Part shown: positions 1-64,000 of the stretch, one piece after another
Position numbering within the stretch: the first letter of the stretch is position 1
Layout: each line of letters opens with the position of its first letter
NCBI RefSeq assembly: GCF_021390495.1
Contig: NZ_JAJEJP010000001.1
Span: 2,356,001 to 2,420,000, forward strand
DNA: 64,000 nucleotides
Reading direction: 5' to 3'
Origin: Paraburkholderia sp. ZP32-5
Lineage (GTDB): Bacteria; Pseudomonadota; Gammaproteobacteria; Burkholderiales; Burkholderiaceae
Translations under genes and position numbers: made by a program
The notes under the pieces: generated by a model
Database searches by the model: none
What the model saw: only the letters and a program-made list of their open reading frames with translations
What the model was told of the DNA's origin: nothing

Positions 1-654
1 GACCATCATGCAGGTCACACCGACCGAGTCGAGAATGTTGACGAGTTCGATCTGGGTACGCTGGCGGATCTGCTTGTCGAGCGCCGACATCGGTTCGTCG
101 AGCAGCAGTAGCTTCGGCCGCTTGACCAGTGAGCGCGCGAGCGCGACACGCTGCTGCTGGCCACCGGATAACTGATGCGGCTTGCGCTTCGCGAAGCGGC
201 CCATCTGCACGAGTTCGAGCGCGCTGTGCACGCGGTCCTTCAGCTCCGCTTTCCGCACGCCTTCCTGCTTCAAGCCAAATGCGACATTCGATTCGACCGT
301 CATGTGCGGAAAGAGCGCATACGACTGGAACATCATGTTGACCGGCCGGCGGTACGGCGGCAGTTGCGCGAGGTCTTCGCCGTCGATCAGGATGCGACCC
401 GAGGTCACCGTTTCGAGCCCGGCCATCATGCGCAGCAACGTCGACTTGCCGCAGCCCGAACTGCCGAGCAGCGCGAACAGCTCGCCCTTCTTCACCGACA
501 GGTTGACTCCCTTGACCGCAACGGTCTCGCCGAACTTCTTGACGACGTCGATGATCTGGATGAACTGGTCCGCCGGGTCGCCCATAACGGCGTTCGGACC
601 CAGGAACGGCTCGCCGGCCCCCGCTAGCGCGCCCGACTGGTCACTACTGGTCAT
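1..654 (-). CDS. potG: Polyamine ABC transporter ATP-binding protein (partial, runs off left edge)
   Basis: This is the cytoplasmic ATPase that powers putrescine/spermidine-type import. Read from the ATG at 654 it shows a Walker A GSSGCGKST near residues 64-72, then MFQSYALFPHMTV around the Q-loop, the signature LSGGQQQRVALARS and a Walker B LLLLDEPMSALD. The order, spacing and wording match PotA/PotG-type ATPases. An N-terminal extension of about 30 residues before the first strand (FIQIDDVVKKFG) is typical of PotG. Its 3' end and the C-terminal TOBE domain are outside the window. It lies downstream of potF in the same orientation, with a stem-loop between them. The assignment to a polyamine system rests mainly on that neighbour; the ATPase alone could serve another solute. 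Confidence 0.93.
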   Translation of the reverse strand, partial: MTSSDQSGALAGAGEPFLGPNAVMGDPADQFIQIIDVVKKFGETVAVKGVNLSVKKGELFALLGSSGCGKSTLLRMMAGLETVTSGRILIDGEDLAQLPPYRRPVNMMFQSYALFPHMTVESNVAFGLKQEGVRKAELKDRVHSALELVQMGRFAKRKPHQLSGGQQQRVALARSLVKRPKLLLLDEPMSALDKQIRQRTQIELVNILDSVGVTCMMV

Positions 655-685
655 AATGCTGCTTCACTTTGGCGTTTGACGAACA

Positions 686-711
686 AAGCCCCCGGTGAAC
701 ACCGAGGGCTT
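686..711 (-). terminator. Intercistronic stem-loop between potF and potG
   Basis: Arms AAGCCCCCGGTG (686-697) and CACCGAGGGCTT (700-711) pair with one C-A mismatch around a 2-nt loop. On the minus strand the stem is followed by TTTGTT. It sits exactly between the potF stop and the potG start, where a partial terminator or RNA-stabilising hairpin would raise binding-protein levels over ATPase levels. Confidence 0.6.
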
Positions 712-744
712 CTTGATGATGCTTATCGCTGATTCATGCCGCCA

Positions 745-1845
745 TCAGCGGCCGGACTTGAATTCGGTCCACAGCCGCGTTTGCAGTCGCTGGATTTCCT
801 GCGGCAACGGCTTGAGCAGGAACAGCGTCTTGATGGTTTCCGGCGACGGATACACGGCCGGATCGTTGGCGACGTCCTTGTCCACGTACTTGCGCGCTTC
901 CATATTGACGCTCGGGTAGTACACGGCGTTGGTGATCGCGGCGTGCACCTGCGGCGTCTCGATGTAGTTGATCCACTCGAGCGCGGCTTCCTTGTGCTTC
1001 GCATCCTTCGGAATCGCCATCACGTCGAACCACACCGGCGCGCCGCCCTTCGGAATGTAGTACTCGATCTTGTACGGCTTCTTCGCTTCGACCGCGCGAT
1101 GCTTGGCGATCACGACGTCGCCCGACCAGCCGTACGCGAAGCAGACGTCGCCGCCGACGAGGTCGTTGATGTAGCCCGACGAGTTGAACTGCGTGATGTA
1201 CGGGCGGATTTTCTTCAGCATCTCCAGCGCGGCGCGATAGTCGGCCGGGTTGGTGCTCATCGGATCCTTACCCATGTAGTGCAGCGCGGCCGCGAACATC
1301 TGGTCCGGCGCGTCGAGCACCGATACGCCGCAGGCCTTCAGCTTCGAGATGTTTTCCGGCTTGAACAGGATGTCCCAGCTATCGAGCGGGGTGTTCGCGC
1401 CGAGGATCTGCTGCGCCTTCGTGACGTTGTAAGCGAGCCCGGTCGTGCCGTAGGCCCAGGGCACTACATACTTGTTGCCCGGATCGGCGCCGGCGACGAG
1501 CGCCATCAGCGACGGGTCGAGGTATTTGAGGTTCGGCAGCTTCGATTTGTCGAGCGGCTCGAAAATGCCCGCGGCGATCTGCTTGCCCGCGTAGTTGCTG
1601 GTCGGCACGACGATGTCGTAGCCGGAGTTGCCGGTGAGGAGCTTGGCCTGCAGCGTGTCGTCGCTGTCGTAGTTGTCGTATTTGACCTGAACGCCGGTCT
1701 GTTTCGTGAAGTTCGGGATCGTGTCCTTCGCGATGTAGTCGGACCAGTTATATACGTTGAGCTGCGTATCCTTCGCAGCGGCCGTCAGCCACGGCGCCGC
1801 GCACAAGATCAGCGCCGCCACCCGCCCCACTACCCGTTTATTCAT
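745..1845 (-). CDS. potF: Periplasmic putrescine/polyamine-binding protein
   Basis: This is the periplasmic solute-binding component of a PotFGHI-type ABC importer. The start is set at the ATG at 1845 (MNKRVVGR...), preceded by GGAG about 6 nt upstream, rather than eight codons earlier. It gives 366 aa with a signal peptide of about 25 residues, hydrophobic to LTAAA. The mature N-terminus, LNVYNWSDYI, is the hallmark of PotF/PotD proteins. The segments NSGYDIVVPTSNY, VPWAYGTTGLAYN and VCFAYGWSGDV also match that family. Length is normal. It is first in the operon with the ATPase gene at 1-654; permease genes are expected further left. PotF and PotD cannot be separated with certainty without ligand-pocket alignment. 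Confidence 0.93.
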   Translation of the reverse strand: MNKRVVGRVAALILCAAPWLTAAAKDTQLNVYNWSDYIAKDTIPNFTKQTGVQVKYDNYDSDDTLQAKLLTGNSGYDIVVPTSNYAGKQIAAGIFEPLDKSKLPNLKYLDPSLMALVAGADPGNKYVVPWAYGTTGLAYNVTKAQQILGANTPLDSWDILFKPENISKLKACGVSVLDAPDQMFAAALHYMGKDPMSTNPADYRAALEMLKKIRPYITQFNSSGYINDLVGGDVCFAYGWSGDVVIAKHRAVEAKKPYKIEYYIPKGGAPVWFDVMAIPKDAKHKEAALEWINYIETPQVHAAITNAVYYPSVNMEARKYVDKDVANDPAVYPSPETIKTLFLLKPLPQEIQRLQTRLWTEFKSGR

Positions 1846-2552
1846 CCCGATCTCCGAAACTGTCGTCACTCAAGCTGCGAAGTCGCGCCGCAGCCCCCTG
1901 AAAACCCCGAAAACTACCATCAATTATTGCCCGCTCCAAAAAGAAACCCGGAGCTGTCGCGCAAACGGTACAGGCCGAGGCCGCACCTCTGCAAAATGGC
2001 CGCAATTTTAACGGGTTATCGGCGCCTGTCTACCTAAAAATATGTACCGGCGGGCGCCGCCGCATCCTTGCTGCGCCGGGGTTACGGGCGGTTGCGGGTG
2101 GGAGCGGAACGTGTTGCCGGTTCGCTTACGGTATGTTGCTGGACGGCGGTGCTATCGCGTTGTTATGTTGTTGTCAGGTCGGCAACCGTTCGCGCTTGCC
2201 GGTACCGATTGCGGCTTGCGTGGCGCACAAGCTTCCGGCGGCAATCGGCGGCCACGGCAATTCCTACGTTCCCGCGATGATCTTTTGAGCCGCAGCGGAC
2301 ACTGCCGCGTTGGCAGGTTGCAAGGCTCCCGCAAGCGCAAGCCGTATCGCCGCCGGCGGTGCACAATAGCTGCTTACAGCCCGGCGCCCCGTCTGCGCGG
2401 CTAGCCCGAAGCCATCGCGCGACGAGCGAGGATCTCGGGCCGCCACCCGCGCCCGCCCCTGCTCACGCGTTGTACACGTGACATGCACGCGATTCGCCAT
2501 TGGACGGGGCATGTGGCTTGCAAGAGGACACGATTTCGCACCTCAGGCACCG
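1846..2552. other. Intergenic region between divergent potF and the Nramp gene
   Basis: About 700 bases without a convincing gene; the open frames here have no recognisable protein and no ribosome binding sites. The region must carry the promoters of both divergent genes. The stretch from about 1900 to 2040 is less GC-rich than its surroundings (for example around AATTTTAACG near 2002-2011), fitting the potF promoter. I could not identify a Fur, MntR or manganese-riboswitch element. Confidence 0.5.
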
Positions 2553-3851
2553 ATGAACACCAACCCCTTCGCGATGCGCCACCGCCGCCGGCGTCTGCCG
2601 GGCGAGCCGGCGCGTCCGGCGCACTGGTTCTCGTTTCTCGGCGCCGGCGCGTTGATCGCGGTTGGCTATATCGACCCCGGCAACTGGGCGACCGCGCTCG
2701 GCGCCGGTGCGGGCTACGGCTACCGTCTGCTCGGCATCGTGCTGCTGGCGAGCCTGATGGCGATGCTGCTGCAATGGCTGTCGTCGCGGCTCGGCGTCGT
2801 GACCGGGCGCGATCTCGCGCAGCTATGCCGCGAGCGCACCGGGCGGCGCGGCACGCTGTTTCTGTGGCTCACCAGCGAGATCGCGATCATCGCCTGCGAC
2901 GTCGCCGAAGTGGTCGGCAGCGCGGTCGCGCTGCAATTGCTGCTCGGCGTGTCGCTGACGGTCGGCGTGCTGATGTCGGCGGTCTGCACGTTCGCGCTGC
3001 TCGCGCTGCAGCAGAAAGGCGGCCGCAAGCTCGAAGCGGTGATCGCCGCGCTGATCGGCTTCGTCGGGCTCTGCTTCGTGGTCCAGTTGGCGCTGGCGCG
3101 GCCCGACTGGCGCGCGGCGCTGGCCGGCTCGGCGCCGAGCATCGAGCTGTTGCGGAACGCCGGCATGCTGTGGCTCGCGGCCGGCATCGTCGGCGCGACG
3201 GTGATGCCGCACAACCTTTATCTGCATTCGGCGCTCGTCAAGCACCACGCGCCGGAGCGCAGCGACGCGCAGATCAAGGTCGCGCTGCACGTGATCAATC
3301 TCGATACCTTCGGCTCGCTCGCGTTCGCGTTCGTGATCAACGCCGCGCTGCTGATCGTCGCGGCCGCCGTGTTCTATGCGAGCGGCCATCGCGACGTCAC
3401 CGATCTCGCCGACGCCCATCGGCTGATCGCGCCACTGGTCGGCAGCCGCTGGGCCGGCATCCTGTTCGCGGCGGCACTGCTCGCGTGTGGACTGAGCGCG
3501 ACCGTCACCGGTACGCTGGCTGGTCAGGCTGTCATGGAGGGTTTTCTGCAGTTACGGCTACCGCGCTGGAAGCGCGCGCTGCTGACGCGCGCGCTGGCGA
3601 TCGGCCCGGCGCTGTTCGCGGTCGCGATGTTCGGCCAGCATGGCTCGAATCAGTTGCTGGTCGCGAGCCAGGTCGTGCTGAGCCTGCAATTGCCGCTCGC
3701 GGTCGTGCCATTGATCCGCTATGCATCCGATGCGAAGCTGATGCGCGCCTGGCGCGTGCATGGCGTGCCGCTCGTGCTTGCGTGGCTGTCGGCGGCGTTC
3801 ATCATTGCGTTGAATGGCGCGTTGTTGTGGCAGTTGGCAGCCGGTGCGTGA
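2553..3851 (+). CDS. mntH: Nramp family divalent metal (Mn2+/Fe2+) transporter
   Basis: An inner-membrane proton-coupled importer of Mn2+ or Fe2+. The protein is 432 aa from the ATG at 2553 and has about 11 hydrophobic segments. The metal-binding DPGN of helix 1 is at residues 41-44 (GYIDPGNWATA) and the helix 6 MPHN motif at about 218-221 (VMPHNLYLHS). Both are diagnostic for Nramp. The N-terminus is arginine-rich before the first helix. In-frame starts exist at 2478 and nearby, but they add a non-conserved leader; neither start has a strong ribosome site, so the exact N-terminus is uncertain. A DUF1289 gene follows on the same strand. Confidence 0.92.
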   Translation: MNTNPFAMRHRRRRLPGEPARPAHWFSFLGAGALIAVGYIDPGNWATALGAGAGYGYRLLGIVLLASLMAMLLQWLSSRLGVVTGRDLAQLCRERTGRRGTLFLWLTSEIAIIACDVAEVVGSAVALQLLLGVSLTVGVLMSAVCTFALLALQQKGGRKLEAVIAALIGFVGLCFVVQLALARPDWRAALAGSAPSIELLRNAGMLWLAAGIVGATVMPHNLYLHSALVKHHAPERSDAQIKVALHVINLDTFGSLAFAFVINAALLIVAAAVFYASGHRDVTDLADAHRLIAPLVGSRWAGILFAAALLACGLSATVTGTLAGQAVMEGFLQLRLPRWKRALLTRALAIGPALFAVAMFGQHGSNQLLVASQVVLSLQLPLAVVPLIRYASDAKLMRAWRVHGVPLVLAWLSAAFIIALNGALLWQLAAGA

Positions 3852-3924
3852 TCGCGCCACGGCAAGATGCGTCACGCGCATCGGTTAACATAGCGAAACC
3901 TTGCCCCCAGCCTCAACGTTCCCG

Positions 3925-4128
3925 ATGACTTCGAATCTTCACGACCTCCCCGACAGCCCGTGCATTGGCGTGTGCTCCACGCTCTTCGACGAAGTGTGCA
4001 AAGGCTGCGGGCGCACCGCCACCGAGGTGTACAACTGGGTGTTCCTGAGCGACGAGGAAAAGCGCGCGGTCTGGACGCGGATCGAACAGGAAGGCACCGC
4101 GATGCGGTTTAAGAACGACAACCTGTAA
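3925..4128 (+). CDS. DUF1289 small cysteine-rich protein
   Basis: A 67-residue protein starting at MTSNLHD. It contains the DUF1289 pattern SPCIGVCSTL...CKGCGRTATEVYNW with four cysteines in two pairs (CxxxC and CxxC), then a short helical tail. The cysteines suggest a metal site, but the function of the family is not established. It follows the Nramp gene by about 70 bases on the same strand, so co-transcription is possible. A start at 3901 would add eight residues without a better ribosome site. Confidence 0.85.
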   Translation: MTSNLHDLPDSPCIGVCSTLFDEVCKGCGRTATEVYNWVFLSDEEKRAVWTRIEQEGTAMRFKNDNL

Positions 4129-4172
4129 CGTCCGCTATTCGCGCGGGGCGCGGCGTATACCGCCCGCTCACG

Positions 4173-5411
4173 TCAATCAGGCGACGCGTCGCACGCGCAC
4201 GCAACCGAAGCCGCATTGACCGTCCGCTCACTTGCGGCGAGCCGCTGCAGCGTCGCCAAACCCAGCAACGCAAGTCCCAGTCCCAGCGTAAAGTCCGCGT
4301 GAATGCCGGCGCGATCGACGATCGTGCCGCCGACGGCCGAACCCACGGCAATCGCCACCTGAATCACGCTGACGAACATTGCTGAGCCCGCTTCCGGCAA
4401 ATCCGTGGTGCCGCGCTGAATCCACACGCTAAAGCAAAGCGGCAACGCGCCGAACGCGATACCCCACAGCAACATCCCCGCCGTCTCGCCGATCGGCGAA
4501 TGCTCGAGCAGCAACATCGACGACATCGCGCCCAATAGCAGCAAGATCATCGCCGCAACGGCTTTTTTCAGATGCTCCGACACCGCCATCGACGTCAGCG
4601 CATTCGAGAAAAAGCCGATCAGGCCGAAGCCGAACAGCAATAGCGTGATCGCACTCAGCGAGAAATCGTGTTCGAGCAGCGGCGCGATATACGTATAAGT
4701 CGAGAAATGCGCGCCGAACACGAGCGCGACCATCACCATGCTCAGCCGCGTATGCGGCCGGCCAAGCAAGGTTTTGAAATCGGCGATACGCAATGCCGAT
4801 GCCGACGGCAACGACGGCACCAGCAGCGCTTGCGCGAGCAACGCGAGCGCGACCAGCACCGCGGTGGCCGCGAACGCCATCCGCCACGATGCAAACGACG
4901 CGATAAACGTGCCGAGCGGCACGCCGACCACGGTGGCCAACGTCACACCGGTCAGAATGGTCGCGGTCGCTCTGGCCGCGTCCTTGCCCTGCACGAGTCG
5001 TGGCGCCGCCGCGGTCGCGAGCGTCCAGAAGCCACCCAGCGCGGCACCGAGCAAAGCGCGCCCGATCAGCATCACCACGAGGCTCGGCGCGACGGCGCAC
5101 ACGATGTTCGCGATCAGCAGCATCGCGGTGAGCAGCAGAAACACATAGCGGCGATCCATGCGGCCCGCGCCGACGATCAGCATCGGCGCCGAGATCGCGG
5201 CCAGCACGCCGGGCGTGGTGACCATCAAACCGGCCACACCGGTGGATACGCCCAGGTCGTGGGCAATTTGCGGCAGCAATCCGACCGGCAGAAACTCGGC
5301 GGTCACGAACGCGAACGCGCTTACCGCGACGGCAATGACGGAAAACCATTGAGCCGCCGACGTTGAACTGCCGTCGACGGAGACTGGCGTCGTAACGGTA
5401 TCGATTTGCAT
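4173..5411 (-). CDS. MFS transporter, DHA1-type drug/sugar efflux
   Basis: An inner-membrane major facilitator with 412 residues and twelve hydrophobic segments. The N-terminal half has FVTAEFLPVGLLPQIAHDLGVS and the loop 2-3 element GRMDRRYV, then LIGRALLGAALGGFWTLATA in helix 4. This resembles the AraJ/YdhP/chloramphenicol-efflux branch of DHA1. The substrate cannot be read from the sequence. It is a single gene, convergent with the DUF1289 gene and separated from ompW by two terminators. Confidence 0.88.
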   Translation of the reverse strand: MQIDTVTTPVSVDGSSTSAAQWFSVIAVAVSAFAFVTAEFLPVGLLPQIAHDLGVSTGVAGLMVTTPGVLAAISAPMLIVGAGRMDRRYVFLLLTAMLLIANIVCAVAPSLVVMLIGRALLGAALGGFWTLATAAAPRLVQGKDAARATATILTGVTLATVVGVPLGTFIASFASWRMAFAATAVLVALALLAQALLVPSLPSASALRIADFKTLLGRPHTRLSMVMVALVFGAHFSTYTYIAPLLEHDFSLSAITLLLFGFGLIGFFSNALTSMAVSEHLKKAVAAMILLLLGAMSSMLLLEHSPIGETAGMLLWGIAFGALPLCFSVWIQRGTTDLPEAGSAMFVSVIQVAIAVGSAVGGTIVDRAGIHADFTLGLGLALLGLATLQRLAASERTVNAASVACACDASPD

Positions 5412-5548
5412 GATGGGACGAATGGCAGATTGAAGGCTGACACTTTAGAGTGAGTCTCGCCCCGGAAAAAGCGTCGTGTTCCGAAAAGACTTGCCAGCGC
5501 GGCTGAACAATGTGCGCGTGGCAACGGATGCGGCTGCAAATAAGCAAA

Positions 5549-5575
5549 AAAGCCCACTTCGAAGAAGCGGGCTTT
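5549..5575 (-). terminator. Rho-independent terminator (second, downstream of ompW)
   Basis: Arms AAAGCCCACTTC (5549-5560) and GAAGCGGGCTTT (5564-5575) pair around a GAA loop with one mismatch. On the minus strand the stem ends in a run of six T. It lies between the ompW gene and the next minus-strand gene, upstream of the MFS start. Confidence 0.75.
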
Positions 5576-5688
5576 CGGTGTGTGATGCGTGGGCGGCGAA
5601 CGGACCGAACGCGAAGCACGGCCATGCGGTTTCGGAACGACAAGGTATAGGCTGTCTTTCCCCTCGGCGCGTTGCCTGCGATCAGGAA

Positions 5689-5712
5689 AAATGCCGGAAT
5701 ATCCCGGCATTT
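5689..5712 (-). terminator. Rho-independent terminator of ompW
   Basis: Perfect 9-bp arms AAATGCCGG (5689-5697) and CCGGCATTT (5704-5712) with a 6-nt loop lie just past the ompW stop. On the minus strand the stem is followed by TTCC after five T. Confidence 0.8.
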
Positions 5713-5740
5713 CGCTAGCTCGCCGTTTCTTCCGTGCGGG

Positions 5741-6409
5741 TCAGAACCGCATGCCGACACCGACGCCCACGATCAGTGGATCGATATTCAACCGGCCGAG
5801 CGGCTGAGCGCCTAGCGACGCGTCGGTATGCATCCAGATCTTCTTGATGTCCGCGTTGACGAAGAGCGTGCGGCTGACCTGCACGTCGACACCGGCCTGC
5901 AACGCCGGACCGAAACTGTGATTCGTGACCGAAACCGACTGGCCGCCCGCGCTCAGACCGTTGTTGTAGAACAGCGTGTAGTTCATCCCCGCACCGACGT
6001 ACGGGCGGATACGCCCTGCGTGGTTGAAGTGGTATTGGAGCAGCAGCGTCGGCGGCAGCACGTTCACGCCGCCCAGATTGCCGAGGCTCGACGTCAGCTG
6101 ATGGCGCGACGTGGCGAGAATCAGCTCGACGCCGAGGTTGTCGCGAATCATGTAAGTCAGATCGAGTTCCGGCACGATCGCATTGTTGACGCCGACGTCG
6201 AGCGCCGACAGCGTCTGGTTCGTGCGCACGTCGGGCATGATGCTGATCGCGCGCAGACGCACGAGCACGTCACCGGCATGGATGCCGCTCATCGCGTCGC
6301 TGCCGGTATCCATGCCGGCCGCCTGAGCCGTAGGCGCGAGCGCGCCTGTACATAGCAGACCGCTGATGAAGACAGCAGTTTTGATTCGCTTCGCGAGCGA
6401 GTGCTTCAT
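5741..6409 (-). CDS. ompW: OmpW family outer-membrane beta-barrel protein
   Basis: A 222-residue outer-membrane porin of the small eight-stranded OmpW family. The start is the ATG at 6409 (MKHSLAKRIK), with GGGGAAG just upstream. An earlier in-frame start would add about 50 residues of non-secretory sequence. The signal peptide ends near AQAAG. The mature protein has the OmpW signatures GDVLVRLRAISIMPD, LTYMIRDNLGVELI, YHFNHAGRIRPYVGAGMNYT and a C-terminal VGVGMRF ending in phenylalanine, as needed for BAM recognition. OmpW proteins are small barrels linked to hydrophobic-compound passage and stress; the ligand here is unknown. Confidence 0.93.
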   Translation of the reverse strand: MKHSLAKRIKTAVFISGLLCTGALAPTAQAAGMDTGSDAMSGIHAGDVLVRLRAISIMPDVRTNQTLSALDVGVNNAIVPELDLTYMIRDNLGVELILATSRHQLTSSLGNLGGVNVLPPTLLLQYHFNHAGRIRPYVGAGMNYTLFYNNGLSAGGQSVSVTNHSFGPALQAGVDVQVSRTLFVNADIKKIWMHTDASLGAQPLGRLNIDPLIVGVGVGMRF

Positions 6410-6548
6410 TGGCTTCCCCGTTTGATCGATGGATGTTGTATCGAGATTGTCGGGGAGCGTGGCGAGCGGTGCGTTGATGCGGGTCAACGTGGCGGGAACG
6501 GTTGCGCTGGATGCGACAGTGAGTCGCGCAGCAGATGACCAGAATGAA

Positions 6549-6583
6549 AAGGCCCACACCAGCGGATTGCCGGTGTGGGCCTT
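6549..6583 (-). terminator. Rho-independent terminator of ybiT
   Basis: Perfect 12-bp arms AAGGCCCACACC (6549-6560) and GGTGTGGGCCTT (6572-6583) with an 11-nt loop, followed on the minus strand by TTTTCATT. It lies about 50 bases past the ybiT stop. Confidence 0.85.
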
Positions 6584-6631
6584 TGAGGGAAGCCGGAGAA
6601 GGAACAGCTAGCCGGGCTTTTACTCCACCTT

Positions 6632-8224
6632 TTACTCCACGCCTTGGCTCGTCAGGAAGTCTTCGTAATTGCCACCGAAGTCGTTCAGCGTGCCATCGGT
6701 CTTCACTTCGATGATCCGGTTCGCGAGACCACTGACGAACTCACGATCGTGCGACACGAAAATCAGCGTGCCTTCGAACTTGTCGAGCGCGATCTGCAGC
6801 GATTCGATCGACTCCATGTCCATGTGGTTGGTCGGCTCGTCCATCATCAGCACGTTGTGGCGGCCGAGCATCAGCTTGCCCCAGATCATGCGGCCCTTCT
6901 CGCCGCCCGACAGCACCTTGACCGACTTGCGGATATCGTCCGCGTTGAACAGCAGCCGGCCGAGCGTGCCGCGCACCATCTGCTCGTCGTCGCCCTCCTG
7001 GCGGTAGCCGTCGATCCACTCCATCAGCGTGACGTCGGCCGGAAACTCTTCGTACGTGTCCTGCGGCATGTAGCCGACATTCGCGTTTTCCGCCCACTTC
7101 ACGTTGCCGTGATCGAGTTCGAGCTTGCCGAGCAGCGAGCGCAGCAGCGTGGTCTTGCCCGCGCCGTTCTCGCCGATGATCGCGATACGCTCGCCCGGCT
7201 GCACGCTGATGCTGAAGTTGTTGAAGATCGAACGCTCGTATTTCTTCGAGATGGTGTCGGCAACCACCGCGATGTTGTGCAGTTTCTTTTCGAACTCGAA
7301 GCGGATGAACGGGTTCTGCCGCGACGACGGCTTGAATTCCTCGATCTTGATCTTGTCGATCATCTTCAGACGGCTGGTGGCCTGGCGTGCCTTCGACTTG
7401 TTCGCCGAGAAGCGCCGCACGAAGTCCTGCAGATCGGCCACGCGTTCCTTCGCCTTCGCGTTGGCGGCCTGCTGACGCTCGCGCGCCTGCGTGCTCGCGA
7501 GCATGTAGTCGTCGTAGTTGCCCGGATAGACCTTCAGCGTGCCGTAATCCATGTCGGCCATGTGCGTGCAGACCTGGTTCAGGAAGTGCCGATCGTGCGA
7601 GATGATGATCATCGTCGAGTTGTACTGGTTGAGCACGTCTTCCAGCCAACGGATCGAGTTGATGTCCAGGTTGTTGGTCGGTTCGTCGAGCAGCAGCACG
7701 TCCGGCTTCGAGAACAGCGCCTGCGCGAGCAGCACGCGCAGTTTCCAGCCCGGCGCGACGTTGCTCATCGGGCCGTTGTGGTCTTCGATCGCGATGCCGA
7801 TGCCGAGCAGCAGTTCGCCCGCGCGCGCTTCGGCCGTATAGCCGTCGTACTCGGCGAACTTCGCTTCGAGTTCGGCGGCGTGCATGTAGTCGTCGTCGGT
7901 GGCGTCGGGGTTCGCGTAGATCGCGTCGCGCTCGGTCATCGCGGCCCACATTTCGGTGTGGCCCATCATCACGACGTCGAGCACGCGCACGTCTTCGTAT
8001 GCGAACTGATCCTGACGCAGCTTACCGAGACGAACATTCGGTTCGAGCATCACGTTGCCCGAGCTGGGTTCGAGATCCGAACCGAGGATCTTCATGAAGG
8101 TGGATTTACCGCAGCCGTTCGCACCGATCAGGCCATAGCGGTTCCCTTCCCCGAATTTGACCGAAATGTTCTCGAAGAGGGGCTTCGGCCCGAATTGCAT
8201 GGTGATATTGGCAGTAGACAGCAC
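6632..8224 (-). CDS. ybiT: ABC-F family ribosome-associated ATPase YbiT
   Basis: A soluble tandem-ABC protein of the ABC-F class that acts on the ribosome, not in transport. The start is taken as GTG at 8224 ([15 protein letters not shown]), with AGGGA about 7 nt upstream. This gives 530 residues and aligns with E. coli YbiT from its first residues. Two ATPase domains are visible: the first Walker A is GANGCGKST, with DEPTNNLDI; the second is GENGAGKTT, with the signature LSGGEKGR and DEPTNHMD. The inter-domain linker is rich in charged residues, as in ABC-F proteins. A monocistronic gene is likely, given the terminator behind it. Confidence 0.95.
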
Positions 8225-8335
8225 GGCGCGTCCCTTTGAATGTGATATCGGCGAAAAACCCAATATTTTAGCAGGTTATCGAGAAACTAACCCGCGAGAA
8301 ACTAACCCGCGCGACACCTGCCCGCGCGGTCTGTG

Positions 8336-9490
8336 TTACTGGCGCGGCGCGCCGCGCGGCGTCTGCAGAACGTCGATGAAAGCCGACAGATCGGCATCGG
8401 CCAGGCCCATCGCGGCGCCAAGACGCAGCAACTGCTGAACCGTCGACGCGACCGGCATCGGCGTGCCGGTTTCATACGCGGTCGCCGCGACCGTGTCGAC
8501 ATCCTTCTGGAACGTGCGCAGCGCGCCGATCGGCGCGAGGCCGTCTTGCGTCATACGCGGCACGAAGGTTTGCAGCAGCACGGAGTCGGCCCAGCCGCCG
8601 GCGAGCGCGTCGGTAAGCTTCGCGGCGTCGATACCGCTGCGCCGCGCGAGGCTCACCGCCTCGGCGATCGCCGCGACGGTCGCGGTGACGATCGCCTGAT
8701 TGCAGAGTTTCGCGGTCTGCCCGGCGCCGACCTCGCCCATATGCGTGACGCGCGCCGAATAGGCATCGAGCAAGGGGCGTACCGCGGCGACACCGGCGGC
8801 CGGGCCGCCGGCCATGATCGCCAGCGTGCCGGCCTGCGCACCGGCCACGCCGCCCGACACGGGCGCGTCGATCCAGCCGATTGGCGCGGGATTGGCCGCG
8901 GCGGCGGCGGCGCCGTCGCCGGGTTCGGTGCCTGCCGCCGTTCCCGTGCCCGTTCCCAGTTCCGCGCCTGCGGTGGGTTCAGCCGATACACCGCTTCCCG
9001 CGCTTGCTTCCGCTCGGGTTTGTGCGCCGGCTTCGCCTCCCACGCCCCCTACGGCCCCGCTGTCCGTGCCGGATCTCGCGGCCGTATCGATCCCGCCGCC
9101 AACCGCCGCCGTCTCAAGCGGCACCCCTTCATTGCCCGGCTGCCCATACGCCGCCACCCGCCGCGCCAGCTCGCGCGTCGCCGCCGGCGGAATGCTCGAA
9201 TGATCGACGATCCAGCGCACCCGGCGCGGCAGCGCCGGATCGCCGTCGAGCAGCCCCGCCGCGCCGAATACGGTCTGCTCGACCGCCGCCGCGTCCGCGA
9301 CGCACAGCAGCACGACTTCGCAGCGCGCGGTCAGCTCGCGCGGCGTATCGACGACCTGCGCGCCGTCGGCCCGCAACGCGTCGGCCTTCGCCCGCGTGCG
9401 GTTCCACACATGCACGGTGTGCCCCGCGCGCAGCAGATGCCGGATCATCGGCGAGCCCATCAGACCGGGACCGCAAAAACCAATTTCCAC
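8336..9490 (-). CDS. 3-hydroxyisobutyrate dehydrogenase-like NAD(P) reductase with a low-complexity insertion
   Basis: A cytoplasmic beta-hydroxyacid dehydrogenase of the GarR/MmsB superfamily, 384 aa against a usual 290-300. The Rossmann start MEIGFCGPGLMGSPMIRHLL, the DHSSIPPAATRELA segment, the substrate motif DAPVSGGVAGAQAGTLAIM and the catalytic Lys at about 261 (GAGQTAKLCNQ) are all intact. The extra length is one block at residues about 117-203, rich in Ala, Gly, Thr and Ser. It is inserted between the end of the nucleotide domain's helix and the GWIDAPVSGG strand. The substrate is not certain; 2-hydroxy-3-oxopropionate (tartronate semialdehyde) would fit the glyoxylate made by the nearby purine pathway, but that is inference. 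Confidence 0.88.
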   Translation of the reverse strand: MEIGFCGPGLMGSPMIRHLLRAGHTVHVWNRTRAKADALRADGAQVVDTPRELTARCEVVLLCVADAAAVEQTVFGAAGLLDGDPALPRRVRWIVDHSSIPPAATRELARRVAAYGQPGNEGVPLETAAVGGGIDTAARSGTDSGAVGGVGGEAGAQTRAEASAGSGVSAEPTAGAELGTGTGTAAGTEPGDGAAAAAANPAPIGWIDAPVSGGVAGAQAGTLAIMAGGPAAGVAAVRPLLDAYSARVTHMGEVGAGQTAKLCNQAIVTATVAAIAEAVSLARRSGIDAAKLTDALAGGWADSVLLQTFVPRMTQDGLAPIGALRTFQKDVDTVAATAYETGTPMPVASTVQQLLRLGAAMGLADADLSAFIDVLQTPRGAPRQ

Positions 9491-9750
9491 GTTGAAACCT
9501 CGTCGCTAACGCATTGAATAATCCATCGAGCGGACATGATAACGGCCGCGCACCGCATCAAAACGCCGGGCATGCGGCGTGCGGCATTCCGATTCCGGCG
9601 AGCGTATGTGACGTGCCGTGCATTCGATCGCCGACAGACACGAACCGTTGCCTATACTTTTTTTGAAAGCGCGCCTGTCATCCGTGCTTAACACTCGCGC
9701 TTTTCCGAACGGCGTTTTTCGACCCACGGCGCAGATCAAGGAGAACATCC

Positions 9751-9960
9751 ATGTCAGACCACGTTTACAAGAAGATCGAACTGACCGGCTCGTCGACGAA
9801 ATCGATCGACGATGCGATCAGCACCGCGATTGCCAAAGCGTCGGCGACGCTGCGCAATCTGCACTGGTTCGAAGTCACGGAAACGCGCGGCCAGATCGAG
9901 GACGGCAAGGTCGCGTACTGGCAGGTCACGCTCAAGGTCGGTCTGCGAATCGAGGATTAG
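9751..9960 (+). CDS. Dodecin flavin-binding protein
   Basis: A 69-residue dodecin, a small hollow-sphere dodecamer that stores flavins or related cofactors. AAGGAG lies 7-8 nt before the ATG. The sequence starts [20 protein letters not shown] and holds the family core [20 protein letters not shown] with the flavin-stacking Trp, ending in [13 protein letters not shown]. Length and residue order are those of the family. It stands alone, with a divergent reductase upstream. Confidence 0.95.
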
Positions 9961-10101
9961 GCGACAGGTTACGCCATGAATTAAGCAGAGGATTGACCAG
10001 CGGCGTTGCAGCGTCGTGACATTGCGGCGATCCGCCGTACCGCAACATCGCGAGCGCGCACAAACGCACACGAATGCACGCGCACGCACGCGAACGAAAA
10101 A

Positions 10102-10133
10102 AAGCTGCGTTCAGTTCACGCTGAACGCAGCTT
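10102..10133 (-). terminator. Rho-independent terminator of the BMP importer operon
   Basis: Perfect 13-bp arms AAGCTGCGTTCAG (10102-10114) and CTGAACGCAGCTT (10121-10133) with a 6-nt loop; on the minus strand the stem is followed by seven T. It lies 50 bases past the stop of the last gene of the operon. Confidence 0.92.
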
Positions 10134-10179
10134 CTTTCAACCGCGAGCGAACACCGGCATCCGCCCCCTGCTTCGCGCC

Positions 10180-11277
10180 TTACTTCGGCAACGAGCCGTC
10201 CACCCCTTCGACATACCAGTTCAGACGCTGCAACTCCGGATCGCTCAGCGTCTTGCCTTCCGGCACCTTGACCGTGCCCGACTGGTCCTTGATCGGCCCG
10301 GTAAACACATCGCGCTTGCCGCTCGCGATCAAATCGCGCTGTGCCGCGACCTGTTTCTGTCCATCGGCCGGAATCACCGACGTATTCAGATCCTCGAGGT
10401 TGACTGCCTTCTGCGGCAAGCCCCACCACACCGGATCGTTCTTCCACTTGCCGTCGAGCACCTGCTGGATCACCGCGCTGTAGTACACGCCCCAGTGCCC
10501 GACTACCGAACCGAGATGCGCGTCGGGACCGAACTTCTTCATATCCGAATCCCAGCCGAACGCGTGCACGTGTTTCTCCGACGCGGTCGCAAGCGTCGCG
10601 CTCGAATCGGTGTTCTGCAGCAGCACGTCGGCGCCCTGGCCGATCAGGGTTTCGGCCGCCTGCTTTTCCTTGCCCGGATCGAACCAGCTATTGATCCAGA
10701 TCACCTTCGTATGCACCTTCGGATTCACCGAACGCGCGCCGAGCGTGAATGCATTGATGTTGCGCACCACTTCCGGAATCGGCACCGACGCGACGAAGCC
10801 GAGCGTATTGCTCTTCGTCACGTAGCCGGCCGCGACGCCGGCCAGATACGCGCCCTGATACATGCGCACGTCGTAGGTGCCGAAATTCGGCGCCTTCTTG
10901 TAGCCGGTCGCATGCAGGAACACGGTATCGGGGAAATCCTTCGCAACCTTCAACTGGAAATCCTGGAAGCCGAAGCTCGTGCCGAAGATGATCTTGTTGC
11001 CCTTGTTCGCGAGATCGCGGAACACGCGTTCCGAGTCCGCCGATTCCGGCACGTTCTCGACCCGCGTGATCTTGATCTTGTTGCCGAACTTCGCTTCGGC
11101 TTCCTTCGAACCCTGGTCGTGCGCGAAGGTCCAGCCGGCATCGCCCGGATTGCCGAGATAGACGAACGCGACGCCCGGCACATCGGCGGCGCGAGCGGTT
11201 TGCGCGAACGGCGCGGCGCTCAACGCGAGCGAGGCCGCGCTCCACGCAAAAGCGGTCAGCAGATTTCTTCTCTTCAT
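10180..11277 (-). CDS. BMP family nucleoside/purine-binding periplasmic protein
   Basis: The periplasmic binding component of a BMP (basic membrane protein)-type ABC importer, a family that carries nucleosides and purines. The start is the ATG at 11277 (MKRRNLLTAFAW), preceded by AGGGGAACCCC; an upstream in-frame start has no leader-like sequence. It is 365 aa with a signal peptide ending near ARAAD. Family segments include VAFVYLGNPGDAGWTFAHDQG, NKIIFGTSFGFQDF and GAYLAGVAAGYVTKS. It is the last gene of a four-gene operon (ATPase, permease, permease, binding protein). The neighbouring purine catabolic genes suggest a purine ligand such as urate, xanthine, hypoxanthine or a nucleoside. Confidence 0.92.
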   Translation of the reverse strand: MKRRNLLTAFAWSAASLALSAAPFAQTARAADVPGVAFVYLGNPGDAGWTFAHDQGSKEAEAKFGNKIKITRVENVPESADSERVFRDLANKGNKIIFGTSFGFQDFQLKVAKDFPDTVFLHATGYKKAPNFGTYDVRMYQGAYLAGVAAGYVTKSNTLGFVASVPIPEVVRNINAFTLGARSVNPKVHTKVIWINSWFDPGKEKQAAETLIGQGADVLLQNTDSSATLATASEKHVHAFGWDSDMKKFGPDAHLGSVVGHWGVYYSAVIQQVLDGKWKNDPVWWGLPQKAVNLEDLNTSVIPADGQKQVAAQRDLIASGKRDVFTGPIKDQSGTVKVPEGKTLSDPELQRLNWYVEGVDGSLPK

Positions 11278-11347
11278 GGGGTTCCCCTGTCGTGTTGAGC
11301 GAATCGTGATAAGCGAATAAATAACGCGCCGCAATCGGGCTGCTTTA

Positions 11348-12277
11348 TCAGCCCGCGGAGAAAAACGGCTTGCCGAGCGATGCGGGCGCATTCAACCGGA
11401 TCGTGTTCGGATTGCGCGAGATCAGCGCGAGCACGACGATCGTCGCGACATACGGCAGCATCGCGAGGAACTGCGTCGGCACCGGCACGCCGATCGCCTG
11501 CGCGTAAAACTGCAGCCCGGTCACGGCGCCGAACAGCAGCGAGCCGATCAGCAGACGCCCGGGGCGCCACGTCGCGAACACGACGAGCGCGAGCGCGATC
11601 CAGCCGCGGCCCGAAGTCAGGTTCTCCTGCCACAGGTGCAGATTGACGATCGAATAGTAGCCACCCGCGAGCCCCGCCATGCCGCCACCGAACGCGACCG
11701 CGCCATAGCGCACGCCGATCACCGGAAAGCCGACCGAATGCGCGACCTGCGGCGATTCGCCGACCGAACGCAGCACCAGCCCCGCGCGCGTGCGATACAG
11801 GAACCAGCCGATCGCGGCGAACATCAGGAACGCCAGGTAGTCGAGCGGCGTCAGCGTAAACAGCGCGGGGCCAAGCACCGGAATCTTCGACAACCCCGGA
11901 ATGGTCCACGTGTCGATCGTCGCGCCCACCGCGGCCGACGTGTACGGCTTGCCGACATACGCCGACAGCCCGATGCCGAAGATCGTCAACGACAGCCCGG
12001 TCGCAACCTGGTTGGCGAGCATCGTCAGCGTGAGGAACGCGAACAGCAGCGACATCGCGAGCCCGGCGCCGATCGCGGCAAGCACGCCGAGCCACGGGCT
12101 GCCGGTGATCGCGGTGACCGCGTAGCCGCTCACGGCGCCCATCAGCATCATCCCTTCGACGCCGAGATTGAGCACGCCCGACTTTTCGGCGACGAGTTCG
12201 CCCGCGCCCGCGAACATCAGCGGGATCGACGCGGTGATGGCGCTCGACGTGAGCGCGCTGGCTTGCTGGATATCCAT
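11348..12277 (-). CDS. ABC transporter permease (BMP importer, subunit 2)
   Basis: One of two inner-membrane permeases of the BMP-type importer, 309 aa. It starts [21 protein letters not shown], and the segment [20 protein letters not shown] is the characteristic cytoplasmic coupling motif of the branched-chain/nucleoside permease family. About eight hydrophobic segments are visible. It lies 27 bases downstream of the first permease and 70 bases upstream of the binding-protein gene. Confidence 0.92.
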
Positions 12278-12304
12278 GGGTAGCCGTTGAGCGGATGAGC
12301 GGGC

Positions 12305-13411
12305 TTAATGAACCGTGGCGGCCGTCGAGCGGCGCCGCACGCGATAGTTGACGAACAGGTCGGCGCCGAGCAGGCAGAACAGCAGCAGCCCCTGAAACAC
12401 GCCAGAGAGCGCCTGCGGTAATTGCATCGACGTTTGCACCGCTTCGCCGCCGAGATACAGCAAGGCCATCAACAGACTCGCGAGCACGATGCCCAGCGGA
12501 TGCAACCGGCCGACGAACACAACGATGATCGCGGTGAAGCCATAACCCGGCGACCACGTCGCCTGCAACTGGCCGATCGGACCGGCGATCTCGCCCATGC
12601 CGGCGAGGCCCGCGAGGCCGCCGCTGATCAAGAGCGAAGTCCAGATCGTTTTCTTGTCCGAAAAGCCCGCGTAGCGCGCGGCGAGCGGCGCGAGTCCGCC
12701 CACATTCATGCGGAAGCCCGCGAAACTCTTGCGCATGAACAGCCACACGAGCGGAATCGCGATCAGCGTGACGAAGATCGATGCGTTCAGGCGCGTGCCG
12801 CGCAGCCACTTCCAGTGCCAGTCGCCGTATAGCGTCGGATAAAGCGCATCGCCGCTGAACATCTCCGATAGCGGGAAATTCATCCCCTGCGGATCGCGCC
12901 ACGGGCCGCTCACCAGATAGATCAGCAACTGCGTCGCGACGTAGGTCAGCATCAGGCTCACGAGAATTTCGTTGGTGTTGAAACGGCTCTTCAGCAATGC
13001 GGGAATCGCGGCCCACGCCATGCCGCCCGCGATGCCGGCCGCCATCATCGTCGGCAGGATCCACCAGCCGCTCGCCTGATCGAAGTAGATCGCGACGCCG
13101 CTTGCCGCGATGCCGCCGAGCAGCATCTGCCCTTCCGCGCCGATGTTCCATACGTTCGCGCGATAACCGATCGCGAGACCGAGGCCGATCAGGCACAGCG
13201 GCGACGCTTTCAGCAGCAGCTCCGACCAGCCGTTGATGCTCGACAGCGGCTCGATAAAGAACGCATGCATCGCCTGCAACGGATCGCGGCCGACGAGGCC
13301 GAAGATCAGAAAGCCGATCGCGAGTGTGAGCAGCGCGGCGATCAACGGCACCGCGAGTTGCATCGCGCGCGATGGCGCGGTGCGAGCTTCGAGTCGATAG
13401 GCAGGCATCAT
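12305..13411 (-). CDS. ABC transporter permease (BMP importer, subunit 1)
   Basis: The larger permease of the BMP-type importer, 368 aa from the ATG at 13411 (MMPAYRLEAR). A start 16 codons earlier exists but gives a hydrophilic, unconserved leader. The segment SPLCLIGLGLAIGYRANVWN and the following IGAEGQMLLGGIAASG form the coupling motif of this family. About ten transmembrane segments are present, and a positively charged tail (YRVRRRS) ends the protein. It follows the ATPase gene by about 90 bases. Confidence 0.92.
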   Translation of the reverse strand: MMPAYRLEARTAPSRAMQLAVPLIAALLTLAIGFLIFGLVGRDPLQAMHAFFIEPLSSINGWSELLLKASPLCLIGLGLAIGYRANVWNIGAEGQMLLGGIAASGVAIYFDQASGWWILPTMMAAGIAGGMAWAAIPALLKSRFNTNEILVSLMLTYVATQLLIYLVSGPWRDPQGMNFPLSEMFSGDALYPTLYGDWHWKWLRGTRLNASIFVTLIAIPLVWLFMRKSFAGFRMNVGGLAPLAARYAGFSDKKTIWTSLLISGGLAGLAGMGEIAGPIGQLQATWSPGYGFTAIIVVFVGRLHPLGIVLASLLMALLYLGGEAVQTSMQLPQALSGVFQGLLLFCLLGADLFVNYRVRRRSTAATVH

Positions 13412-13504
13412 CAGTGGCTTCGGATGGTTCGTATCGTGTTGTTCAGGGTTCCGGAGCATGCACGCGCATGGCGAGCCGGCTTATAGCGGGCATCGCGATG
13501 CGCA

Positions 13505-15115
13505 TCACGCATGCGCCGGCTGATCCGCCGCGGGCGCCGCGCCCTCGCGGTCGCCGAAGAGGCCGGCCATCCAGCGGCCGATTTCCTCCGCATTGGTCGC
13601 GCCGGTCGCCCGCACTGGCGACAGCCGCCCGCCCGCGAGCACCGCGAGGCGATCGCAGATATCGAACAGTTCTTCGAGCTCCTCGGAGATCACCAGAATC
13701 GCGACGCCGCGCGCGGACAGATCGAGTAGCTGCTGACGGATGAACGCCGCCGCGCCGACGTCGACGCCCCACGTCGGCTGCGCGACGACCAGTACCTTCG
13801 GTGTCTGCAGAATCTCGCGGCCCATGATGTACTTCTGTAGATTGCCGCCCGACAGACTTTGCGCGAGCGCTTCGGGGCCGCCGCAGCGCACGTCGAACGC
13901 ATCGATACAGCGCTTTGCGAACGCGCGCATCGCGCCCGCCTTGATCCAACCCGAGCTGACCATGCCGTGCCGGTGCGCGGTCAGCAGCGCGTTGTCCGCG
14001 AGGCTCATCGCCGGCACCGCGCCGCGGCCAAGACGTTCCTCCGGCACGAAGCCGAAGCCGAGCGCGCGTCGGCCGCCGGCACTGAGCCGCGCGGCCGGCT
14101 TACCGCAAATCGTGATCGCGTCGGCGCGCAGATGGCGTTTTTCGCCGCGCTTTTCACCTCGTTTTTCACCCGACAGCGCGGCCAGCAACTCCGCCTGGCC
14201 ATTGCCCGACACGCCGGCGATGCCGAAGATCTCGCCCGCATGCACGCTGAACGACACGTCGCGCAACGACGTACCGAACGGATCGTCGCTCGTCACCGAC
14301 AACTGCTTCACGTCGAGCAGCACCGCACCCGGCTTATGCTCGCGGCGCATGTAGTCGGGCAGCGAATGACCGACCATCAACTGCGCGAGCGACGCATGCG
14401 TCTCGCTCTTCGGTTTCACGTGCCCGGTTACGCGGCCGCCGCGCATCACGGTCGCGGTGTCGCACAACTCCTGAATTTCGTCGAGCTTGTGGCTGATGTA
14501 CAGAATGCTGCAGCCTTCGGCCGCGAGCCGGCGCAGTGTCGTGAAGAGCTTTCGAACCGCCTGCGGGGTCAGCACCGAGGTCGGTTCGTCCATGATCAAC
14601 AGACGCGGATTCTGCAGCAGGCAGCGCACGATTTCGACGCGCTGCCGCTCGCCGACGGTCAGGCTATGCACGTGGCGCTGCGGATCGATGTCGAGGCCGT
14701 AGTCGGCCGATACTTCGCGGATACGTTTGGCCAGCGCCTTCAGATCGAACGGTTCGTCGAGCGCGAGCGCGATGTTTTCGCCAACCGTCAACGTCTCGAA
14801 CAGCGAGAAGTGCTGGAACACCATACCGATGCCGAGCTTGCGCGCGGCCGCCGGACTGGCGATCTCGACCGCCTCGCCCTCCCAACGGATCTCGCCGGCA
14901 TCAGGTCGCACCGCGCCGTAGATGACCTTCATCAACGTGCTCTTGCCCGCGCCGTTCTCGCCGAGTACCGCGTGAATTTCGCCGGGCGCGACGATCAGCG
15001 TGACGTCATCGTTCGCGCGCACGGCCGGGTATTGTTTGCTGATACCCGCGAGCGCAAGCCGGGGTACTACGCCACCGGTAGTTGGCGCGCCATCGTTATG
15101 TGCAGAGTCGCTCAT
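13505..15115 (-). CDS. Double-domain ABC ATPase of the BMP-type nucleoside/purine importer
   Basis: A 536-residue fused ATPase with two ABC modules, the architecture of sugar/nucleoside importers (RbsA/NupO type). The first module has GENGAGKSTLMKVIYGA and, after the signature, LTVGERQRVEIVRCL and IMDEPTSVLTP. The second has a degenerate Walker A (GVSGNGQAELLAALSG), which is normal for this family, and LSGGNLQKYIMGREI. A short charged repeat, EKRGEKRGEKR, lies in a loop after the second Walker A. It is the first gene of the operon and is divergent from the LysR gene at 15376. Confidence 0.93.
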   Translation of the reverse strand: MSDSAHNDGAPTTGGVVPRLALAGISKQYPAVRANDDVTLIVAPGEIHAVLGENGAGKSTLMKVIYGAVRPDAGEIRWEGEAVEIASPAAARKLGIGMVFQHFSLFETLTVGENIALALDEPFDLKALAKRIREVSADYGLDIDPQRHVHSLTVGERQRVEIVRCLLQNPRLLIMDEPTSVLTPQAVRKLFTTLRRLAAEGCSILYISHKLDEIQELCDTATVMRGGRVTGHVKPKSETHASLAQLMVGHSLPDYMRREHKPGAVLLDVKQLSVTSDDPFGTSLRDVSFSVHAGEIFGIAGVSGNGQAELLAALSGEKRGEKRGEKRHLRADAITICGKPAARLSAGGRRALGFGFVPEERLGRGAVPAMSLADNALLTAHRHGMVSSGWIKAGAMRAFAKRCIDAFDVRCGGPEALAQSLSGGNLQKYIMGREILQTPKVLVVAQPTWGVDVGAAAFIRQQLLDLSARGVAILVISEELEELFDICDRLAVLAGGRLSPVRATGATNAEEIGRWMAGLFGDREGAAPAADQPAHA

Positions 15116-15312
15116 GTCATTCCGTAGTGCATTCGTGACGCCAGTTGCCGCCTGGTTGCCGCATGTTCATCCACCATGTCGGCGAACGATCCGTCACCAC
15201 AACCGGATGACAATACCCAATTCGCCCCACCCAGTCGAGCCGACAAAATTCCCGCAAACCCGCGCCGCATCAAGCGTTGCGGGTATGCCACCCTTGACGC
15301 CGTTTTTCGGCC

Positions 15313-15328
15313 ATATTAAAACGCATAT
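15313..15328. promoter_or_regulatory. Candidate LysR operator between the importer operon and its LysR gene
   Basis: The AT-rich imperfect dyad ATATTAAAACGCATAT lies 48 bases before the LysR start, in a divergent intergenic region otherwise poor in A and T. LysR proteins commonly bind T-N11-A type dyads upstream of their own gene and the divergent target. Position supports it; the match is weak. Confidence 0.3.
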
Positions 15329-15375
15329 ACCCCCACGCCCACTCGATCAGCCAGCACATATATTTCGGAGAGTCC

Positions 15376-16308
15376 ATGAGCCAGCAACGCGAGGCGATCG
15401 ACACGTACCTGCTGCGCGTGTTGCATACCCTGTTGATGGAGCGCAGCGTCACCCGCGCCGCCGTCAAACTGAACCAGTCCCAACCCGCGATCAGCGCGGC
15501 CCTGCGCCGTCTGCGCGACATCACCGGCGACCCGCTGCTGGTGCGCGGCAAGTCCGGCATGGTGCCGACCGAGTACGGCATGCGCCTGCTCGAACCGGTG
15601 CAGAACGCACTGCGCGAAATCGAGCGCATCAGGTTCCAGCAGCACAACTTCGATCCGGCCACGTCGATCCGCTGTTACCGGATCGGCTGTCCCGACTATC
15701 TGAACGTACTGTTCGTGCCGACGGTGGTCGAACGCTTTCGTCAGGCCGCGCCGAACGCGACGCTCGAATTTCATTCGCTTGGCCCGGCGTTCGACTACGA
15801 ACTCGCGCTCGAGGACGGCAAGCTCGACATCGTCGTCGGCAACTGGCCGGAGCCGCCCGAGCAGCTGCATCTGTCGAATCTGTTCGTCGACCAGATCGTC
15901 TGCCTGATGAGCAACACGCATCCGTTCGCCAAACGCGGCGGGCTGACGCTCGACCAGTACCTGAACGCGCCGCATCTCGCGCCGACGCCGTACTCGGTCG
16001 GCCAGCGTGGTGCGATCGATGTTCATCTCGCGCGCGAGCGGTTGAAGCGCCATGTGGTCGTCACGTTGCCGTACTTCAATCTGGCGCCGTACGTGCTGAT
16101 CAAGTCCGACCTGATCTTCACGACGACGCGCCTCTTTGCCGATTACTACGCGAAGTTCCTGCCGCTCACCGTGGTGCCCGCGCCGCTCGATTTTCCGCCG
16201 ATGCAGTACTACCAGCTATGGCACGAGCGCGTGCATTACTCCGACGAAGTGCGCTGGCTGCGCGGACTGGTCGCCGAGGCGACTAAAACGTTGATCGATA
16301 AACCTTGA
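15376..16308 (+). CDS. LysR family transcriptional regulator (purine importer region)
   Basis: A 310-residue LysR regulator. The winged helix-turn-helix is at residues about 8-66, with SVTRAAVKLNQSQPAISAAL as the recognition region and DPLLVRGKSGMVPTEYG as the wing. The C-terminal part is a periplasmic-binding-like effector domain with the PDYLNVLFVPTVVERFR start typical of the NodD/PcpR branch. It is transcribed away from the BMP importer operon, so that operon is the likely target. The amidohydrolase gene that follows is on the opposite strand and convergent. Confidence 0.9.
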   Translation: MSQQREAIDTYLLRVLHTLLMERSVTRAAVKLNQSQPAISAALRRLRDITGDPLLVRGKSGMVPTEYGMRLLEPVQNALREIERIRFQQHNFDPATSIRCYRIGCPDYLNVLFVPTVVERFRQAAPNATLEFHSLGPAFDYELALEDGKLDIVVGNWPEPPEQLHLSNLFVDQIVCLMSNTHPFAKRGGLTLDQYLNAPHLAPTPYSVGQRGAIDVHLARERLKRHVVVTLPYFNLAPYVLIKSDLIFTTTRLFADYYAKFLPLTVVPAPLDFPPMQYYQLWHERVHYSDEVRWLRGLVAEATKTLIDKP

Positions 16309-16415
16309 TGCCGCTTGCGGCGCGGGCGGCGTTCGCGCGATGTTGTGTTGTCTGTCGTGTGAATGCCTACCGCGCCGCGTGGATTTTTCTGACGTTTTTT
16401 CCGCCGCTTTCCCTC

Positions 16416-17813
16416 CTACACCGCCGCCTCGTACAGCACCCGCGCGAGCCGGTTATGCCGCTCGATCACCGGCCCGAGTTCGAGCGTCGTCAACTGCCCA
16501 TCCCGCACGACCACCTTGCCGTCGATCACGCTATGGCTCACCTGCGACGGCGCGCAGAACACCAGCGCCGCCACCGGATCGTGCAGCGCGCCCGCAAACA
16601 TCGGCTGATTCAGATCGAACGCGACGAAGTCCGCGGCCATGCCGGGCGCGAGCGCGCCGATGTCGTCGCGGTTGAGCACGCGCGCGCCGCCCAACGTCGC
16701 GATTTCGAGCGCGTCGCGCGCGCTCATCGCATCGGGACCGAAACCGACGCGCTGCAATAGCAGCGCCTGGCGCACCTCGGCGATCATCTGCGCGCCGTCG
16801 TTCGACGCCGAACCATCGACGCCGAGGCCCACCGGCACACCCGCGAGCCGCATCCGTTTGACCCGCGCGATGCCCGACGCGAGCCGCATGTTCGAGCACG
16901 GACAATGCGCGACACCCGTGCCGGTGCGCGCGAACAGTTCGATGCCGGCGTCATCGAGTTGCACGCAGTGCGCATGCCAGACGTCGCGGCCGACCCAGCC
17001 GAGATCCTGCGCATACTGCGCGGGCGTCATGCCGAATTTCTCGCGGCTGTAGGCGACGTCGTTCAGGTTCTCCGCCAGATGCGTATGCATCGATACGCCG
17101 AATTCGCGCGCCATCAGCGCCGATTCGCGCATCAGATCGCGGCTCACCGAAAACGGCGAACACGGTGCGACGACCACGCGCAGCATCGCGTAACGTCCGT
17201 CGTCGTGATACGTCTCGATCAAACGCTGCGTGTCCGTCAGGATGTCCGCCTCGCGCTCGACCACCGAATCGGGCGGCAGGCCGCCATCCTTGCGGCCGAC
17301 GCTCATGCTGCCACGCGCCGCGTGAAAGCGCATGCCGATACGGCGCGCCGCCGCGATGCTGTCGTCGAGCCGGCTGCCGTTCGGATAGATATACAGATGA
17401 TCGCTCGACGTCGTGCAACCGGACAGCAGCAGCTCGGCCATTGCCGTCAGCGTCGATACTTCGATCATGTCCGGCGTGAGGTTCGCCCACACCTTGTAAA
17501 GACTCGTGAGCCAGCCGAACAGCTCGGCGTTCTGCGCGGCGGGAATCGCGCGCGTGAGGCTCTGATACATATGGTGATGCGTGTTGACGAGGCCCGGTAT
17601 CACCAGATGGCCGCGCAGGTCGAGCACTTCATCGGCGCTGGCTGGCAACTGTGCGGTCGTGCCAACCGCGACGATGCGGTTGTCCTCGATATATAAGGCG
17701 CCGTCGCGTATCTCGCGCCGCTCGCCGTCCATCGTGACCAGCACGTCCGCGTGCCTGACCAGCATCGTCCTGCCGGGCTGGTTTGCCGTCTTCGCTGCTT
17801 CGTTCATCGTCAT
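16416..17813 (-). CDS. 8-oxoguanine deaminase-like amidohydrolase
   Basis: A zinc amidohydrolase of the cytosine/guanine deaminase subgroup, 465 aa. The start is ATG 17813 (MTMNEAAK), with GGAG seven nt upstream; the long 5' extension of the open frame is not coding-like. Metal and catalytic motifs are visible: LVIPGLVNTHHHMYQSLTR (HxH), MHTHLAEN, WHAHCVQLDD (His) and GLGVDGSASND (Asp). The PGLVNTHHHMYQSLTR to CSPFSVSRDLM layout matches the 8-oxoguanine deaminase/hydroxyatrazine hydrolase group. Deamination of an oxidised purine to urate would feed PuuD encoded nearby. A different purine or triazine substrate is possible. Confidence 0.82.
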   Translation of the reverse strand: MTMNEAAKTANQPGRTMLVRHADVLVTMDGERREIRDGALYIEDNRIVAVGTTAQLPASADEVLDLRGHLVIPGLVNTHHHMYQSLTRAIPAAQNAELFGWLTSLYKVWANLTPDMIEVSTLTAMAELLLSGCTTSSDHLYIYPNGSRLDDSIAAARRIGMRFHAARGSMSVGRKDGGLPPDSVVEREADILTDTQRLIETYHDDGRYAMLRVVVAPCSPFSVSRDLMRESALMAREFGVSMHTHLAENLNDVAYSREKFGMTPAQYAQDLGWVGRDVWHAHCVQLDDAGIELFARTGTGVAHCPCSNMRLASGIARVKRMRLAGVPVGLGVDGSASNDGAQMIAEVRQALLLQRVGFGPDAMSARDALEIATLGGARVLNRDDIGALAPGMAADFVAFDLNQPMFAGALHDPVAALVFCAPSQVSHSVIDGKVVVRDGQLTTLELGPVIERHNRLARVLYEAAV

Positions 17814-18360
17814 TCGTCTTCTCCGCCAGAGTTGCCTGCATGCAAAGCCGTTCGAACGCGATGCGGCGGCACGCCACCCGTGCCGTCGCGTTCCGTCGAA
17901 CGCGATGGGCCCGGTTACCCAGCGTGGTTGCGCCGTCTTCGGGGTGTGCGCCGTGCCCGAATCGCTGATATCACGCCAGATTCGCGAGCCGCGCCGCACA
18001 GCCGTCACCTTCCATGGCCAAAATCCGGCTGACAACTCACGCCATTGCGATACCCGGGTTCAGGCCGTCGATATAGTGGTGCTTTTTTGACGCCGGTACG
18101 ATGAGCCGGCGAGCCCGAGCACAGCCCCGGGCGCGCGGCGCGATGCGCTGCGGCGCTCCGGCAGTGTTCCATCATGCGCCAATGCTTATCTTTCCTATCG
18201 CTCGCGCGCCGGATGGGTCATCCTTTCTACAATGACTACCACGGCGCTCGCTTCAGTTCGCCGACGGGTATGTAGCCACTGACGTGGAGCCTCGATCCGC
18301 CGCAAACATCATGGATCGGGACGCCGCCGACACCTCGCATTCACACAAGGACAATTGCGA
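17814..18360. other. Divergent intergenic region between the deaminase and hiuH
   Basis: About 550 bases with no credible gene. It must hold the promoters of two divergent purine genes. An inverted repeat CGCCGG (18091-18096) / CCGGCG (18106-18111) follows a T-rich stretch at about 18083-18088, and the last 150 bases before hiuH are less GC-rich. I could not match a known operator. Confidence 0.4.
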
Positions 18361-18714
18361 ATGGGCAAGCTCACTACCCACGTGCTCGACACCGCGAACG
18401 GCCGTCCCGGCGCCGGCATCAAGGTCGAACTCTTCGCGCTCGCGGGCGACACGCGCCGCGCGCTCAAAACCACCTTCACCAATAACGATGGCCGTTGCGA
18501 CGAAGCGCTGCTCGAAGGCGACGCGCTGGTCGCCGGCGAATACGAACTCGTGTTCGGCGCGGGCGACTACTTCGCGTCGCTCGGCACCAGGGTGCCCGAG
18601 CCGCGTTTCGTCGATCGCGTGGTGCTGCGCTTCGGCGTGGCCGATGCCGGCGCGCACTATCACGTGCCGCTACTGGTGTCGCCGTGGTCGTACAGCACTT
18701 ATCGGGGCAGCTAA
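18361..18714 (+). CDS. hiuH: 5-hydroxyisourate hydrolase (transthyretin-like)
   Basis: It hydrolyses 5-hydroxyisourate to OHCU, the second step of urate breakdown. The 117-residue protein starts MGKLTTHVLDTANGRPGAG, with AAGGAC upstream of the ATG at 18361. The catalytic His is in LTTHVLDT, the active-site region RFVDRVVLRFG precedes YHVPLLVSPWSYSTYRGS, and the terminal YRGS tetrapeptide that defines the enzyme subfamily against true transthyretin is intact. PuuD, encoded just downstream, makes its substrate. Confidence 0.96.
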   Translation: MGKLTTHVLDTANGRPGAGIKVELFALAGDTRRALKTTFTNNDGRCDEALLEGDALVAGEYELVFGAGDYFASLGTRVPEPRFVDRVVLRFGVADAGAHYHVPLLVSPWSYSTYRGS

Positions 18715-18965
18715 GGGCAGTTAGGCGCCCCGTCAGGCAAGGGGCATCGGGCGCGGCGGTATCTGTTATTCAGCATCCGCGTGAGAAGCGCGCGAACCCC
18801 ATCCGCTAATCGATAAAAACCATATACGGCAAACCGGGCGCACGGCGTCTGTGACCCGGAAACGGCGCGACGAACGACGCGATATCCCGCCAGCGAGTGC
18901 TTACCCGGCTGGCGTGCATACCGGACGTCGGCGCGCGCATAACGAATCAGAAGTGGAGGAGTTTC

Positions 18966-20159
18966 ATGGAAGGCTTTATTACCGACTGGCTGAACCTGGC
19001 GATCCGCTGGTTCCACGTCATCGCCGCGATTGCATGGATCGGCGAATCGTTCTATTTCGTCGCGCTCGACAACAGCCTGAAACCGCCGACCGATCCGAAC
19101 CAGCGCCGCCGCGGCGTGTTCGGCGAGCTGTGGCACGTGCATGGCGGCGGCTTCTACAACATGCAGAAGTACACGGTCGCGCCGCCCGAAATGCCGGAAG
19201 ACCTGCACTGGTCGAAGTGGCCGTCGTACACGACGTGGCTGTCTGGCTTCGGTCTCTTCACCGTGCTGTATCTGTTCTCGCCGAGCACTTACCTGATCGA
19301 CAAAAACGTGCTCGACATGGGACCGGTGGTCGCGGTCGCCTCGGCGATCGGCTTTCTCGCCGCCGGCTGGATCGTCTACGACTCGCTGTGCCGGATTCTC
19401 GGCAACCGCGACAAGGTGCTCGGCATCTGCGTCGGCGCCTACGTGCTGATCGCCGCATGGCTCGCGTGCCATATCTTCGCCGGCCGCGCCGCGTATCTGA
19501 TCATGGGCGCGATGCTCGCGACGATCATGTCGGCCAACGTGTTCTTCGTGATCATTCCGGGTCAGCGCAAGATGGTCGACGCGATGCTCAAGGGCGACAC
19601 GCCGAATCCGATCTACGGCAAGCGCGGCAAGCAACGCTCGGTGCACAACACCTATTTCACGCTGCCCGTCGTGTTCGCGATGCTGTCGAACCACTACGCG
19701 ATGACCTATACGCATCCGTACAACTGGGCGGTGCTGGTGGTGATCATGCTGGCCGGCGCGCTGATTCGTCAGTTCTTCGTGATGCGCCATCGCGGCCAGG
19801 TGCTGTGGTATCTGCCGCTCGTCGGCGTCGCGCTGATGTGCACCGCGCTCGTGTGGACCATGCCGCGACCGGTGGTGCCGCAGGCGCAGGCCGCCAATGC
19901 ACCGACGCTGAAGGTCGCCGATATCGCGCCGGTGCTGCAACAGCGCTGCGTCGCCTGCCACTCCGCGCATCCGACGATGATGGGCAGCGCGCCGGCCGGC
20001 GTGCTGATGGATACGCCCGACGAAATCTCGCAGAACGCGCAGCGGATCTATCAGCAGGCGGTCACGCTGAAGGCGATGCCGCTCGGCAACGTCACGCATA
20101 TGACCGATGAGGAGCGGATGAAGATTGCCGCGTGGTTTGAGGGCGGCGCGGCGAAGTGA
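18966..20159 (+). CDS. puuD: Membrane-bound urate hydroxylase with cytochrome c domain
   Basis: It oxidises urate to 5-hydroxyisourate in the inner membrane, replacing soluble urate oxidase. It is 397 aa from the ATG at 18966, with GGAGGAG upstream. The N-terminal part has about eight hydrophobic helices, starting LNLAIRWFHVIAAIAWIGES with conserved His and Trp. The C-terminal periplasmic domain carries one c-type haem motif CVACH at residues 328-332 and the likely distal Met in LKAMPLGNVTHMT. The arrangement matches PuuD, in which electrons leave through the cytochrome. It probably forms a transcript with hiuH and ends at a strong terminator. Confidence 0.95.
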   Translation: MEGFITDWLNLAIRWFHVIAAIAWIGESFYFVALDNSLKPPTDPNQRRRGVFGELWHVHGGGFYNMQKYTVAPPEMPEDLHWSKWPSYTTWLSGFGLFTVLYLFSPSTYLIDKNVLDMGPVVAVASAIGFLAAGWIVYDSLCRILGNRDKVLGICVGAYVLIAAWLACHIFAGRAAYLIMGAMLATIMSANVFFVIIPGQRKMVDAMLKGDTPNPIYGKRGKQRSVHNTYFTLPVVFAMLSNHYAMTYTHPYNWAVLVVIMLAGALIRQFFVMRHRGQVLWYLPLVGVALMCTALVWTMPRPVVPQAQAANAPTLKVADIAPVLQQRCVACHSAHPTMMGSAPAGVLMDTPDEISQNAQRIYQQAVTLKAMPLGNVTHMTDEERMKIAAWFEGGAAK

Positions 20160-20179
20160 GGTAATTCTGGCAGTGATGG

Positions 20180-20219
20180 AAAGCGGGCCTGTCGCGAAAG
20201 CGGCAGGCCCGCTTTTTTT
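20180..20219 (+). terminator. Rho-independent terminator of puuD
   Basis: Perfect 12-bp arms AAAGCGGGCCTG (20180-20191) and CAGGCCCGCTTT (20204-20215) with a 12-nt loop and a run of T continuing to 20219, 20 bases past the puuD stop. Confidence 0.93.
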
Positions 20220-20322
20220 CGACGAGGCGATGCAACGAAGTTCGCCGATCGGGTTAGCGCTTTGTCGCCCCGAGGCTACAATGCACGATCGAAACGTCGA
20301 AAATGATGCCTTGGGGCTACGA

Positions 20323-20586
20323 ATGACCACTCTCGCGGATGTCGCGGACATGCTCAAAACGGTCCGCCACGACAGCAAGCTATCGCAGGACGAACTGGCG
20401 CGCCGCGCGGGCGTCGCCCGCACCACGGTCGCGCGGATGGAAACACTCGCCAGAAACGATATGAGCGTATCCGTGCTGGTGCGCCTGCTGGAAGCAGCCG
20501 GCTACGATCTGAAGTTCGTCGCGCACGGGCACGGGCGCACGCTCGAAGACATTCTTGCTGAACAGCGCAACCCGGACCCGACATGA
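20323..20586 (+). CDS. HipB-like XRE family antitoxin/regulator
   Basis: An 87-residue single-domain helix-turn-helix protein. The core is SKLSQDELARRAGVARTTVARME, a classical Cro/CI HTH, followed by NDMSVSVLVRLLEAAGYDLKFV, the C-terminal strand seen in HipB-type antitoxins. The start ATG 20323 has GGGG nearby; an alternative at 20281 adds 14 residues. Its TGA stop overlaps the ATG of a broken hipA-like frame (ATGA), the normal hipBA coupling. With its toxin lost, this gene is either a leftover or has become a stand-alone regulator. Confidence 0.85.
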   Translation: MTTLADVADMLKTVRHDSKLSQDELARRAGVARTTVARMETLARNDMSVSVLVRLLEAAGYDLKFVAHGHGRTLEDILAEQRNPDPT

Positions 20587-20726
20587 TGAAGCTCGACCGT
20601 CCAGGTACTCGGCAAAAGCGTCGCCACGTTATTTCGCGAGCGCGAAGACTATGTCCTCAAATACAACCGTGATGCGAGCGCAACCGATTTCGTCAGCCTG
20701 ACGATACCGGTGCGCTCGAAAGCAAA
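20583..20726 (+). pseudogene. Truncated and frameshifted hipA-like toxin remnant
   Basis: From the ATG overlapping the hipB stop, the frame reads MMKLD and then fails. Skipping one C at about 20598 gives VQVLGKSVATLFREREDYVL and KYNRDASATDFVSLTIPVRS, the start of a HipA N-terminal domain (strand, strand, then the LS-L-P element). After about 45 codons the homology ends abruptly at the terminator of the convergent allA operon. The kinase domain of some 400 residues is absent. So the toxin carries both a 1-nt insertion and a large 3' deletion. Confidence 0.8.
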
Positions 20727-20756
20727 AAAAGCCCACGGCATAAACCGTGGGCTTTT
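20727..20756 (-). terminator. Rho-independent terminator of the allA operon (bidirectional)
   Basis: Perfect 12-bp arms AAAAGCCCACGG (20727-20738) and CCGTGGGCTTTT (20745-20756) with loop CATAAA. T-runs follow on both strands, longer on the minus strand (seven T). It lies 55 bases past the allA stop. Confidence 0.93.
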
Positions 20757-20810
20757 CATTTTCATTAACCAATCAACCGCACACACCGCGGATCACGCCG
20801 CGCGCCACCC

Positions 20811-21323
20811 TCAAACCGCCACCGCACTCAACGCATCCTCAGTCAGCCACAGTGACTCGGCCAGATCCTGCTCATTCAGATTGAGCCCGTCCCCGCCACG
20901 GTCGACGACGATAAAGTCGCTGACCTCGCCCAACGCAATCAGCGGATGGTGCCACACGCCCTTCGCATAGTTGACGCCCTGCCAGCCACTCGTCACGAAC
21001 GCGCGAATCTTCGAGACATCGAGTTCGCCCGCCGGCGCGACGACGACCAGATACGGCTTGTCGTTCAGCGGCACGAATGCCTGGCTGCCGAGCGGATGCC
21101 GCTCGAGCATCTTCACCTCGAACGGCAACGTGCGCGGCTGGCCGCGAAACAGGTTCACCAGCGTGCGGCCGTTCTCGTCGGTGACATCCACTTTCGCGAG
21201 ATCGTGAAAGCGCATCGTCGTGCCGAGGTTGATCGGAATCTGCTTCGCGCCTTCGAGTTCGATCACATCGCCGAAGGCGGCGAACGCGGCTTTGGTCAGC
21301 GGTTCGATGGCGAGCGTTTTCAT
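20811..21323 (-). CDS. allA: Ureidoglycolate lyase
   Basis: It splits ureidoglycolate into glyoxylate and urea, the last step of allantoin breakdown. It is 170 aa from ATG 21323 ([20 protein letters not shown]). Family segments include [52 protein letters not shown] and [17 protein letters not shown], with the metal/active-site histidines. The start overlaps the allantoicase stop by 4 bases. It is the last gene of the uraD-side operon. Confidence 0.95.
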
Positions 21324-22330
21324 TCGAGCGTCCCCCACAGACGCAGACGCGACACGCCACCGTCCGGATAGATGTTGAAACGCACGTGCGTGACGGGCCC
21401 GAGCGCGGCGATCTCGCTTTCGAAGAAATGCTGCTTGTCCATCTGCAGCTTCTGTTCGCCGAGCAGCACCGGCCAGAACATCGCCTGCGTGACGAGCGAG
21501 CTGTCGGTGCCGCCCTTCACGTACGCGGCCTGGATCGAGCAGCGATCCGGATAGTTGCCCTTGAAGTGCGCGGTATCGACTTCGATCTTGCGGATCACGC
21601 CCGGCTGCGCGAGCGCGACGATCGCCCAGTCGTTGCCCGGCTCGCGACGGCGGCGCGTTTCCCAGCCGTCACCCATGTTCACGCCACGGCCCGGCATCAG
21701 CAACGTGGACGCGGCGCCGAAGTGCTGGTTGTTCGCGCCGACCAGGTACGCGCCGTTTTCCATCGCGGCGAGATCGAACTGCTCGGTGCGGCTCGCGCCG
21801 GCCCAGTCGACTTGCGGCTGCCCATACACGCGCAGACGCGCGATGCCGCCGTCCGGATAGATGTTCACGCGCAGATGCGTGTATGCGTTCGCATCGCTCA
21901 CTTCGACGTAGAGGTGGCTGTTGCCCTGCAGCGTGGTGGACGGCACGATCTCGGTCCATTGCGTCGACTGATTCGGCGCGCCATCGACGACGCGTGCCGC
22001 TTCCACCGATGCCGCCGGCGGGAAGTTGCCGGTGAAGTGGCTCGTATCGAGGTCGAGCCCCTTGATCACGCCCGGGCGCGCAAGCTTGACGACGCACCAG
22101 TCGTAGCCGCTCGTGCGCTTGCGGCGGGTTTCCCAGCCGTCCATCCATTTGCCGTTGTCGTCGTACTTGCCGGGAATGAAGACGGCGGGCTCCGGATTCA
22201 GCATGCGGTCCTTCGGCGCGAAGAAATCGTCGCTGGCCTCGAGCGCCTGCGCGCCCAGACGCGGATCCGCCAGGTTCACGTAGCGGCGCGTGAATTCCGG
22301 TGCGTTGGGGTCGAGAGTCGGAAGTGCCAT
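21320..22330 (-). CDS. alc: Allantoicase
   Basis: It hydrolyses allantoate to ureidoglycolate and urea. The 336-residue protein has the family's internal duplication: two halves each with GWETRR(K)R ([40 protein letters not shown]), each followed by GVI(K/R)...D(T)xHF(T/K)GN(F/Y)P and NIYPDGG(I/V)(A/S)RLR. The start is ATG 22330, for which AAGGA lies about 8 nt upstream; an ATG at 22339 falls inside that ribosome site. Located between uraD and allA. Confidence 0.95.
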
Positions 22331-22432
22331 CTTGGTCATCCTTGATATCGGTTGAGGCTGGGAAAACGCCGGGAAAATGTTGTGATCCGCGCTACGGTTC
22401 GCGTCACCGTTCGACTGGTGACACCGAACGCA

Positions 22433-22954
22433 TTACGCGGCGATCAAGTCGTCGAGCCGGAACCGCGCAATGCGATAGATCTGATCGAGGCTCGCGCGCA
22501 ATTCGTCCGCGCGGCTATTGTTCACGCGCGCTTCGAAGTTCGCGATGATGCCGTGACGGTCGTAGCCACGCACCGCGAGAATGAACGGGAAGCCGAACTT
22601 CTCGCGATACGCGTGGTTCAGCGCAAGCAGCTTGTCGAACTCTTGCTGCGTGCATTGCGCGAGGCCGGCGCCGCTTTGTTCGCGCGTCGATTCCGCGGTC
22701 AACTCGCCGCGCACCGCTGCCTTGCCGGCCAGCTCCGGGTGCGCGTTGATCAGCGTGAGTTGTTTGTCATCGCCGGCCGTTTCGACGATCGCCGACATCT
22801 TGCGATGCAGTTCGTCGACGCTTGCAAACGGCCGCTCGCGCGCGGCGAGCTCCGCGACCCACGGCGAATGCTCGAAGATCCCCGACAACGCCGCGACGAA
22901 GGCATCGGTCGAGATGCAGTTGAGTTGGTCCAAGGTGTATTGCATCGCCTTCAT
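22433..22954 (-). CDS. uraD: OHCU decarboxylase
   Basis: It decarboxylates 2-oxo-4-hydroxy-4-carboxy-5-ureidoimidazoline to S-allantoin, the third step of urate catabolism. It is 173 aa. Visible family motifs are FVAALSGIFEHSPWVAELA, LINAHPELAGKAAV with the catalytic His, QSGAGLAQCTQQEFDKL, NHAYREKFGFPFILAVRG and the R/S-rich end RADELRASLDQIYRIARFRL. The ATG overlaps the puuE stop by 4 bases, so the two are translationally coupled. Confidence 0.95.
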   Translation of the reverse strand: MKAMQYTLDQLNCISTDAFVAALSGIFEHSPWVAELAARERPFASVDELHRKMSAIVETAGDDKQLTLINAHPELAGKAAVRGELTAESTREQSGAGLAQCTQQEFDKLLALNHAYREKFGFPFILAVRGYDRHGIIANFEARVNNSRADELRASLDQIYRIARFRLDDLIAA

Positions 22955-23913
22955 GCCGCCGCCTCGCGGTTATCGGATTGGTAATCGGGTTGATAAGGAT
23001 GAGTGTCGTGCCAGTGCCGCGCGATGTCGACGCGCCGCGTGACCCACACGCGGTCGTGCTGTTCGATGTGATCGAGAAAACGCTGCAGCGCGCGAAAGCG
23101 CCCAGGCCGCCCAAGCAACCGGCAGTGCATGCCGATCGACAGCATCTTCGGCGTTTCGGCGCCCTCTTCGTACAGCACGTCGAACGCGTCGCGCAGATAG
23201 GTGAAGAAGTGATCCGCGGTATTGAAGCCCTGCGGCGTCGCGAAGCGCATGTCGTTGGTATCGAGCGTGTACGGCACGATCAGTTGCGGCACCTTTTTGC
23301 CGCCCGTCACGTCGACGTCCATCCAGAACGGCAGATCGTCGCCGTAGTAATCCGAGTCGTACAGGAAGCCGCCGTATTCGGCGACGAGGCGATGCGTGTT
23401 CGGGCTGTCACGGCCGGTGTACCAGCCGAGCGGACGCACGCCCGTCACGCGCTCGATCGCCTGCATGCCGAGACGCATATGCTCCGCTTCCTGCTCCGGC
23501 GACATGTCCTGATAGTGAATCCAGCGATAGCCGTGACACGCAATCTCATGACCGAGTTCGACGAATGCGCGCGCGAGTTCCGGGTGCCGTTCGATGGCCA
23601 TGCCGACACCGAACACCGTCAGCGGCAGACCGCGCTTTTCGAATTCGCGCAGGATGCGCCACACGCCCGCGCGCGAGCCGTATTCGTAGATCGATTCCAT
23701 GCTCATATGGCGCGCCGGGTACGCGGCCGCGCCGACGATCTCCGACAGGAACTGCTCGGACGCGGGGTCGCCGTGCAGCACGCAGTTCTCGCCGCCCTCC
23801 TCGTAGTTCAGGACGAATTGCACCGCGATACGCGCCCGGCCCGGCCAGTTCGCATGCACCGGGTGGCGGCCGTAGCCGATCAGATCGCGGGGGTAGTTCG
23901 GGTCGAGTGGCAT
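22951..23913 (-). CDS. puuE: Allantoinase of the polysaccharide-deacetylase family
   Basis: It opens S-allantoin to allantoate; PuuE is the NodB/polysaccharide-deacetylase-fold allantoinase, unrelated to AllB. It is 320 aa from ATG 23913 (MPLDPNYPRDLIGYGRHPVH). Family segments include IAVQFVLNYEEGGENCVLHGD, EYGSRAGVWRILREFEKRG, GHEIACHGYRWIHYQDMS and SIGMHCRLLGRPGRFRAL. In-frame upstream starts give a His- and Pro-rich leader with no conservation. It is first in the operon puuE-uraD-alc-allA. Confidence 0.95.
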   Translation of the reverse strand: MPLDPNYPRDLIGYGRHPVHANWPGRARIAVQFVLNYEEGGENCVLHGDPASEQFLSEIVGAAAYPARHMSMESIYEYGSRAGVWRILREFEKRGLPLTVFGVGMAIERHPELARAFVELGHEIACHGYRWIHYQDMSPEQEAEHMRLGMQAIERVTGVRPLGWYTGRDSPNTHRLVAEYGGFLYDSDYYGDDLPFWMDVDVTGGKKVPQLIVPYTLDTNDMRFATPQGFNTADHFFTYLRDAFDVLYEEGAETPKMLSIGMHCRLLGRPGRFRALQRFLDHIEQHDRVWVTRRVDIARHWHDTHPYQPDYQSDNREAAA

Positions 23914-24241
23914 GGTTTGACGAAGGCTAGTGACAGGACCAAAAAACGCGTGAAACTCGGGCGCGCGGTGGTGTGGATGCGTACGCCGATGGATGCATGG
24001 ATCAGCGTGCGGATGGGCAAATGGATCGGCACACCCGTCGCTCGGCACGCTTCGTTAGCGGCGGCGGGCAATCGCACCCTCCACCGCTCGAACACCGGCT
24101 TTCAGCGGCTACGTTGGCGGCTTTTCGATACCCGCCAAAGCCGCCGCCGAGTTGAGCCAGTGTAGCGAAAAGGCCCCCGTGCGCCCATACAGCGGGACAG
24201 ATAGTGCGTGTTTCGCAGAATGTATGTGCGAGGCCGTGGAT
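23914..24241. other. Intergenic region upstream of the puuE operon
   Basis: About 330 bases, no gene. It must contain the puuE promoter. From about 23975 to 24035 the plus strand has a loose reiteration of GATGG/GGATG units that looks like simple-sequence drift. No TTGTCAACAA copy like those by the GntR gene was seen here. Confidence 0.4.
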
Positions 24242-25084
24242 TTACGCGTTTACCCGCGTCGCACCGGCGTCGTCCTGCGCGAGAGTCGTGCACAGGTCCG
24301 TCGCATCGCGCGTGGCCGACGCAGCGTTTCGCCCGCCAGCGGGCTCGTCGCCATCCGGGCTGAACGATGCCAACGCGCCGTCGTAGCGCTTCGCGAGCGG
24401 CCGTGCGTAGTCGCCGCGCTTGGCCGTCGACAGCCGCAGCGCGACCAGTGCCTCGGTCCATTTCACCGCCGCCGTCACGCCTTCGATCACCGGCGCGCCG
24501 AGCGCGTCCTCGATTTCAGCGCATAGTTCGGCCATGCCTGCGCAGCCGAGCACGATCGCGTCGGAGCCATCCTCGTCGAGCGCGCGCCGGCATTCGTCGA
24601 GAATGATGCGGCGCGCAGCCGAGCCCGGCTTGTCGAGATCGAGCACCGCGACGTCGGTCGCGCGCACGTTGCGACAGAAGCGCTTCATGCCGTAGCGCTC
24701 GGCCAGATGCCAGGCCATCCCGCAGGTGCGCGCCAGCGTGGTCACGACCGTGAAGCCCGGTGCGAGCACGCTCGCCGCATGCATCGCCGCCTCGGCGATG
24801 CCAATCACCGGTCCCCTCGCCACCTCGCGCGCCGCGTAGAGGCCGGGATCGCCGAAGCAGGCGATCACGTAGCCGTCGCAACCCTCGCGCTCGCCCGCCG
24901 CGACTTCGGCGAGCAGACCCGGCGTCGCGAACGCCTCGTCGTAATAGCCTTCGATCGACGGCGGCCCCATCGTCGGACTGACCGCGATCACCTCGGTGCC
25001 GGGCGCGGCGACTTCGCGCGCGCAGCGTCCCATCGCCTCGGTCATGCGTCGGGTCGTGTTGGGATTGATCAGTTTGATACGCAT
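24242..25084 (-). CDS. hpxA: Allantoin racemase (hydantoin racemase family)
   Basis: It interconverts allantoin enantiomers so that the stereospecific allantoinase can use both. It is 280 aa of the Asp/Glu racemase superfamily. The N-terminus MRIKLINPNTTRRMTEAMG and the paired catalytic cysteines in YVIACFGDPGLYAARE and VLGCAGMAELCAEIE match the DCG1/HpxA branch. The C-terminal 40 residues after LAKRYDGAL look non-conserved. It lies between the NCS1 permease gene and puuE on the same strand. The hydantoin-racemase reading is equally compatible with the family; the context favours allantoin. Confidence 0.85.
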   Translation of the reverse strand: MRIKLINPNTTRRMTEAMGRCAREVAAPGTEVIAVSPTMGPPSIEGYYDEAFATPGLLAEVAAGEREGCDGYVIACFGDPGLYAAREVARGPVIGIAEAAMHAASVLAPGFTVVTTLARTCGMAWHLAERYGMKRFCRNVRATDVAVLDLDKPGSAARRIILDECRRALDEDGSDAIVLGCAGMAELCAEIEDALGAPVIEGVTAAVKWTEALVALRLSTAKRGDYARPLAKRYDGALASFSPDGDEPAGGRNAASATRDATDLCTTLAQDDAGATRVNA

Positions 25085-25180
25085 GATGACTCCAGTTCGA
25101 TGTGCTGCAATGTGATGCGATGCGCGTGCCGCAGCGGCGAAATGCCGTTCCGGCGAAACCCGCTGAAAACCCGGCGCCGC

Positions 25181-26662
25181 TCAGCGTGCGATCAGACGAT
25201 AGAACACTGCGGCGAGCCCCGCGCCGATAAACCACGAGAAATTCGCGCAGCCGTCGAGCCCCGGCACCATCACGCAGATCACCGCGATCAACGCAGCCGG
25301 CAGCAGCGCCGCCACCGCGCGATAGTTGACGCCATTGCGATACCAGTAGCTGCCGTTCGGCTCGACCGTGTACAGATCGTCGAGCACGATCTTCTGACGC
25401 TTGACCAGGTAGTAGTCGACCACCAGCACGCCATACAACGGTCCGATGAAGCTGCCGAGCACGTCGAGCGTGTAGTGAATCACGGCCGGATTGTTGAACA
25501 GGTTCCACGGCGTGATGAACACCGACGCAACCGCCGCCAACATGCCGCCGGCGCGCCAGCTGATCAGACGCGGTGCGACGTTCGAGAAGTCAAAGGCCGG
25601 CGACACGAAGTTCGCGACGATGTTGATGCCGATCGTGGCGATCGTGAAGGTCAGCGCGCCGAGAATGACCGCGAGCGGATAGTCGATGCGACCCACCGTT
25701 TCGACCGGATCGGTGATCAGTTCACCGAACACCGGCAGCGTGGCCGCGGTCGTGATCACCGTGACGAGCGAGAACGCGAGGAAGTTGATGGGCAGGCCCC
25801 AGAAGTTGCCGCGCTTCACGCTGCGAAAGCTCTTGCCGTAGCGCGAGAAGTCGCCGAAGTTGAGCATCGGCCCGGAGAAGTACGACACCACCAGCGAGAT
25901 CGCGGTGATCATCACCGGCACCACCTCCATGCCGTGATATTTGACGCCGCCCAGGTTGATGCCGATGTTGCGCCAACCCGCGCGATACACCATGTAGCCG
26001 GCGAGAATGAACATCACGACATAGACGGCCGGGCCCGCGAAGTCGATGAACTTCTTGATCGTCTCCATGCCGTGCCAGAACACCAGCGCCTGCAGCACCC
26101 ACAGCAGCATGAAGCCGGCCCAGCCGAGCGTCGACAGACCAAAGAGGCCATGCCGATGCACGTCCGCATAGGGCAGCAATTGCGGCACGAACTTCAGCAC
26201 GACGATCACCAGCGCGCTCGACGCCAGATAGGTCTGAATCCCATACCACGCGACCGCGATCAGGCCGCGAATCACCGCCGGCACATTCGCGCCGAGCACG
26301 CCGAAGGTCGCGCGGCATGCGACCGGATACGGCACGCCGTTCGCCTGGCTCGGCTTCGCGATCAGGTTGCACAGCAGATTGACGATGGTGATACCGACGA
26401 GCAGCGCGATCAGCACCTGCCAGCTCGTCAGACCGAGCGCGAACAGGCTGCCCGCGAACACATAACCGCCGACGCTGTGCACGTCGGACATCCAGAACGC
26501 AAAGATGTTGTACGCGGTCCAGCTCTGCGCGCGCAGCGGCGCGAGGTCTTCGTTATAGAGCCGCTCGCTGTAGCCGGCCGGCATCGATGAATCGGCCTGT
26601 GGGGCGCCGTCCTGGTAGGTGGGCATTGCGTGACTGTCTGGCGCTGCACTGAACTGAGCCAT
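25181..26662 (-). CDS. NCS1 family nucleobase/allantoin:cation symporter
   Basis: An inner-membrane symporter of the NCS1 (Mhp1/PucI) family with 493 residues. AAGGAGGAATC immediately precedes ATG 26662. NCS1 landmarks are visible: YNEDLAPLRAQSWTAYNIFAFW at the start of helix 1, VGITIVNLLCNLIAKPSQ, GVPYPVACRATFGVLGANVP and FSGPMLNFGDFSRYGKS. Its operon partner is the allantoin racemase 96 bases downstream, so allantoin is the best-supported substrate, with hydantoin or uracil as alternatives. Confidence 0.92.
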   Translation of the reverse strand: MAQFSAAPDSHAMPTYQDGAPQADSSMPAGYSERLYNEDLAPLRAQSWTAYNIFAFWMSDVHSVGGYVFAGSLFALGLTSWQVLIALLVGITIVNLLCNLIAKPSQANGVPYPVACRATFGVLGANVPAVIRGLIAVAWYGIQTYLASSALVIVVLKFVPQLLPYADVHRHGLFGLSTLGWAGFMLLWVLQALVFWHGMETIKKFIDFAGPAVYVVMFILAGYMVYRAGWRNIGINLGGVKYHGMEVVPVMITAISLVVSYFSGPMLNFGDFSRYGKSFRSVKRGNFWGLPINFLAFSLVTVITTAATLPVFGELITDPVETVGRIDYPLAVILGALTFTIATIGINIVANFVSPAFDFSNVAPRLISWRAGGMLAAVASVFITPWNLFNNPAVIHYTLDVLGSFIGPLYGVLVVDYYLVKRQKIVLDDLYTVEPNGSYWYRNGVNYRAVAALLPAALIAVICVMVPGLDGCANFSWFIGAGLAAVFYRLIAR

Positions 26663-27083
26663 GATTCCTCCTTGGGATAAGGGCCGTCGATATCGAATCG
26701 ACGGACGTTGCATCGGCCATGCCAGTCGCTCGCCTCTCGCCCTGCACGGGTCGATAAAGTCGGCGCCGAGGTCATTACCGTGCCGCGCGTGTCTCCGTAC
26801 TGAGTACTTGTGGTTATCGCATCGCCGGCCGCCGCGGATTCCCGGCGATGCGTTACTGCCCGAAGTCCGGCGCCTCGCGACGGACGTGCGTGTTCAGGCC
26901 GGCGGCGCTCACGAAAGCGCTGCCTTGCCATGCGTCATTGAGTTCAGTTCAATTCAGTGCGGTGCGCACCACGAACGGGCGCGTGTGCCGCTTATCTGTT
27001 GCTTGTCTGCATGCTTTATGCAGCTTGATTGCCGCTCGTTTAACGCTCATCTGTGAGCGATATACGGCGGTCTTGCAATCGCC
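26663..27083. other. Intergenic region between the GntR regulator and the NCS1 permease
   Basis: About 420 bases, no gene. It holds a perfect 10-bp palindrome GGTGCGCACC at 26961-26970 and a small hairpin CGCTCA/TGAGCG at 27044-27059 just past the regulator stop, without a T-run. The permease promoter must be here. Confidence 0.4.
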
Positions 27084-27827
27084 TCAGCCTTCGGTGGAAT
27101 CGGCTTTGGCTGTCTCCGTGGATATGTCTCGCGGCGCCAAGGCGCCGAATACTTCGTGCAAATCCGCCGCGCCGCGCGCGGGGCGCTCCAGCATCTTCAA
27201 TTCGACGCTTTGCAGATGGCGCGACATCAATGCCGCGGCCTCCTTCGCATCGCCGGCGTCGAGCGCGGCGATGATCGCTTCATGGTCCTCGAACGAGCAC
27301 GGGCTGCGTCCGAGTGATTCGTACAGCGCGGAAATCAGCGTGGAACGAGCGACCAGCCCATTCAGGCAATCGCACAGCACCGTATTGCCGGTGAGGTTCG
27401 CGAGCTCGGTATGAAACTCGCCCGACAGGCGAATCCACGCCGGAAAATCGCGAGTTTCGAACGCCTTGCGTTCGCGCCCGATCATCCCGCTGATGTTCTT
27501 CAACCGCCGCACGCCGTGGCCGTTACAGATCTTCTCGACCACAGCCAGCTCGATGATGCGGCGCATTTCGAACACCTCATGCACCTCCTGCAGCGACGGA
27601 CTCGCGACGAACGCGCCACGATTCGGCTCGAGGTCGACGAGCCGCTCGCCGGCCAGTTGCGTCAGCGCCTGGCGGATCGGACCGCGCTTGACGCCGAATA
27701 CTTCGCATAACTGGGCTTCGGTCAGCTTCGCGCCCGGCGCCAGCCGATGCTCGAGGATCGCGGCGCGGATGCGCTCGGCAATCGCTTCGGGTTTCGAACT
27801 ATTCGCGGTGGAATCGGTGTCGGACAT
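27084..27827 (-). CDS. GntR/FadR (FCD) family transcriptional regulator
   Basis: A 247-residue regulator. The winged HTH is at residues about 14-80, with GAKLTEAQLCEVFGVKRGPI and RQALTQLAGERLVDLEPNRG. The FCD effector domain follows, with EVFEMRRIIELAVVEK, SGEFHTELANLTGN and a C-terminal DHEAIIAALDAGDAKEAAAL helix carrying the usual metal/effector-binding polar residues. The start ATG 27827 begins MSDTDSTANSS. It lies beside the allantoin genes and near two TTGTCAACAA sites, so it is the likely regulator of this catabolic cluster. Confidence 0.9.
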   Translation of the reverse strand: MSDTDSTANSSKPEAIAERIRAAILEHRLAPGAKLTEAQLCEVFGVKRGPIRQALTQLAGERLVDLEPNRGAFVASPSLQEVHEVFEMRRIIELAVVEKICNGHGVRRLKNISGMIGRERKAFETRDFPAWIRLSGEFHTELANLTGNTVLCDCLNGLVARSTLISALYESLGRSPCSFEDHEAIIAALDAGDAKEAAALMSRHLQSVELKMLERPARGAADLHEVFGALAPRDISTETAKADSTEG

Positions 27828-27871
27828 GATGTGCGTCTCGGTATGTTGGTCATCATAGGATGGACACAAAT

Positions 27872-27883
27872 ATTGTCAACAAT
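27872..27883. promoter_or_regulatory. Candidate FCD-regulator operator, copy 1
   Basis: ATTGTCAACAAT is an inverted repeat (ATTGT/ACAAT, centre CA) 45 bases upstream of the GntR start. FadR/FCD regulators often bind TTGT-N2-ACAA dyads in front of their own gene, so autoregulation is likely. Confidence 0.6.
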
Positions 27884-28013
27884 TTTTGTGTCGAGTTTCG
27901 ACAATTTTCTTTGATGTTGTTGTCAACCGCCTCGGAAGCATAAGCTGGAAGGCCGTCCGTCAAGGATCTTAGCGCGATCTGACTCGCGAATCCTTTTGTT
28001 GTGGGCCGCTTTT

Positions 28014-28023
28014 TTGTCAACAA
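28014..28023. promoter_or_regulatory. Candidate FCD-regulator operator, copy 2
   Basis: An identical TTGTCAACAA lies 141 bases from copy 1, within TTTTTTGTCAACAAAAAC. A partial copy, TTGTCAACC, lies between them near 27919. Equal sequence and shared AT-rich setting make chance less likely. Confidence 0.55.
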
Positions 28024-28103
28024 AAACTGAAAACATTGGCGCGGGTGTGGAAGGCAGAGGGCATTGAAACGCAGACGATTAGTTGCGTTCTAGGCACCGA
28101 AAA

Positions 28104-28122
28104 AAGCGGGCTCAGCCCGCTT
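28104..28122 (-). terminator. Rho-independent terminator of ldcA
   Basis: The palindrome AAGCGGGCTCAGCCCGCTT (8-bp arms, 3-nt loop) is followed on the minus strand by TTTT, 27 bases past the ldcA stop. Confidence 0.82.
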
Positions 28123-28149
28123 GCATACTGCCCCACTCTCTCGCCTTGC

Positions 28150-29076
28150 TCACGCAAGACAGGGATAGCCCGACAACGTCAGCCGGAATCCCTGCGCGTC
28201 GGCGACGAGACGCGCGTCCGCGCCGACCGGCAGCGTCAGCATGTTGTGGATATGGCCGAACTGCAGCCCGCTGACGATCGGAATGCCGATCACCGCGCGC
28301 ACCTGCTCGATCATCGCGTACAGGTCGTAACCGTTGTCGTACTCATACGGCTTGCCGCCGGAAAAATCGCCGAGCACCAGGGCCTGCTGCTGCGCGAGGA
28401 TGCCGGCCAGATGCAGCTGATAGATCATCCGCTCGATGCGAAACGGCTGCTCGTTCACGTCTTCGAGAAACAGGATGCCGCCCTGCACCGGCGGCATGTA
28501 CGGCGTGCCGACCAGCGATGCGATCACCGCCAGATTGCCGCCCCACAGCATGCCGGACACGTCGACGGGCTGTGCTTGCGGCGCGTTGCCGGTCACCGTC
28601 AGCGTCGGCTGCGTGAGCGCCGACCAGAAGTGCTGCATCGTGAATTCGCTCAGTTCCTCGGCGCCGAAATCGCTCATCAGCATCGGGCCACCGAAGGTCT
28701 TCACACCGGCGCGAGCGAGCAGCGCGAGCTGGATCGCGGTGAAGTCGCTGTGACCGACGAGCGCGATCGGCTGGTCGGCGAGACGGCGTTGCAGCCCTTC
28801 GTAATCGAGGCCGTGCAGGATGCGCACCGCGCCGTAGCCGCCACGCACGGCCAGCACGATATCGGGCAGATCGCGCGATGGATCGGCGAGACGGTTCAGA
28901 TCGGCCGCGCGCTCGCCGTCGGTGCCGGCAAAGCGCTGATAGCGGCGCCGCGCCGCATCCTCGCCGTCGACGTGATGCCCCTGCGCGCGCAGACGATGCA
29001 GCGCGCGATGCAGCACCTGCGGATCATGCGGATAGCCGGACGGCGCGATCAGTTCGATGGTGCGATGAGCGGTCAT
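28150..29076 (-). CDS. ldcA: Muramoyltetrapeptide (LD-)carboxypeptidase, S66 family
   Basis: A cytoplasmic serine peptidase that trims the terminal D-Ala of muropeptide tetrapeptides during cell-wall recycling. It is 308 aa. The N-terminus IELIAPSGYPHD, the LAVRGGYGAVRIL segment, the nucleophile region LVGHSDFTAIQLALLA and GGNLAVIASLVGTPYMP match S66. The later segment GILFLEDVNEQPFRIERMIYQL carries the catalytic Glu region. Length is normal. It is monocistronic and followed by a terminator. Confidence 0.93.
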   Translation of the reverse strand: MTAHRTIELIAPSGYPHDPQVLHRALHRLRAQGHHVDGEDAARRRYQRFAGTDGERAADLNRLADPSRDLPDIVLAVRGGYGAVRILHGLDYEGLQRRLADQPIALVGHSDFTAIQLALLARAGVKTFGGPMLMSDFGAEELSEFTMQHFWSALTQPTLTVTGNAPQAQPVDVSGMLWGGNLAVIASLVGTPYMPPVQGGILFLEDVNEQPFRIERMIYQLHLAGILAQQQALVLGDFSGGKPYEYDNGYDLYAMIEQVRAVIGIPIVSGLQFGHIHNMLTLPVGADARLVADAQGFRLTLSGYPCLA

Positions 29077-29102
29077 GGCGAGGCCCGTTGGATGGTGCTG
29101 TT

Positions 29103-29801
29103 TTAGAGCGGCGCAGTGGGAGGCGGTTCGTTATCGGGCTGAATGACGGGATCGATGGCTCTGGTGGCTTCGGTTGTTGCGGCGGAAGCGAGACCGCCCT
29201 CGCCGCGTGCCGCTTCGCGCGCTTCGCGGCTCGCGCGCCGCCGTTCCGCGAAAAACGACTTCAGCGCCGCGCCGCATTCCGCTTCGAGCACGCCGCCGCT
29301 GACCGTCGTGTGATGGTTCAGCTGCGGATTCGCGAATGCATCGACGACGCTGCCGCACGCGCCGGTCTTCGGATCTCGCGCACCGAACACGACGCGCGCG
29401 ATGCGCGCGTGCATGATCGCGCCCGCGCACATCAGGCACGGCTCGAGCGTCACATAGAGTTCGCAGCCGGGCAAACGGTAATTTTCGAGCGCCTGCGCGG
29501 CGGCGCGCAGCGCGACCATTTCCGCATGCGCGGACGGGTCATGCGCGCCGATCGGATGGTTGAAACCGGTGGCGATCACTTCATCGCCGCGCACGAGCAC
29601 CGCGCCGACCGGCACCTCACCGGCCGCGCGCGCCTCGTCGGCGGCGGCCTGGGCGAGCGCCATGAAACGCCGATCGCGTTCTGAGACTGCGGGTGGCTCA
29701 GTGGGGATGACTGGTGTGGCGGCGAGCGTGGGATCAGCAGAGGCGGCTTCGCACTGCTGCGAAGCGTCCGCCGTGGCGCCATGGATGACCGGCTGGCTCA
29801 C
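29103..29801 (-). CDS. tadA: tRNA-specific adenosine deaminase
   Basis: It converts A34 to inosine in tRNA-Arg(ACG). The zinc site is visible: HAEMVALRAA (His and catalytic Glu) and PCLMCAGAIMHARI (PCxxC). FGARDPKTGACGSVVDAF and LNHHTTVSGGVLEAECG complete the TadA fold. The start is taken as GTG 29801, which overlaps the upstream gene's TGA as GTGA; this gives 232 aa. Compared with E. coli TadA (about 167 aa), the N-terminus has about 45 extra Ala/Thr/Pro-rich residues and the C-terminus about 30 extra. A downstream start near MALAQAAADEARAAGEV is possible. Confidence 0.9.
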   Translation of the reverse strand: MSQPVIHGATADASQQCEAASADPTLAATPVIPTEPPAVSERDRRFMALAQAAADEARAAGEVPVGAVLVRGDEVIATGFNHPIGAHDPSAHAEMVALRAAAQALENYRLPGCELYVTLEPCLMCAGAIMHARIARVVFGARDPKTGACGSVVDAFANPQLNHHTTVSGGVLEAECGAALKSFFAERRRASREAREAARGEGGLASAATTEATRAIDPVIQPDNEPPPTAPL

Positions 29802-30199
29802 TGCGAACCCGCGTCGGCTGCATCGGTATTGCCGGCACGCTCCGACAGACGTTCGGCGATCCGGCGGCAATATTCGCGCGGCAGCACTAGCGGGCCGCCG
29901 CGCAGCGATTCGAGCGCCATATCGAGCGCGAGCATGCGCGCCTGCAGCTGGCAGCGGGTGGCCGGATCGCTCACGGCATCGAGCTCCGTTTGCAGATCGC
30001 GCAACGCGCGAAGCTGCTCGACGGCGGGCGGCACGAAGCCCGCGTTTTTCAGGATCCGATTGGCGACGCGCACCTCTTCCGGCACTAGAGCATCGTCATC
30101 GAGAAGAAGGGGCGCACCGGCACCCGGCAAGTCGTCGAACTCTCCGCGCGCGGCGGCGGCGGCAATACGCTGTTCGACAAGCGCATCAAGCAATTTCAT
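29798..30199 (-). CDS. DUF1992 protein (DnaJ-C28-like conserved domain)
   Basis: A 133-residue protein from ATG 30199 (MKLLDALVEQRIAAAAARGE). The DUF1992 core FDDLPGAGAPLLLDDDALVP followed by EEVRVANRILKNAGFVPPAVEQ is complete. The domain is also found in eukaryotic DNAJC28; its biochemical role is unknown. It is coupled by a 4-base overlap to tadA, which may indicate co-expression rather than shared function. An in-frame start ten codons earlier is possible. Confidence 0.88.
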   Translation of the reverse strand: MKLLDALVEQRIAAAAARGEFDDLPGAGAPLLLDDDALVPEEVRVANRILKNAGFVPPAVEQLRALRDLQTELDAVSDPATRCQLQARMLALDMALESLRGGPLVLPREYCRRIAERLSERAGNTDAADAGSQ

Positions 30200-30359
30200 C
30201 TGCGATCCAACACGTTGCGGCTCGTGCATTCTATCAGGGAGCGCACGGGCGTTCAGTCAGCCTCGCCGCCCCGCAAACCCCGCCCGGGTAGGCGATTTTC
30301 GCTGTTTGATGCGCCGACGGTGCTGACGTCATTGATCCCGAAGGTAGGCGCGAACGGGT

Positions 30360-30854
30360 CTACGCCTTTTCGTTGATCAGAGTGCCTGACGTCTGCCCCT
30401 GTTTCATCATCAGCGCCGCGAGTTCCGATGCCGCGGTTGCCATCGCGCCTTCGATCGTCCTTGCCGCGGTCTGCAAGGTCGCGACCGCTGGGTTCGGGGT
30501 GCCGTCAGGCCCCTTGCTCCGCGACAACGCGGCAATCTGCGATTCGATCGCACGCAGTTGCGCCTGCAAACTTTTGATCAGCGCCTGGAGCGCCTTCGCG
30601 CCGGCACTCATCGAACTCGAATCGCCGCTGCTCGATCCGCTGACGCCGCCCGCTCCTGCTACGCCCGCAGCCGCCTTGGCCGCAGACGACGCAGGCGACA
30701 TCGGCGACGTACCCGCAGCCGCTGTTTGCGAACCGGACGCGTTGTTCGCGCTGCCCGCGGAAGCCTGATTTGCCGAAGTGCCCTGAGTCGCGGTCGAGCT
30801 CGCGCTGGTCGACACGCTGTTCGGCGTTATGCCGGAAATGCCTTGCACGCTCAT
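30360..30854 (-). CDS. FlxA-like coiled-coil protein with Ser/Ala/Gly-rich N-terminus
   Basis: A 164-residue protein starting MSVQGISGITPNSVSTSASS. Residues about 10-85 are Ser, Ala, Thr and Gly-rich and probably disordered. Residues about 88-112 (ALQALIKSLQAQLRAIESQI) are a clear coiled coil, as in the FlxA-like family, and a second helix ends MATAASELAALMMKQGQT. There is no signal peptide or lipobox. The ribosome site before the ATG is poor. A disordered N-terminus followed by a coiled coil is common in secreted proteins, but the export route and function are unknown. The long upstream extension of the open frame is a shadow of thpR. Confidence 0.7.
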   Translation of the reverse strand: MSVQGISGITPNSVSTSASSTATQGTSANQASAGSANNASGSQTAAAGTSPMSPASSAAKAAAGVAGAGGVSGSSSGDSSSMSAGAKALQALIKSLQAQLRAIESQIAALSRSKGPDGTPNPAVATLQTAARTIEGAMATAASELAALMMKQGQTSGTLINEKA

Positions 30855-30921
30855 TGTGGGTTGACCATGGAGAAAGGGAGATGTCTGACTATCGGCACGG
30901 TATGGGGCTTTCTTTAGACGT

Positions 30922-30939
30922 TTGCCTACCGCTAGGCAA
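30922..30939 (-). terminator. Weak hairpin past thpR
   Basis: TTGCCTA/TAGGCAA (7-bp arms, loop CCGC) lies 20 bases past the thpR stop. No T-run follows on the minus strand, so terminator function is doubtful. Confidence 0.3.
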
Positions 30940-30958
30940 TCGCACCGCTCCACTCGCG

Positions 30959-31546
30959 TCAAACTCCGCCAGCCAACGGCCAACGCGCGAGCACGACATG
31001 CTTCGTGCGTCCCAACAGACTGTGTACCAGCGCAAATTCCCGCACATTCCAGCAGGCCGGCTCGGCCGGACGGCGCTCGGCCCAGGGCATCCCATAGGCG
31101 AGCGTGACGTGCGGCGTAAACTCCGGGCCGGGCTCGAAACCGGCGTTTTTCAACGCGACCTCGAGCGTGTCGTGAAGCACATGCAGACCGCGCACGCCAT
31201 CTTCTCCTACCAGCACCGCCGGCCCGGGTCTGGGTCGTTTCGAGAAGCTGACGACCGCGTCGAATTCGACCGTGAACGGCGCGAGAGCGAGCGATGCCGC
31301 CGCCTGCTTTACCGCGTCGACGAGTTGATCGGGCAAGCCGCCCGCAAAGTTGCCGAGATGGCGCAACGTCACATGCAAACGGTTCGCCGCGAGCGGCTTG
31401 CTGCGCACGCGGGCTTCCGTGCAAAGCTGTTGCGCGAACTTCGCGATACCGGCCGCCGTATTCGTGTCGGGGAAGACGGCGAAAAAAAGCCCGTCGGTCG
31501 GCGTGGGCGGCGCCTCCAGCCCCGGCAGCCACAGTTGTTCAGGCAT
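30959..31546 (-). CDS. thpR: RNA 2',3'-cyclic phosphodiesterase
   Basis: A 195-residue member of the 2H phosphoesterase superfamily (LigT/ThpR) that opens 2',3'-cyclic phosphates on RNA. The two HxTx motifs are intact: LHVTLRHLGNF at about residue 58 and FTPHVTLAYGMPW at about 156. FFAVFPD is the usual first strand. A perfect LexA-type palindrome lies 75 bases upstream of the ATG at 31546, suggesting damage-inducible expression, which would be unusual for this enzyme. Confidence 0.92.
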   Translation of the reverse strand: MPEQLWLPGLEAPPTPTDGLFFAVFPDTNTAAGIAKFAQQLCTEARVRSKPLAANRLHVTLRHLGNFAGGLPDQLVDAVKQAAASLALAPFTVEFDAVVSFSKRPRPGPAVLVGEDGVRGLHVLHDTLEVALKNAGFEPGPEFTPHVTLAYGMPWAERRPAEPACWNVREFALVHSLLGRTKHVVLARWPLAGGV

Positions 31547-31613
31547 CGTGCCTCGTTCCTTCGCTTGGTTTTCTGATCCGGTTCGCGCACCGCCCGCGCA
31601 GGCGGTCCGTGTC

Positions 31614-31640
31614 CGGATAATACTGTATGTTCATACAGTA
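31614..31640 (-). promoter_or_regulatory. LexA (SOS) box overlapping a promoter of thpR
   Basis: TACTGTATGTTCATACAGTA at 31621-31640 is a perfect 9+9 inverted repeat containing CTGT-N8-ACAG, the proteobacterial LexA box. Directly after it on the minus strand is TATTAT (31618-31623), a good -10 element, with TGGAAT 17 bases upstream as a weak -35. The box would therefore lie between -35 and -10, the classical repressing position. The only gene downstream in that direction is thpR. Confidence 0.75.
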
Positions 31641-31778
31641 TTCCAGAGTGTGAGCGAAGGTGCGCCGCTAGGTTGTGCAAGGAAACTGAATTGACGAGAC
31701 TGCAGATCGGCCCTATTTGCCGCCCGGTGATCCCTCCTTGCCGATCCACGCCCGCCGCATCCGCAGCGAAAACGACAG

Positions 31779-32972
31779 CTATTCCGGCTGCCAGCAACGC
31801 AACCCGAACAGCGGTACAACGCCATACGCATGATCGAGCATGTCCGACTGCAGCGTTTCATACAGCTCCCAATTCGTCTCGTTCACATAGAGATAGATCT
31901 CCAGCGCGACAACGGGCTGGCTGGACTGAAGTTGCCGGATCACGAGCGGCATGTCCCGGCGCACCGCCGGATGATCGCGCAACCAGTTGGTCAGATAGAG
32001 ACGGTACAGGCCAAGGTTCGTGCGACGCTGCGTGTCACCAGGCACGCGGGACGTAAGCGACATATCGACATCGCCATGCAGCCGGTTGAGCAGCGCCTCA
32101 TCAGGAAAACAGATAGTGCCGGCATCGAAATGGATCGCATGCCTGACGCGGCGGCCGCCCGACTCGGTCATGCCTCGCCAGTTCTTCACGCTGTTCGTCA
32201 GCAGCACGTAGCTCGGCAGCATGACGATCGAGTTGTCGAAGTTCTGCACCTTGATCGTGTTGAGCGCGATGTCGATCACTGTGCCGTCGGCGACGAAACC
32301 GGGCACTTCGATCCAGTCGCCCACTCGCAACATGTCGTAGGCGGCGAGCTGGATGCTGGCGACGAAGCCGAACAACGTGTCGCGGAAGATGATGATCAGA
32401 AGCGCGGTCATCGCGCTGACGCCCGTCAGGAAGTACGCGGGTGAACGTTGCAGCAGCACCGAGATCACGGCGATCAGCGCGATTACGTAGAGCACGATGG
32501 TCGTGATCTGCAGGAAGCTCTTGATTGGCCGCTGGCTCGCGGACGGATAGTGGCTGTAGCGCTCACCGACGCTATTGAGGAACGCCAGCGCGGTGCGCAG
32601 CAGCGTGTACACCATGTAGCAGGCTGCGAGAATCGCTAGCGGGCGACCGAGCACCGCGATCAGCGGAAACGTGAGCCCGGTGAGCAGCGGCGCGGCCGCG
32701 TAGACGATTGCGGCAGGCACCAGCGGCGCGAGCCGGTGGAACACCTTGTGGCGCTCGGCGGCGCGCAACCACTTGTACTGCTCGCGGCGTGCGAAGCGGC
32801 CGACGATCATCAGCATCAGCGCACGCGTCACGTAGTAGCAGATTGCGCTCGCCAGAACGATTGCGACAAACAGCGCGGCGACGAGCAGCACCGCAACGAG
32901 CCAGCTATCCGTATAGATGTTGAAGTGATGCCAGTTCGGTCCGCCCTCGAAACGCAGCGTCTTGTCGAACAT
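31779..32972 (-). CDS. MscS family mechanosensitive channel (YbdG-like)
   Basis: An inner-membrane tension-gated channel, 397 aa, from ATG 32972, with GGGAGGG seven bases upstream. Four to five hydrophobic segments precede the pore helix region (YFLTGVSAMTALLIIIFRDT). The MscS beta-domain follows with LRVGDWIEVPGFVADGTVID and IALNTIKVQNFDNSIVMLPS. Overall size and the FDNS(I/T)V(M)LPSY element resemble E. coli YbdG rather than small MscS. It probably gives osmotic-downshock protection. An in-frame start nine codons earlier lacks a ribosome site. Confidence 0.9.
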   Translation of the reverse strand: MFDKTLRFEGGPNWHHFNIYTDSWLVAVLLVAALFVAIVLASAICYYVTRALMLMIVGRFARREQYKWLRAAERHKVFHRLAPLVPAAIVYAAAPLLTGLTFPLIAVLGRPLAILAACYMVYTLLRTALAFLNSVGERYSHYPSASQRPIKSFLQITTIVLYVIALIAVISVLLQRSPAYFLTGVSAMTALLIIIFRDTLFGFVASIQLAAYDMLRVGDWIEVPGFVADGTVIDIALNTIKVQNFDNSIVMLPSYVLLTNSVKNWRGMTESGGRRVRHAIHFDAGTICFPDEALLNRLHGDVDMSLTSRVPGDTQRRTNLGLYRLYLTNWLRDHPAVRRDMPLVIRQLQSSQPVVALEIYLYVNETNWELYETLQSDMLDHAYGVVPLFGLRCWQPE

Positions 32973-33065
32973 AGACCCTCCCGTTGTCGGAGAAACCACC
33001 TCGCCCGGCAGGCGGATCCGGTCGTGTCCTCTAACAGCAGAGGTAAAGACGGACGATCCAGACCC

Positions 33066-33785
33066 CTAAGTATCGCTACCCTGTGGCTTACTTGAGATAG
33101 CGACCCGCTCGTGTATCGCCTTGCAATGCCGAACGAGATTCGGCCGCGACAGCACGTAGCGCTTTAACGGCGTATCGATGTCGTAGTAGTAGATGTTCGC
33201 GACGCAGCCGTAGATCGCGGCATCGACGGTAGCCGGCTTGGGCCCGAAGACAAAGCCGCTGTCGCCGAGCAGATCGGCCACGACACGCAAATCGCCGATA
33301 CCGCGCTCATACACCTGATCCGGCTCGTAGCGGCCGATGCCCTGATAGTGATATCGCAGCCTGTTGTATTCGCTCGCGGCTTCAAGCGCACTCGCGGTGA
33401 CTTCCGGGTGCGCCGCCATGAAAGCGTTGCAAAACGCCGGGCGAAAGCGCTCGTCGCGCCAGCGCGAAAAGCTCATCGGCCAGTACAGGTCGTCGAGCGT
33501 GCGCCGCACCAGGAAGTCGAGATTGGCTTGCCCCGTGGAAAGCGCGCTGTCGATGCGCAGATCGTACTTGCGCGTCAGGTAGCGGATGATCGCATCGCTA
33601 TCGCCGATGGATTCCTCGCCGTCGACCAGATACGGCAGTTGTCCTCGCGGCGCCTCTTTCGTATCGAGAATGTGCTTGTGCTCGAAATCGACGCCGCACA
33701 AGCGCATGAATGCATAGACCTTCAGGCCAAACGGATTGTTGTCGGCGACGCCGAACAGGTCCGGGTAGGAATAGAGCGTCGGCAT
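33066..33785 (-). CDS. Glutathione S-transferase family protein
   Basis: A 239-residue GST. The thioredoxin-like N-domain runs from MPTLYSYPDLFGVADNNPFG to about residue 78, with QLPYLVDGEESIGDSDAIIRYL carrying the cis-Pro and the Glu-Ser glutathione-binding pair. The helical C-domain follows (MSFSRWRDERFRPAF and later GFVFGPKPATVDAAIYGCVA). GGGAGAG precedes the ATG at 33785. The sequence resembles the FAX-like/GST_N_3 branch. The substrate is unknown. It is on the same strand as iorB but 160 bases away. Confidence 0.85.
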   Translation of the reverse strand: MPTLYSYPDLFGVADNNPFGLKVYAFMRLCGVDFEHKHILDTKEAPRGQLPYLVDGEESIGDSDAIIRYLTRKYDLRIDSALSTGQANLDFLVRRTLDDLYWPMSFSRWRDERFRPAFCNAFMAAHPEVTASALEAASEYNRLRYHYQGIGRYEPDQVYERGIGDLRVVADLLGDSGFVFGPKPATVDAAIYGCVANIYYYDIDTPLKRYVLSRPNLVRHCKAIHERVAISSKPQGSDT

Positions 33786-33945
33786 GGGGCTCTCCCGTGA
33801 TGGAGACATGATGCGGCCGGCGTCGAGGATGTTCGCGGCCCGGCGCAGTGCGTGATCGTGACACATGAATGGCCGCGCCGACTGTGACCCAGCGAACGCA
33901 ACCGGTCTGAATGAATGCGATGAGCGCCGAAACGCCAGCGCAGAT

Positions 33946-35505
33946 TCACACCGCCTGCCCTTCAACCGAAAACCCACACCGCTGCAAATATTCCCGCAAC
34001 TGAATCCCCTGCTCGTCAACCAACGCCTTGTCCCTGAGTTCGCGCAACGTCCCCGGCTCAAGCGTCTGAACGTAGCGATCGACAACTGCCATCAGCGTCT
34101 CGTAGTTCTTCAGTCCGCGCGCATGCGTATCACCGTAGCCCTTCACGAGCCGCTGACACTGCGCGATCTCCAGCGCGAGCGCCGGATCGATCGCAGCAAC
34201 CGAACGCACCCGCGCAAGCCATGCATCGATACGCACAGTTTCCAGCGCATAGCGCAGCGTCGTGCGCCGCCCGCGCCGCCAGCGCGCGAGCAGGTACAGC
34301 AGCAGAAAACCGCCGAGCGAACTCGTCGGTATCACGCGCCCTCTCGCTGTCAACCGCGCGATCGCTCGATGCACCCAATGCGGACGCGCGAGCCAACGGC
34401 CGAGCCCCGCCGGCAACGTCTCGCAGATCTCTTCGATACGCGGATGCATGAACTCGTTGATCCGCAGCAGTTGCGCCGGGTCCACGCGCACCTCGTCGCG
34501 CACCCACTCGAAGCGGCTCGCGCGCGTCTTCAGATCGGCGACGCGGATCGTGTCTTCATACGACATCCATAGCGCGAGATGCCGCGCGGTTTCGCCGAGC
34601 AAGCCGGCGTGCGCACCGCCGGGCGCCGCGCGCAGCGCATCGAGCCGGTCCAGATACAGCCCTGCATACGCGACGTCCTGATAGTCGATCAGACGCCGCA
34701 CGCCCTCGATCGCCACGTCCCGCACGCCAGCCGGCAACGCGCGCGTGCGCTCGACCAGCGCCGCGACCGCCGGGTGGCGCGGCGGCTCGGCCGTGCCGGT
34801 CCCGGAAGCCGTCTCAGAGGTAGTCCCGAAGGTCGTCTCAGAGGCCGCCCCGGAGCCGGACAACTCTCCGCCCGCCGCGCGATAGCCCGCAGCAAAAGCC
34901 GCAAGACTCGCCGCCACCCCCACCCCACCACGCCCGATCGTCGCCTCGAAGCGTTCTCGATCGAACGGCAGCACCTGCGCGGCGCTCAGCGCGCCGAACA
35001 GCACCGCACTGATCACGCTGCCGGTGCTTTGCGCGAGCTGCGCCATATCGAACCCGATGAAGCGCTTCGCCGCGTCGCGAGCCTGCTGCGCGAGCGCGTC
35101 GGCATCCACGCGGCCATCGCCCAGCGCCGACTTTTCCGCGATCGAATACACGCGATGGCTCGATGCAATCAACGTGGTGCGCTCGCGCGTCACGAAGCCG
35201 CGCTGCACCGCGCGCCCCGCTTCCATCAATTCCGATGCGAGCACGATGTCGACATCGCCCGGCAACGGCGTCAGCGCAAAGACCGGCGCGCGCGCACCGG
35301 GCTGCGTCGCGCCGGGAAACAGTTCGATGTAGTAGATCGTCGCGCCGGTACGCTGCGCGACGCCGGGCACCGAGGTCGTCTGCGCGAAGTAACCGCCGGT
35401 TTCGGCGAGACTGACGATCCAGTCGGCGAGCACGCCGCCCCCTTCCCCGCCCATCGCGAGGATCGCGATCTTGATCGGCTCGGCAGCCGTCTGAGCAGCC
35501 ATCAA
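33946..35505 (-). CDS. iorB: Indolepyruvate ferredoxin oxidoreductase beta subunit, long form
   Basis: It pairs with IorA to oxidatively decarboxylate aryl-pyruvates (indolepyruvate, phenylpyruvate) to aryl-acetyl-CoA. It is 519 aa, much longer than the roughly 200-residue archaeal IorB. Residues 1-200 are the gamma/beta-type domain (ILAMGGEGGGVLADWIVSLA; TSVPGVAQRTGATIYYIE). The remainder is the helical C-terminal extension found in proteobacterial forms (DYQDVAYAGLYLDRLDAL; VKGYGDTHARGLKNYETLMA). Between them, around residues 219-235, is a Ser/Thr/Gly/Glu linker encoded by 24-bp DNA repeats. Confidence 0.92.
   Translation of the reverse strand: MMAAQTAAEPIKIAILAMGGEGGGVLADWIVSLAETGGYFAQTTSVPGVAQRTGATIYYIELFPGATQPGARAPVFALTPLPGDVDIVLASELMEAGRAVQRGFVTRERTTLIASSHRVYSIAEKSALGDGRVDADALAQQARDAAKRFIGFDMAQLAQSTGSVISAVLFGALSAAQVLPFDRERFEATIGRGGVGVAASLAAFAAGYRAAGGELSGSGAASETTFGTTSETASGTGTAEPPRHPAVAALVERTRALPAGVRDVAIEGVRRLIDYQDVAYAGLYLDRLDALRAAPGGAHAGLLGETARHLALWMSYEDTIRVADLKTRASRFEWVRDEVRVDPAQLLRINEFMHPRIEEICETLPAGLGRWLARPHWVHRAIARLTARGRVIPTSSLGGFLLLYLLARWRRGRRTTLRYALETVRIDAWLARVRSVAAIDPALALEIAQCQRLVKGYGDTHARGLKNYETLMAVVDRYVQTLEPGTLRELRDKALVDEQGIQLREYLQRCGFSVEGQAV
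34801..34861. repeat. 24-bp imperfect tandem repeat inside iorB
   Basis: Two units (34801-34824 and 34825-34848) share CCCG-AAG-(C/T)CGTCTCAGAGG, and a third begins CCCGGAGCCGGA at 34849. The unit is eight codons, so gain or loss of copies keeps the iorB frame. It encodes a flexible linker. Confidence 0.7.
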
Positions 35506-35535
35506 AGTATCCCGGTGACAGATTGAAAAGAACCG

Positions 35536-36834
35536 CTACGCCGACCGCGCGGCCGGCAGCAACCACACCGCGATCGCGCCGACCAGGCCAATCGCCGCGA
35601 ACACAACGAAATTCACCCCGACGCCAAGACCGCTCGCGGCCACATAACCGCCGAGCAACGGCCCGCTCATCGCGCCGATCCGCGCGAAGCTGAGCGCCCA
35701 GCCGGTGGCCGCGGCGCGCACCGGCCCCGGATAGTAGTTGGCCAGATGCCCGGTCAGGATCAGTGCCGCCGAGATGCTGCCGACCCCAGCCAGCGCGACG
35801 AACAGATAGTTGAGCGCCATCCCGTGCCTGAACATCAGCGCGAGCACGCCCAGCGCGCCGAGCAGATAGAACACGCCGACCGTCACGCGCACGCCGGCGC
35901 GGTCCGCAATCTTGCCGAGCACGAGACCGCCCAGCGCCGACGCGAGACTGAACACGATCAGAAAGGTCAGGCTGGAGCCGAGGTCGTAGCCGCTTTTGCG
36001 CATGATGGTCGGCAGCCATGTGTTCAGGCCGTAGATCAGCAGCAGCCCACAGAACAGCGCGATCCAGAAACACAGCGTCGCGCGCAGATGGCGCCGCGCG
36101 AACACTTCGCGCAGCACCCAGCGCCAGCCGTGCCCGCTCGCGGCCACGCGCACCGGCGAGCTGGGCACGTCGACGCCAAGGCGCGCGGCCAGTTCGACCG
36201 CCTCGGCCTGACGCCCTTGACCGACCAGATATTCGAGCGATTCCGGCAACGCGCGGGCCATCGGCCACAGCAGCACGAGCGGCACCGCACCGCACGCGAT
36301 CACGCCGCGCCAGCCGAGGCCGGGCAGCAACTGGATCGCCACGGCGGCCGCGCACAGGATCCCGAACGAGTAACCCGAGTACATCACCCCGTAGTTGAAA
36401 TTGCGGCGCTGCGGCGCCGAGTATTCGATCGTCAACGCGGCCGCGACCGGAATCACGCCGCCGAGCCCCAGCCCGCCGATAAAGCGGAACAGCGCGAACC
36501 AACCCGGCGTCGGCGCCCATGCGGCGCCCGCCATCGTCAGCGAAAAGAGTCCCGCGCACAGCAGCAACATACGGCGTCGGCCGAGCAGATCGCTCAGCGT
36601 GCCGATCAGAAATGCGCCGAAGAACATGCCGAGCAGCGCGTAGCTGCCTAACGCGCCCAACTGGATCGGGCTCAGGTTCCAGGCTTTGTCGTCGGCGAGC
36701 GCGGGCAGCACCGCGCCCATCACGCCGACGTCTTAGCCTTCGAACAGAATCGCGAGCCAGCACACCAGCAGCACGCGGCCGGTCACACGGGCGGGCAGGC
36801 GCAGCGACGCGCTTTGATTGGGAATGGCGGACAT
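35536..36834 (-). pseudogene. MFS aromatic-acid transporter gene interrupted by an in-frame TAA
   Basis: The full reading frame starts at ATG 36834 (MSAIPNQSASLRLPAR; GAGG upstream) and runs to 35536, except for a TAA at 36733-36735 (codon 34). It interrupts LLVCWLAILFEG*DVGVMGAV, where the aromatic acid:H+ symporter (AAHS) family has a Tyr in (D/E)GYD. A single-base change from TAC or TAT would create it. The rest is intact: DLLGRRRMLLLCA in loop 2-3, twelve helices in total and LADRAGVRVT-like loops. Re-initiation at GTG 36723 or ATG 36720 would lack helix 1. It lies between iorA and iorB, so it probably imported an aryl-pyruvate or aryl-acetate substrate. Confidence 0.85.
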
Positions 36835-36879
36835 GGCGCATTTACCTCGGTACGTTGTACTTGATCGGGCGGTTCGGAA

Positions 36880-39108
36880 TCACAATGCGTATTTCGCGCG
36901 ACGCGCGGCATCGCGCCGTTGCAGCCAGCCGATCACCCGATCGCGCACGCGCTGCAACACACGGTCCCAGCGGCTCGGATTGCTGATCAGTTGCGCGCGA
37001 TAGAACGACGGGCACAGCACCGCCGCATGCGCGACCTCGCCGCACAAACCGCAGCCGACGCAACTATCGACGACGGTCGCGACCGGATCGCGGCGCAGCG
37101 GGTCGGGATTCGGCTTGATCGATAGCGACGGACAGCCGGATAGCCGGATGCACGAGTGATCGCCGGTGCAGGTGTCGGAGTCGACGCCGAAACGCTCGCG
37201 CACCACCCGCTCGCCCGCGGCGATCGCGTGGCGGACCTTGGGCTTTTCGCGCCGTTGCCGGTTCAGCATGCATTCGCTTTGCGCGATCAGCACCTTCGGC
37301 CCCTTCGCGGTCGTGGTCAACGCTTCGCGCAGCGTCGCGGTCATCGTTTTCAGATCGTAGGTGCGCCTGATCGTGCGCACGCATTCGACGCCGACGCCTC
37401 TGACCGCACTTTCGATTTCGTGCCCGGTGCTGCGGCTCGCATTGCGTGCGTTCGACGACGGAATGTCCTGGCCGCCCGTCGCGGACGTGTAGTTGTTATC
37501 GACGATGATCGTCAGGTTGTCGCTGCGGTTGAACACCGCGTTGGCGATGCCGCTCGTCAGCCCGTTGTGCCAGAAGCCGCCATCGCCCATCACCGAGATC
37601 GCGCGTTTGCCGGCCTGCGCATTGAGCGCGGCCGCGCCCGCCGCGCCGAGGCCGTAGCCCATCGTCGTGTTGCCGAGATTGAACGGCGGCAGAATCGAAA
37701 ACAGATGGCAGCCGATATCCGCGCTCACGTGATGCACGCCCAGCTCGCGCTCGACCAGCTTCATCGCGGTAAAGATCGGGCGCTCCGGGCAGCCGGTGCA
37801 AAAACCGGGCGGCCGCGCGTGAACCGTTTGATCGAGCGATGGCGTGGCCGGCGTCGCAACAGCGTGTGCTTCAGTGGGTTGCCCCGCGGCAGAAGGCCTG
37901 TCAGCCGAAGGCGTATCAGCAGGCGCAGCAATCACCGGAATCACCTTGCGCTGCACCACGCGTGCCGGCTGCGCATCGACGTGTCCATAGCGTTCGAGAA
38001 ACGCCCGCACGCCGGCAAGCACGGTCGCGGTCGTGTACTCGCCCGCCATCGGCAATACGTCCTTGCCGTGCAGCGCGGTGTCGATGCCGAGCTTGCGCAG
38101 GATGCTCGCAACATTCTGCTCGACAAAATCCGGCTGCCCTTCCTCGACCACCAGAATCGCGCGCTTGCCACGGCAGAAGCGCTCGAACTCCGCATCGACG
38201 AGCGGGTAAGCGACGTTCATCACGTACAGCGGAATCTTCGAGTCGCCGTACACATTGGCGAGTCCGAGCTTGCCCAACGCGCGAATCAGCGTGTTGTACG
38301 CGCCGCCCTGCACCGCGATACCGACGTCGGCCGCGTCTTCGGCAAAGAACTCGTTGAGCTTGCGTGCCTCGATAAAGCGGATCGCGGCCGGCCAGCGCTC
38401 ATGCACTTTCTCCTTTTCGTGCAGAAAACTCGCGGGCGGCAACACGATGCGGTTCACGTCGCGCACCGGATTTTCCAGCGCATCGCGAATCGTGAATGCG
38501 GGCCGGCGATTGGCCGACGTAATGAACTGGCCGTGCACGTGACACGCGCGAATGCGCATCTGCAACATGACCGGTGTGCTGCTCGCTTCCGACAAGTCGA
38601 AGCCGTCCTTGACGGACTGCACGATCGACGGCAGGTTCGGACGCGGATCGAGCAGCCAGATCTGCGACTTCATCGCAAATGCGTGGCTGCGCTCCTGCAT
38701 GATCGACGAACCCTCGCCGTAATCCTCGCCGACGATAATCAACGCGCCGCCCAGCACGCCGCCCGAGGCGAGATTCGCGAGCGCGTCGGACGCGACATTG
38801 GTGCCGACCGTCGCCTTGAACGTGACCGCGCCGCGCAACGGATAGTTGACCGACGCCGCGAGCGTGGCCGCCGCGGTCGCCTCGCTCGCGCTGTTCTCGA
38901 AGCGGATGCCGTGCTCGGCGAGGATGTCCTGCGCATCGGCGAGCACGTCCATCAGGTGCGAAATCGGCGCGCCCTGATAACCGGCCACATACGCGACGCC
39001 CGACTCCAGCAGCGCCTTCGTGACCGCCAGAATGCCCTCGCCGCTGAAAAGCTCGCCGTCTCCAAGGCGCAGCTTTTTCACTTCCTCGACAAATGATCGC
39101 TCGGCCAT
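36880..39108 (-). CDS. iorA: Indolepyruvate ferredoxin oxidoreductase alpha subunit
   Basis: The thiamine-diphosphate catalytic subunit, 742 aa from ATG 39108 (MAERSFVEEVKKLRLGDGEL). The N-terminal pyrimidine-binding domain has VAYVAGYQGAPISHLMDVLA, and the middle has GENPRxx-like EEGQPDFVEQNVASILRKLG. The TPP motif is MGDGGFWHNGLTSGIANAVF with IIVDNNYTSATGG. The C-terminus has a ferredoxin-like domain with two cysteine clusters (CTGDHSCIRLSGCPSL and CVGCGLCGEVAHAAVLCP). The long upstream extension of the open frame overlaps the divergent LysR gene and is not coding. Confidence 0.94.
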   Translation of the reverse strand: MAERSFVEEVKKLRLGDGELFSGEGILAVTKALLESGVAYVAGYQGAPISHLMDVLADAQDILAEHGIRFENSASEATAAATLAASVNYPLRGAVTFKATVGTNVASDALANLASGGVLGGALIIVGEDYGEGSSIMQERSHAFAMKSQIWLLDPRPNLPSIVQSVKDGFDLSEASSTPVMLQMRIRACHVHGQFITSANRRPAFTIRDALENPVRDVNRIVLPPASFLHEKEKVHERWPAAIRFIEARKLNEFFAEDAADVGIAVQGGAYNTLIRALGKLGLANVYGDSKIPLYVMNVAYPLVDAEFERFCRGKRAILVVEEGQPDFVEQNVASILRKLGIDTALHGKDVLPMAGEYTTATVLAGVRAFLERYGHVDAQPARVVQRKVIPVIAAPADTPSADRPSAAGQPTEAHAVATPATPSLDQTVHARPPGFCTGCPERPIFTAMKLVERELGVHHVSADIGCHLFSILPPFNLGNTTMGYGLGAAGAAALNAQAGKRAISVMGDGGFWHNGLTSGIANAVFNRSDNLTIIVDNNYTSATGGQDIPSSNARNASRSTGHEIESAVRGVGVECVRTIRRTYDLKTMTATLREALTTTAKGPKVLIAQSECMLNRQRREKPKVRHAIAAGERVVRERFGVDSDTCTGDHSCIRLSGCPSLSIKPNPDPLRRDPVATVVDSCVGCGLCGEVAHAAVLCPSFYRAQLISNPSRWDRVLQRVRDRVIGWLQRRDAARRAKYAL

Positions 39109-39216
39109 CGCGCGCGCCTTATCGTTTGAGGTTAGCCGAGTATAGGAATAAAGTACGGCTTCTCCGAATCGATCAAATTCCGGGAGCAGAATAAGTTTAT
39201 TTATGGGCCCCGCGCC

Positions 39217-40134
39217 GTGGACACTACCCGCATCGATCTGAACCTGCTGCGCGTTTTTCACGCGATTCTCGAAGAACATAGCCTGACGCTGGCCGCGCAT
39301 CGGCTCGGCCTGTCGCAGCCGGCGGTCAGCTACGCGCTCGGCCGCTTGCGCGCGATCCTCGAAGATCCGCTCTTCGTGCGCAACGGCAACGAGATGCAGC
39401 CCACCTCCGCCGCGCTCGAGATGCGCGAACCGTTGCGCGCGGCGATGGCCGCCGCCGAGCATGCGCTGCAGTTGATGGTACGGTTCAACGCGGCGACCAG
39501 TACGCGCGTGTTCCGGATTTCAATGTCGGATATCGGCGAACTCGCGTTTTTGCCGCCGCTGTGCGCGGCGCTCGCCGAATGCGCGCCGCTGGTGCGGCTC
39601 GATATCCAGTCGGTGCCGCTCGATCAGATCGAGGACGCGTTGCGCGTCGGCCGCCTCGATCTCGCGATCGGCAATCTGCCCGCGCTGGTCGGCCGCACGC
39701 GCCATCAGCCGCTGTTTCACGAAGACTACGTGTGCATGACGCGCCGCCGTCGCGCGCTGCCCAAACGCAGGCTCACGATCGAACAATACCTTGCGTTTCC
39801 GCATGTGCTCGTGGGGTCGCTCGAAAGCGGACATCACCAGATCGAGGACAGCTTCCGCAAGCGCGATATCCAACGGCAAATCGCGTTGCAGGTGCCGCAT
39901 TTCACCGTGGTGCCGCAGATCCTCGCGCATACGGACTGGATCGTCACGTTGCCGCGGCGCACGGTTCAGTTGCTCAATCCGGCCGATGAGTTCGCGGTGT
40001 ACGACCTACCGGTGCAGATTCCCGAGGTGACGGTCACCGTGCACTGGCATGCGGACTTCGACACGCATGATGCGAACCGCTGGATCAGGACGTTGGTGAT
40101 CGACAGATTGAGTGATACGCCGGCGGGAACGTGA
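39217..40134 (+). CDS. LysR family regulator, divergent from the iorA operon
   Basis: A 305-residue LysR protein starting at GTG 39217 (MDTTRIDLNLLRVFHAILEE). The HTH is HSLTLAAHRLGLSQPAVSYA, with the wing DPLFVRNGNEMQPTS. The effector domain begins VFRISMSDIGELAFLPPLCA. It belongs to the NahR/PcpR-like branch that often senses aromatic acids. It is transcribed away from iorA with a 108-base AT-richer gap, which makes it the likely regulator of aryl-pyruvate oxidation. Confidence 0.9.
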   Translation: MDTTRIDLNLLRVFHAILEEHSLTLAAHRLGLSQPAVSYALGRLRAILEDPLFVRNGNEMQPTSAALEMREPLRAAMAAAEHALQLMVRFNAATSTRVFRISMSDIGELAFLPPLCAALAECAPLVRLDIQSVPLDQIEDALRVGRLDLAIGNLPALVGRTRHQPLFHEDYVCMTRRRRALPKRRLTIEQYLAFPHVLVGSLESGHHQIEDSFRKRDIQRQIALQVPHFTVVPQILAHTDWIVTLPRRTVQLLNPADEFAVYDLPVQIPEVTVTVHWHADFDTHDANRWIRTLVIDRLSDTPAGT

Positions 40135-40272
40135 CGGCTAGCTAGCGCCTGCTTCGTCAGCGCCAGCTTCGTCAGGATCATCGCGCACAGCCGCATAGGT
40201 CGCGACCCGTCGCCGCTCGCGGGCGAATGCGACGCCAACACCACCGCGTTCGCACCTTTATTCACTGCTCGC

Positions 40273-40953
40273 TCACCTCGCCCACCGCCCACCCGACGTC
40301 CCCCGCTCAGGCCAGCCATCCCCGCCAACGAGCGGCACGAACCTCACATCGGCGAACGCGTGCTCTTCATAGCTCTGTTCGGTCACACGCACGATCTTCA
40401 CGAGCCGTTGGCGGTCCGGCTCACGCCCGACCGGCATCACGAGACGCCCGCCGCACGCGAGTTGCGAACGCAGCGCGCGCGGCACGTGCGGAGCGCCCGC
40501 GGCGGCGACGATCGCGTCATACGGCGCGTGTTCTTCGAGGCCTGCGGTGCCGTCGCCGAGATACACGGCGACGTTCGCATAGCCGAGCCGTTGCAGCCGC
40601 TCGCGCGCCGCTTCGACGAGTTCGGCATCGCGTTCGATCGAATCGACCTGCGCCGCAATCTGCGCGGCAATCGCGGCCGCGTAGCCGGAGCCCGTGCCGA
40701 TATCCAGCACGCGATCGCCGGCATGAAGCTCGGCGGCCTCCAGCATCTTCGCGACGATAAACGGTTGGGAGATCGACTGGCCGCCGCCGATCGGCAACGG
40801 CGCGTCGTCGTAAGCGAACGGCCGCCAGTCGGGCGCGACGAAGGCATCGCGCGGCACGCGCCGCATCGCGGCGAGCACCTGCGGATCGCGCACGCCGCGG
40901 CGCACGATCTGCCGCTCGACCATCCGCTCGCGCGCCTCGTCGAAATCGCTCAT
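40273..40953 (-). CDS. pcm: Protein-L-isoaspartate O-methyltransferase
   Basis: It repairs isoaspartyl residues using S-adenosylmethionine. It is 226 aa from ATG 40953, with AGGAGG upstream. The hallmark segments are MVERQIVRRGVRDPQVLAAM, PLPIGGGQSISQPFIVAKML and the SAM-binding VLDIGTGSGYAAAIAAQIA, with APYDAIVAAAGAPHVP later. Length is normal. The C-terminal 15 residues (GWPERGTSGGRWAR) are unconserved. It is usually near surE/nlpD, but not in this window. Confidence 0.94.
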   Translation of the reverse strand: MSDFDEARERMVERQIVRRGVRDPQVLAAMRRVPRDAFVAPDWRPFAYDDAPLPIGGGQSISQPFIVAKMLEAAELHAGDRVLDIGTGSGYAAAIAAQIAAQVDSIERDAELVEAARERLQRLGYANVAVYLGDGTAGLEEHAPYDAIVAAAGAPHVPRALRSQLACGGRLVMPVGREPDRQRLVKIVRVTEQSYEEHAFADVRFVPLVGGDGWPERGTSGGRWAR

Positions 40954-41300
40954 CACAGCCTCCTGACGAACACGGCGTCGCGCGGCCAGAACCCGGTATC
41001 CGGCAGCGACGGCGTCGTCGTTTGCTGTCATCCAGTGGATCTAGCAATGAGCATACGCCGTACGGGGACGCGTGGAGCGAAGAATCCGGTCCCAGCGTCG
41101 CAACGATTAACCGCGCTGCGCTTCACGCTCCGTGCTGTTGATCGAATACACCAGATACGAATATCTGTCACCTCGGACCGGTATCTTGCTGGCGCCCCAT
41201 CGCGAACCAGAAAACGCCAGAAGCCAGTTTTATTTCAATAACCTGTCAGCACTGCATCGCCAAAAATCGCAACCCGTCATATTAGAAAAACGGAATCCTC
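40954..41300. other. Intergenic region between pcm and the secreted duplicated-module gene
   Basis: About 350 bases without a gene. Base composition shifts here from GC-rich to clearly more AT-rich, and the shift continues through the next gene. It includes a perfect small hairpin CAGATA/TATCTG (41152-41167, loop CGAA). Confidence 0.5.
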
Positions 41301-42479
41301 ATGCGCAAAACAAGATGGCTAGTCAGCCTGCTTTTTATCGTATTTTCAGCAAACTCAATCGCTGCAACGGCGGCCACACTGATCGACCAGTTGCAGGCGC
41401 AAAGGCAGGCCTTTTCCCAGGACAACAAAATCGACCTGCAGCAACTGTCACGGGAAATTCAGGCAACGGTCAAAGACGCCGATGTACTCGATCGCACGCA
41501 CAACGACCAGCAGGCCATCAACGTGCTTCTCGGCTTGCAAAAATATGCGCCTCTAGCGCAGTTCCCCAGCTACGACGTACAGATGCAGTGCGCCAACCTG
41601 TATGCAAGGCTGCAGAGAAACAGCGATGCGCAGGCATGCCGCGAACGTGCCGCCGCGCTGGCGGAAATCCTGCGGACGCGCTCCGGAAGTGGCGCTACGC
41701 CGGACGATCCGGTGCGGGTCATTACCATTAACGAAATCGGCGAATGGGCGCGTTCGCAGTCGGCGAAAATGTCCGACGTGCGTGCCTACGCGAATCTCCA
41801 GGCCGTCACTTACTCCAGCCCGACGACAGACGGCCAATCGAAAGTCGCCTACTTTCTGTTCGATCCGCGGCTGCAGGCGTCGATCAGCAGCAAAAAAATC
41901 GACATATTCGATCCGCTGCCCGTGGGGCCGGCCGATGGTAAATATCAGCTTGCGCTAAATCAGGCGCGCGAAGCGCGCATCCAGTTCCTTAACGACAAGA
42001 GCTTCAATTATCCTGAACTCATCCAGCTGTCCGATCAGTCACAACGCGAAGCGATGCAACTCGCCCAGCAAGGGGATATTCAAGGCGCGCTGGCGAAAAT
42101 CAGGGAAGTCGAAAAAATTCGCCCGATCCAGCAGATACCCGTATTCAATCTGATTTCGAACTACAGCTTTCTGCTAGGAAAATCCGGAGATCTCGACGCA
42201 CAGTCGAAGATGAGACTGTTCCTGTTTGGCATTACGCAGGACATCGCGCACAGCGGCAATGGATTGACGCAGGAATCCGCTGTTCACGTTGTGGCTATCT
42301 CGGAGGAATACACGTGGCTGCACGAGAAGAATTTGCGCGTGACCAAACAACATTTGCTAATGGATGGAAATTCGCGATACGACGCCATGGATACGGTCGA
42401 CGCGAATGGAAACCTCAAGACTTATTACTTTGACGTGAGCCAGGTTTTCACTCGAGAAAGCCCTGTGCCGGCGCAATAA
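41301..42479 (+). CDS. Secreted protein with two DUF4919-like modules, T6SS-adjacent
   Basis: A 392-residue protein with a clear signal peptide (MRKTRWLVSLLFIVFSANSI, cleavage near AATAA). I do not recognise a described function. Two segments resemble each other: residues about 128-190 (SGSGATPDDPVRVITINEIG...KVAYFLFD) and 318-380 (SGNGLTQESAVHVVAISEEY...KTYYFDVS). Both read GxG-T-x4-V-V, an acidic turn, and end in a DG/NG then YYF strand. The second resembles the C-terminus of DUF4919 proteins. The first region (30-125) is helical with TPR-like composition. It is convergent with tssA and less GC-rich than its neighbours, suggesting separate acquisition. It could be a T6SS-linked factor or unrelated cargo. 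Confidence 0.7.
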   Translation: MRKTRWLVSLLFIVFSANSIAATAATLIDQLQAQRQAFSQDNKIDLQQLSREIQATVKDADVLDRTHNDQQAINVLLGLQKYAPLAQFPSYDVQMQCANLYARLQRNSDAQACRERAAALAEILRTRSGSGATPDDPVRVITINEIGEWARSQSAKMSDVRAYANLQAVTYSSPTTDGQSKVAYFLFDPRLQASISSKKIDIFDPLPVGPADGKYQLALNQAREARIQFLNDKSFNYPELIQLSDQSQREAMQLAQQGDIQGALAKIREVEKIRPIQQIPVFNLISNYSFLLGKSGDLDAQSKMRLFLFGITQDIAHSGNGLTQESAVHVVAISEEYTWLHEKNLRVTKQHLLMDGNSRYDAMDTVDANGNLKTYYFDVSQVFTRESPVPAQ

Positions 42480-42523
42480 CGCTGCATCTGCGTCGCAAAG
42501 CCGTTATTAACTCAAGGAGCTTC

Positions 42524-42570
42524 GGGCGATAGTTCACGCAATACGCTACGGATTGCCGTAACTATCGCCC
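42524..42570. repeat. Long imperfect inverted repeat between convergent genes at the T6SS end
   Basis: GGGCGATAGTT (42524-42534) pairs perfectly with AACTATCGCCC (42560-42570). Inside it GCAAT (42538-42542) pairs with ATTGC. Together they can form a hairpin of about 47 nt with one internal mismatch block. No T-run follows on either strand. It could act as a bidirectional RNA 3'-end structure between tssA and the plus-strand gene. Confidence 0.65.
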
Positions 42571-42583
42571 GCGTCGAAACACG

Positions 42584-43777
42584 CTATTCAAGCCCCAGCA
42601 ACGCGAGATAACGCGTCAGATCACCCTCGGTGCGAACGATCTCGCGCATCAGGTCTGCCAGCGGCATTTGCCCCCACGTGACCGCCCGTTTCAGCAGATA
42701 CGGCGTCGGGCTGTGCGGCTCCTGCTCCTCCAGATAACGCGCGACGATTTCGATCAGCTGATACGCATGCGCGCGGCTTTCGATCTGCCCGAGCGACGCC
42801 GCGGCCACCACCTGGCCCCCCGCTTCGTGCCGCGAATCGTCAGCGAATTTGTCCGATTCCACCGCTTCCCCCTGTTGCGCAAACTCGTCCGCATAGGACG
42901 CGTCGGCCGACTCGGCACCCTCTTCCACGACTCCAGCCGCGACCGGCGGCAACGCATGGTCGCCGAGCAGACTGGTCGTCGCGCGCGCGAGGCGCGCCAG
43001 TACGTCGCCGACGCGCAGCAGATTCGGCCCGTCATCTTGCAGACGCTCGTCGATCAGCGCGACGAGCGAACGCCACGCGCCCTGCGCGTCATCCAGTTGC
43101 TGATGCAACGCGCGCAGATGCGCGAGATTGCGCCCTTTGGTCAGATGCTGCGCGAGCAGTTCGCGCGTCAACGTGCCGCCGGGGGCATCGTCGTCTCCAA
43201 GCTGGATCACGCGCTGCCAGTCGTCGAGATTGACTTCGGCCGGCTCGCGTCCCTCGATCATCATCAACGGCACGTGCAGCGACAACATCAATGCAAACGA
43301 CTGATTCATCCACTCGAATGGCGCGATCCGCGCGTCGGCGTCGCCGTCTTCGATTTGCGGCCACGCATGCTCCCAGTAACGCTCGACCAGCGCGGCCAGC
43401 AACCGTGTGCCGGAGATAAAGCCGTCGACACGATGCAGATGGGTCCACGCTTCGCACAGCCACGCGGCCAGCTGAAAATCCTTGCTGCGAGTGGCGAGCG
43501 CGTCGCTGCACAGCGCGGCGGCCGTTTTCCAGTCGGCCTTGACGAGCGGACGCTCCCATTCGCCCATCGGCAGCGTCGCATCGTCGTGATGCCGCGCATC
43601 GCGAATCTGCTGATACAGCGCGTCGTAGCGCAGCGACACGCCGGCGTCACCCGCCTGCTCGTCAGCGTCGGCGTCATCGTTGCCGTCACCACCAATCGGC
43701 GCGAGCAGCGCTTCGAGATCGACGCCGAACGGCGTCACCAGCTCGACCCGTTCTTCGATCGTATCCGTCGGATTCAT
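42584..43777 (-). CDS. tssA: Type VI secretion protein TssA
   Basis: The cytoplasmic cap/priming protein of the T6SS tail, 397 aa. The ImpA-type N-domain is seen in YDALYQQIRDARHHDDATLP, GEWERPLVKADWKTAAALCS and YWEHAWPQI. The C-terminal part has SRAHAYQLIEIVARYLEEQE and PHSPTPYLLKRAVTWGQMPL, as in TssA proteins. In between lies an acidic low-complexity stretch (EEGAESADASYADEFAQQGE). Its ATG overlaps the tssM TGA (ATGA). It is the last gene of the T6SS transcript. Confidence 0.93.
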   Translation of the reverse strand: MNPTDTIEERVELVTPFGVDLEALLAPIGGDGNDDADADEQAGDAGVSLRYDALYQQIRDARHHDDATLPMGEWERPLVKADWKTAAALCSDALATRSKDFQLAAWLCEAWTHLHRVDGFISGTRLLAALVERYWEHAWPQIEDGDADARIAPFEWMNQSFALMLSLHVPLMMIEGREPAEVNLDDWQRVIQLGDDDAPGGTLTRELLAQHLTKGRNLAHLRALHQQLDDAQGAWRSLVALIDERLQDDGPNLLRVGDVLARLARATTSLLGDHALPPVAAGVVEEGAESADASYADEFAQQGEAVESDKFADDSRHEAGGQVVAAASLGQIESRAHAYQLIEIVARYLEEQEPHSPTPYLLKRAVTWGQMPLADLMREIVRTEGDLTRYLALLGLE

Positions 43778-46700
43778 AGCGAGGTCCAGTCCGGCGCGCG
43801 CGCCGGGAAGCTGCCAGGCCACGGCAGCGGGGTCTTCTTGCCGGCCGGCATCAGCGTGACGCGCACGAACGCGCGGCCGCGCGCCTGCTTCGGCAACAGT
43901 GACAGATCGGCCGGGCTCACGGTGCCGAGCGGGAATTCGAGCGCGAGCAGTTGCGACGCGCTGTCGCCGCGCAGGCTCGAATCCGCCACACGCTGGCGGC
44001 TGATAAACGACAGCAGCGCCCACGGGTCAGAGAATTGCCACGTCAGCGTGCGGCCGTCGGTGGACAGCGCGCGCTGCTGCGGATCGTTCAGCGCGGTCAG
44101 CGGCGAGTTCTTCGCGAAGCGCAGCACCAGCGTGACCGGCGTGCCGTAATCCCAATGCAGCGCGCGCGGCGCGTCGGACATCGACACGCTTTGCGCGCCG
44201 ATCGACAGCGTCCAGTCGATCACCTGATTCGCGGCCACTTCGGCATCGCGATTGGCGCGGAACTCGATGCTCACGTCATAGCCGGTCGGCGCGCCATCGT
44301 CGCCCAGATAGAGCGGCGACAGCAGCGTCTTCACCTGATCGAAGTTGTCGACGAACTTGCGCACCGCGGCGCTCGTCAGCGGGTTCTGGCTGCCCGCGCC
44401 CGCGTGCGCCAGATGGAACGTCTCGGACACCGCCGCATAGCGCTTGAGCACCTGACCGACCTCGCCGAAATCCGCCGAACCCGGTTCGGCACGATTCGTC
44501 GCGACGCGGATCATGTTCGCGCCGCTAAACGGGCTGCGTCCCGCGAGGTTCTGGTTGAACGCCGCCGCGAAGCCGTCCCACTGCTGGCGCAGGTCGGACA
44601 CATAGCTCTGGCTGCAACGCGACAGCAGACGGTCGTACAGCCGCGCATGCAAGGCCGCGAAGAAGTCGTCGGCGCCGTTCGATGCGGGCCGGCCGCCAAA
44701 CTTCGCCATGCAGTTGCCGACGCCCGGATCGCCCGACACCGTCATCACGAACTGTTCGAGCCGCAGCAGGCTGCTGTTCGGATTTTTCAGCCGATAGCGT
44801 TCGAGATCGCGCGTGATCGCCTGCCAGCGCTGCGCGAGCGGCGACGCGGCGTCGGTCGCGTCGAGCGCGCTCAGAAACACCGACGCGTCCTTGCCGAGCG
44901 ACAGCGCGCGTGCCGACTGCTGGTCGAGATAAGCCGCGAGCGCGCCGGCATCGGCGACGCCGAATGCGGCCAGCACCGGCGAGCGCGCACCGCGCGCGCC
45001 GTCGTACGACACGCTTTCGCGTGTCGCATACAGCTCGGACTGCGTGAGCGCATCGTCGACGAAGCGCAGATGCGCGAGCGCGTCGCGCGACATCAGGCCG
45101 TTCAGCTCCTCCACTTGCGCGCTCGCGTTCATTTCCGTCAGCAGCGCCTGAATCCTGACGAGCCGCGCGCGCGATGCGTCGAACGCGGCGCTGTCGGTAT
45201 CGCCCGAGGACGGCGTGACGGCCGCGGCCGCCGCGGTCTGATCGAGGATCAGCTGCGCGAACTGCACGTTGAGCGCCTGTTCGATCGACGGCCGCACGGT
45301 TGCCGGCATGTTCGTCAGCCCTTCGGTGATGAAGCGCTTGCGCACGTCGCCGAGCGCGAGCGCCGCATCGAGTTGCGCGCGATCCCAGACGATCGTCGAG
45401 CCTTGCGTCAGCGCCGGCAGCGAGCGGTCGCGCGGTGCGGTCATGAACGGCTGGCCGAGCAGATTTGACAGTCCGTCGCGCAGCGCCTGACGGCCCGGCG
45501 ACACCGCATAGCGGGCGTCCTTGTCGAGCCACACGAGGCCGCTATCCGGCGCGTCGACATGCAGCGCGAACTCGGTGCGGAACGCGCGGAATGCGGTGTC
45601 GTCGCGCTCGCGCACCTGCGACGCGAGATCGGGCCCGAGCAGCCGGTTCTGCGCGGCGCGCGTCAGCGTGCGCTCATACACCGGCCCCGGCGTGAACTGC
45701 GCCTGACGCAGCCAGCCGCCCTTGCCCGACGCGAGCAGATCGCGCTGCGCATCGATACCCGCGACGATCGCGCGCGAGTTGCCACTCAGTTGCGAGAAAT
45801 TCGCCGCGCTGCCGTTGCCGGTCGACAGATCGTTCAGATGCCCGATGATCGAGCGCTCGGCCGCGAGCAGCGGGTTGTTCACGAACAACGCGCTATTCAC
45901 CTGCTGCGCGCCCTTGTCGAACGTGCAGCGCAGCGCCTGCTGGATCACCGGCAAATTGACGCTGCCGGCGGCGTTGGCCGCCAGCATGCCGCGCACATCC
46001 TGATTGCGATAGAAGTACGGCAAGGTGCCCGCCACGTTGCCCTGCAATTCGGCACCGAGCGCGTAACGCACGACCAGCCGCAGCGCGTCGGCGTTGTCGC
46101 GCGACGGCGTTTGCAGACGCTGCAGCGCCTGCAGCGCGGCATCGAGCTGATCGACCGAACCGACGTATTGCTGCAACGCGCGCATCTGCGGCAGATCGTC
46201 GATCGACAGACTCGCGGCGCCTGGCGCATCGCCACGCGCCATCGCCGGCGCGGTGCAATCGTCGCCGATGATCAGCTGGCCGGTGCTCGGGTCGCGGCTT
46301 TCGCCGCTTAGCTGACTGACGCGCGCATACATCTCGCGCGTCAGCGCGGCCACCGCGATCTCGCCGAATTCGCGCTCGAAGCGCTCCTTCACGCGCACGT
46401 TCAGATCGTCGAACACGCTCCACGAACCCGGCATGAACACCGCCCAGCCGCTGCCCGTTTTCAGGTTCTGATTCATCGCGATCAGCGACAGCGCATTGCG
46501 GCGATACCATTCCGCCGGCAAATCCTGGCCCTGCTGCGCGGCCATCGCGCGATCCTGCGCGTTACGGTGCAGCGTGCCGAGCGCTGCGACCAGTTCGCCG
46601 TTGCGATGACTCAACTGCACCGTTGCGACGACGAGCCCGATGCCCCAGCCGCCCAGCAGCGCGATGCCGCCCCAGCGCAGCGCGCGGCTCATCATCGGGC

Positions 46701-47955
46701 GCGCCAGATATTGCGAGCGCGACGGCCGCGTCAGACCGTATTCGGAGAAGATCTTCTTTTCGAACAGATCGCGCAGGAAGGCCGGCTGCAGCATCAGTTC
46801 ATTGACCGAGCCGCCCGGCTCGCGCCGGCCGTCCGGGTCATTGCCAGCGGGCGCCGGCCACGCGGCATCGGCCGCGAGCGGGTCCGCCGCCGCGCCCACG
46901 TCAGCGCCCGGCACGGCGAACGGGTCGTGCATCGCCCCATTGCCCTGCGCCGCGCTCCATTGCGCGAACTCGCTGCTGTCGCCGGTCAGATAGATGCCGC
47001 GGAAGAAAAACGGCTCGTGATACGCGCTCGCGCGCAGCAGTTCGTCGACATAGCGTTGCAGTTGCGCGCCCATCGCCTCGATGCGCGACGGCAACAGCAG
47101 CAACTCGCGCGCGTCGACCTGGCCCGCGTCGAGTGCGAACAGCTCGGCGCTCGCATCGGACACCGAACGCATGATGCCGCGCATCGCGGTGTCGACCCAA
47201 TCGGACGAATACGTGGTCGACAGATCGTACGGCGACGACCAGCCGAGCATGCTCGAACGCAACGTCTCCGGCAATGCGCGCGCGAACGGCGCGAAGCCCG
47301 TCAGCGACTCGCAGCCGGTCACGACCACATACACGGCGAAGCGCATCGCGAAGCGGTTCTGCGCGAGCCACAGGCGCCGGTGCGCGAGCTTCGCGTGCCG
47401 CACCAGTTCGAGTTGCGCATCGGTGTCGTCGGCGAGCAACATCGCGGCCGGCACCGTGATCACGACCGAGTCGAACGGCCGCTGCGGACGGTAGTTGCGG
47501 CACAGGCCCAGAAACTCGTCCCATGGCTTCTCGTCACCGTCGTCTTCCGGCGAACCCAGATAGGCCGCCTTGATATCGACGACGATGCCGCGATCGAAGA
47601 AATTCCACGAGATGCCCTGAGTGGCCGCCGGGCTCGCCGCCTCGGCGCTCAGCACGCTCGCGACGCCGGCCTGCGCGATCGGCAGCGGACGCGGGTCCTC
47701 TCCTTCGCCGAGCACCATGATCCACGGAATGTTGTAGCGCTCGCCGCGCGACGCGATGTTGCCTTCGATCAGCTCGACCGCCTCGCGAAACGCGCTGCGC
47801 AGCGAATCGGAGCGCAACCGCACGATCTTGCGATCGGCGCCGGCGGCCGGCTTGTTCGCGCCATGCAGCGCGAAATACAGCACGGCGCCGAGCACGACGC
47901 AAACGACCAGCGTCAGCACCGCGATCGACAGCAGGAACAGATTGCTCGTCAACAT
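43774..47955 (-). CDS. tssM: Type VI secretion membrane-complex protein TssM (IcmF)
   Basis: The large inner-membrane/periplasmic subunit of the TssJLM trans-envelope complex, 1393 aa. An N-terminal transmembrane helix is at residues about 5-30 and another at about 430-450 (GIALLGGWGIGLVVATVQL). The cytoplasmic domain has WNFFDRGIVVDIKAAYLGS, and the periplasmic half shows IcmF and VasK-like segments (GHLNDLSTGNGSAANFSQLS; WDGFAAAFNQNLAGRSPF). At residues 77-93 the usual P-loop is replaced by IMVLGEGEDPRPLP without the GKT/S, so ATP binding is unlikely. It lies 110 bases downstream of tssL. Confidence 0.95.
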   Translation of the reverse strand: MLTSNLFLLSIAVLTLVVCVVLGAVLYFALHGANKPAAGADRKIVRLRSDSLRSAFREAVELIEGNIASRGERYNIPWIMVLGEGEDPRPLPIAQAGVASVLSAEAASPAATQGISWNFFDRGIVVDIKAAYLGSPEDDGDEKPWDEFLGLCRNYRPQRPFDSVVITVPAAMLLADDTDAQLELVRHAKLAHRRLWLAQNRFAMRFAVYVVVTGCESLTGFAPFARALPETLRSSMLGWSSPYDLSTTYSSDWVDTAMRGIMRSVSDASAELFALDAGQVDARELLLLPSRIEAMGAQLQRYVDELLRASAYHEPFFFRGIYLTGDSSEFAQWSAAQGNGAMHDPFAVPGADVGAAADPLAADAAWPAPAGNDPDGRREPGGSVNELMLQPAFLRDLFEKKIFSEYGLTRPSRSQYLARPMMSRALRWGGIALLGGWGIGLVVATVQLSHRNGELVAALGTLHRNAQDRAMAAQQGQDLPAEWYRRNALSLIAMNQNLKTGSGWAVFMPGSWSVFDDLNVRVKERFEREFGEIAVAALTREMYARVSQLSGESRDPSTGQLIIGDDCTAPAMARGDAPGAASLSIDDLPQMRALQQYVGSVDQLDAALQALQRLQTPSRDNADALRLVVRYALGAELQGNVAGTLPYFYRNQDVRGMLAANAAGSVNLPVIQQALRCTFDKGAQQVNSALFVNNPLLAAERSIIGHLNDLSTGNGSAANFSQLSGNSRAIVAGIDAQRDLLASGKGGWLRQAQFTPGPVYERTLTRAAQNRLLGPDLASQVRERDDTAFRAFRTEFALHVDAPDSGLVWLDKDARYAVSPGRQALRDGLSNLLGQPFMTAPRDRSLPALTQGSTIVWDRAQLDAALALGDVRKRFITEGLTNMPATVRPSIEQALNVQFAQLILDQTAAAAAVTPSSGDTDSAAFDASRARLVRIQALLTEMNASAQVEELNGLMSRDALAHLRFVDDALTQSELYATRESVSYDGARGARSPVLAAFGVADAGALAAYLDQQSARALSLGKDASVFLSALDATDAASPLAQRWQAITRDLERYRLKNPNSSLLRLEQFVMTVSGDPGVGNCMAKFGGRPASNGADDFFAALHARLYDRLLSRCSQSYVSDLRQQWDGFAAAFNQNLAGRSPFSGANMIRVATNRAEPGSADFGEVGQVLKRYAAVSETFHLAHAGAGSQNPLTSAAVRKFVDNFDQVKTLLSPLYLGDDGAPTGYDVSIEFRANRDAEVAANQVIDWTLSIGAQSVSMSDAPRALHWDYGTPVTLVLRFAKNSPLTALNDPQQRALSTDGRTLTWQFSDPWALLSFISRQRVADSSLRGDSASQLLALEFPLGTVSPADLSLLPKQARGRAFVRVTLMPAGKKTPLPWPGSFPARAPDWTSL

Positions 47956-48064
47956 ACCCGCGCTCCCTCTGCCCGCGTTTGCGCTTGCATTTTCGCTTGC
48001 GTTCGCATGTGCGCTTCAAACCGCGCGCCGCAGGCGGCGCTCATCTTCTTCACGATGCGTGCGT

Positions 48065-48820
48065 TCACCGGCTCACCCCCGTGACGGGATCGGCGGACAA
48101 CGCCTCGCGCACCGGCCACGATTGCCACAGCCATAGCACCTCGGAAATCGCCAGCAGCGAGACCGCCGCGAGCAGGAAAATCATCGTCCAGCGGCTGACG
48201 GTCGGCAGCTTGCGCGGCGCGACGTGCGACAGCGTGTTCGCGTACGCGGCATCGGCCAGCACGCGGTCGCGCCCGCCGAGGTCCGGGCGGCGCTGATAGA
48301 CGAACTCGTACAGTTCTTCGCGATAGCCGCGCAGCCGCGTTTCCGCGTCGGCGCCGCGAAAACGGCCCTGAAAGCCCATCGCCAGCGCGAACAGATACAA
48401 CCGCGCGACATTGCGGCGCGACGGTTCGCGATCCGACAGCAACTGCTCGATGCGCGTAAAGACGAGGTCACCGGCGACGTTGGTGCGAAACAGCGTCGAT
48501 TCGAGCAGATACGCGGTCCAGCGCTCGCGGCCGCACCACGGCGTGTTCAGCAGGATTTCATCGGCGAGCACGGTTTTCAGGTAGCGCGCGTCGGCGACGT
48601 TTTCCATTTCGAAGCGCGTGCTGTCGCGGCGCGATTCGAGCGTCTGCACTTCGATCAGGTTCAGCAGATGACGGCTCATGCCCTGCGCGGCGACGTCCGG
48701 GTCCGTGGCGGTCTCGTCGGCATAGCGCGACTGCGCCTTCACGAGCTCATCGAGAAAGATCCGGAACTGCTCGGTGATGAGGTCGTCTTCCTCGGATTCG
48801 GGGGGTCGATTGCGTGCCAT
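48065..48820 (-). CDS. tssL: Type VI secretion inner-membrane protein TssL (DotU/IcmH)
   Basis: A 251-residue inner-membrane subunit of TssJLM. It has the DotU hallmarks YLKTVLADEILLNTPWCGRE, LESTLFRTNVAGDLVFTRIE and LYLFALAMGFQGRFRGADAE. The single C-terminal membrane helix is TMIFLLAAVSLLAISEVLWL. No OmpA-like peptidoglycan domain is fused, so cell-wall anchoring must come from another subunit. Confidence 0.95.
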   Translation of the reverse strand: MARNRPPESEEDDLITEQFRIFLDELVKAQSRYADETATDPDVAAQGMSRHLLNLIEVQTLESRRDSTRFEMENVADARYLKTVLADEILLNTPWCGRERWTAYLLESTLFRTNVAGDLVFTRIEQLLSDREPSRRNVARLYLFALAMGFQGRFRGADAETRLRGYREELYEFVYQRRPDLGGRDRVLADAAYANTLSHVAPRKLPTVSRWTMIFLLAAVSLLAISEVLWLWQSWPVREALSADPVTGVSR

Positions 48821-48892
48821 GCTCAGCGTACCTTCGTCGTTGCTTTCATCTTCACTGCGTCACCGTGTGGGCCCGCCTGCGCGGGCGCTTTT

Positions 48893-48918
48893 CAGCCTTT
48901 CAACTCAGCCTTTCAACC
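48893..48918. repeat. 13-bp tandem duplication in the tssK-tssL gap
   Basis: CAGCCTTTCAACT is repeated as CAGCCTTTCAACC directly behind it. Just before it, GCCCGC/GCGGGC can form a 6-bp hairpin (48881-48896 area). The whole 112-base gap between tssK and tssL looks like recent slippage rather than a regulatory site. Confidence 0.6.
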
Positions 48919-48932
48919 CTGCAACTCGTTCT

Positions 48933-50288
48933 TTAGCCCTTCACGAACAGCAGCATTTCCTGCGGCCGTTGCGCACTCGCGCCTTCGTTCGGGTTGCCAA
49001 TGACCAGCGGTTCGCTTGCATGCACGAGCGCCGCTTCGGCGGCGATTTCGAACAGCAGATAGCCGGAGCCCGAACGAAGCCCGAGTTCTTCCGCGTAATC
49101 GACACCGCGGCGCGTCGCACCCAGCACGCGGCGCGCGCGCAGCGAGGCATAGACGGACTGCGAACCGATCACCGCGCCGTCCATCCACGCGAGCAGATCG
49201 CGTTCGGACTGACCGCGCAGACCGACGATCAGACGCTCGCCGATCCAGTCCGGCAGCAGCGTGATTTCGAACGCGCCGTGACGGAACTCGAACTTGTGCT
49301 CGCGATAGTCTTCGCTGACTTCGGACACCGCTTCGCGCAGCGAGCGCAACATCGGTGTGAACACCGCGAGCGGATCCGCATGGTCGTAATCGGGCGGCAC
49401 CGGCGGCAGGCCGCCCGGCTTGATCGTCGCGAGCGCGCCGCTCAGCGACGCGAGCGACCAGAACAGCGCGAGCGGATGCAGATGCGGCGTGCGCAGCGTC
49501 GCTTCAGCGAGCGGCAACGCGGACAGCAAGCTGCGCAGGCGGTCTTTCAATTCGAGCTGAGTGAGCCGGTCGTCGACTTTCGACGACGGATTGGCGGTCT
49601 GCCGCGCGACGAACGCGGCCTTGCCGCGCAGTTGCCCGAGCAGCGACGCGACCGCGCTCCATAGCGGATTGTCGCGAGCGATTTCGAGCAGCGGCGGCAG
49701 CGTATCGCCAAGGCGCACCACTTCGTTGTCGCGATACACCGAGCCGAGCCGCAGATGCACGTGCATCGCTGACGGCAATTCGCCCGCGGCCAGCGACAGA
49801 TTCGGCAGCAGGCGCGCAATCTCGGCGGCCGGCGCATCGGACACTTCGTCTTCGACCGGCGCGCCCGCCGCCGAGCGGAAGCGTTTGACCTGCGCGTCGC
49901 GGCGCATCGTCGCCGTGACCGGCAGCACCAGATAGAAATCGAGTGGCCCTTTAGCGAGCTGCTCGGCAAACGGCTCCAGCGACAGTTCGAGCCGCCCGTG
50001 CTCGGCCGCTTCGGCCGCATAAGACACCGCGGTGCCGTCCGGCATGATCGCGTCGAGCGCGAGAATGCGCACGAGCCCGGTCGGCAGCAGGCCATTGTCG
50101 AGTACGAGGCGCCGCACGCCCCAACTGAACGGCGCGGCGGCCAACGTCTGCCAGGCGACCAGCGAATCGACGCGCGCGGACATCAACTGGAAATGCTGCG
50201 GCGACAGCAGCATGCCCTCGAACCATTCGACGCGATCGGTGACCGCATTCGTCACGGCATTCAGTGCCGCATTGCCCGGATTAAACAT
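48933..50288 (-). CDS. tssK: Type VI secretion baseplate protein TssK
   Basis: The baseplate trimer that joins the tail to TssJLM, 451 aa from ATG 50288, with AAGGAG upstream. Family segments are VEWFEGMLLSPQHFQLMSAR near the start, FYLVLPVTATMRRD, the LPLAEATLRTPHLHPLALFW region and EHKFEFRHGAFEITLLPDWI toward the end. Length is normal. It follows tssJ by 72 bases. Confidence 0.95.
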   Translation of the reverse strand: MFNPGNAALNAVTNAVTDRVEWFEGMLLSPQHFQLMSARVDSLVAWQTLAAAPFSWGVRRLVLDNGLLPTGLVRILALDAIMPDGTAVSYAAEAAEHGRLELSLEPFAEQLAKGPLDFYLVLPVTATMRRDAQVKRFRSAAGAPVEDEVSDAPAAEIARLLPNLSLAAGELPSAMHVHLRLGSVYRDNEVVRLGDTLPPLLEIARDNPLWSAVASLLGQLRGKAAFVARQTANPSSKVDDRLTQLELKDRLRSLLSALPLAEATLRTPHLHPLALFWSLASLSGALATIKPGGLPPVPPDYDHADPLAVFTPMLRSLREAVSEVSEDYREHKFEFRHGAFEITLLPDWIGERLIVGLRGQSERDLLAWMDGAVIGSQSVYASLRARRVLGATRRGVDYAEELGLRSGSGYLLFEIAAEAALVHASEPLVIGNPNEGASAQRPQEMLLFVKG

Positions 50289-50360
50289 GCTCGCTCCTTG
50301 CCATGCCCGCAACACCTACATCGCAACCGGGGCCATTTATCACTCGACGCTTACACGCTG

Positions 50361-50876
50361 TCATTTGGTATCCGTGACGGTAAAACCGTTGCTGTCCAGC
50401 TGCACGACAAGGTGCCCGCTGAACTGCTGGATCCGCACGCGATGCGCGCCCGGATCCGGGTAATTGGCAAACACGAACGCGCCGGCAAAGCGCGGACCCG
50501 CGAAGGTATCAGCCGGCAGATCGAGCCGCTGGCCCGGCACCAGCTCCCAGCTACGAAAGCGGATGCTTTTCGGGAACGTCGCGAGCAGATCGGCGCGCCC
50601 CGCGAACCATTTCGCCGAGGTCATCTCGGCGACGCGCGCGAGCATCGCATCGTCGCCGACGAGCACGACGTCGACCGCCACCGGGCTGTCGTTGTTCGCT
50701 TCGTCGCTCGCCATCAGCGTCACCTGCGACCACTTCGCTTTCTCGCCGCTCAGGCCGAGCATGCCGCAGCTCGCGAGCAGGCACGCGCAGCTCATCGTCA
50801 TCGTTAGCATCACGATGAGGTTCGCGCCGCGGCGCAACCCACGGCGCGCGCTCCCGCCAGGCAACCAGTTCGTCAT
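50361..50876 (-). CDS. tssJ: Type VI secretion outer-membrane lipoprotein TssJ
   Basis: The outer-membrane lipoprotein of TssJLM, 171 aa. ATG 50876 overlaps the stop of the upstream DAACS gene (ATGA). A positively charged N-region is followed by a hydrophobic stretch and the lipobox LLASC with the acylated Cys at residue 37. The mature domain shows VDVVLVGDDAMLARVAEMTS, AKWFAGRADLLATFPKSIRF and PGAHRVRIQQF, as in TssJ. The N-region before the lipobox is unusually long (about 20 residues before the hydrophobic core), so a later start at MLTMTMSCACLL is possible. Confidence 0.9.
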   Translation of the reverse strand: MTNWLPGGSARRGLRRGANLIVMLTMTMSCACLLASCGMLGLSGEKAKWSQVTLMASDEANNDSPVAVDVVLVGDDAMLARVAEMTSAKWFAGRADLLATFPKSIRFRSWELVPGQRLDLPADTFAGPRFAGAFVFANYPDPGAHRVRIQQFSGHLVVQLDSNGFTVTDTK

Positions 50877-52297
50877 CTCGCTCCAACTCCAATGCCCATC
50901 AATACGATCAGTGACGCCGCCACGACCACGCAGCCCGCCGCGAGCACCAGTTGCGCGCGCGTGAACGTGAAGCTCAGCACCTGCGCACCGCCCTGCTCGC
51001 CATGAGGATCGGCGCTCGACTGCAGCCACTCCGACGGCAACCCCGCCGACACCAGCGCGATCACCGCGCACACGGTCAACAGGCTCAGCACGTTGCGCGG
51101 CCCTTCGCAGATCAGGTCGATCGACACGAACAGCACGCCCGCCGCTTCGACCGGCAAATGCAGAAACGACAGCACGACGCCCATGTAGCCAACCGTGGCG
51201 ACGCCATTCTGCCCGGCGGAGACGAATGCGGCCAGTGCGGACGCGGCTCCGATCAACGCAATGTCGCCCGCATCCAACGGACGGTCGTACAGATTTGCGA
51301 CGAACACGGTCGCGAGTGCGAAATACAGCGCGGAGCCGGCCCGCAAAAACACCGAACCGAACGGCACCACCAGTTCGGCGACACCGCGGCTGAAGCCGAG
51401 CGTCGCGCTCATCGATTCGATCGTGTGCGGGATCGGCGCGGTCGCGCTGCCCGAACTCAGTGCAACCACCAATGGCGCCTTCAGGCCCTGCAGCACGCGT
51501 CCGAACGGCGCGGTGCTGCGCGCGGCGATCGCGATCAGCGCGGCGCCGCCGACCAGCGCGGTGGCCGCGACGAAAGCCAGCAGAAAGCCGCCCATCGCGC
51601 TCAACGTCGCGCGTTCGGTATGCGCGGTCAGATGCGCGGACATGCCGAACGCGAGCACCGGAATCAGCAGGTTCGCGTGCGCGATCACGACTTCGAGCGC
51701 GCGGTACACGCCTTCGAACACGTTGTTGAGCATCTGCGAGCGCTCGCTCGACAGCGTCGCGAAAGCCAGACCGAACAGGATCGTGCCGGTCAGGATGCCG
51801 AGCGAGCGGCCTTGCGCGAGCACCCGGTAGAAGTTGTCCGGAAACAGATCCTGCACGCCGTACGGGCTGACACTCGCGGCCGCGTGCGACAGCGGACCGA
51901 ACAGCGTGATACGCATTTCCTCGGCATCGCTCGCGCTTTTCAGCACCAGTTCGCCGAGTTGCGCATGCGCGGCGGCGGACAGGTTCTGCCCCGGCATCAT
52001 CAGCACGCCGGCCAGCGTGCCGCCGAGCGCGCACAGCGCGACCAGCCCGACAGCGAGACCGGCGATCGTCGCGACACGCACGCCCGGGCGCGGCAACGCC
52101 AGCACCTGGCGCAAGCCGAAAAACGTCGCGACCACCAGCAGCGGCACCGCCGCCATGTTGACGACCGACAGATACAGCTGCCCGATGAAATACGCAAACG
52201 CACCGGCCGGCGCGGCGAACACGCCGGCCAGCCCGCCTACCGCCAGACACAGCAGCAAACCGAGAGGACTCTGCGAAAAAGTTTGCAGCGCTTTCAT
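50873..52297 (-). CDS. Divergent DAACS (glutamate/dicarboxylate) symporter 1, within the T6SS operon
   Basis: A 474-residue inner-membrane carrier of the DAACS/GltP fold. Helices 1-6 are recognisable (LRQVLALPRPG, GILTGTILFGLAFATLSSE). The HP1 serine region is SSGSATAPIPHTIESM. Where DAACS carriers have N(M/L)DG(T/S) in helix 7, this has VFLRAGSALYFALA. The helix 8 binding motif, usually D-R-x2-D-M-x-R-T, is IDLICEGPRN: the Arg is kept, but the substrate-amine Asp is Glu. So sodium and amine sites differ from characterised relatives. Its ATG overlaps the racemase stop and its stop overlaps the tssJ ATG, both ATGA. Confidence 0.88.
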   Translation of the reverse strand: MKALQTFSQSPLGLLLCLAVGGLAGVFAAPAGAFAYFIGQLYLSVVNMAAVPLLVVATFFGLRQVLALPRPGVRVATIAGLAVGLVALCALGGTLAGVLMMPGQNLSAAAHAQLGELVLKSASDAEEMRITLFGPLSHAAASVSPYGVQDLFPDNFYRVLAQGRSLGILTGTILFGLAFATLSSERSQMLNNVFEGVYRALEVVIAHANLLIPVLAFGMSAHLTAHTERATLSAMGGFLLAFVAATALVGGAALIAIAARSTAPFGRVLQGLKAPLVVALSSGSATAPIPHTIESMSATLGFSRGVAELVVPFGSVFLRAGSALYFALATVFVANLYDRPLDAGDIALIGAASALAAFVSAGQNGVATVGYMGVVLSFLHLPVEAAGVLFVSIDLICEGPRNVLSLLTVCAVIALVSAGLPSEWLQSSADPHGEQGGAQVLSFTFTRAQLVLAAGCVVVAASLIVLMGIGVGAR

Positions 52298-52995
52298 TGC
52301 GGCCTGTTCCAGCCCCGTTCGATCGCGAACGACACGGTCGCGCGCGCGAGTTCCAGCGAACTGTCGATCAGCTTCAGCGGCGGATCGCGCAATTGCTGCG
52401 CGGCGAGCGGAATCTCGGTGCAGCCCATCACCGCCGCGGTCACACCGCGCGCGGCGAGCGCGTCGAGCACCACGGCCAGATGCGCGCCGGCCGCGTCGAG
52501 CGCACCCGCCTTCACCTCGTGGATGCTCGCGGCGATGCGCTGCTGCATGTCCGCGTCCGGCACCAGCGGCTCGATATCGCGCTCGGTGAGCGCCGCCTGA
52601 TAGAAGCCCGACACCATCGTGCCGCCGGTGCCGAGCACCGCGACGCGGCGCGCGCCGGCGGGTATCGCGGCCACGCAGGCTTCGGCAATATGCAGCACCG
52701 GCGCGCGGCTATGCGCGCGCATCTGCGCATACCAGTGATGCGCGGAATTGCATGGCACCGTGATGAGCCCGACGTCGTTGCGGTTCAGCAAATCGATACC
52801 GGCGAGCAGACCGTCGAGGCAATCCTCGCCTTCGCCGAGAATCGCGCGCGAGCGGTCGGCGATATGCGGCAGATTGGCGACCAGCATCGGCAGATGCTGC
52901 TGGTCGCAACTGGCGTCGGTCAGCTGCACGACCTTGCCCATGAAGTCGACCGTCGCAAGCGGCCCCATGCCGCCGAGGACTCCGATAAGTGCCAT
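52294..52995 (-). CDS. Aspartate/glutamate racemase family protein
   Basis: A 233-residue racemase of the Asp/Glu family. It begins MALIGVLGGMGPLATVDFMG. The two catalytic cysteines are in place: ITVPCNSAHHWYAQM at about residue 81 and AVMGCTEIPLAAQQ at about 191. These fit aspartate racemase (YgeA/RacX branch), making D-Asp or D-Glu, though broad specificity is common. The flanking genes encode DAACS-fold carriers of acidic amino acids, 10 bases upstream and 4 overlapping bases downstream, which supports an acidic substrate. Confidence 0.92.
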   Translation of the reverse strand: MALIGVLGGMGPLATVDFMGKVVQLTDASCDQQHLPMLVANLPHIADRSRAILGEGEDCLDGLLAGIDLLNRNDVGLITVPCNSAHHWYAQMRAHSRAPVLHIAEACVAAIPAGARRVAVLGTGGTMVSGFYQAALTERDIEPLVPDADMQQRIAASIHEVKAGALDAAGAHLAVVLDALAARGVTAAVMGCTEIPLAAQQLRDPPLKLIDSSLELARATVSFAIERGWNRPQ

Positions 52996-53005
52996 AGCAG
53001 GGCTC

Positions 53006-54280
53006 CTAGATCTTCAACGGACGCGGGCAGATCAGCGTGACTGCCGCGGCATTGCCGATCACGAGGATCAGCGTGCGCAGCATGTCGCACAGCGGGTCGA
53101 CCGCGAGAAACAGAATGAATGCCGCTTCGAACGGCAGGCGCAGATACGCGCAGGTCATGCCGACAAGCGACACCGTGACGAGCCCGGTCATGCCGGCCGA
53201 AGCGAAACCCGCGAGCACCGACGCGAGCAGCACCGTGACGATTTCGACGACGCCGAGCGAGCGTCCGTACAGTTGCGCGATAAAGAGCGTCGCGCTGACG
53301 TAATAGACCATCGGGCCGACGCGCAGCAGCGAGATCGTCAGCGGCACCAGCAGTTCGACGCGCGAGCGCGCGAAGCCGAGCCCGTCGACGAGGCTTTCGA
53401 TCATGCTCGGCATGCAGGCCGCGCTGTTACGCGTGGCGAGCGCCAACGCGAACGGCGCGCGCAGCGCGTCGAGCGTCTTGCCGAGACTGTGGTTCGAACG
53501 CTTCCAGATGATCGCGGCGGCCAGCGCCAGCAACAGCACGGAGACCACGAAGAACGCGATCACGAATTGCAGCATCGCGTGCAGCGGCCCGACGCCCGAC
53601 TTGCCGAGCTGCGCGGCGCTCATGCAGATCAGGATCAGCGGCAGCGGATAGCTGAGCCAGTGCATCAGCTTCTGGCACGCGTGATAGATGGTTTCCAGCG
53701 ACTGGCTCAGGCCCGCCGAAATACGCTCCGGCACGCGGCCGACCGCGAGGCCGAACAGCAGCGCGAACACCAGCGCCTTCAGCGCATCGCCGTTCGCCAG
53801 CGCGGCGAAGATGTTGGTCGGCACGAGGCTCGTCAGCACGTCGGACAGGCTCAGCGACTGCTGCGGCAGATCGGCGCCGTACAGGTTCATCACCGTGTCG
53901 CTCGACGACGAGTCGCTGCCGACCATCAGGCCGAAGGTCTGCATCGTCGCGGTCGACAGGTTCTTGCCGGGATGCAGCGCCATCACGACGATCGCGCCGA
54001 CCACCGCAACGGTCGCCGACGCGCCGAGAAACACCGTGATCACGCGCATCAGCAGACGCGACGTGCCGCCGTCGCGAAACAGCCGCTGCAAGCTGAAAAT
54101 GACCGCCGAGATCATGAACGGCAGCGTCGTCATCTTCAGCAGATCGACGTAGATGTCGCCGATAAAGCCGAGCTTCTGCGCCTCGGCGGGCAACAACAAA
54201 CCGATCGTGCCGCCGATCGCGAGACTGCCGATCACCACCCACGGGTTCAGAACGAATGCATAGATCCTGCTGGAATTCAT
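53006..54280 (-). CDS. Divergent DAACS symporter 2, within the T6SS operon
   Basis: A 424-residue DAACS-fold carrier. Start ATG 54280 has AAGAGAG upstream. The helix 8 motif is AVDPLCDMLRTLILVIG, which keeps the Asp and Arg-Thr that bind the amino and side-chain carboxyl groups. The helix 7 N(M/L)DG(T/S) motif is replaced by LLRVGPMVYYVSAT, and the HP1 serine string by ATRNSAACMPSMIE. It is clearly related to but not identical with the carrier at 50873; the two probably arose by an old duplication. Transport, or conversion to a sensor, cannot be decided from sequence. Confidence 0.88.
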   Translation of the reverse strand: MNSSRIYAFVLNPWVVIGSLAIGGTIGLLLPAEAQKLGFIGDIYVDLLKMTTLPFMISAVIFSLQRLFRDGGTSRLLMRVITVFLGASATVAVVGAIVVMALHPGKNLSTATMQTFGLMVGSDSSSSDTVMNLYGADLPQQSLSLSDVLTSLVPTNIFAALANGDALKALVFALLFGLAVGRVPERISAGLSQSLETIYHACQKLMHWLSYPLPLILICMSAAQLGKSGVGPLHAMLQFVIAFFVVSVLLLALAAAIIWKRSNHSLGKTLDALRAPFALALATRNSAACMPSMIESLVDGLGFARSRVELLVPLTISLLRVGPMVYYVSATLFIAQLYGRSLGVVEIVTVLLASVLAGFASAGMTGLVTVSLVGMTCAYLRLPFEAAFILFLAVDPLCDMLRTLILVIGNAAAVTLICPRPLKI

Positions 54281-54360
54281 GATGTGCTCTCTTGCGTGTG
54301 TGCCGTGTACCGATGCGCGTATGCGTGTACGCGCGTTCTTTGTGGCTGATTCATGGCCTG

Positions 54361-55353
54361 TTAATGATTGGTCGCCTGCAGAACCGTATTCACGTCGTAC
54401 TTCGTATTGCGCTCCGCGAGGAACTGGTTGACGAACGCGAGCAGCGTCGGCGTCGACACGTTCACGCCGATTGCGAGCGTGTCTTCCAGATCCTGCAGCG
54501 TGACGACACGCAGCCGAAGCGATGCGGTCGGGTCGACTTTCAGCACGCGCTTCACTTCGAATTCGTCGCGATACGCGGCCGTCACTTCACCCGAGTTCAG
54601 CGCGGCGAGCACCGCTTCCCAGGTCGGGTAGCTGTGCACCTGCGCCTTCGGGAAATTGCTCTCGACATAGGTCGCATACGACGAATTGGCAACCACGCCG
54701 ATCGAGCCGTCATAAGTGCGGATCACTTCCGGCACCGGCCGGCCATGCGCGAGTTGCGCGAACTTCACGCGGTTGAGCAGCAGCGCGCGCTTCAGGCTCA
54801 GATACGGCGTGCTGAAGCTGATCACCTGCGCGCGCGCGAGCGTGCGCGACAGCTTGCTGACCGCGATATCGGCCTGGCCTTTGGCGAGCAGGCTCACCAC
54901 GTCGTCGAAGCTCTTCGCGTCGCGGTTAAAGCGCACCTTCACACCGAGCTTCTTCGCGATGTCTTCTGCGAGCGTGATGTCGAGGCCCGTCAGCTTGCCG
55001 TCGTGCTCTTCGAAGAACGGCGGCTGGTCGACGCCGAGCACCGCGACGATCAGCTCGCCACGCGCGACGATGCGCGCAAACTCGGGTGCGAGCAGACGTC
55101 CGTCCGGCATCTGCACCAGACCGGTCGACGTCATGGTCAGCGACGGCGCCGGTGCCGAAGCGGCACTGTCGACAGCGGCGGCCGTGGCCGGCGCGTGATG
55201 CGCGGGCGCATTACCGGCCGCGCCGGCGGGCAGCGCGATCAACGAACCCAGCGCGAGCGCCGCCGCGAGCATCGCGGTGCCACGTGTGCGGCTAAAAGCG
55301 CGGCCAAAAACGCGGCTAAGGGTCCGGGCAACATTCAGAAACAGAGACGACAT
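54361..55353 (-). CDS. Periplasmic amino-acid-binding protein (SBP_bac_3), no ABC partners
   Basis: A 330-residue periplasmic binding protein. The N-terminus has an Arg-rich region then a hydrophobic signal core ending PAGAAG, followed by an Ala/Pro linker of about 35 residues. The SBP3 domain shows IVARGELIVAVLGVDQPPFF, GKLTGLDITLAEDIAKKLGV, ADIAVSKLSRTLARAQVISF (with the carboxylate-binding Arg) and STPYLSLKRALLLN. These are the marks of polar amino-acid binding proteins. No permease or ATPase gene is adjacent; instead DAACS carriers follow. It may act as a receptor rather than for ABC import. Confidence 0.88.
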   Translation of the reverse strand: MSSLFLNVARTLSRVFGRAFSRTRGTAMLAAALALGSLIALPAGAAGNAPAHHAPATAAAVDSAASAPAPSLTMTSTGLVQMPDGRLLAPEFARIVARGELIVAVLGVDQPPFFEEHDGKLTGLDITLAEDIAKKLGVKVRFNRDAKSFDDVVSLLAKGQADIAVSKLSRTLARAQVISFSTPYLSLKRALLLNRVKFAQLAHGRPVPEVIRTYDGSIGVVANSSYATYVESNFPKAQVHSYPTWEAVLAALNSGEVTAAYRDEFEVKRVLKVDPTASLRLRVVTLQDLEDTLAIGVNVSTPTLLAFVNQFLAERNTKYDVNTVLQATNH

Positions 55354-55367
55354 GACAAGTACCAGTC

Positions 55368-55607
55368 CTAGAGAGTCGAAGAAGCAGGAGCCGCCGCGGA
55401 CGCGCTGCCGGCGTCCGGCGAATTCTGCGGTGCCACACTGCCGGTCGAGACCGACGCGGGCGCGGCCGAAGCCGGGGGCGTGTCCGGCGCGGCAAAGCGC
55501 GAACCGATCTCGACCCCGAGCAGGAACAACAGCACGCATAGCAGCAGCGCGCAGGTCGCGGCGATCGTCACCATCCGCGAAGTCATCGAAAAAACGTATT
55601 GCTGCAT
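55368..55607 (-). CDS. Small single-pass membrane protein of the T6SS amino-acid module
   Basis: A 79-residue protein I cannot assign to a family. One strong membrane helix (residues about 12-32, VTIAATCALLLCVLLFLLGV) is followed by a Pro/Ala/Ser-rich tail (residues 40-79). The short N-terminus MQQYVFSMTSR and charge pattern suggest the tail is periplasmic. GAGG lies upstream of the ATG. It lies 12 bases after the PAAR-like gene and 14 before the periplasmic binding protein gene, so it is co-transcribed with both and could anchor one of them. Confidence 0.75.
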   Translation of the reverse strand: MQQYVFSMTSRMVTIAATCALLLCVLLFLLGVEIGSRFAAPDTPPASAAPASVSTGSVAPQNSPDAGSASAAAPASSTL

Positions 55608-55619
55608 GGGTCCTGGTCC

Positions 55620-56006
55620 TCACGGAATCATGGTGGTGAACTGCGCGGGCGCGGTGATCTGGATCACGCCGCCCCACGAGCACATCAGCTTCGACGAATC
55701 GTTCAGCGCCGGCTGTCCGCCGATCAGCACGGTCGGCGAACCCGGCACCCACGGCGCGGCGGTCACGGGCAGACACGGCATCGGCGTCAGCGCGCCGAGC
55801 GCGGCAGCCGTTGCGGCGGCGACCATCGGATTGCCCATGCAGCTGCAGGTGCCGAACGGCATCACGTTGACCATCGGAATGTGGTCCATGATCGTCGCGG
55901 CCGGCGCGCCCGAGAGCACCGCGTTCAGCGGCAAAACGTTGAGCGTGCCGGGCGCGGCGCCGAAGCTGCATTGCACGGTGGTGCCGGAAGTGATCTGCAT
56001 GCCCAC
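55620..56006 (-). CDS. PAAR-like (DUF4280) spike-tip protein
   Basis: A 128-residue DUF4280 protein, the PAAR-like family predicted to cap VgrG. The start is set at GTG 56006 (VGMQITSGTTVQCSFGAAPG), with GAGGGG six bases upstream; ATG 56000 is close and an ATG at 56024 would overlap the upstream gene. Family marks are the first-strand Cys (VQCSFG), ATIMDHIPMVNVMPFGTCSC, MPCLPVTAAPWVPGSP and SKLMCSWGGVIQI, with four or more cysteines that could hold a metal. No toxin domain is fused. Confidence 0.88.
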   Translation of the reverse strand: MGMQITSGTTVQCSFGAAPGTLNVLPLNAVLSGAPAATIMDHIPMVNVMPFGTCSCMGNPMVAAATAAALGALTPMPCLPVTAAPWVPGSPTVLIGGQPALNDSSKLMCSWGGVIQITAPAQFTTMIP

Positions 56007-56008
56007 GG

Positions 56009-56755
56009 CTAGCCCCTCACCCATTTCTCAAACTTGTTGACGATGCGCGGACCGCCTGGCGTGCCGGGCGCCGATGCCGCCGCGACGCTGCGCCATTCGC
56101 CTTGCGGCTTGCCCTTCACGTACACGCGCTCTTCCATCACGCTGCCGTCCGGCGCGAAACGGCGCACAGTGCCGTCGAGCAGATTCGCGCGATAAGGCGA
56201 CGACTGCACCAGCGTGCCGTCACGCGCATAGTCGCGTGCCTCGCCTTCGAGCATCCCGTGGCGATAGTTCATGCGCCGCACGACCACGCCGTCGTTCATA
56301 TAGAGCGCTTCGCGTTCGAGCTTGCCAGCCTCGTAATGGAGCTTCGACGTGACGAGCCCCGACGGCGCGTAGGACACGCTCTCGCCGTGCAATACGCCCT
56401 GCACGTAGTGCTGACGTGCGGCCGGATTGCCGTCCAGATACAACGTGCTCGCGCCGTGCAGCTTGCCGTTCAGGTAGTGCGCGTGCGTGAGCGGCGTGCC
56501 CTGCGCGTCGAACGTGCGCAACGGACCGCTCAGCGCGCCGTGCGCGAAGTGCGCCTGCTGCAGCACGGTGCCGTCGGGCGCATAGCGCGTGGTCTCGCCG
56601 TGCGGCACGCCATTCACGAGCGACGCGCGGCCGACCAGATGGCCGGCCTTGTCATGCTCTTCGACGATGTGCGCAATGCCATCCGCTTCCGCTGCTTTCG
56701 CGGAAGCGGGTGAATCGGCCGGCGGTGACAGTAACGTTTCGATCGCTGGCCTCAG
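56009..56755 (-). CDS. MORN/YwqK-like repeat protein between vgrG and the PAAR-like gene
   Basis: An open frame of 248 codons made of about nine repeats of 20-23 residues of the form G-x-(L/P)-x-G-x5-Y-x2-(D/S)G (for example GVLHGESVSYAPSGL, GMLEGEARDYARDG, NLLDGTVRRFAPDG). This is the MORN-like/YwqK antitoxin-family fold. The stop is two bases before the PAAR-like GTG. There is no ATG, GTG or TTG in frame before the GTG at 56617. A CTG at 56755 overlaps the vgrG TGA (CTGA), imitating the ATGA overlaps elsewhere in the operon, and I take that as the likely start; 56617 is the alternative and would drop two repeats. The role may be immunity, or adaptor/chaperone for the PAAR-like tip. Confidence 0.72.
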   Translation of the reverse strand: MRPAIETLLSPPADSPASAKAAEADGIAHIVEEHDKAGHLVGRASLVNGVPHGETTRYAPDGTVLQQAHFAHGALSGPLRTFDAQGTPLTHAHYLNGKLHGASTLYLDGNPAARQHYVQGVLHGESVSYAPSGLVTSKLHYEAGKLEREALYMNDGVVVRRMNYRHGMLEGEARDYARDGTLVQSSPYRANLLDGTVRRFAPDGSVMEERVYVKGKPQGEWRSVAAASAPGTPGGPRIVNKFEKWVRG

Positions 56756-58647
56756 TTCAGTTTGACGATGCCGCCTTTCAGCGCGAGCATGCCGCCACCG
56801 TCGACGGTCTGCGTGGTCGACGCCTTGTGCGACACCGTCAGCCCTTCGCTGCTCAGCGTGGTGCCGGCCTTGCTCGAATGCGTGGTGCCCGCTTCGCTCG
56901 CGAGCGACGTACCGGCCTTGATGCTGACCGAACCGCTGACGTCGATCGTCAGATTGCCGCTGACCTTCAGCGTGTAATTGCCGCTGACGGTCTGCGAAAA
57001 CGCCGCGCTGTTCGTATGCGTTTCGTCGCCGGTGATGGACAGCGTGCGGGTGCCCTTGACGTTGTGCGTCTCCTTGCCGGTCTGCACGTCGACCGTGCGG
57101 TCGCCCTTCTGGATCACATGCGATTCGGCGCCGGCGATCACCGTCGTGGTCAGCGCGTTTTCGATCGACACGTTCATGTCTTTCTGCGCGTGGAAGTACA
57201 ACTCTTCGGAATTGATCTTGTCTTCCATGCGGATTTCGTTGCCGGCGGTGCCGCTTTTCGACGAGCGCGACAGCATCACGCTTTGCGTCTGCAGCGACGG
57301 CAGCGCAACCGGTGGCGTGTTGGTGCCGTTGTACACGCAGCCCGTCACGAGCGGCCGGTCCGGGTCGCCGTCGACATAGCTGACCACCACTTCCTGGCCG
57401 ATGCGCGGCAGCACCAGATGCCCCCATCCCTGGCCCGCCGATGCCTGCGAGACGCGCACCCAGCACGAGCTGTTTTCGTCGGCGCCCGCGCTGCCGTCCC
57501 AGTAGAACTTCAGCTTCACTCGACCGTTTGCATCGGTCCAGATTTCCTCGCCCGACGAACCGACCACCTTTGCGGTGTGCGTGCCGGCCACCAGCGGACG
57601 CGGTGTGACGAGCGGCGCGCGAAACGGCACCGATTCCGGAAACACGTCGAACTCGTTGCTGTAGGTGTCGTTCGACGCGGTATGCACGACCGCGCGCACC
57701 ACGTACGCGACATTCAGTGCGCTATTCACATGGCCGCTCAGCGTGAACGACGTGCCGGCCGTCAACGAATAGCAGTAGCCGTTGCCGTGGCCAGTCTGCT
57801 GCTGCACGGTTTGCGCGGCGAGCCGCACCGCGGCCTTGCGCGTGCCTTCGGCGGCGGTCGCGTACTTGCCGGGAAACACATAGCTGCGCCCGGTCGGCAC
57901 CGACGCGCTGCCGCTCGACGTCGCGCTCGAACCGGCCGCCGTCAGATAGTCGTAGTCGGCCAGCACGTGCTCGCCGGACACGATGTCCTGCGTCATCGTG
58001 AATTCGGCGAGCCGCTCGGCGCGCGGCGCGATGCTGCTGTCGGGCGCGAAATACAGTGTCGCGGCGGCGCCCGTCTGATGCGCGGACGCGCTGTCGGCGA
58101 GCACCATCGTATGGGTGCCGTTCGCGAACGTGAAGAAGTAGAAGATGCCCTCTTCCTCCATCAGCCGCGAGATGAAATCGAAGGCGCTTTCGTCGTACTG
58201 CACGCAGTATTCGCGCGCGGTATAGGTGCCGCTGATGCTGAGCTGGAACGTGACCTGGAAGTTGCCGAGCACGGCCTGGATGATGTCGAGCGCGCTCTGG
58301 TTCTGGTAGATCATCCGGTCGCGGCCGAGCGTCAGCAGCCACAGGCGCGGCGCGACTTCGGCCGAATAGAATGCGTACTGCGAGTTCGCGCCCGCATGCG
58401 CGAAGCGCTTGACGATGCCGCTGAAGTAACGCGCGGTGCCGACCTGATCCTTGACCGTGACCGTCACGACCTTGCCGATGATCGTCTGCGCATCGAGCGC
58501 CTTGTTGGTCGAGCGCATCCGCAGATCGAAGTGAAACGGCGCGGAAATCGCCTCGCGGCCCGCGAAACCATCGAGCAGCAGCACGTCCGTGCCGAACGGC
58601 GTCGTCACGGAGATGAACCAGTTGTCCTGGCTAGGCACGCTCGACAT
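56752..58647 (-). CDS. vgrG: Type VI secretion spike protein VgrG
   Basis: The trimeric spike protein, 631 aa. The gp27-like head starts at about residue 10 and includes FHFDLRMRSTNKALDAQTII, EYCVQYDESAFDFISRLMEE and EEGIFYFF. The gp5-like OB fold has GRVKLKFYWDG, CWVRVSQASAGQGWGHLVLP and RIGQEVVVSYVDGDPDRPLV. The C-terminus is a beta-helix of repeats rich in Ser and Thr ending GGGMLALKGGIVKLN, the DUF2345-type end. No effector domain is fused. It is preceded by clpV at 4 bases and followed by the repeat-protein gene. Confidence 0.95.
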   Translation of the reverse strand: MSSVPSQDNWFISVTTPFGTDVLLLDGFAGREAISAPFHFDLRMRSTNKALDAQTIIGKVVTVTVKDQVGTARYFSGIVKRFAHAGANSQYAFYSAEVAPRLWLLTLGRDRMIYQNQSALDIIQAVLGNFQVTFQLSISGTYTAREYCVQYDESAFDFISRLMEEEGIFYFFTFANGTHTMVLADSASAHQTGAAATLYFAPDSSIAPRAERLAEFTMTQDIVSGEHVLADYDYLTAAGSSATSSGSASVPTGRSYVFPGKYATAAEGTRKAAVRLAAQTVQQQTGHGNGYCYSLTAGTSFTLSGHVNSALNVAYVVRAVVHTASNDTYSNEFDVFPESVPFRAPLVTPRPLVAGTHTAKVVGSSGEEIWTDANGRVKLKFYWDGSAGADENSSCWVRVSQASAGQGWGHLVLPRIGQEVVVSYVDGDPDRPLVTGCVYNGTNTPPVALPSLQTQSVMLSRSSKSGTAGNEIRMEDKINSEELYFHAQKDMNVSIENALTTTVIAGAESHVIQKGDRTVDVQTGKETHNVKGTRTLSITGDETHTNSAAFSQTVSGNYTLKVSGNLTIDVSGSVSIKAGTSLASEAGTTHSSKAGTTLSSEGLTVSHKASTTQTVDGGGMLALKGGIVKLN

Positions 58648-58651
58648 GCTG

Positions 58652-61417
58652 CTAGGCCTCCTCGACGGACAGGAAGCGGAAATCGATGCCGCCGTTCTCG
58701 CTCACGACCAGATGCACGCCGCCGAACGGTTCCGAAATCGAGATGCGTTCGAGTACCTGACGCGCGAGTTCGGGCAGGATCGATTGCGTCAGGATGTGAT
58801 CGACATTGCGCGCGCCACTATCCACTTCCTTGCAGCGCTCGGTGATCAGCGCGGCCAGCGGTTCGTCCCACGTCAGGCGCGCATGGTGATTGCTCTCGAA
58901 ACGCTGCGCGAGCCGCGTCAGCTTCAGATTGACGATCGAGTGAATCTGCGCGTCGCCGAGCGGGTAATACGGCACCAGCACCAGACGGCCGAGGAACGCC
59001 GGGCTGAACTGGCGCAACAGCGCCGGGCGCAGACGTTCGGTCAGCGCTTCCGGTTCCGGGCGGCGGCCGCCCGCGCATGCATCGGTGATGATGTCTTGCG
59101 CCGCGTTCGAGGTCAGCAGGATCAGCGTGTTCTTGAAGTCGATCGGCACGCCTTCGCCGTCTTCCATCACGCCCTTGTCGAACACCTGGAAAAACAGTTC
59201 GAGCACATCCGGATGGGCCTTTTCCATCTCGTCGAGCAGCACGACGCTATAGGGACGGCGCCGCACCGCTTCGGTCAGCACGCCGCCGCGTCCATAGCCG
59301 ACATATCCGGGCGGCGCACCCTTCAGCCCCGACACGCTGTGCGCTTCCTGGAACTCCGACATATTGACGGTGATCATGTTGCGCTCGCCGCCGTACAGCG
59401 TATCGGCCAGCGCGCACGCGGTCTCGGTCTTGCCGACGCCGCTCGGGCCGACCAGCAGGAACACGCCGACCGGCTTGCCCGGATCGTCGAGATCGGCGCG
59501 GAACGTGCGCACACGGCGCGCGATCGCATCGAGTGCCTGATCCTGGCCGACCACGCGTTCGGCGAGTTTGTCCTGCAGATACAGCACCGTGTGCAACTCG
59601 TCGGCAAGCATGCGGCCGACTGGAATGCCGGTCCAGCCGGAAATCACTTTCGCGACCACCGACGAATCGACGCACACCGGCACCATCGGCTCGTCGCTCT
59701 GCACCGCTTCGAGGCCTTTTTCGAGGCGGCCGAGGTTGGCCGTCAGCGACGCGGCATCGTCGGCGTCGTCGCCGTCCGCGGTGTTGCGTTCGTCGGCCAG
59801 ATGCTCGGCGATCTTCTTGCGCCACGCGATGATCTCGCCGACCGCATGCTTTTCGGTGACGAGCTTGTCCGACAGACGCGCATGCTGCGCGCGGTCGGTT
59901 TCGAGCTGCTTCGTGATCGTTGCAATGGCATCGGCGCGGTCGCTGCCGGTGGCCGCTTCGTGGCGCAGGATGCGCAACTGGTTCTCGTTGCTTTCGATCG
60001 AGCGGCCGAGCGCTTCGATCTCTTCCGGCACGCCGTTCTGACCGATCGCGACGCGCGCGCAAGCGGTGTCGAGCACGCTGATCGCCTTGTCCGGCAACTG
60101 GCGCCCGGTGATATAGCGATGCGACAGCCGCACCGCGTCGCGCACCGCGTCGTCGAGAATTTCGACGCCATGATGTTCGGCGAGCTTCGCGACCATGCCG
60201 CGCAGCATGTCGATCGCAACCGCTTCGCTCGGCTCTTCGACCTTGACGACCTGGAAGCGCCGCGCGAGCGCCGGGTCGCGTTCGACGTATTTCTTGTACT
60301 CGGCCCACGTGGTCGCGGCGATCGTGCGCAACTCGCCGCGCGCGAGCGCCGGCTTCAACAGATTGGCCGCGTCGCCCTGACCTTCGCTGCCGCCCGCGCC
60401 GATCAGCTGATGCGCTTCGTCGATGAACAGGATCACCGGCACCGGTGACGCCTTCACCTCGGCGATCACCGACTTCAGGCGGTTCTCGAATTCGCCCTTC
60501 ACGCCCGCGCCGGCTTGCAGCAACGCGAGATCGAGCGAGCGCACCGACACGTTCTGCAACGCCGGCGGCACGTCGCGCTGCACGATACGTTGCGCGAAAC
60601 CTTCGACCACCGCCGTCTTGCCGACGCCGGCCTCGCCGGTCAGGATCGGGTTGTTCTGGCGGCGCCGCAGCAGCACGTCGATCAGTTGACGGATCTCGGC
60701 ATCGCGGCCGCGAATCGGATCGATCGCGCCTTCGCGGGCGAGCGCGGTCATATCGACCGTGTATTGATCAAGCGCGCTGTGCGCGCCACCGCCGGCCGCG
60801 CGCGACATCGACGGCATTTGCGGTTGCTGCGGCGCGGCGGCGTCCGTCGTGCTCTTGCCCGCCGCATCGGGCGAGCCGCCGGCGGCGCTACCAGCCGACT
60901 TGCCAGCCGCTTTGCCGGCGGACGACGCTCCGCCGCCCGCATCTTCCGCCGAGCCCGCCAGCACCGTCGCCAGTTGATCGCGCAGGCTCGCGCGCGGAAT
61001 GTTCAGCAATGCCGGCGCCGATTCGAGCAGCAGACCGCGCAGGCTGTCGATTTCGAGCAGCGCGAGCACCAGCGTGCCCGAACGGATCTGCTGCTCGCCG
61101 AGCAGCATCGAGCTGAGCAGCCACGCTTCCTGAAACAGCGCCGCGAAATTCGGCGACAGCGCGGGCGTGCGGCCATTGCCGCGCTTGAACTGGTCGATCG
61201 CTTTCTGCAACTGCGCGATCAGTGTGTCCGGCTTGATCTGGAAATGCTTGAGGATCGCCTGCAGATCGGGCGCATCGGACTCCAGCAGCGTCAGCAACAG
61301 ATGTTCGACGTCGACGTTGTAGTGGGTCTGCCGCACGCACAATTGCGCGGCCTGCTCCATCGCGTGTTTGCACTCGGGATTGAGCTGGGCCAGCAGCGTA
61401 CGGATATCGATGTTCAT
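58652..61417 (-). CDS. tssH: Type VI secretion AAA+ ATPase ClpV (TssH)
   Basis: It disassembles contracted TssBC sheath. It is 921 aa. The N-domain has TLLAQLNPECKHAMEQAAQL and the binding groove YNVDVEHLLLTLLE. The first AAA+ module has GEAGVGKTAVVEGFA near residue 259 and a sensor region with VILFIDEAHQLIG. The second has GPSGVGKTETACALAD near residue 655 and VVLLDEMEKAHPDVLELFFQ. Between the N-domain and first module is a long Ala/Gly/Ser linker (residues about 167-215). Its ATG overlaps the tssG TGA (ATGA). Confidence 0.96.
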   Translation of the reverse strand: MNIDIRTLLAQLNPECKHAMEQAAQLCVRQTHYNVDVEHLLLTLLESDAPDLQAILKHFQIKPDTLIAQLQKAIDQFKRGNGRTPALSPNFAALFQEAWLLSSMLLGEQQIRSGTLVLALLEIDSLRGLLLESAPALLNIPRASLRDQLATVLAGSAEDAGGGASSAGKAAGKSAGSAAGGSPDAAGKSTTDAAAPQQPQMPSMSRAAGGGAHSALDQYTVDMTALAREGAIDPIRGRDAEIRQLIDVLLRRRQNNPILTGEAGVGKTAVVEGFAQRIVQRDVPPALQNVSVRSLDLALLQAGAGVKGEFENRLKSVIAEVKASPVPVILFIDEAHQLIGAGGSEGQGDAANLLKPALARGELRTIAATTWAEYKKYVERDPALARRFQVVKVEEPSEAVAIDMLRGMVAKLAEHHGVEILDDAVRDAVRLSHRYITGRQLPDKAISVLDTACARVAIGQNGVPEEIEALGRSIESNENQLRILRHEAATGSDRADAIATITKQLETDRAQHARLSDKLVTEKHAVGEIIAWRKKIAEHLADERNTADGDDADDAASLTANLGRLEKGLEAVQSDEPMVPVCVDSSVVAKVISGWTGIPVGRMLADELHTVLYLQDKLAERVVGQDQALDAIARRVRTFRADLDDPGKPVGVFLLVGPSGVGKTETACALADTLYGGERNMITVNMSEFQEAHSVSGLKGAPPGYVGYGRGGVLTEAVRRRPYSVVLLDEMEKAHPDVLELFFQVFDKGVMEDGEGVPIDFKNTLILLTSNAAQDIITDACAGGRRPEPEALTERLRPALLRQFSPAFLGRLVLVPYYPLGDAQIHSIVNLKLTRLAQRFESNHHARLTWDEPLAALITERCKEVDSGARNVDHILTQSILPELARQVLERISISEPFGGVHLVVSENGGIDFRFLSVEEA

Positions 61418-62769
61418 GCGCGCAATCCTTCTTGATGACGTCCGGCAGCGGTGGCCGCGCGCAGCGCGAGCCGAACCGGTGCCGGTGCCGGTGCTGGTTC
61501 AAGTGCCGTCGACCGCGCGGCGGCAGCCGTGCCGCGCGCGTGGGTCGTGGAAATGGTTTGAGGGGTATTGCTCGTATCGCCGGCATCGTTCGAACGGCGC
61601 GCGCCGCCGGCCACCCACGAGGTCCAGCCGAGCCGCGCCGCGCGCGGGCCGCCGAGCGCGCAACTGACGCGCTGCGGCGCCAGCTTCAGCACGAATTCGA
61701 CGTCGAAATCCTGTTGCAGATAGCAGCGGATCAGCCATTGCGCGAGCGCATGATCGCGCCCGCCCGGCAGCAGCGCGGTGAAACGTTCGCGCGACAGATC
61801 CGCGAATTCGATGCGAATGCCGGCCGCCTGATCCCATGCGCGACGGCCCAGCACGCTCTGGCCGCCGAGCCGCGGCGCGCGCGAACCGACGCGCGCGAGC
61901 CGCAGCGAATCGCTGGCATCGATATCGCGCCAACCGCCGACGAACTGCGCGCCGCGCACCGGAACGCCGAGGCGGTCGGACAGCAGCGCGAGCAGGCCCG
62001 TCATCGAACGCGGCGCGGCGCTCAGCAGCCCCGCGTGACGCAGCCACAGCCGTTCGTCGTGCGGGCCGCGCTGGTCGCCGTTCAGGCCGAGATTGCTCAA
62101 CGTGTCGAGGCACGCGGCGATCGCCGACGAATGCGGCGAGCGCCAGTTCAGACCCGGCGCGTGCTTCTTGCGGCTGCGATACAGGAACGACAGGAAGCGA
62201 TGATTGAAGATGTCGAGCAGGTCGGCCATCGCGAAGTCACGCTTCGTCATGGCTTCGAGCACCAGCTCGGTAAACGGCATCGGCAGCGGACCGTTCGCGC
62301 CGGCGAGCGTCAGCGCGGCGGTCGACAACGTGAACGCGGGACGCCGGCCCGGGCGCGGACGATGCCGCTCGCGCAGTTCGTGCGGCTCGTGTTCTTCATT
62401 GGCCGGCGGCACGGTGCGACTGTCGTGCGGGTCTTTGTGCGAATCTTCGCGCGCTTCGATGCCCACCTCGATGCGCGCCTGAGCGAGTACCTGATCGAGC
62501 AGCAGATCGAGCGCCGGGTTGCGCGGTTCGTCGCGCAATCCGCCACGCCGCACGCTGCGCACGTCGCTCGGTTCGAACGCGAGCGACACGGAACCCGTCA
62601 GACGCACCGCTTCGCCCGCGCCATTGCCGCGGCCGAGCGCGCGCGCATGCGGCACGGCACGTTCGAGCAGACTGATCGCCTGGAACAGATCGAAGCCTTG
62701 CGGATTCGCGATGAGCCGGGCGATCAGAGCAGCTGCTGGCAACCGGTCATCGGTTCCCATTGCTTCCAT
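61414..62769 (-). CDS. tssG: Type VI secretion baseplate protein TssG
   Basis: A baseplate wedge subunit, 451 aa. ATG 62769 has GGAG seven bases upstream and overlaps tssF by 46 bases; ATG 62760 is an alternative. TssG marks are QGFDLFQAISLLERAVPHAR, RLTGSVSLAFEPSDVRSV, LSTAALTLAGANGPLPMPFT and FLSFLYRSRKKH. Residues about 88-140 are a charged, His- and Arg-rich insertion (EDSHKDPHDSRTVPPANEEH onward) not usual in TssG. The C-terminus carries about 45 low-complexity residues. Confidence 0.93.
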   Translation of the reverse strand: MEAMGTDDRLPAAALIARLIANPQGFDLFQAISLLERAVPHARALGRGNGAGEAVRLTGSVSLAFEPSDVRSVRRGGLRDEPRNPALDLLLDQVLAQARIEVGIEAREDSHKDPHDSRTVPPANEEHEPHELRERHRPRPGRRPAFTLSTAALTLAGANGPLPMPFTELVLEAMTKRDFAMADLLDIFNHRFLSFLYRSRKKHAPGLNWRSPHSSAIAACLDTLSNLGLNGDQRGPHDERLWLRHAGLLSAAPRSMTGLLALLSDRLGVPVRGAQFVGGWRDIDASDSLRLARVGSRAPRLGGQSVLGRRAWDQAAGIRIEFADLSRERFTALLPGGRDHALAQWLIRCYLQQDFDVEFVLKLAPQRVSCALGGPRAARLGWTSWVAGGARRSNDAGDTSNTPQTISTTHARGTAAAARSTALEPAPAPAPVRLALRAATAAGRHQEGLRA

Positions 62770-64000
62770 ATCTCGTCTCCGCGGCGCACCACCAACCGCA
62801 CAAATGAATTGACCGACGTGTACATCGCGAAGAAGCGCGCGAGCACCGCGCCCATCAGCAACGGCGAACCGCCGACGAACGCATGCGCGTCGAACTCGAT
62901 GCTCACTTCGGTGCCGCGGCAGTAGCCGCGCCATGCGTCGGCGCCGACATGCGCCGTGACGTTGCGCGCCTGAATGCTCTTGATGCCGCGAATCTGGTCC
63001 TGCTCGCGCGTGCTTTCCGATGCGAACAGCCGCAGCATCTCCTGCAACTGCTTCTGCCCGGTCGCGCCGCTGACCAGCGACTGATAGTTCAGCGTCAGCA
63101 ACGAAATCAGCCGCCACAGCGTTTCGCTGCCGAGCGGCGGACTGCGTTGCAGCGTCGGCTCGTAAAGGCAGCGCACGCGCGCGTTCTGCGACACCTTCTC
63201 GACCAGCATGCGCGCGCCGACCGGCACCTGTTCGGCCAGATGCCGGTTCGTGCACAGCACGTTCGCGTAGACGACCGGCTCGCTCGGCTGGCTGAGCGCG
63301 TTGCTCGCGTCGACGAAGCTGAGGAATACATCGGTGCCCTGCACGTTTTCGCGCAGACTATGCTCGCGGCGCGCGGACCAGAACACCGTCGCGCCGTTGC
63401 CCTCGACATGATCGATCGCGGAGAAACCCGGCACGCTCGCCGAGCGTTCGGTCGACGGGTCGGATGCGATCACCGACACGATCGAATGGATTTCCGTCAT
63501 CGAATCGCGGCGCTGATCCGCGACCAGACGATATTCGTATTGGCGATGGTCGATCGCGATCGGCTCGCTCGTCTGCGAGAACAGATTCACGACCGGCGTG
63601 CAGCCGAGCTTGAAATGCTGTGCGCCGAGCATGCCGAGCCCGCGCGGCATCCGTTCGAGATGCAGCACGATTTCGCATTTGCGGCCGGTGCCCATGCGGC
63701 CGGCCAGATGATGCAGATCGAAGAAATGAAACTTGCGCGGGAACGCGAAATATTCCTGCATCAGTCCATACGCCGGCTGCGCATGCGAAGGCTGCGGCAG
63801 CACGTTGTCTTCCGGTGCGTAGCCGACCTCGCGCCAGGCCGACGCCGGCAGCATCACCGCGCGGCCGCCTTCCGGACGTAGCGACACATCGGTCACGCCG
63901 GACACCAGCAGCTCGTAGAGCGGCATCGTCACCATCCAGTCGCCATGCAGATGGATGCGCAACTGTTTTAGTTCGAGTTCCGAAAAATCGACGCCCGGCT
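62724..64000 (-). CDS. tssF: Type VI secretion baseplate protein TssF (partial, runs off right edge)
   Basis: The C-terminal 425 residues of TssF; the start is outside the window. The open frame continues to the edge as PGVDFSELELKQLRIHLHGD. TssF segments include YFAFPRKFHFFDLHHLAG, CTPVVNLFSQTSEPIAIDHR, YEYRLVADQRR and FASESTREQDQIRGI, ending SVNSFVRLVVRRGDEIWKQW. tssE, tssB, tssC and hcp probably follow to the right. Translational overlap with tssG indicates one transcript. Confidence 0.95.
   Translation of the reverse strand, partial: PGVDFSELELKQLRIHLHGDWMVTMPLYELLVSGVTDVSLRPEGGRAVMLPASAWREVGYAPEDNVLPQPSHAQPAYGLMQEYFAFPRKFHFFDLHHLAGRMGTGRKCEIVLHLERMPRGLGMLGAQHFKLGCTPVVNLFSQTSEPIAIDHRQYEYRLVADQRRDSMTEIHSIVSVIASDPSTERSASVPGFSAIDHVEGNGATVFWSARREHSLRENVQGTDVFLSFVDASNALSQPSEPVVYANVLCTNRHLAEQVPVGARMLVEKVSQNARVRCLYEPTLQRSPPLGSETLWRLISLLTLNYQSLVSGATGQKQLQEMLRLFASESTREQDQIRGIKSIQARNVTAHVGADAWRGYCRGTEVSIEFDAHAFVGGSPLLMGAVLARFFAMYTSVNSFVRLVVRRGDEIWKQWEPMTGCQQLL

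Follow-up and report, generated by a model that had tools for sequence, protein, structure and literature searches.

P. phymatum carries a T6SS cluster, T6SS-b of family i4a, in which Hug et al. (2021) listed the genes Bphy_5986-5992 in the order YwqK, PAAR-like, hypothetical, 'amino acid ABC transporter', SDF, Asp/Glu racemase and SDF (PMC8356804). Similar clusters were named in Cupriavidus, Achromobacter, Variovorax and Rhodoferax, and in a Janthinobacterium without the racemase (PMC8356804). In the excerpts of that paper used here, the carriers are treated as sodium:dicarboxylate symporters whose substrate is probably unlike that of DctA, and no mutants of the module genes are described. 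The cluster studied here has the T6SS-b (i4a) gene order with the same SBP-SDF-racemase-SDF insert; the initial annotation, which knew of no characterization of this gene set, had therefore missed a description already in print. To the gene set given in those excerpts we add the loss of the ion site from the carriers, the optional nature of the racemase, the existence of related SBP-carrier pairs outside T6SS clusters, the conservation of carA and the assignment of the small membrane protein gene (tm) to the T6SS. Among the open-access PMC titles and abstracts that the searches listed, none besides Hug et al. dealt with SBP-SDF pairs or a T6SS transceptor, and we found no description of the wider SBP-plus-SDF family in the open-access literature.

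TRAP and TTT systems likewise pair a binding protein with a membrane protein of the secondary-carrier type (PMC5812351). Unlike theirs, the membrane part considered here is an SDF protein, of which the T6SS version has two. To our knowledge, the membrane parts of TRAP and TTT systems are not SDF proteins. In the DctB/DctA/DctS system of B. subtilis, an SDF carrier senses C4-dicarboxylates jointly with an accessory binding protein, a precedent for an SBP and SDF sensor that favors the reading set out below (PMC6978683). That system includes a sensor kinase, whereas neither a histidine kinase nor any other signalling protein was seen among the genes scanned around the present cluster. This observation, and the published finding that neither Asp nor Glu gave the highest signal of a T6SS-b reporter (PMC8356804), weigh against the same reading.

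Organization of the cluster

The window, that is, the whole stretch of DNA that was analyzed, comprises 64,000 nt of Paraburkholderia sp. ZP32-5 (GCF_021390495.1, NZ_JAJEJP010000001.1, positions 2,356,001 to 2,420,000, forward strand). PAAR, tm, SBP, carA, racemase, carB and the tssJ-like gene follow one another on one strand, on to tssM (Table 1). From PAAR to the tssJ-like gene the intergenic gaps are 12, 14, 80, 10, -4 and -4 bases, the last two being the 4-base overlaps of rac/carB and carB/tssJ. Pfam matches and ORF positions bear out the coordinates, families and gaps first given for the five genes from tm to carB. CarA shares 89.9% identity with a carrier encoded by NC_010625.1, a plasmid of P. 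phymatum STM815; this carrier is presumably Bphy_5990.

Table 1. Genes from PAAR to TssK, with positions in the window
Feature	Position	Strand	Evidence
PAAR-like protein (DUF4280)	55620..56024	-	PF14107, 117.8 bits
Small single-pass membrane protein (tm), T6SS gene adjoining PAAR	55368..55607	-	Found in module-less clusters
SBP, SBP_bac_3 periplasmic amino-acid-binding protein	54361..55353	-	PF00497, 74.3 bits
carA, SDF (DAACS-fold) carrier without NxDG	53006..54280	-	PF00375, 201.4 bits
Racemase, Asp/Glu/cysteate type, optional	52294..52995	-	PF01177, 141.7 bits
carB, second SDF carrier without NxDG	50873..52297	-	PF00375, 145.5 bits
Divergent TssJ-like lipoprotein gene	50361..50876	-	Lipobox cysteine; hhalign to TssJ
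TssK, anchor of the synteny survey	48933..50315	-	TIGR03353, 257.4 bits

The initial annotation had considered a separate promoter and terminator that might set the inserted genes apart. Simple scans of positions 48000-64000 returned 0 promoter-like sites (1.6 ± 1.3 in shuffles) and 14 terminator-like sites (11.2 ± 3.5 in shuffles, thus no excess); such scans therefore reveal nothing that isolates these genes. Three sigma54-like sites on the coding strand of 14 kb (1.5 in shuffles) gave no lead, nor did Rfam and tRNA scans of the 64-kb window.

The boundaries of the insert required revision. The gene tm, initially counted as a member of the amino-acid module, sits between PAAR and tssJ in five related clusters devoid of SBP and carriers (L140, L141 and L144, by tblastn; L148 and L150, by reading of frames) and is therefore a T6SS gene, which rules out a module of five genes. 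The tssJ-like protein on the other side has no match in Pfam (PF12790 included) or NCBIfam and no credible sequence match in the PDB, where a search with the TssJ profile returned a single weak, unrelated match. The lipobox cysteine C37 is kept in 91/91 aligned rows, and a profile comparison by hhalign with this genome's three TssJ proteins of family PF12790 gave a probability of 94.3%. The carB stop does overlap the tssJ ATG in this genome, as first noted, but a 4-base overlap is present in 31 of the 79 loci measured, so that the putative translational coupling of the two genes is common but not universal.

Residues of the carriers and the binding protein

The neuronal glutamate transporters belong to the SDF carrier family. 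Both carriers of the cluster contain a near full-length SDF domain (PF00375; carA, model positions 4-383 of 387; carB, 5-375), and the two are 31% identical to each other. In Na+-coupled SDF carriers, the Na3 ligands are T92, S93, N310 and D312 in GltPh numbering (PMC5110648). N310 and D312 are lost from all 160 distinct carriers aligned (77/77 carA, 83/83 carB), so that carA and carB lack the Na+ site. Position 311 is Arg, Lys or His in 159/160 (Arg at the position of GltPh M311 in carA). Position 92 is T or S in only 8/160 and mostly hydrophobic, while position 93 is S or T in 69/77 carA and 0/83 carB. R397 is retained in 76/77 carA and 80/83 carB. The seven SDF paralogues of the same genome, in contrast, all have N310 and D312, with E or D at position 279.

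Nor do the carriers show the full signature of H+-coupled SDF carriers, which consists of a hydrophobic residue 92, M311L, D405N and a putative protonation site, S279E (PMC12668577). The signature is partly present, because position 92 is mostly hydrophobic and position 405 is Asn in 63/77 carA, but position 311 is never Leu and position 279 never Glu in the 160 carriers. As the Na+ site is missing and the H+ signature described in print is not complete, ordinary ion-driven uptake by carA and carB appears doubtful, and identity with an ordinary DctA or GltP is rejected. Transport by an SDF fold uncoupled from Na+ and H+ is known from the exchangers AncInt and ExtInt, which work without Na+ yet keep their ion-site residues (PMC12668577, as excerpted); the T6SS carriers differ from these in lacking N310, D312 and Glu279 and in the basic residue at 311. 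Since Na+-independent exchangers keep these residues, their loss does not separate an exchanger from a receptor, a further point against the reading set out below. One scan of viral_contigs returned no relatives of the carriers.

The N terminus of SBP is hydrophobic and signal-like and has no cysteine. R174 (77/77 aligned rows) and D263 (75/77) align with an Arg and an Asp of solved SBP3 proteins, which we take to be the amino-acid ligand residues of those proteins; judged by this alignment, residues of the amino-acid ligand type are retained in SBP. As first stated, SBP has no ABC partners: its neighbors are PAAR, tm, SDF, racemase and tssJ-like genes, with neither a permease nor an ATPase beside it. 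The SBP type also differs from that of the B. subtilis DctB/DctA/DctS system. The wider binding-protein-plus-carrier family that includes SBP and the carriers looks suited to sensing or exchange and not to ordinary ion-driven uptake.

A rival explanation is scavenging, in which SBP would pass acidic amino acids, including D-Glu or D-Asp from prey lysed by the T6SS, to the carriers, and the racemase would convert D- to usable L-forms; the T6SS would then supply food for the module to import. The ligand-type residues of SBP, the full-length SDF domains with R397 kept and the presence of a racemase beside SBP-SDF pairs outside T6SS clusters (L165, L201 and L202) are all consistent with such a role. 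Without the Na+ site and the H+ signature, however, concentrative uptake would have no evident driving force; the genome holds seven other SDF carriers, and no racemase was found in 17/61 carrier-bearing complete loci. We consider scavenging possible, if somewhat doubtful.

Distribution in T6SS clusters and the optional racemase

The arrangement is not confined to one strain, an outcome that the initial annotation had named as refuting its proposal. In a genus scan, carA was present at ≥80% identity in 25/144 genomes, the next among the matches listed being ≤33% identical, and it adjoins T6SS-cluster genes in 25/25 genus loci (for two of them on the evidence of a short contig alone, which shows tssJ in L065 and PAAR and YwqK in L066) and in 4/4 further loci of an order scan. 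Among 68 complete TssK-anchored loci, 60 have both carriers, one has SBP and carB and seven have none. SBP is present in 59 of the 60 two-carrier loci and cut in the remaining one. The TssK tree comprised 79 of 80 loci (L141 was left out), 11 of which had too little upstream DNA for the count of complete loci; module-less loci were judged on the retrieved DNA only, and L137, L138 and L142 show no PAAR in it. One clade of four loci has the module on the opposite strand, behind tssM; carA and carB are still together there, and SBP is present in the three loci whose contig extends that far.

Could the module be a mere passenger, a transport operon that entered the cluster by chance and persists through operon structure with no role in secretion? 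Its genes are absent from 7/68 complete loci and from L141, outside the tree; SBP-SDF units also exist without adjoining T6SS genes; and the presence of the module requires at least five changes on the TssK tree, so that its tie to this T6SS type is no single clean gain, a point that also weighs against the reading we favor. On the other hand, even after relocation and inversion the genes are still part of the cluster, and every carA of ≥80% identity in the genus scan adjoined T6SS-cluster genes. CarA also has the highest mean identity among 12 cluster proteins compared (23 loci: carA 86.5%, TssH 83.1%, TssK 78.8%, TssJ 57.8%), a comparison in which some PAAR frames were wrongly picked, with identities down to 19%. 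Passenger status is thus unlikely.

The initial annotation had proposed a search for conserved carrier-racemase-carrier-tssJ synteny in Burkholderiales. SBP and the carriers are conserved in related T6SS clusters across this order, whereas the racemase is present in 44 of the 61 carrier-bearing complete loci; the 17 others have both carriers, separated by 3 to 160 bases, and gave no match to any racemase query. This absence rules out the racemase as core of the module, and its presence changes at least five times on the TssK tree. In the racemase, C82, C192, R48 and K162 are identical in 62/62 aligned rows (partial and duplicate rows excluded), confirming both catalytic cysteines, by which it belongs to the aspartate/glutamate racemase superfamily. 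It matches NCBIfam NF052483 (cysteate racemase CuyB) at 217.6 bits (cut-off 190) and TIGR00035 at 145.8 bits (cut-off 93.1), but it also aligns with aspartate racemases of solved structure. In a tree of racemases, those of the T6SS loci group with L201 and L202 at a support of only 75/76, and branches elsewhere are long.

An output of D-amino acids or an editing of cell walls, in which the carriers would export a D-amino acid made by the racemase as an aid to attack or self-protection, has a parallel in A. baumannii, where secreted D-lysine is reported to help a T6SS effector (PMC10433429, as excerpted), and ion-uncoupled carriers could swap L- for D-forms. However, SBP and the carriers persist at loci that can do without the racemase, and a binding protein would be of little use in export, which makes such an output very improbable. 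The racemase behind the D-lysine of A. baumannii is RacK.

Relatives outside T6SS clusters and a proposed role

Carriers without NxDG also occur outside T6SS clusters, in 10 genomes, where an SBP of the same type adjoins them in 9/10 and a racemase in 3/10 (L165, L201 and L202, the last two from one genus). Queries for tssG to tssM, vgrG, ywqk and PAAR found nothing at these ten loci, several of which lie on short contigs. The loci were picked by carrier similarity, and weaker members may lie under the cut-off used, as carB of G199 does. Control SDF loci, with about 1.5 kb of flank each, had a weak SBP match in 2/28 (35-39 bits, versus 227-397) and NxDG in 25/28.

Quick trees with SH-aLRT support, without bootstrap, were built for TssK, carriers and SBPs. 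SBP-linked carriers separate from controls with a support of 100, and carA and carB each form a group with 99; L201 and L202 group with the T6SS carriers (100). In the SBP tree, the T6SS SBPs and nine non-T6SS SBPs stand apart from other own-genome SBP_bac_3 proteins (99), and L201 and L202 again fall with the T6SS SBPs (93). The SBP profile included the SBPs of L165-L168 and not those of L199 and L201-L204; the L204 carrier, in two pieces that were scored apart, is absent from the carrier tree, and the L200 carrier begins at a contig end. The two trees largely agree, and SBP and carrier have thus largely been inherited in parallel. Of the non-T6SS carrier rows that have a residue at the position, only 3/10 keep R397, and N310 is kept in 4/11, so that the predicted acidic substrate and the full loss of the site can be extended to the wider family only with reserve, which also weighs against the favored reading.

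We tentatively favor, at a probability of about 0.4, an SBP-SDF system that is shared with stand-alone operons and serves this T6SS as receptor or exchanger of an acidic amino acid. SBP and the two SDF proteins would form one unit, a physical complex of periplasm and inner membrane, with common ancestry with stand-alone SBP-SDF(-racemase) operons and placed, with two carriers, at the tm/tssJ boundary of related T6SS clusters. The ligand bound by the unit would be Asp, Glu, cysteate or a D-form; the unit would exchange it without ion coupling or serve as its receptor, and so tune this T6SS to it. The racemase, as an optional accessory, would convert the ligand or broaden its range. Secretion may in this way be coupled to sensing, import or racemisation, as the initial annotation proposed. 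A wider claim, which we regard with some reserve, is that SBP-linked SDF proteins make up a further binding-protein-dependent class beside TRAP and TTT, spread across Pseudomonadota with the ion site replaced, mostly by Arg, and that the two-carrier T6SS version is an amino-acid transceptor licensing secretion. If SBP and carrier do act as one unit, the SDF family would gain a binding-protein-dependent, ion-uncoupled branch, and such a unit would also provide a direct, testable small-molecule link to T6SS firing. Even with transport only, the lost ion site would be a natural experiment on ion coupling.

Two stand-alone loci have a more complex makeup. The L203 carrier groups with the second L199 carrier, and the better-matching L203 SBP with the first L199 SBP. 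Each locus has one further divergent SBP, and these second SBPs, which weigh against the favored reading, fall outside this SBP subfamily, among other SBP_bac_3 proteins.

The amino-acid module and its surroundings

The initial annotation placed a five-gene module for amino-acid sensing, uptake and racemization between a PAAR-like gene and tssJ. ORF and family searches bore out its reading frames and protein families, as well as the minus-strand orientation of all genes and their gaps (12, 14, 80, 10, −4 and −4 bases). Simple scans saw no promoter-like site and no excess of terminator-like sites around the module genes. The neighboring genes make up most of a T6SS, with TssF, TssG, TssH, VgrG, a MORN/YwqK protein and a DUF4280 PAAR-like protein on one flank, and a TssJ-like protein, TssK, TssL, TssM and TssA on the other; the TssC gene lies just past the window edge. 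The genome has four TssC genes, and three PF12790 TssJ genes share contigs with the other three, within about 21 kb. Elsewhere in this genome, two adjacent genes (L206 and L207) encode racemases from the Pfam family of the module racemase; the T6SS racemase profile scores 225 bits there.

Hug et al. (2021, PMC8356804) had already published the gene set. In excerpts of that paper, Paraburkholderia phymatum T6SS-b lists a YwqK protein, a PAAR-like protein, a hypothetical protein, an "amino acid ABC transporter," a sodium:dicarboxylate symporter, an Asp/Glu racemase and a second symporter. Further genera bearing the cluster are named, one Janthinobacterium cluster is without the racemase, and the T6SS-b promoter, compared across carbon sources, was highest on citrate and low on glutamate. 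Excerpts of the cited literature hold no experiment on the module genes. carA shares 89.9% identity with the carrier from the P. phymatum plasmid record.

Coordinates of features in the window and in compared loci
Feature	Location	Observation
Small single-pass membrane protein gene	55368-55607	Next to PAAR
TssJ-like lipoprotein	50361-50876	Divergent, without PF12790 match; TssJ link by profile comparison only (94.3%)
L122, Ramlibacter albus	7187-9375	SBP and carB between PAAR and tssJ; carA absent
L124	6644-7906	Ntox11-match protein, opposite strand, between tssA and tssJ; module relocated there
L199	3506-5634	Second SBP-SDF type; carrier and SBP each pair with those of L203 (support 100 each)
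L203	8762-10853	Second SBP-SDF type
L167	3067-5530	SBP-SDF pair amid F1 ATP synthase subunit genes

Distribution within T6SS clusters

Comparison of gene order, which the initial annotation had proposed, places carA within T6SS clusters. At ≥80% identity it occurs in 25 of 144 genus genomes (next matches listed ≤33%), adjoining T6SS-cluster genes in all 25; an order scan at E ≤ 1e-60 found it in 5/399 genomes, own included, the other four also in T6SS clusters. A TssK-anchored scan yielded 80 loci, of which the tree took 79 and 68 were judged complete. SBP, carA, racemase and carB occur together in 44 of the 68, and the racemase alone is missing from 12. SBP, carA and carB lie behind tssM on the other strand in three, a further such locus is cut before SBP, one has SBP and carB only, and seven have no module genes. 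The racemase is an optional part (44/61 carrier-bearing complete loci), and D-amino-acid output is the role that we rank last. Racemase queries found no match in 17 two-carrier racemase-less loci (one outside the complete set), in which carA and carB are 3–160 bases apart.

Five clusters without the module have the small membrane gene in the 238–310 bases that separate PAAR from tssJ. This arrangement marks the insertion point and places the gene in the T6SS rather than in the module with which it had been counted.

Presence of the module and of the racemase each needs at least five changes on the TssK tree, so neither history is one clean gain. Because of the changes in module presence, we slightly raised our estimate that these are passenger genes, which nonetheless remains an unlikely third choice, and lowered that for an SBP-carrier module serving the T6SS as receptor or exchanger, our first-ranked reading, from 0.42 to 0.40. 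Of 12 proteins compared across 23 loci, carA was the best conserved by mean identity, at 86.5% versus 83.1% for TssH.

Ion-site and putative ligand residues of the carriers and binding protein

In excerpts of the cited papers, Na+ and substrate binding in GltPh converge on the NMD motif (PMC12668577), T92, S93, N310 and D312 are Na3 ligands (PMC5110648), and H+-coupled relatives are putatively protonated at a Glu in position 279 (PMC12668577). Among 77 distinct carA and 83 distinct carB sequences (GltPh numbering), N310 and D312 are lost from every one and none has Glu279. Arg occupies position 311 in 76 carA (Gln in one) and 76 carB (Lys in six, His in one), and R397 is retained in 76 and 80, respectively. 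The H+ signature is partly there, position 92 being mostly hydrophobic and 405 being Asn in 63/77 carA. The carriers thus match neither published ion signature in full, although they are under strong constraint. The genome's seven other SDF proteins retain N310 and D312. The carrier Arg may replace the lost cations, or N401, in holding a carboxylate, and the residue pattern would suit carriers that exchange or sense instead of pumping.

SBP residues R174 (77/77 rows) and D263 (75/77) align with an Arg and an Asp of solved amino-acid SBPs, which we take to be ligand residues; the SBP ligand is likely an amino acid. Scavenging of acidic amino acids is our second-ranked reading. For the receptor or exchanger reading, Bacillus subtilis DctB/DctA offers a precedent, described in part of the cited source, for an SBP and an SDF protein acting as a sensor (PMC6978683).

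SBP-SDF pairs outside T6SS clusters

A class scan found a carA-like protein (E ≤ 1e-30) in 5/369 genomes, own included. Across the phylum, nine of 398 genomes scanned had a best match of at least 234 bits (next genome, 204): three T6SS genomes already seen and six new. T6SS queries had no match in the available DNA of ten non-T6SS loci. A same-subfamily SBP adjoins the carrier in nine of these, and the tenth carrier begins at a contig end. A racemase is present in three, ordered rac-SBP-SDF in L165 and SBP-SDF-rac, the T6SS order, in L201 and L202 (one genus). The SBPs of L199 and L201–L204, which were not among the SBP profile sequences, score 227–277 bits versus ≤78 for other SBP_bac_3 proteins of the window's genome. 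Non-T6SS carriers have lost D312 in 11/11 rows with a letter and have Arg311 in 8/11; N310 is retained in 4/11 and R397 in only 3/10. Of 28 control SDF loci, 25 have NxDG and three NMSG, and two have a weak SBP match alongside.

Linked members split from the others in both the carrier (support 100) and SBP (99) trees. L201 and L202 group with T6SS members in both (100 and 93), and the racemase tree joins T6SS rows with these loci at weak support (75/76). The carrier and SBP trees conflict for L203, and the main subfamily does not include the second SBP of either L199 or L203. The simplest origin would be a stand-alone SBP-SDF operon, with a racemase in some lineages, that arrived at the boundary between the small membrane gene and tssJ in this type of T6SS, which keeps two carriers there. 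L166 and L167 pair in both trees; the L167 pair has an alpha-type ATP synthase subunit gene on one side and gamma-/beta-type genes on the other, in a 0.9 Mb genome that is 63% complete.
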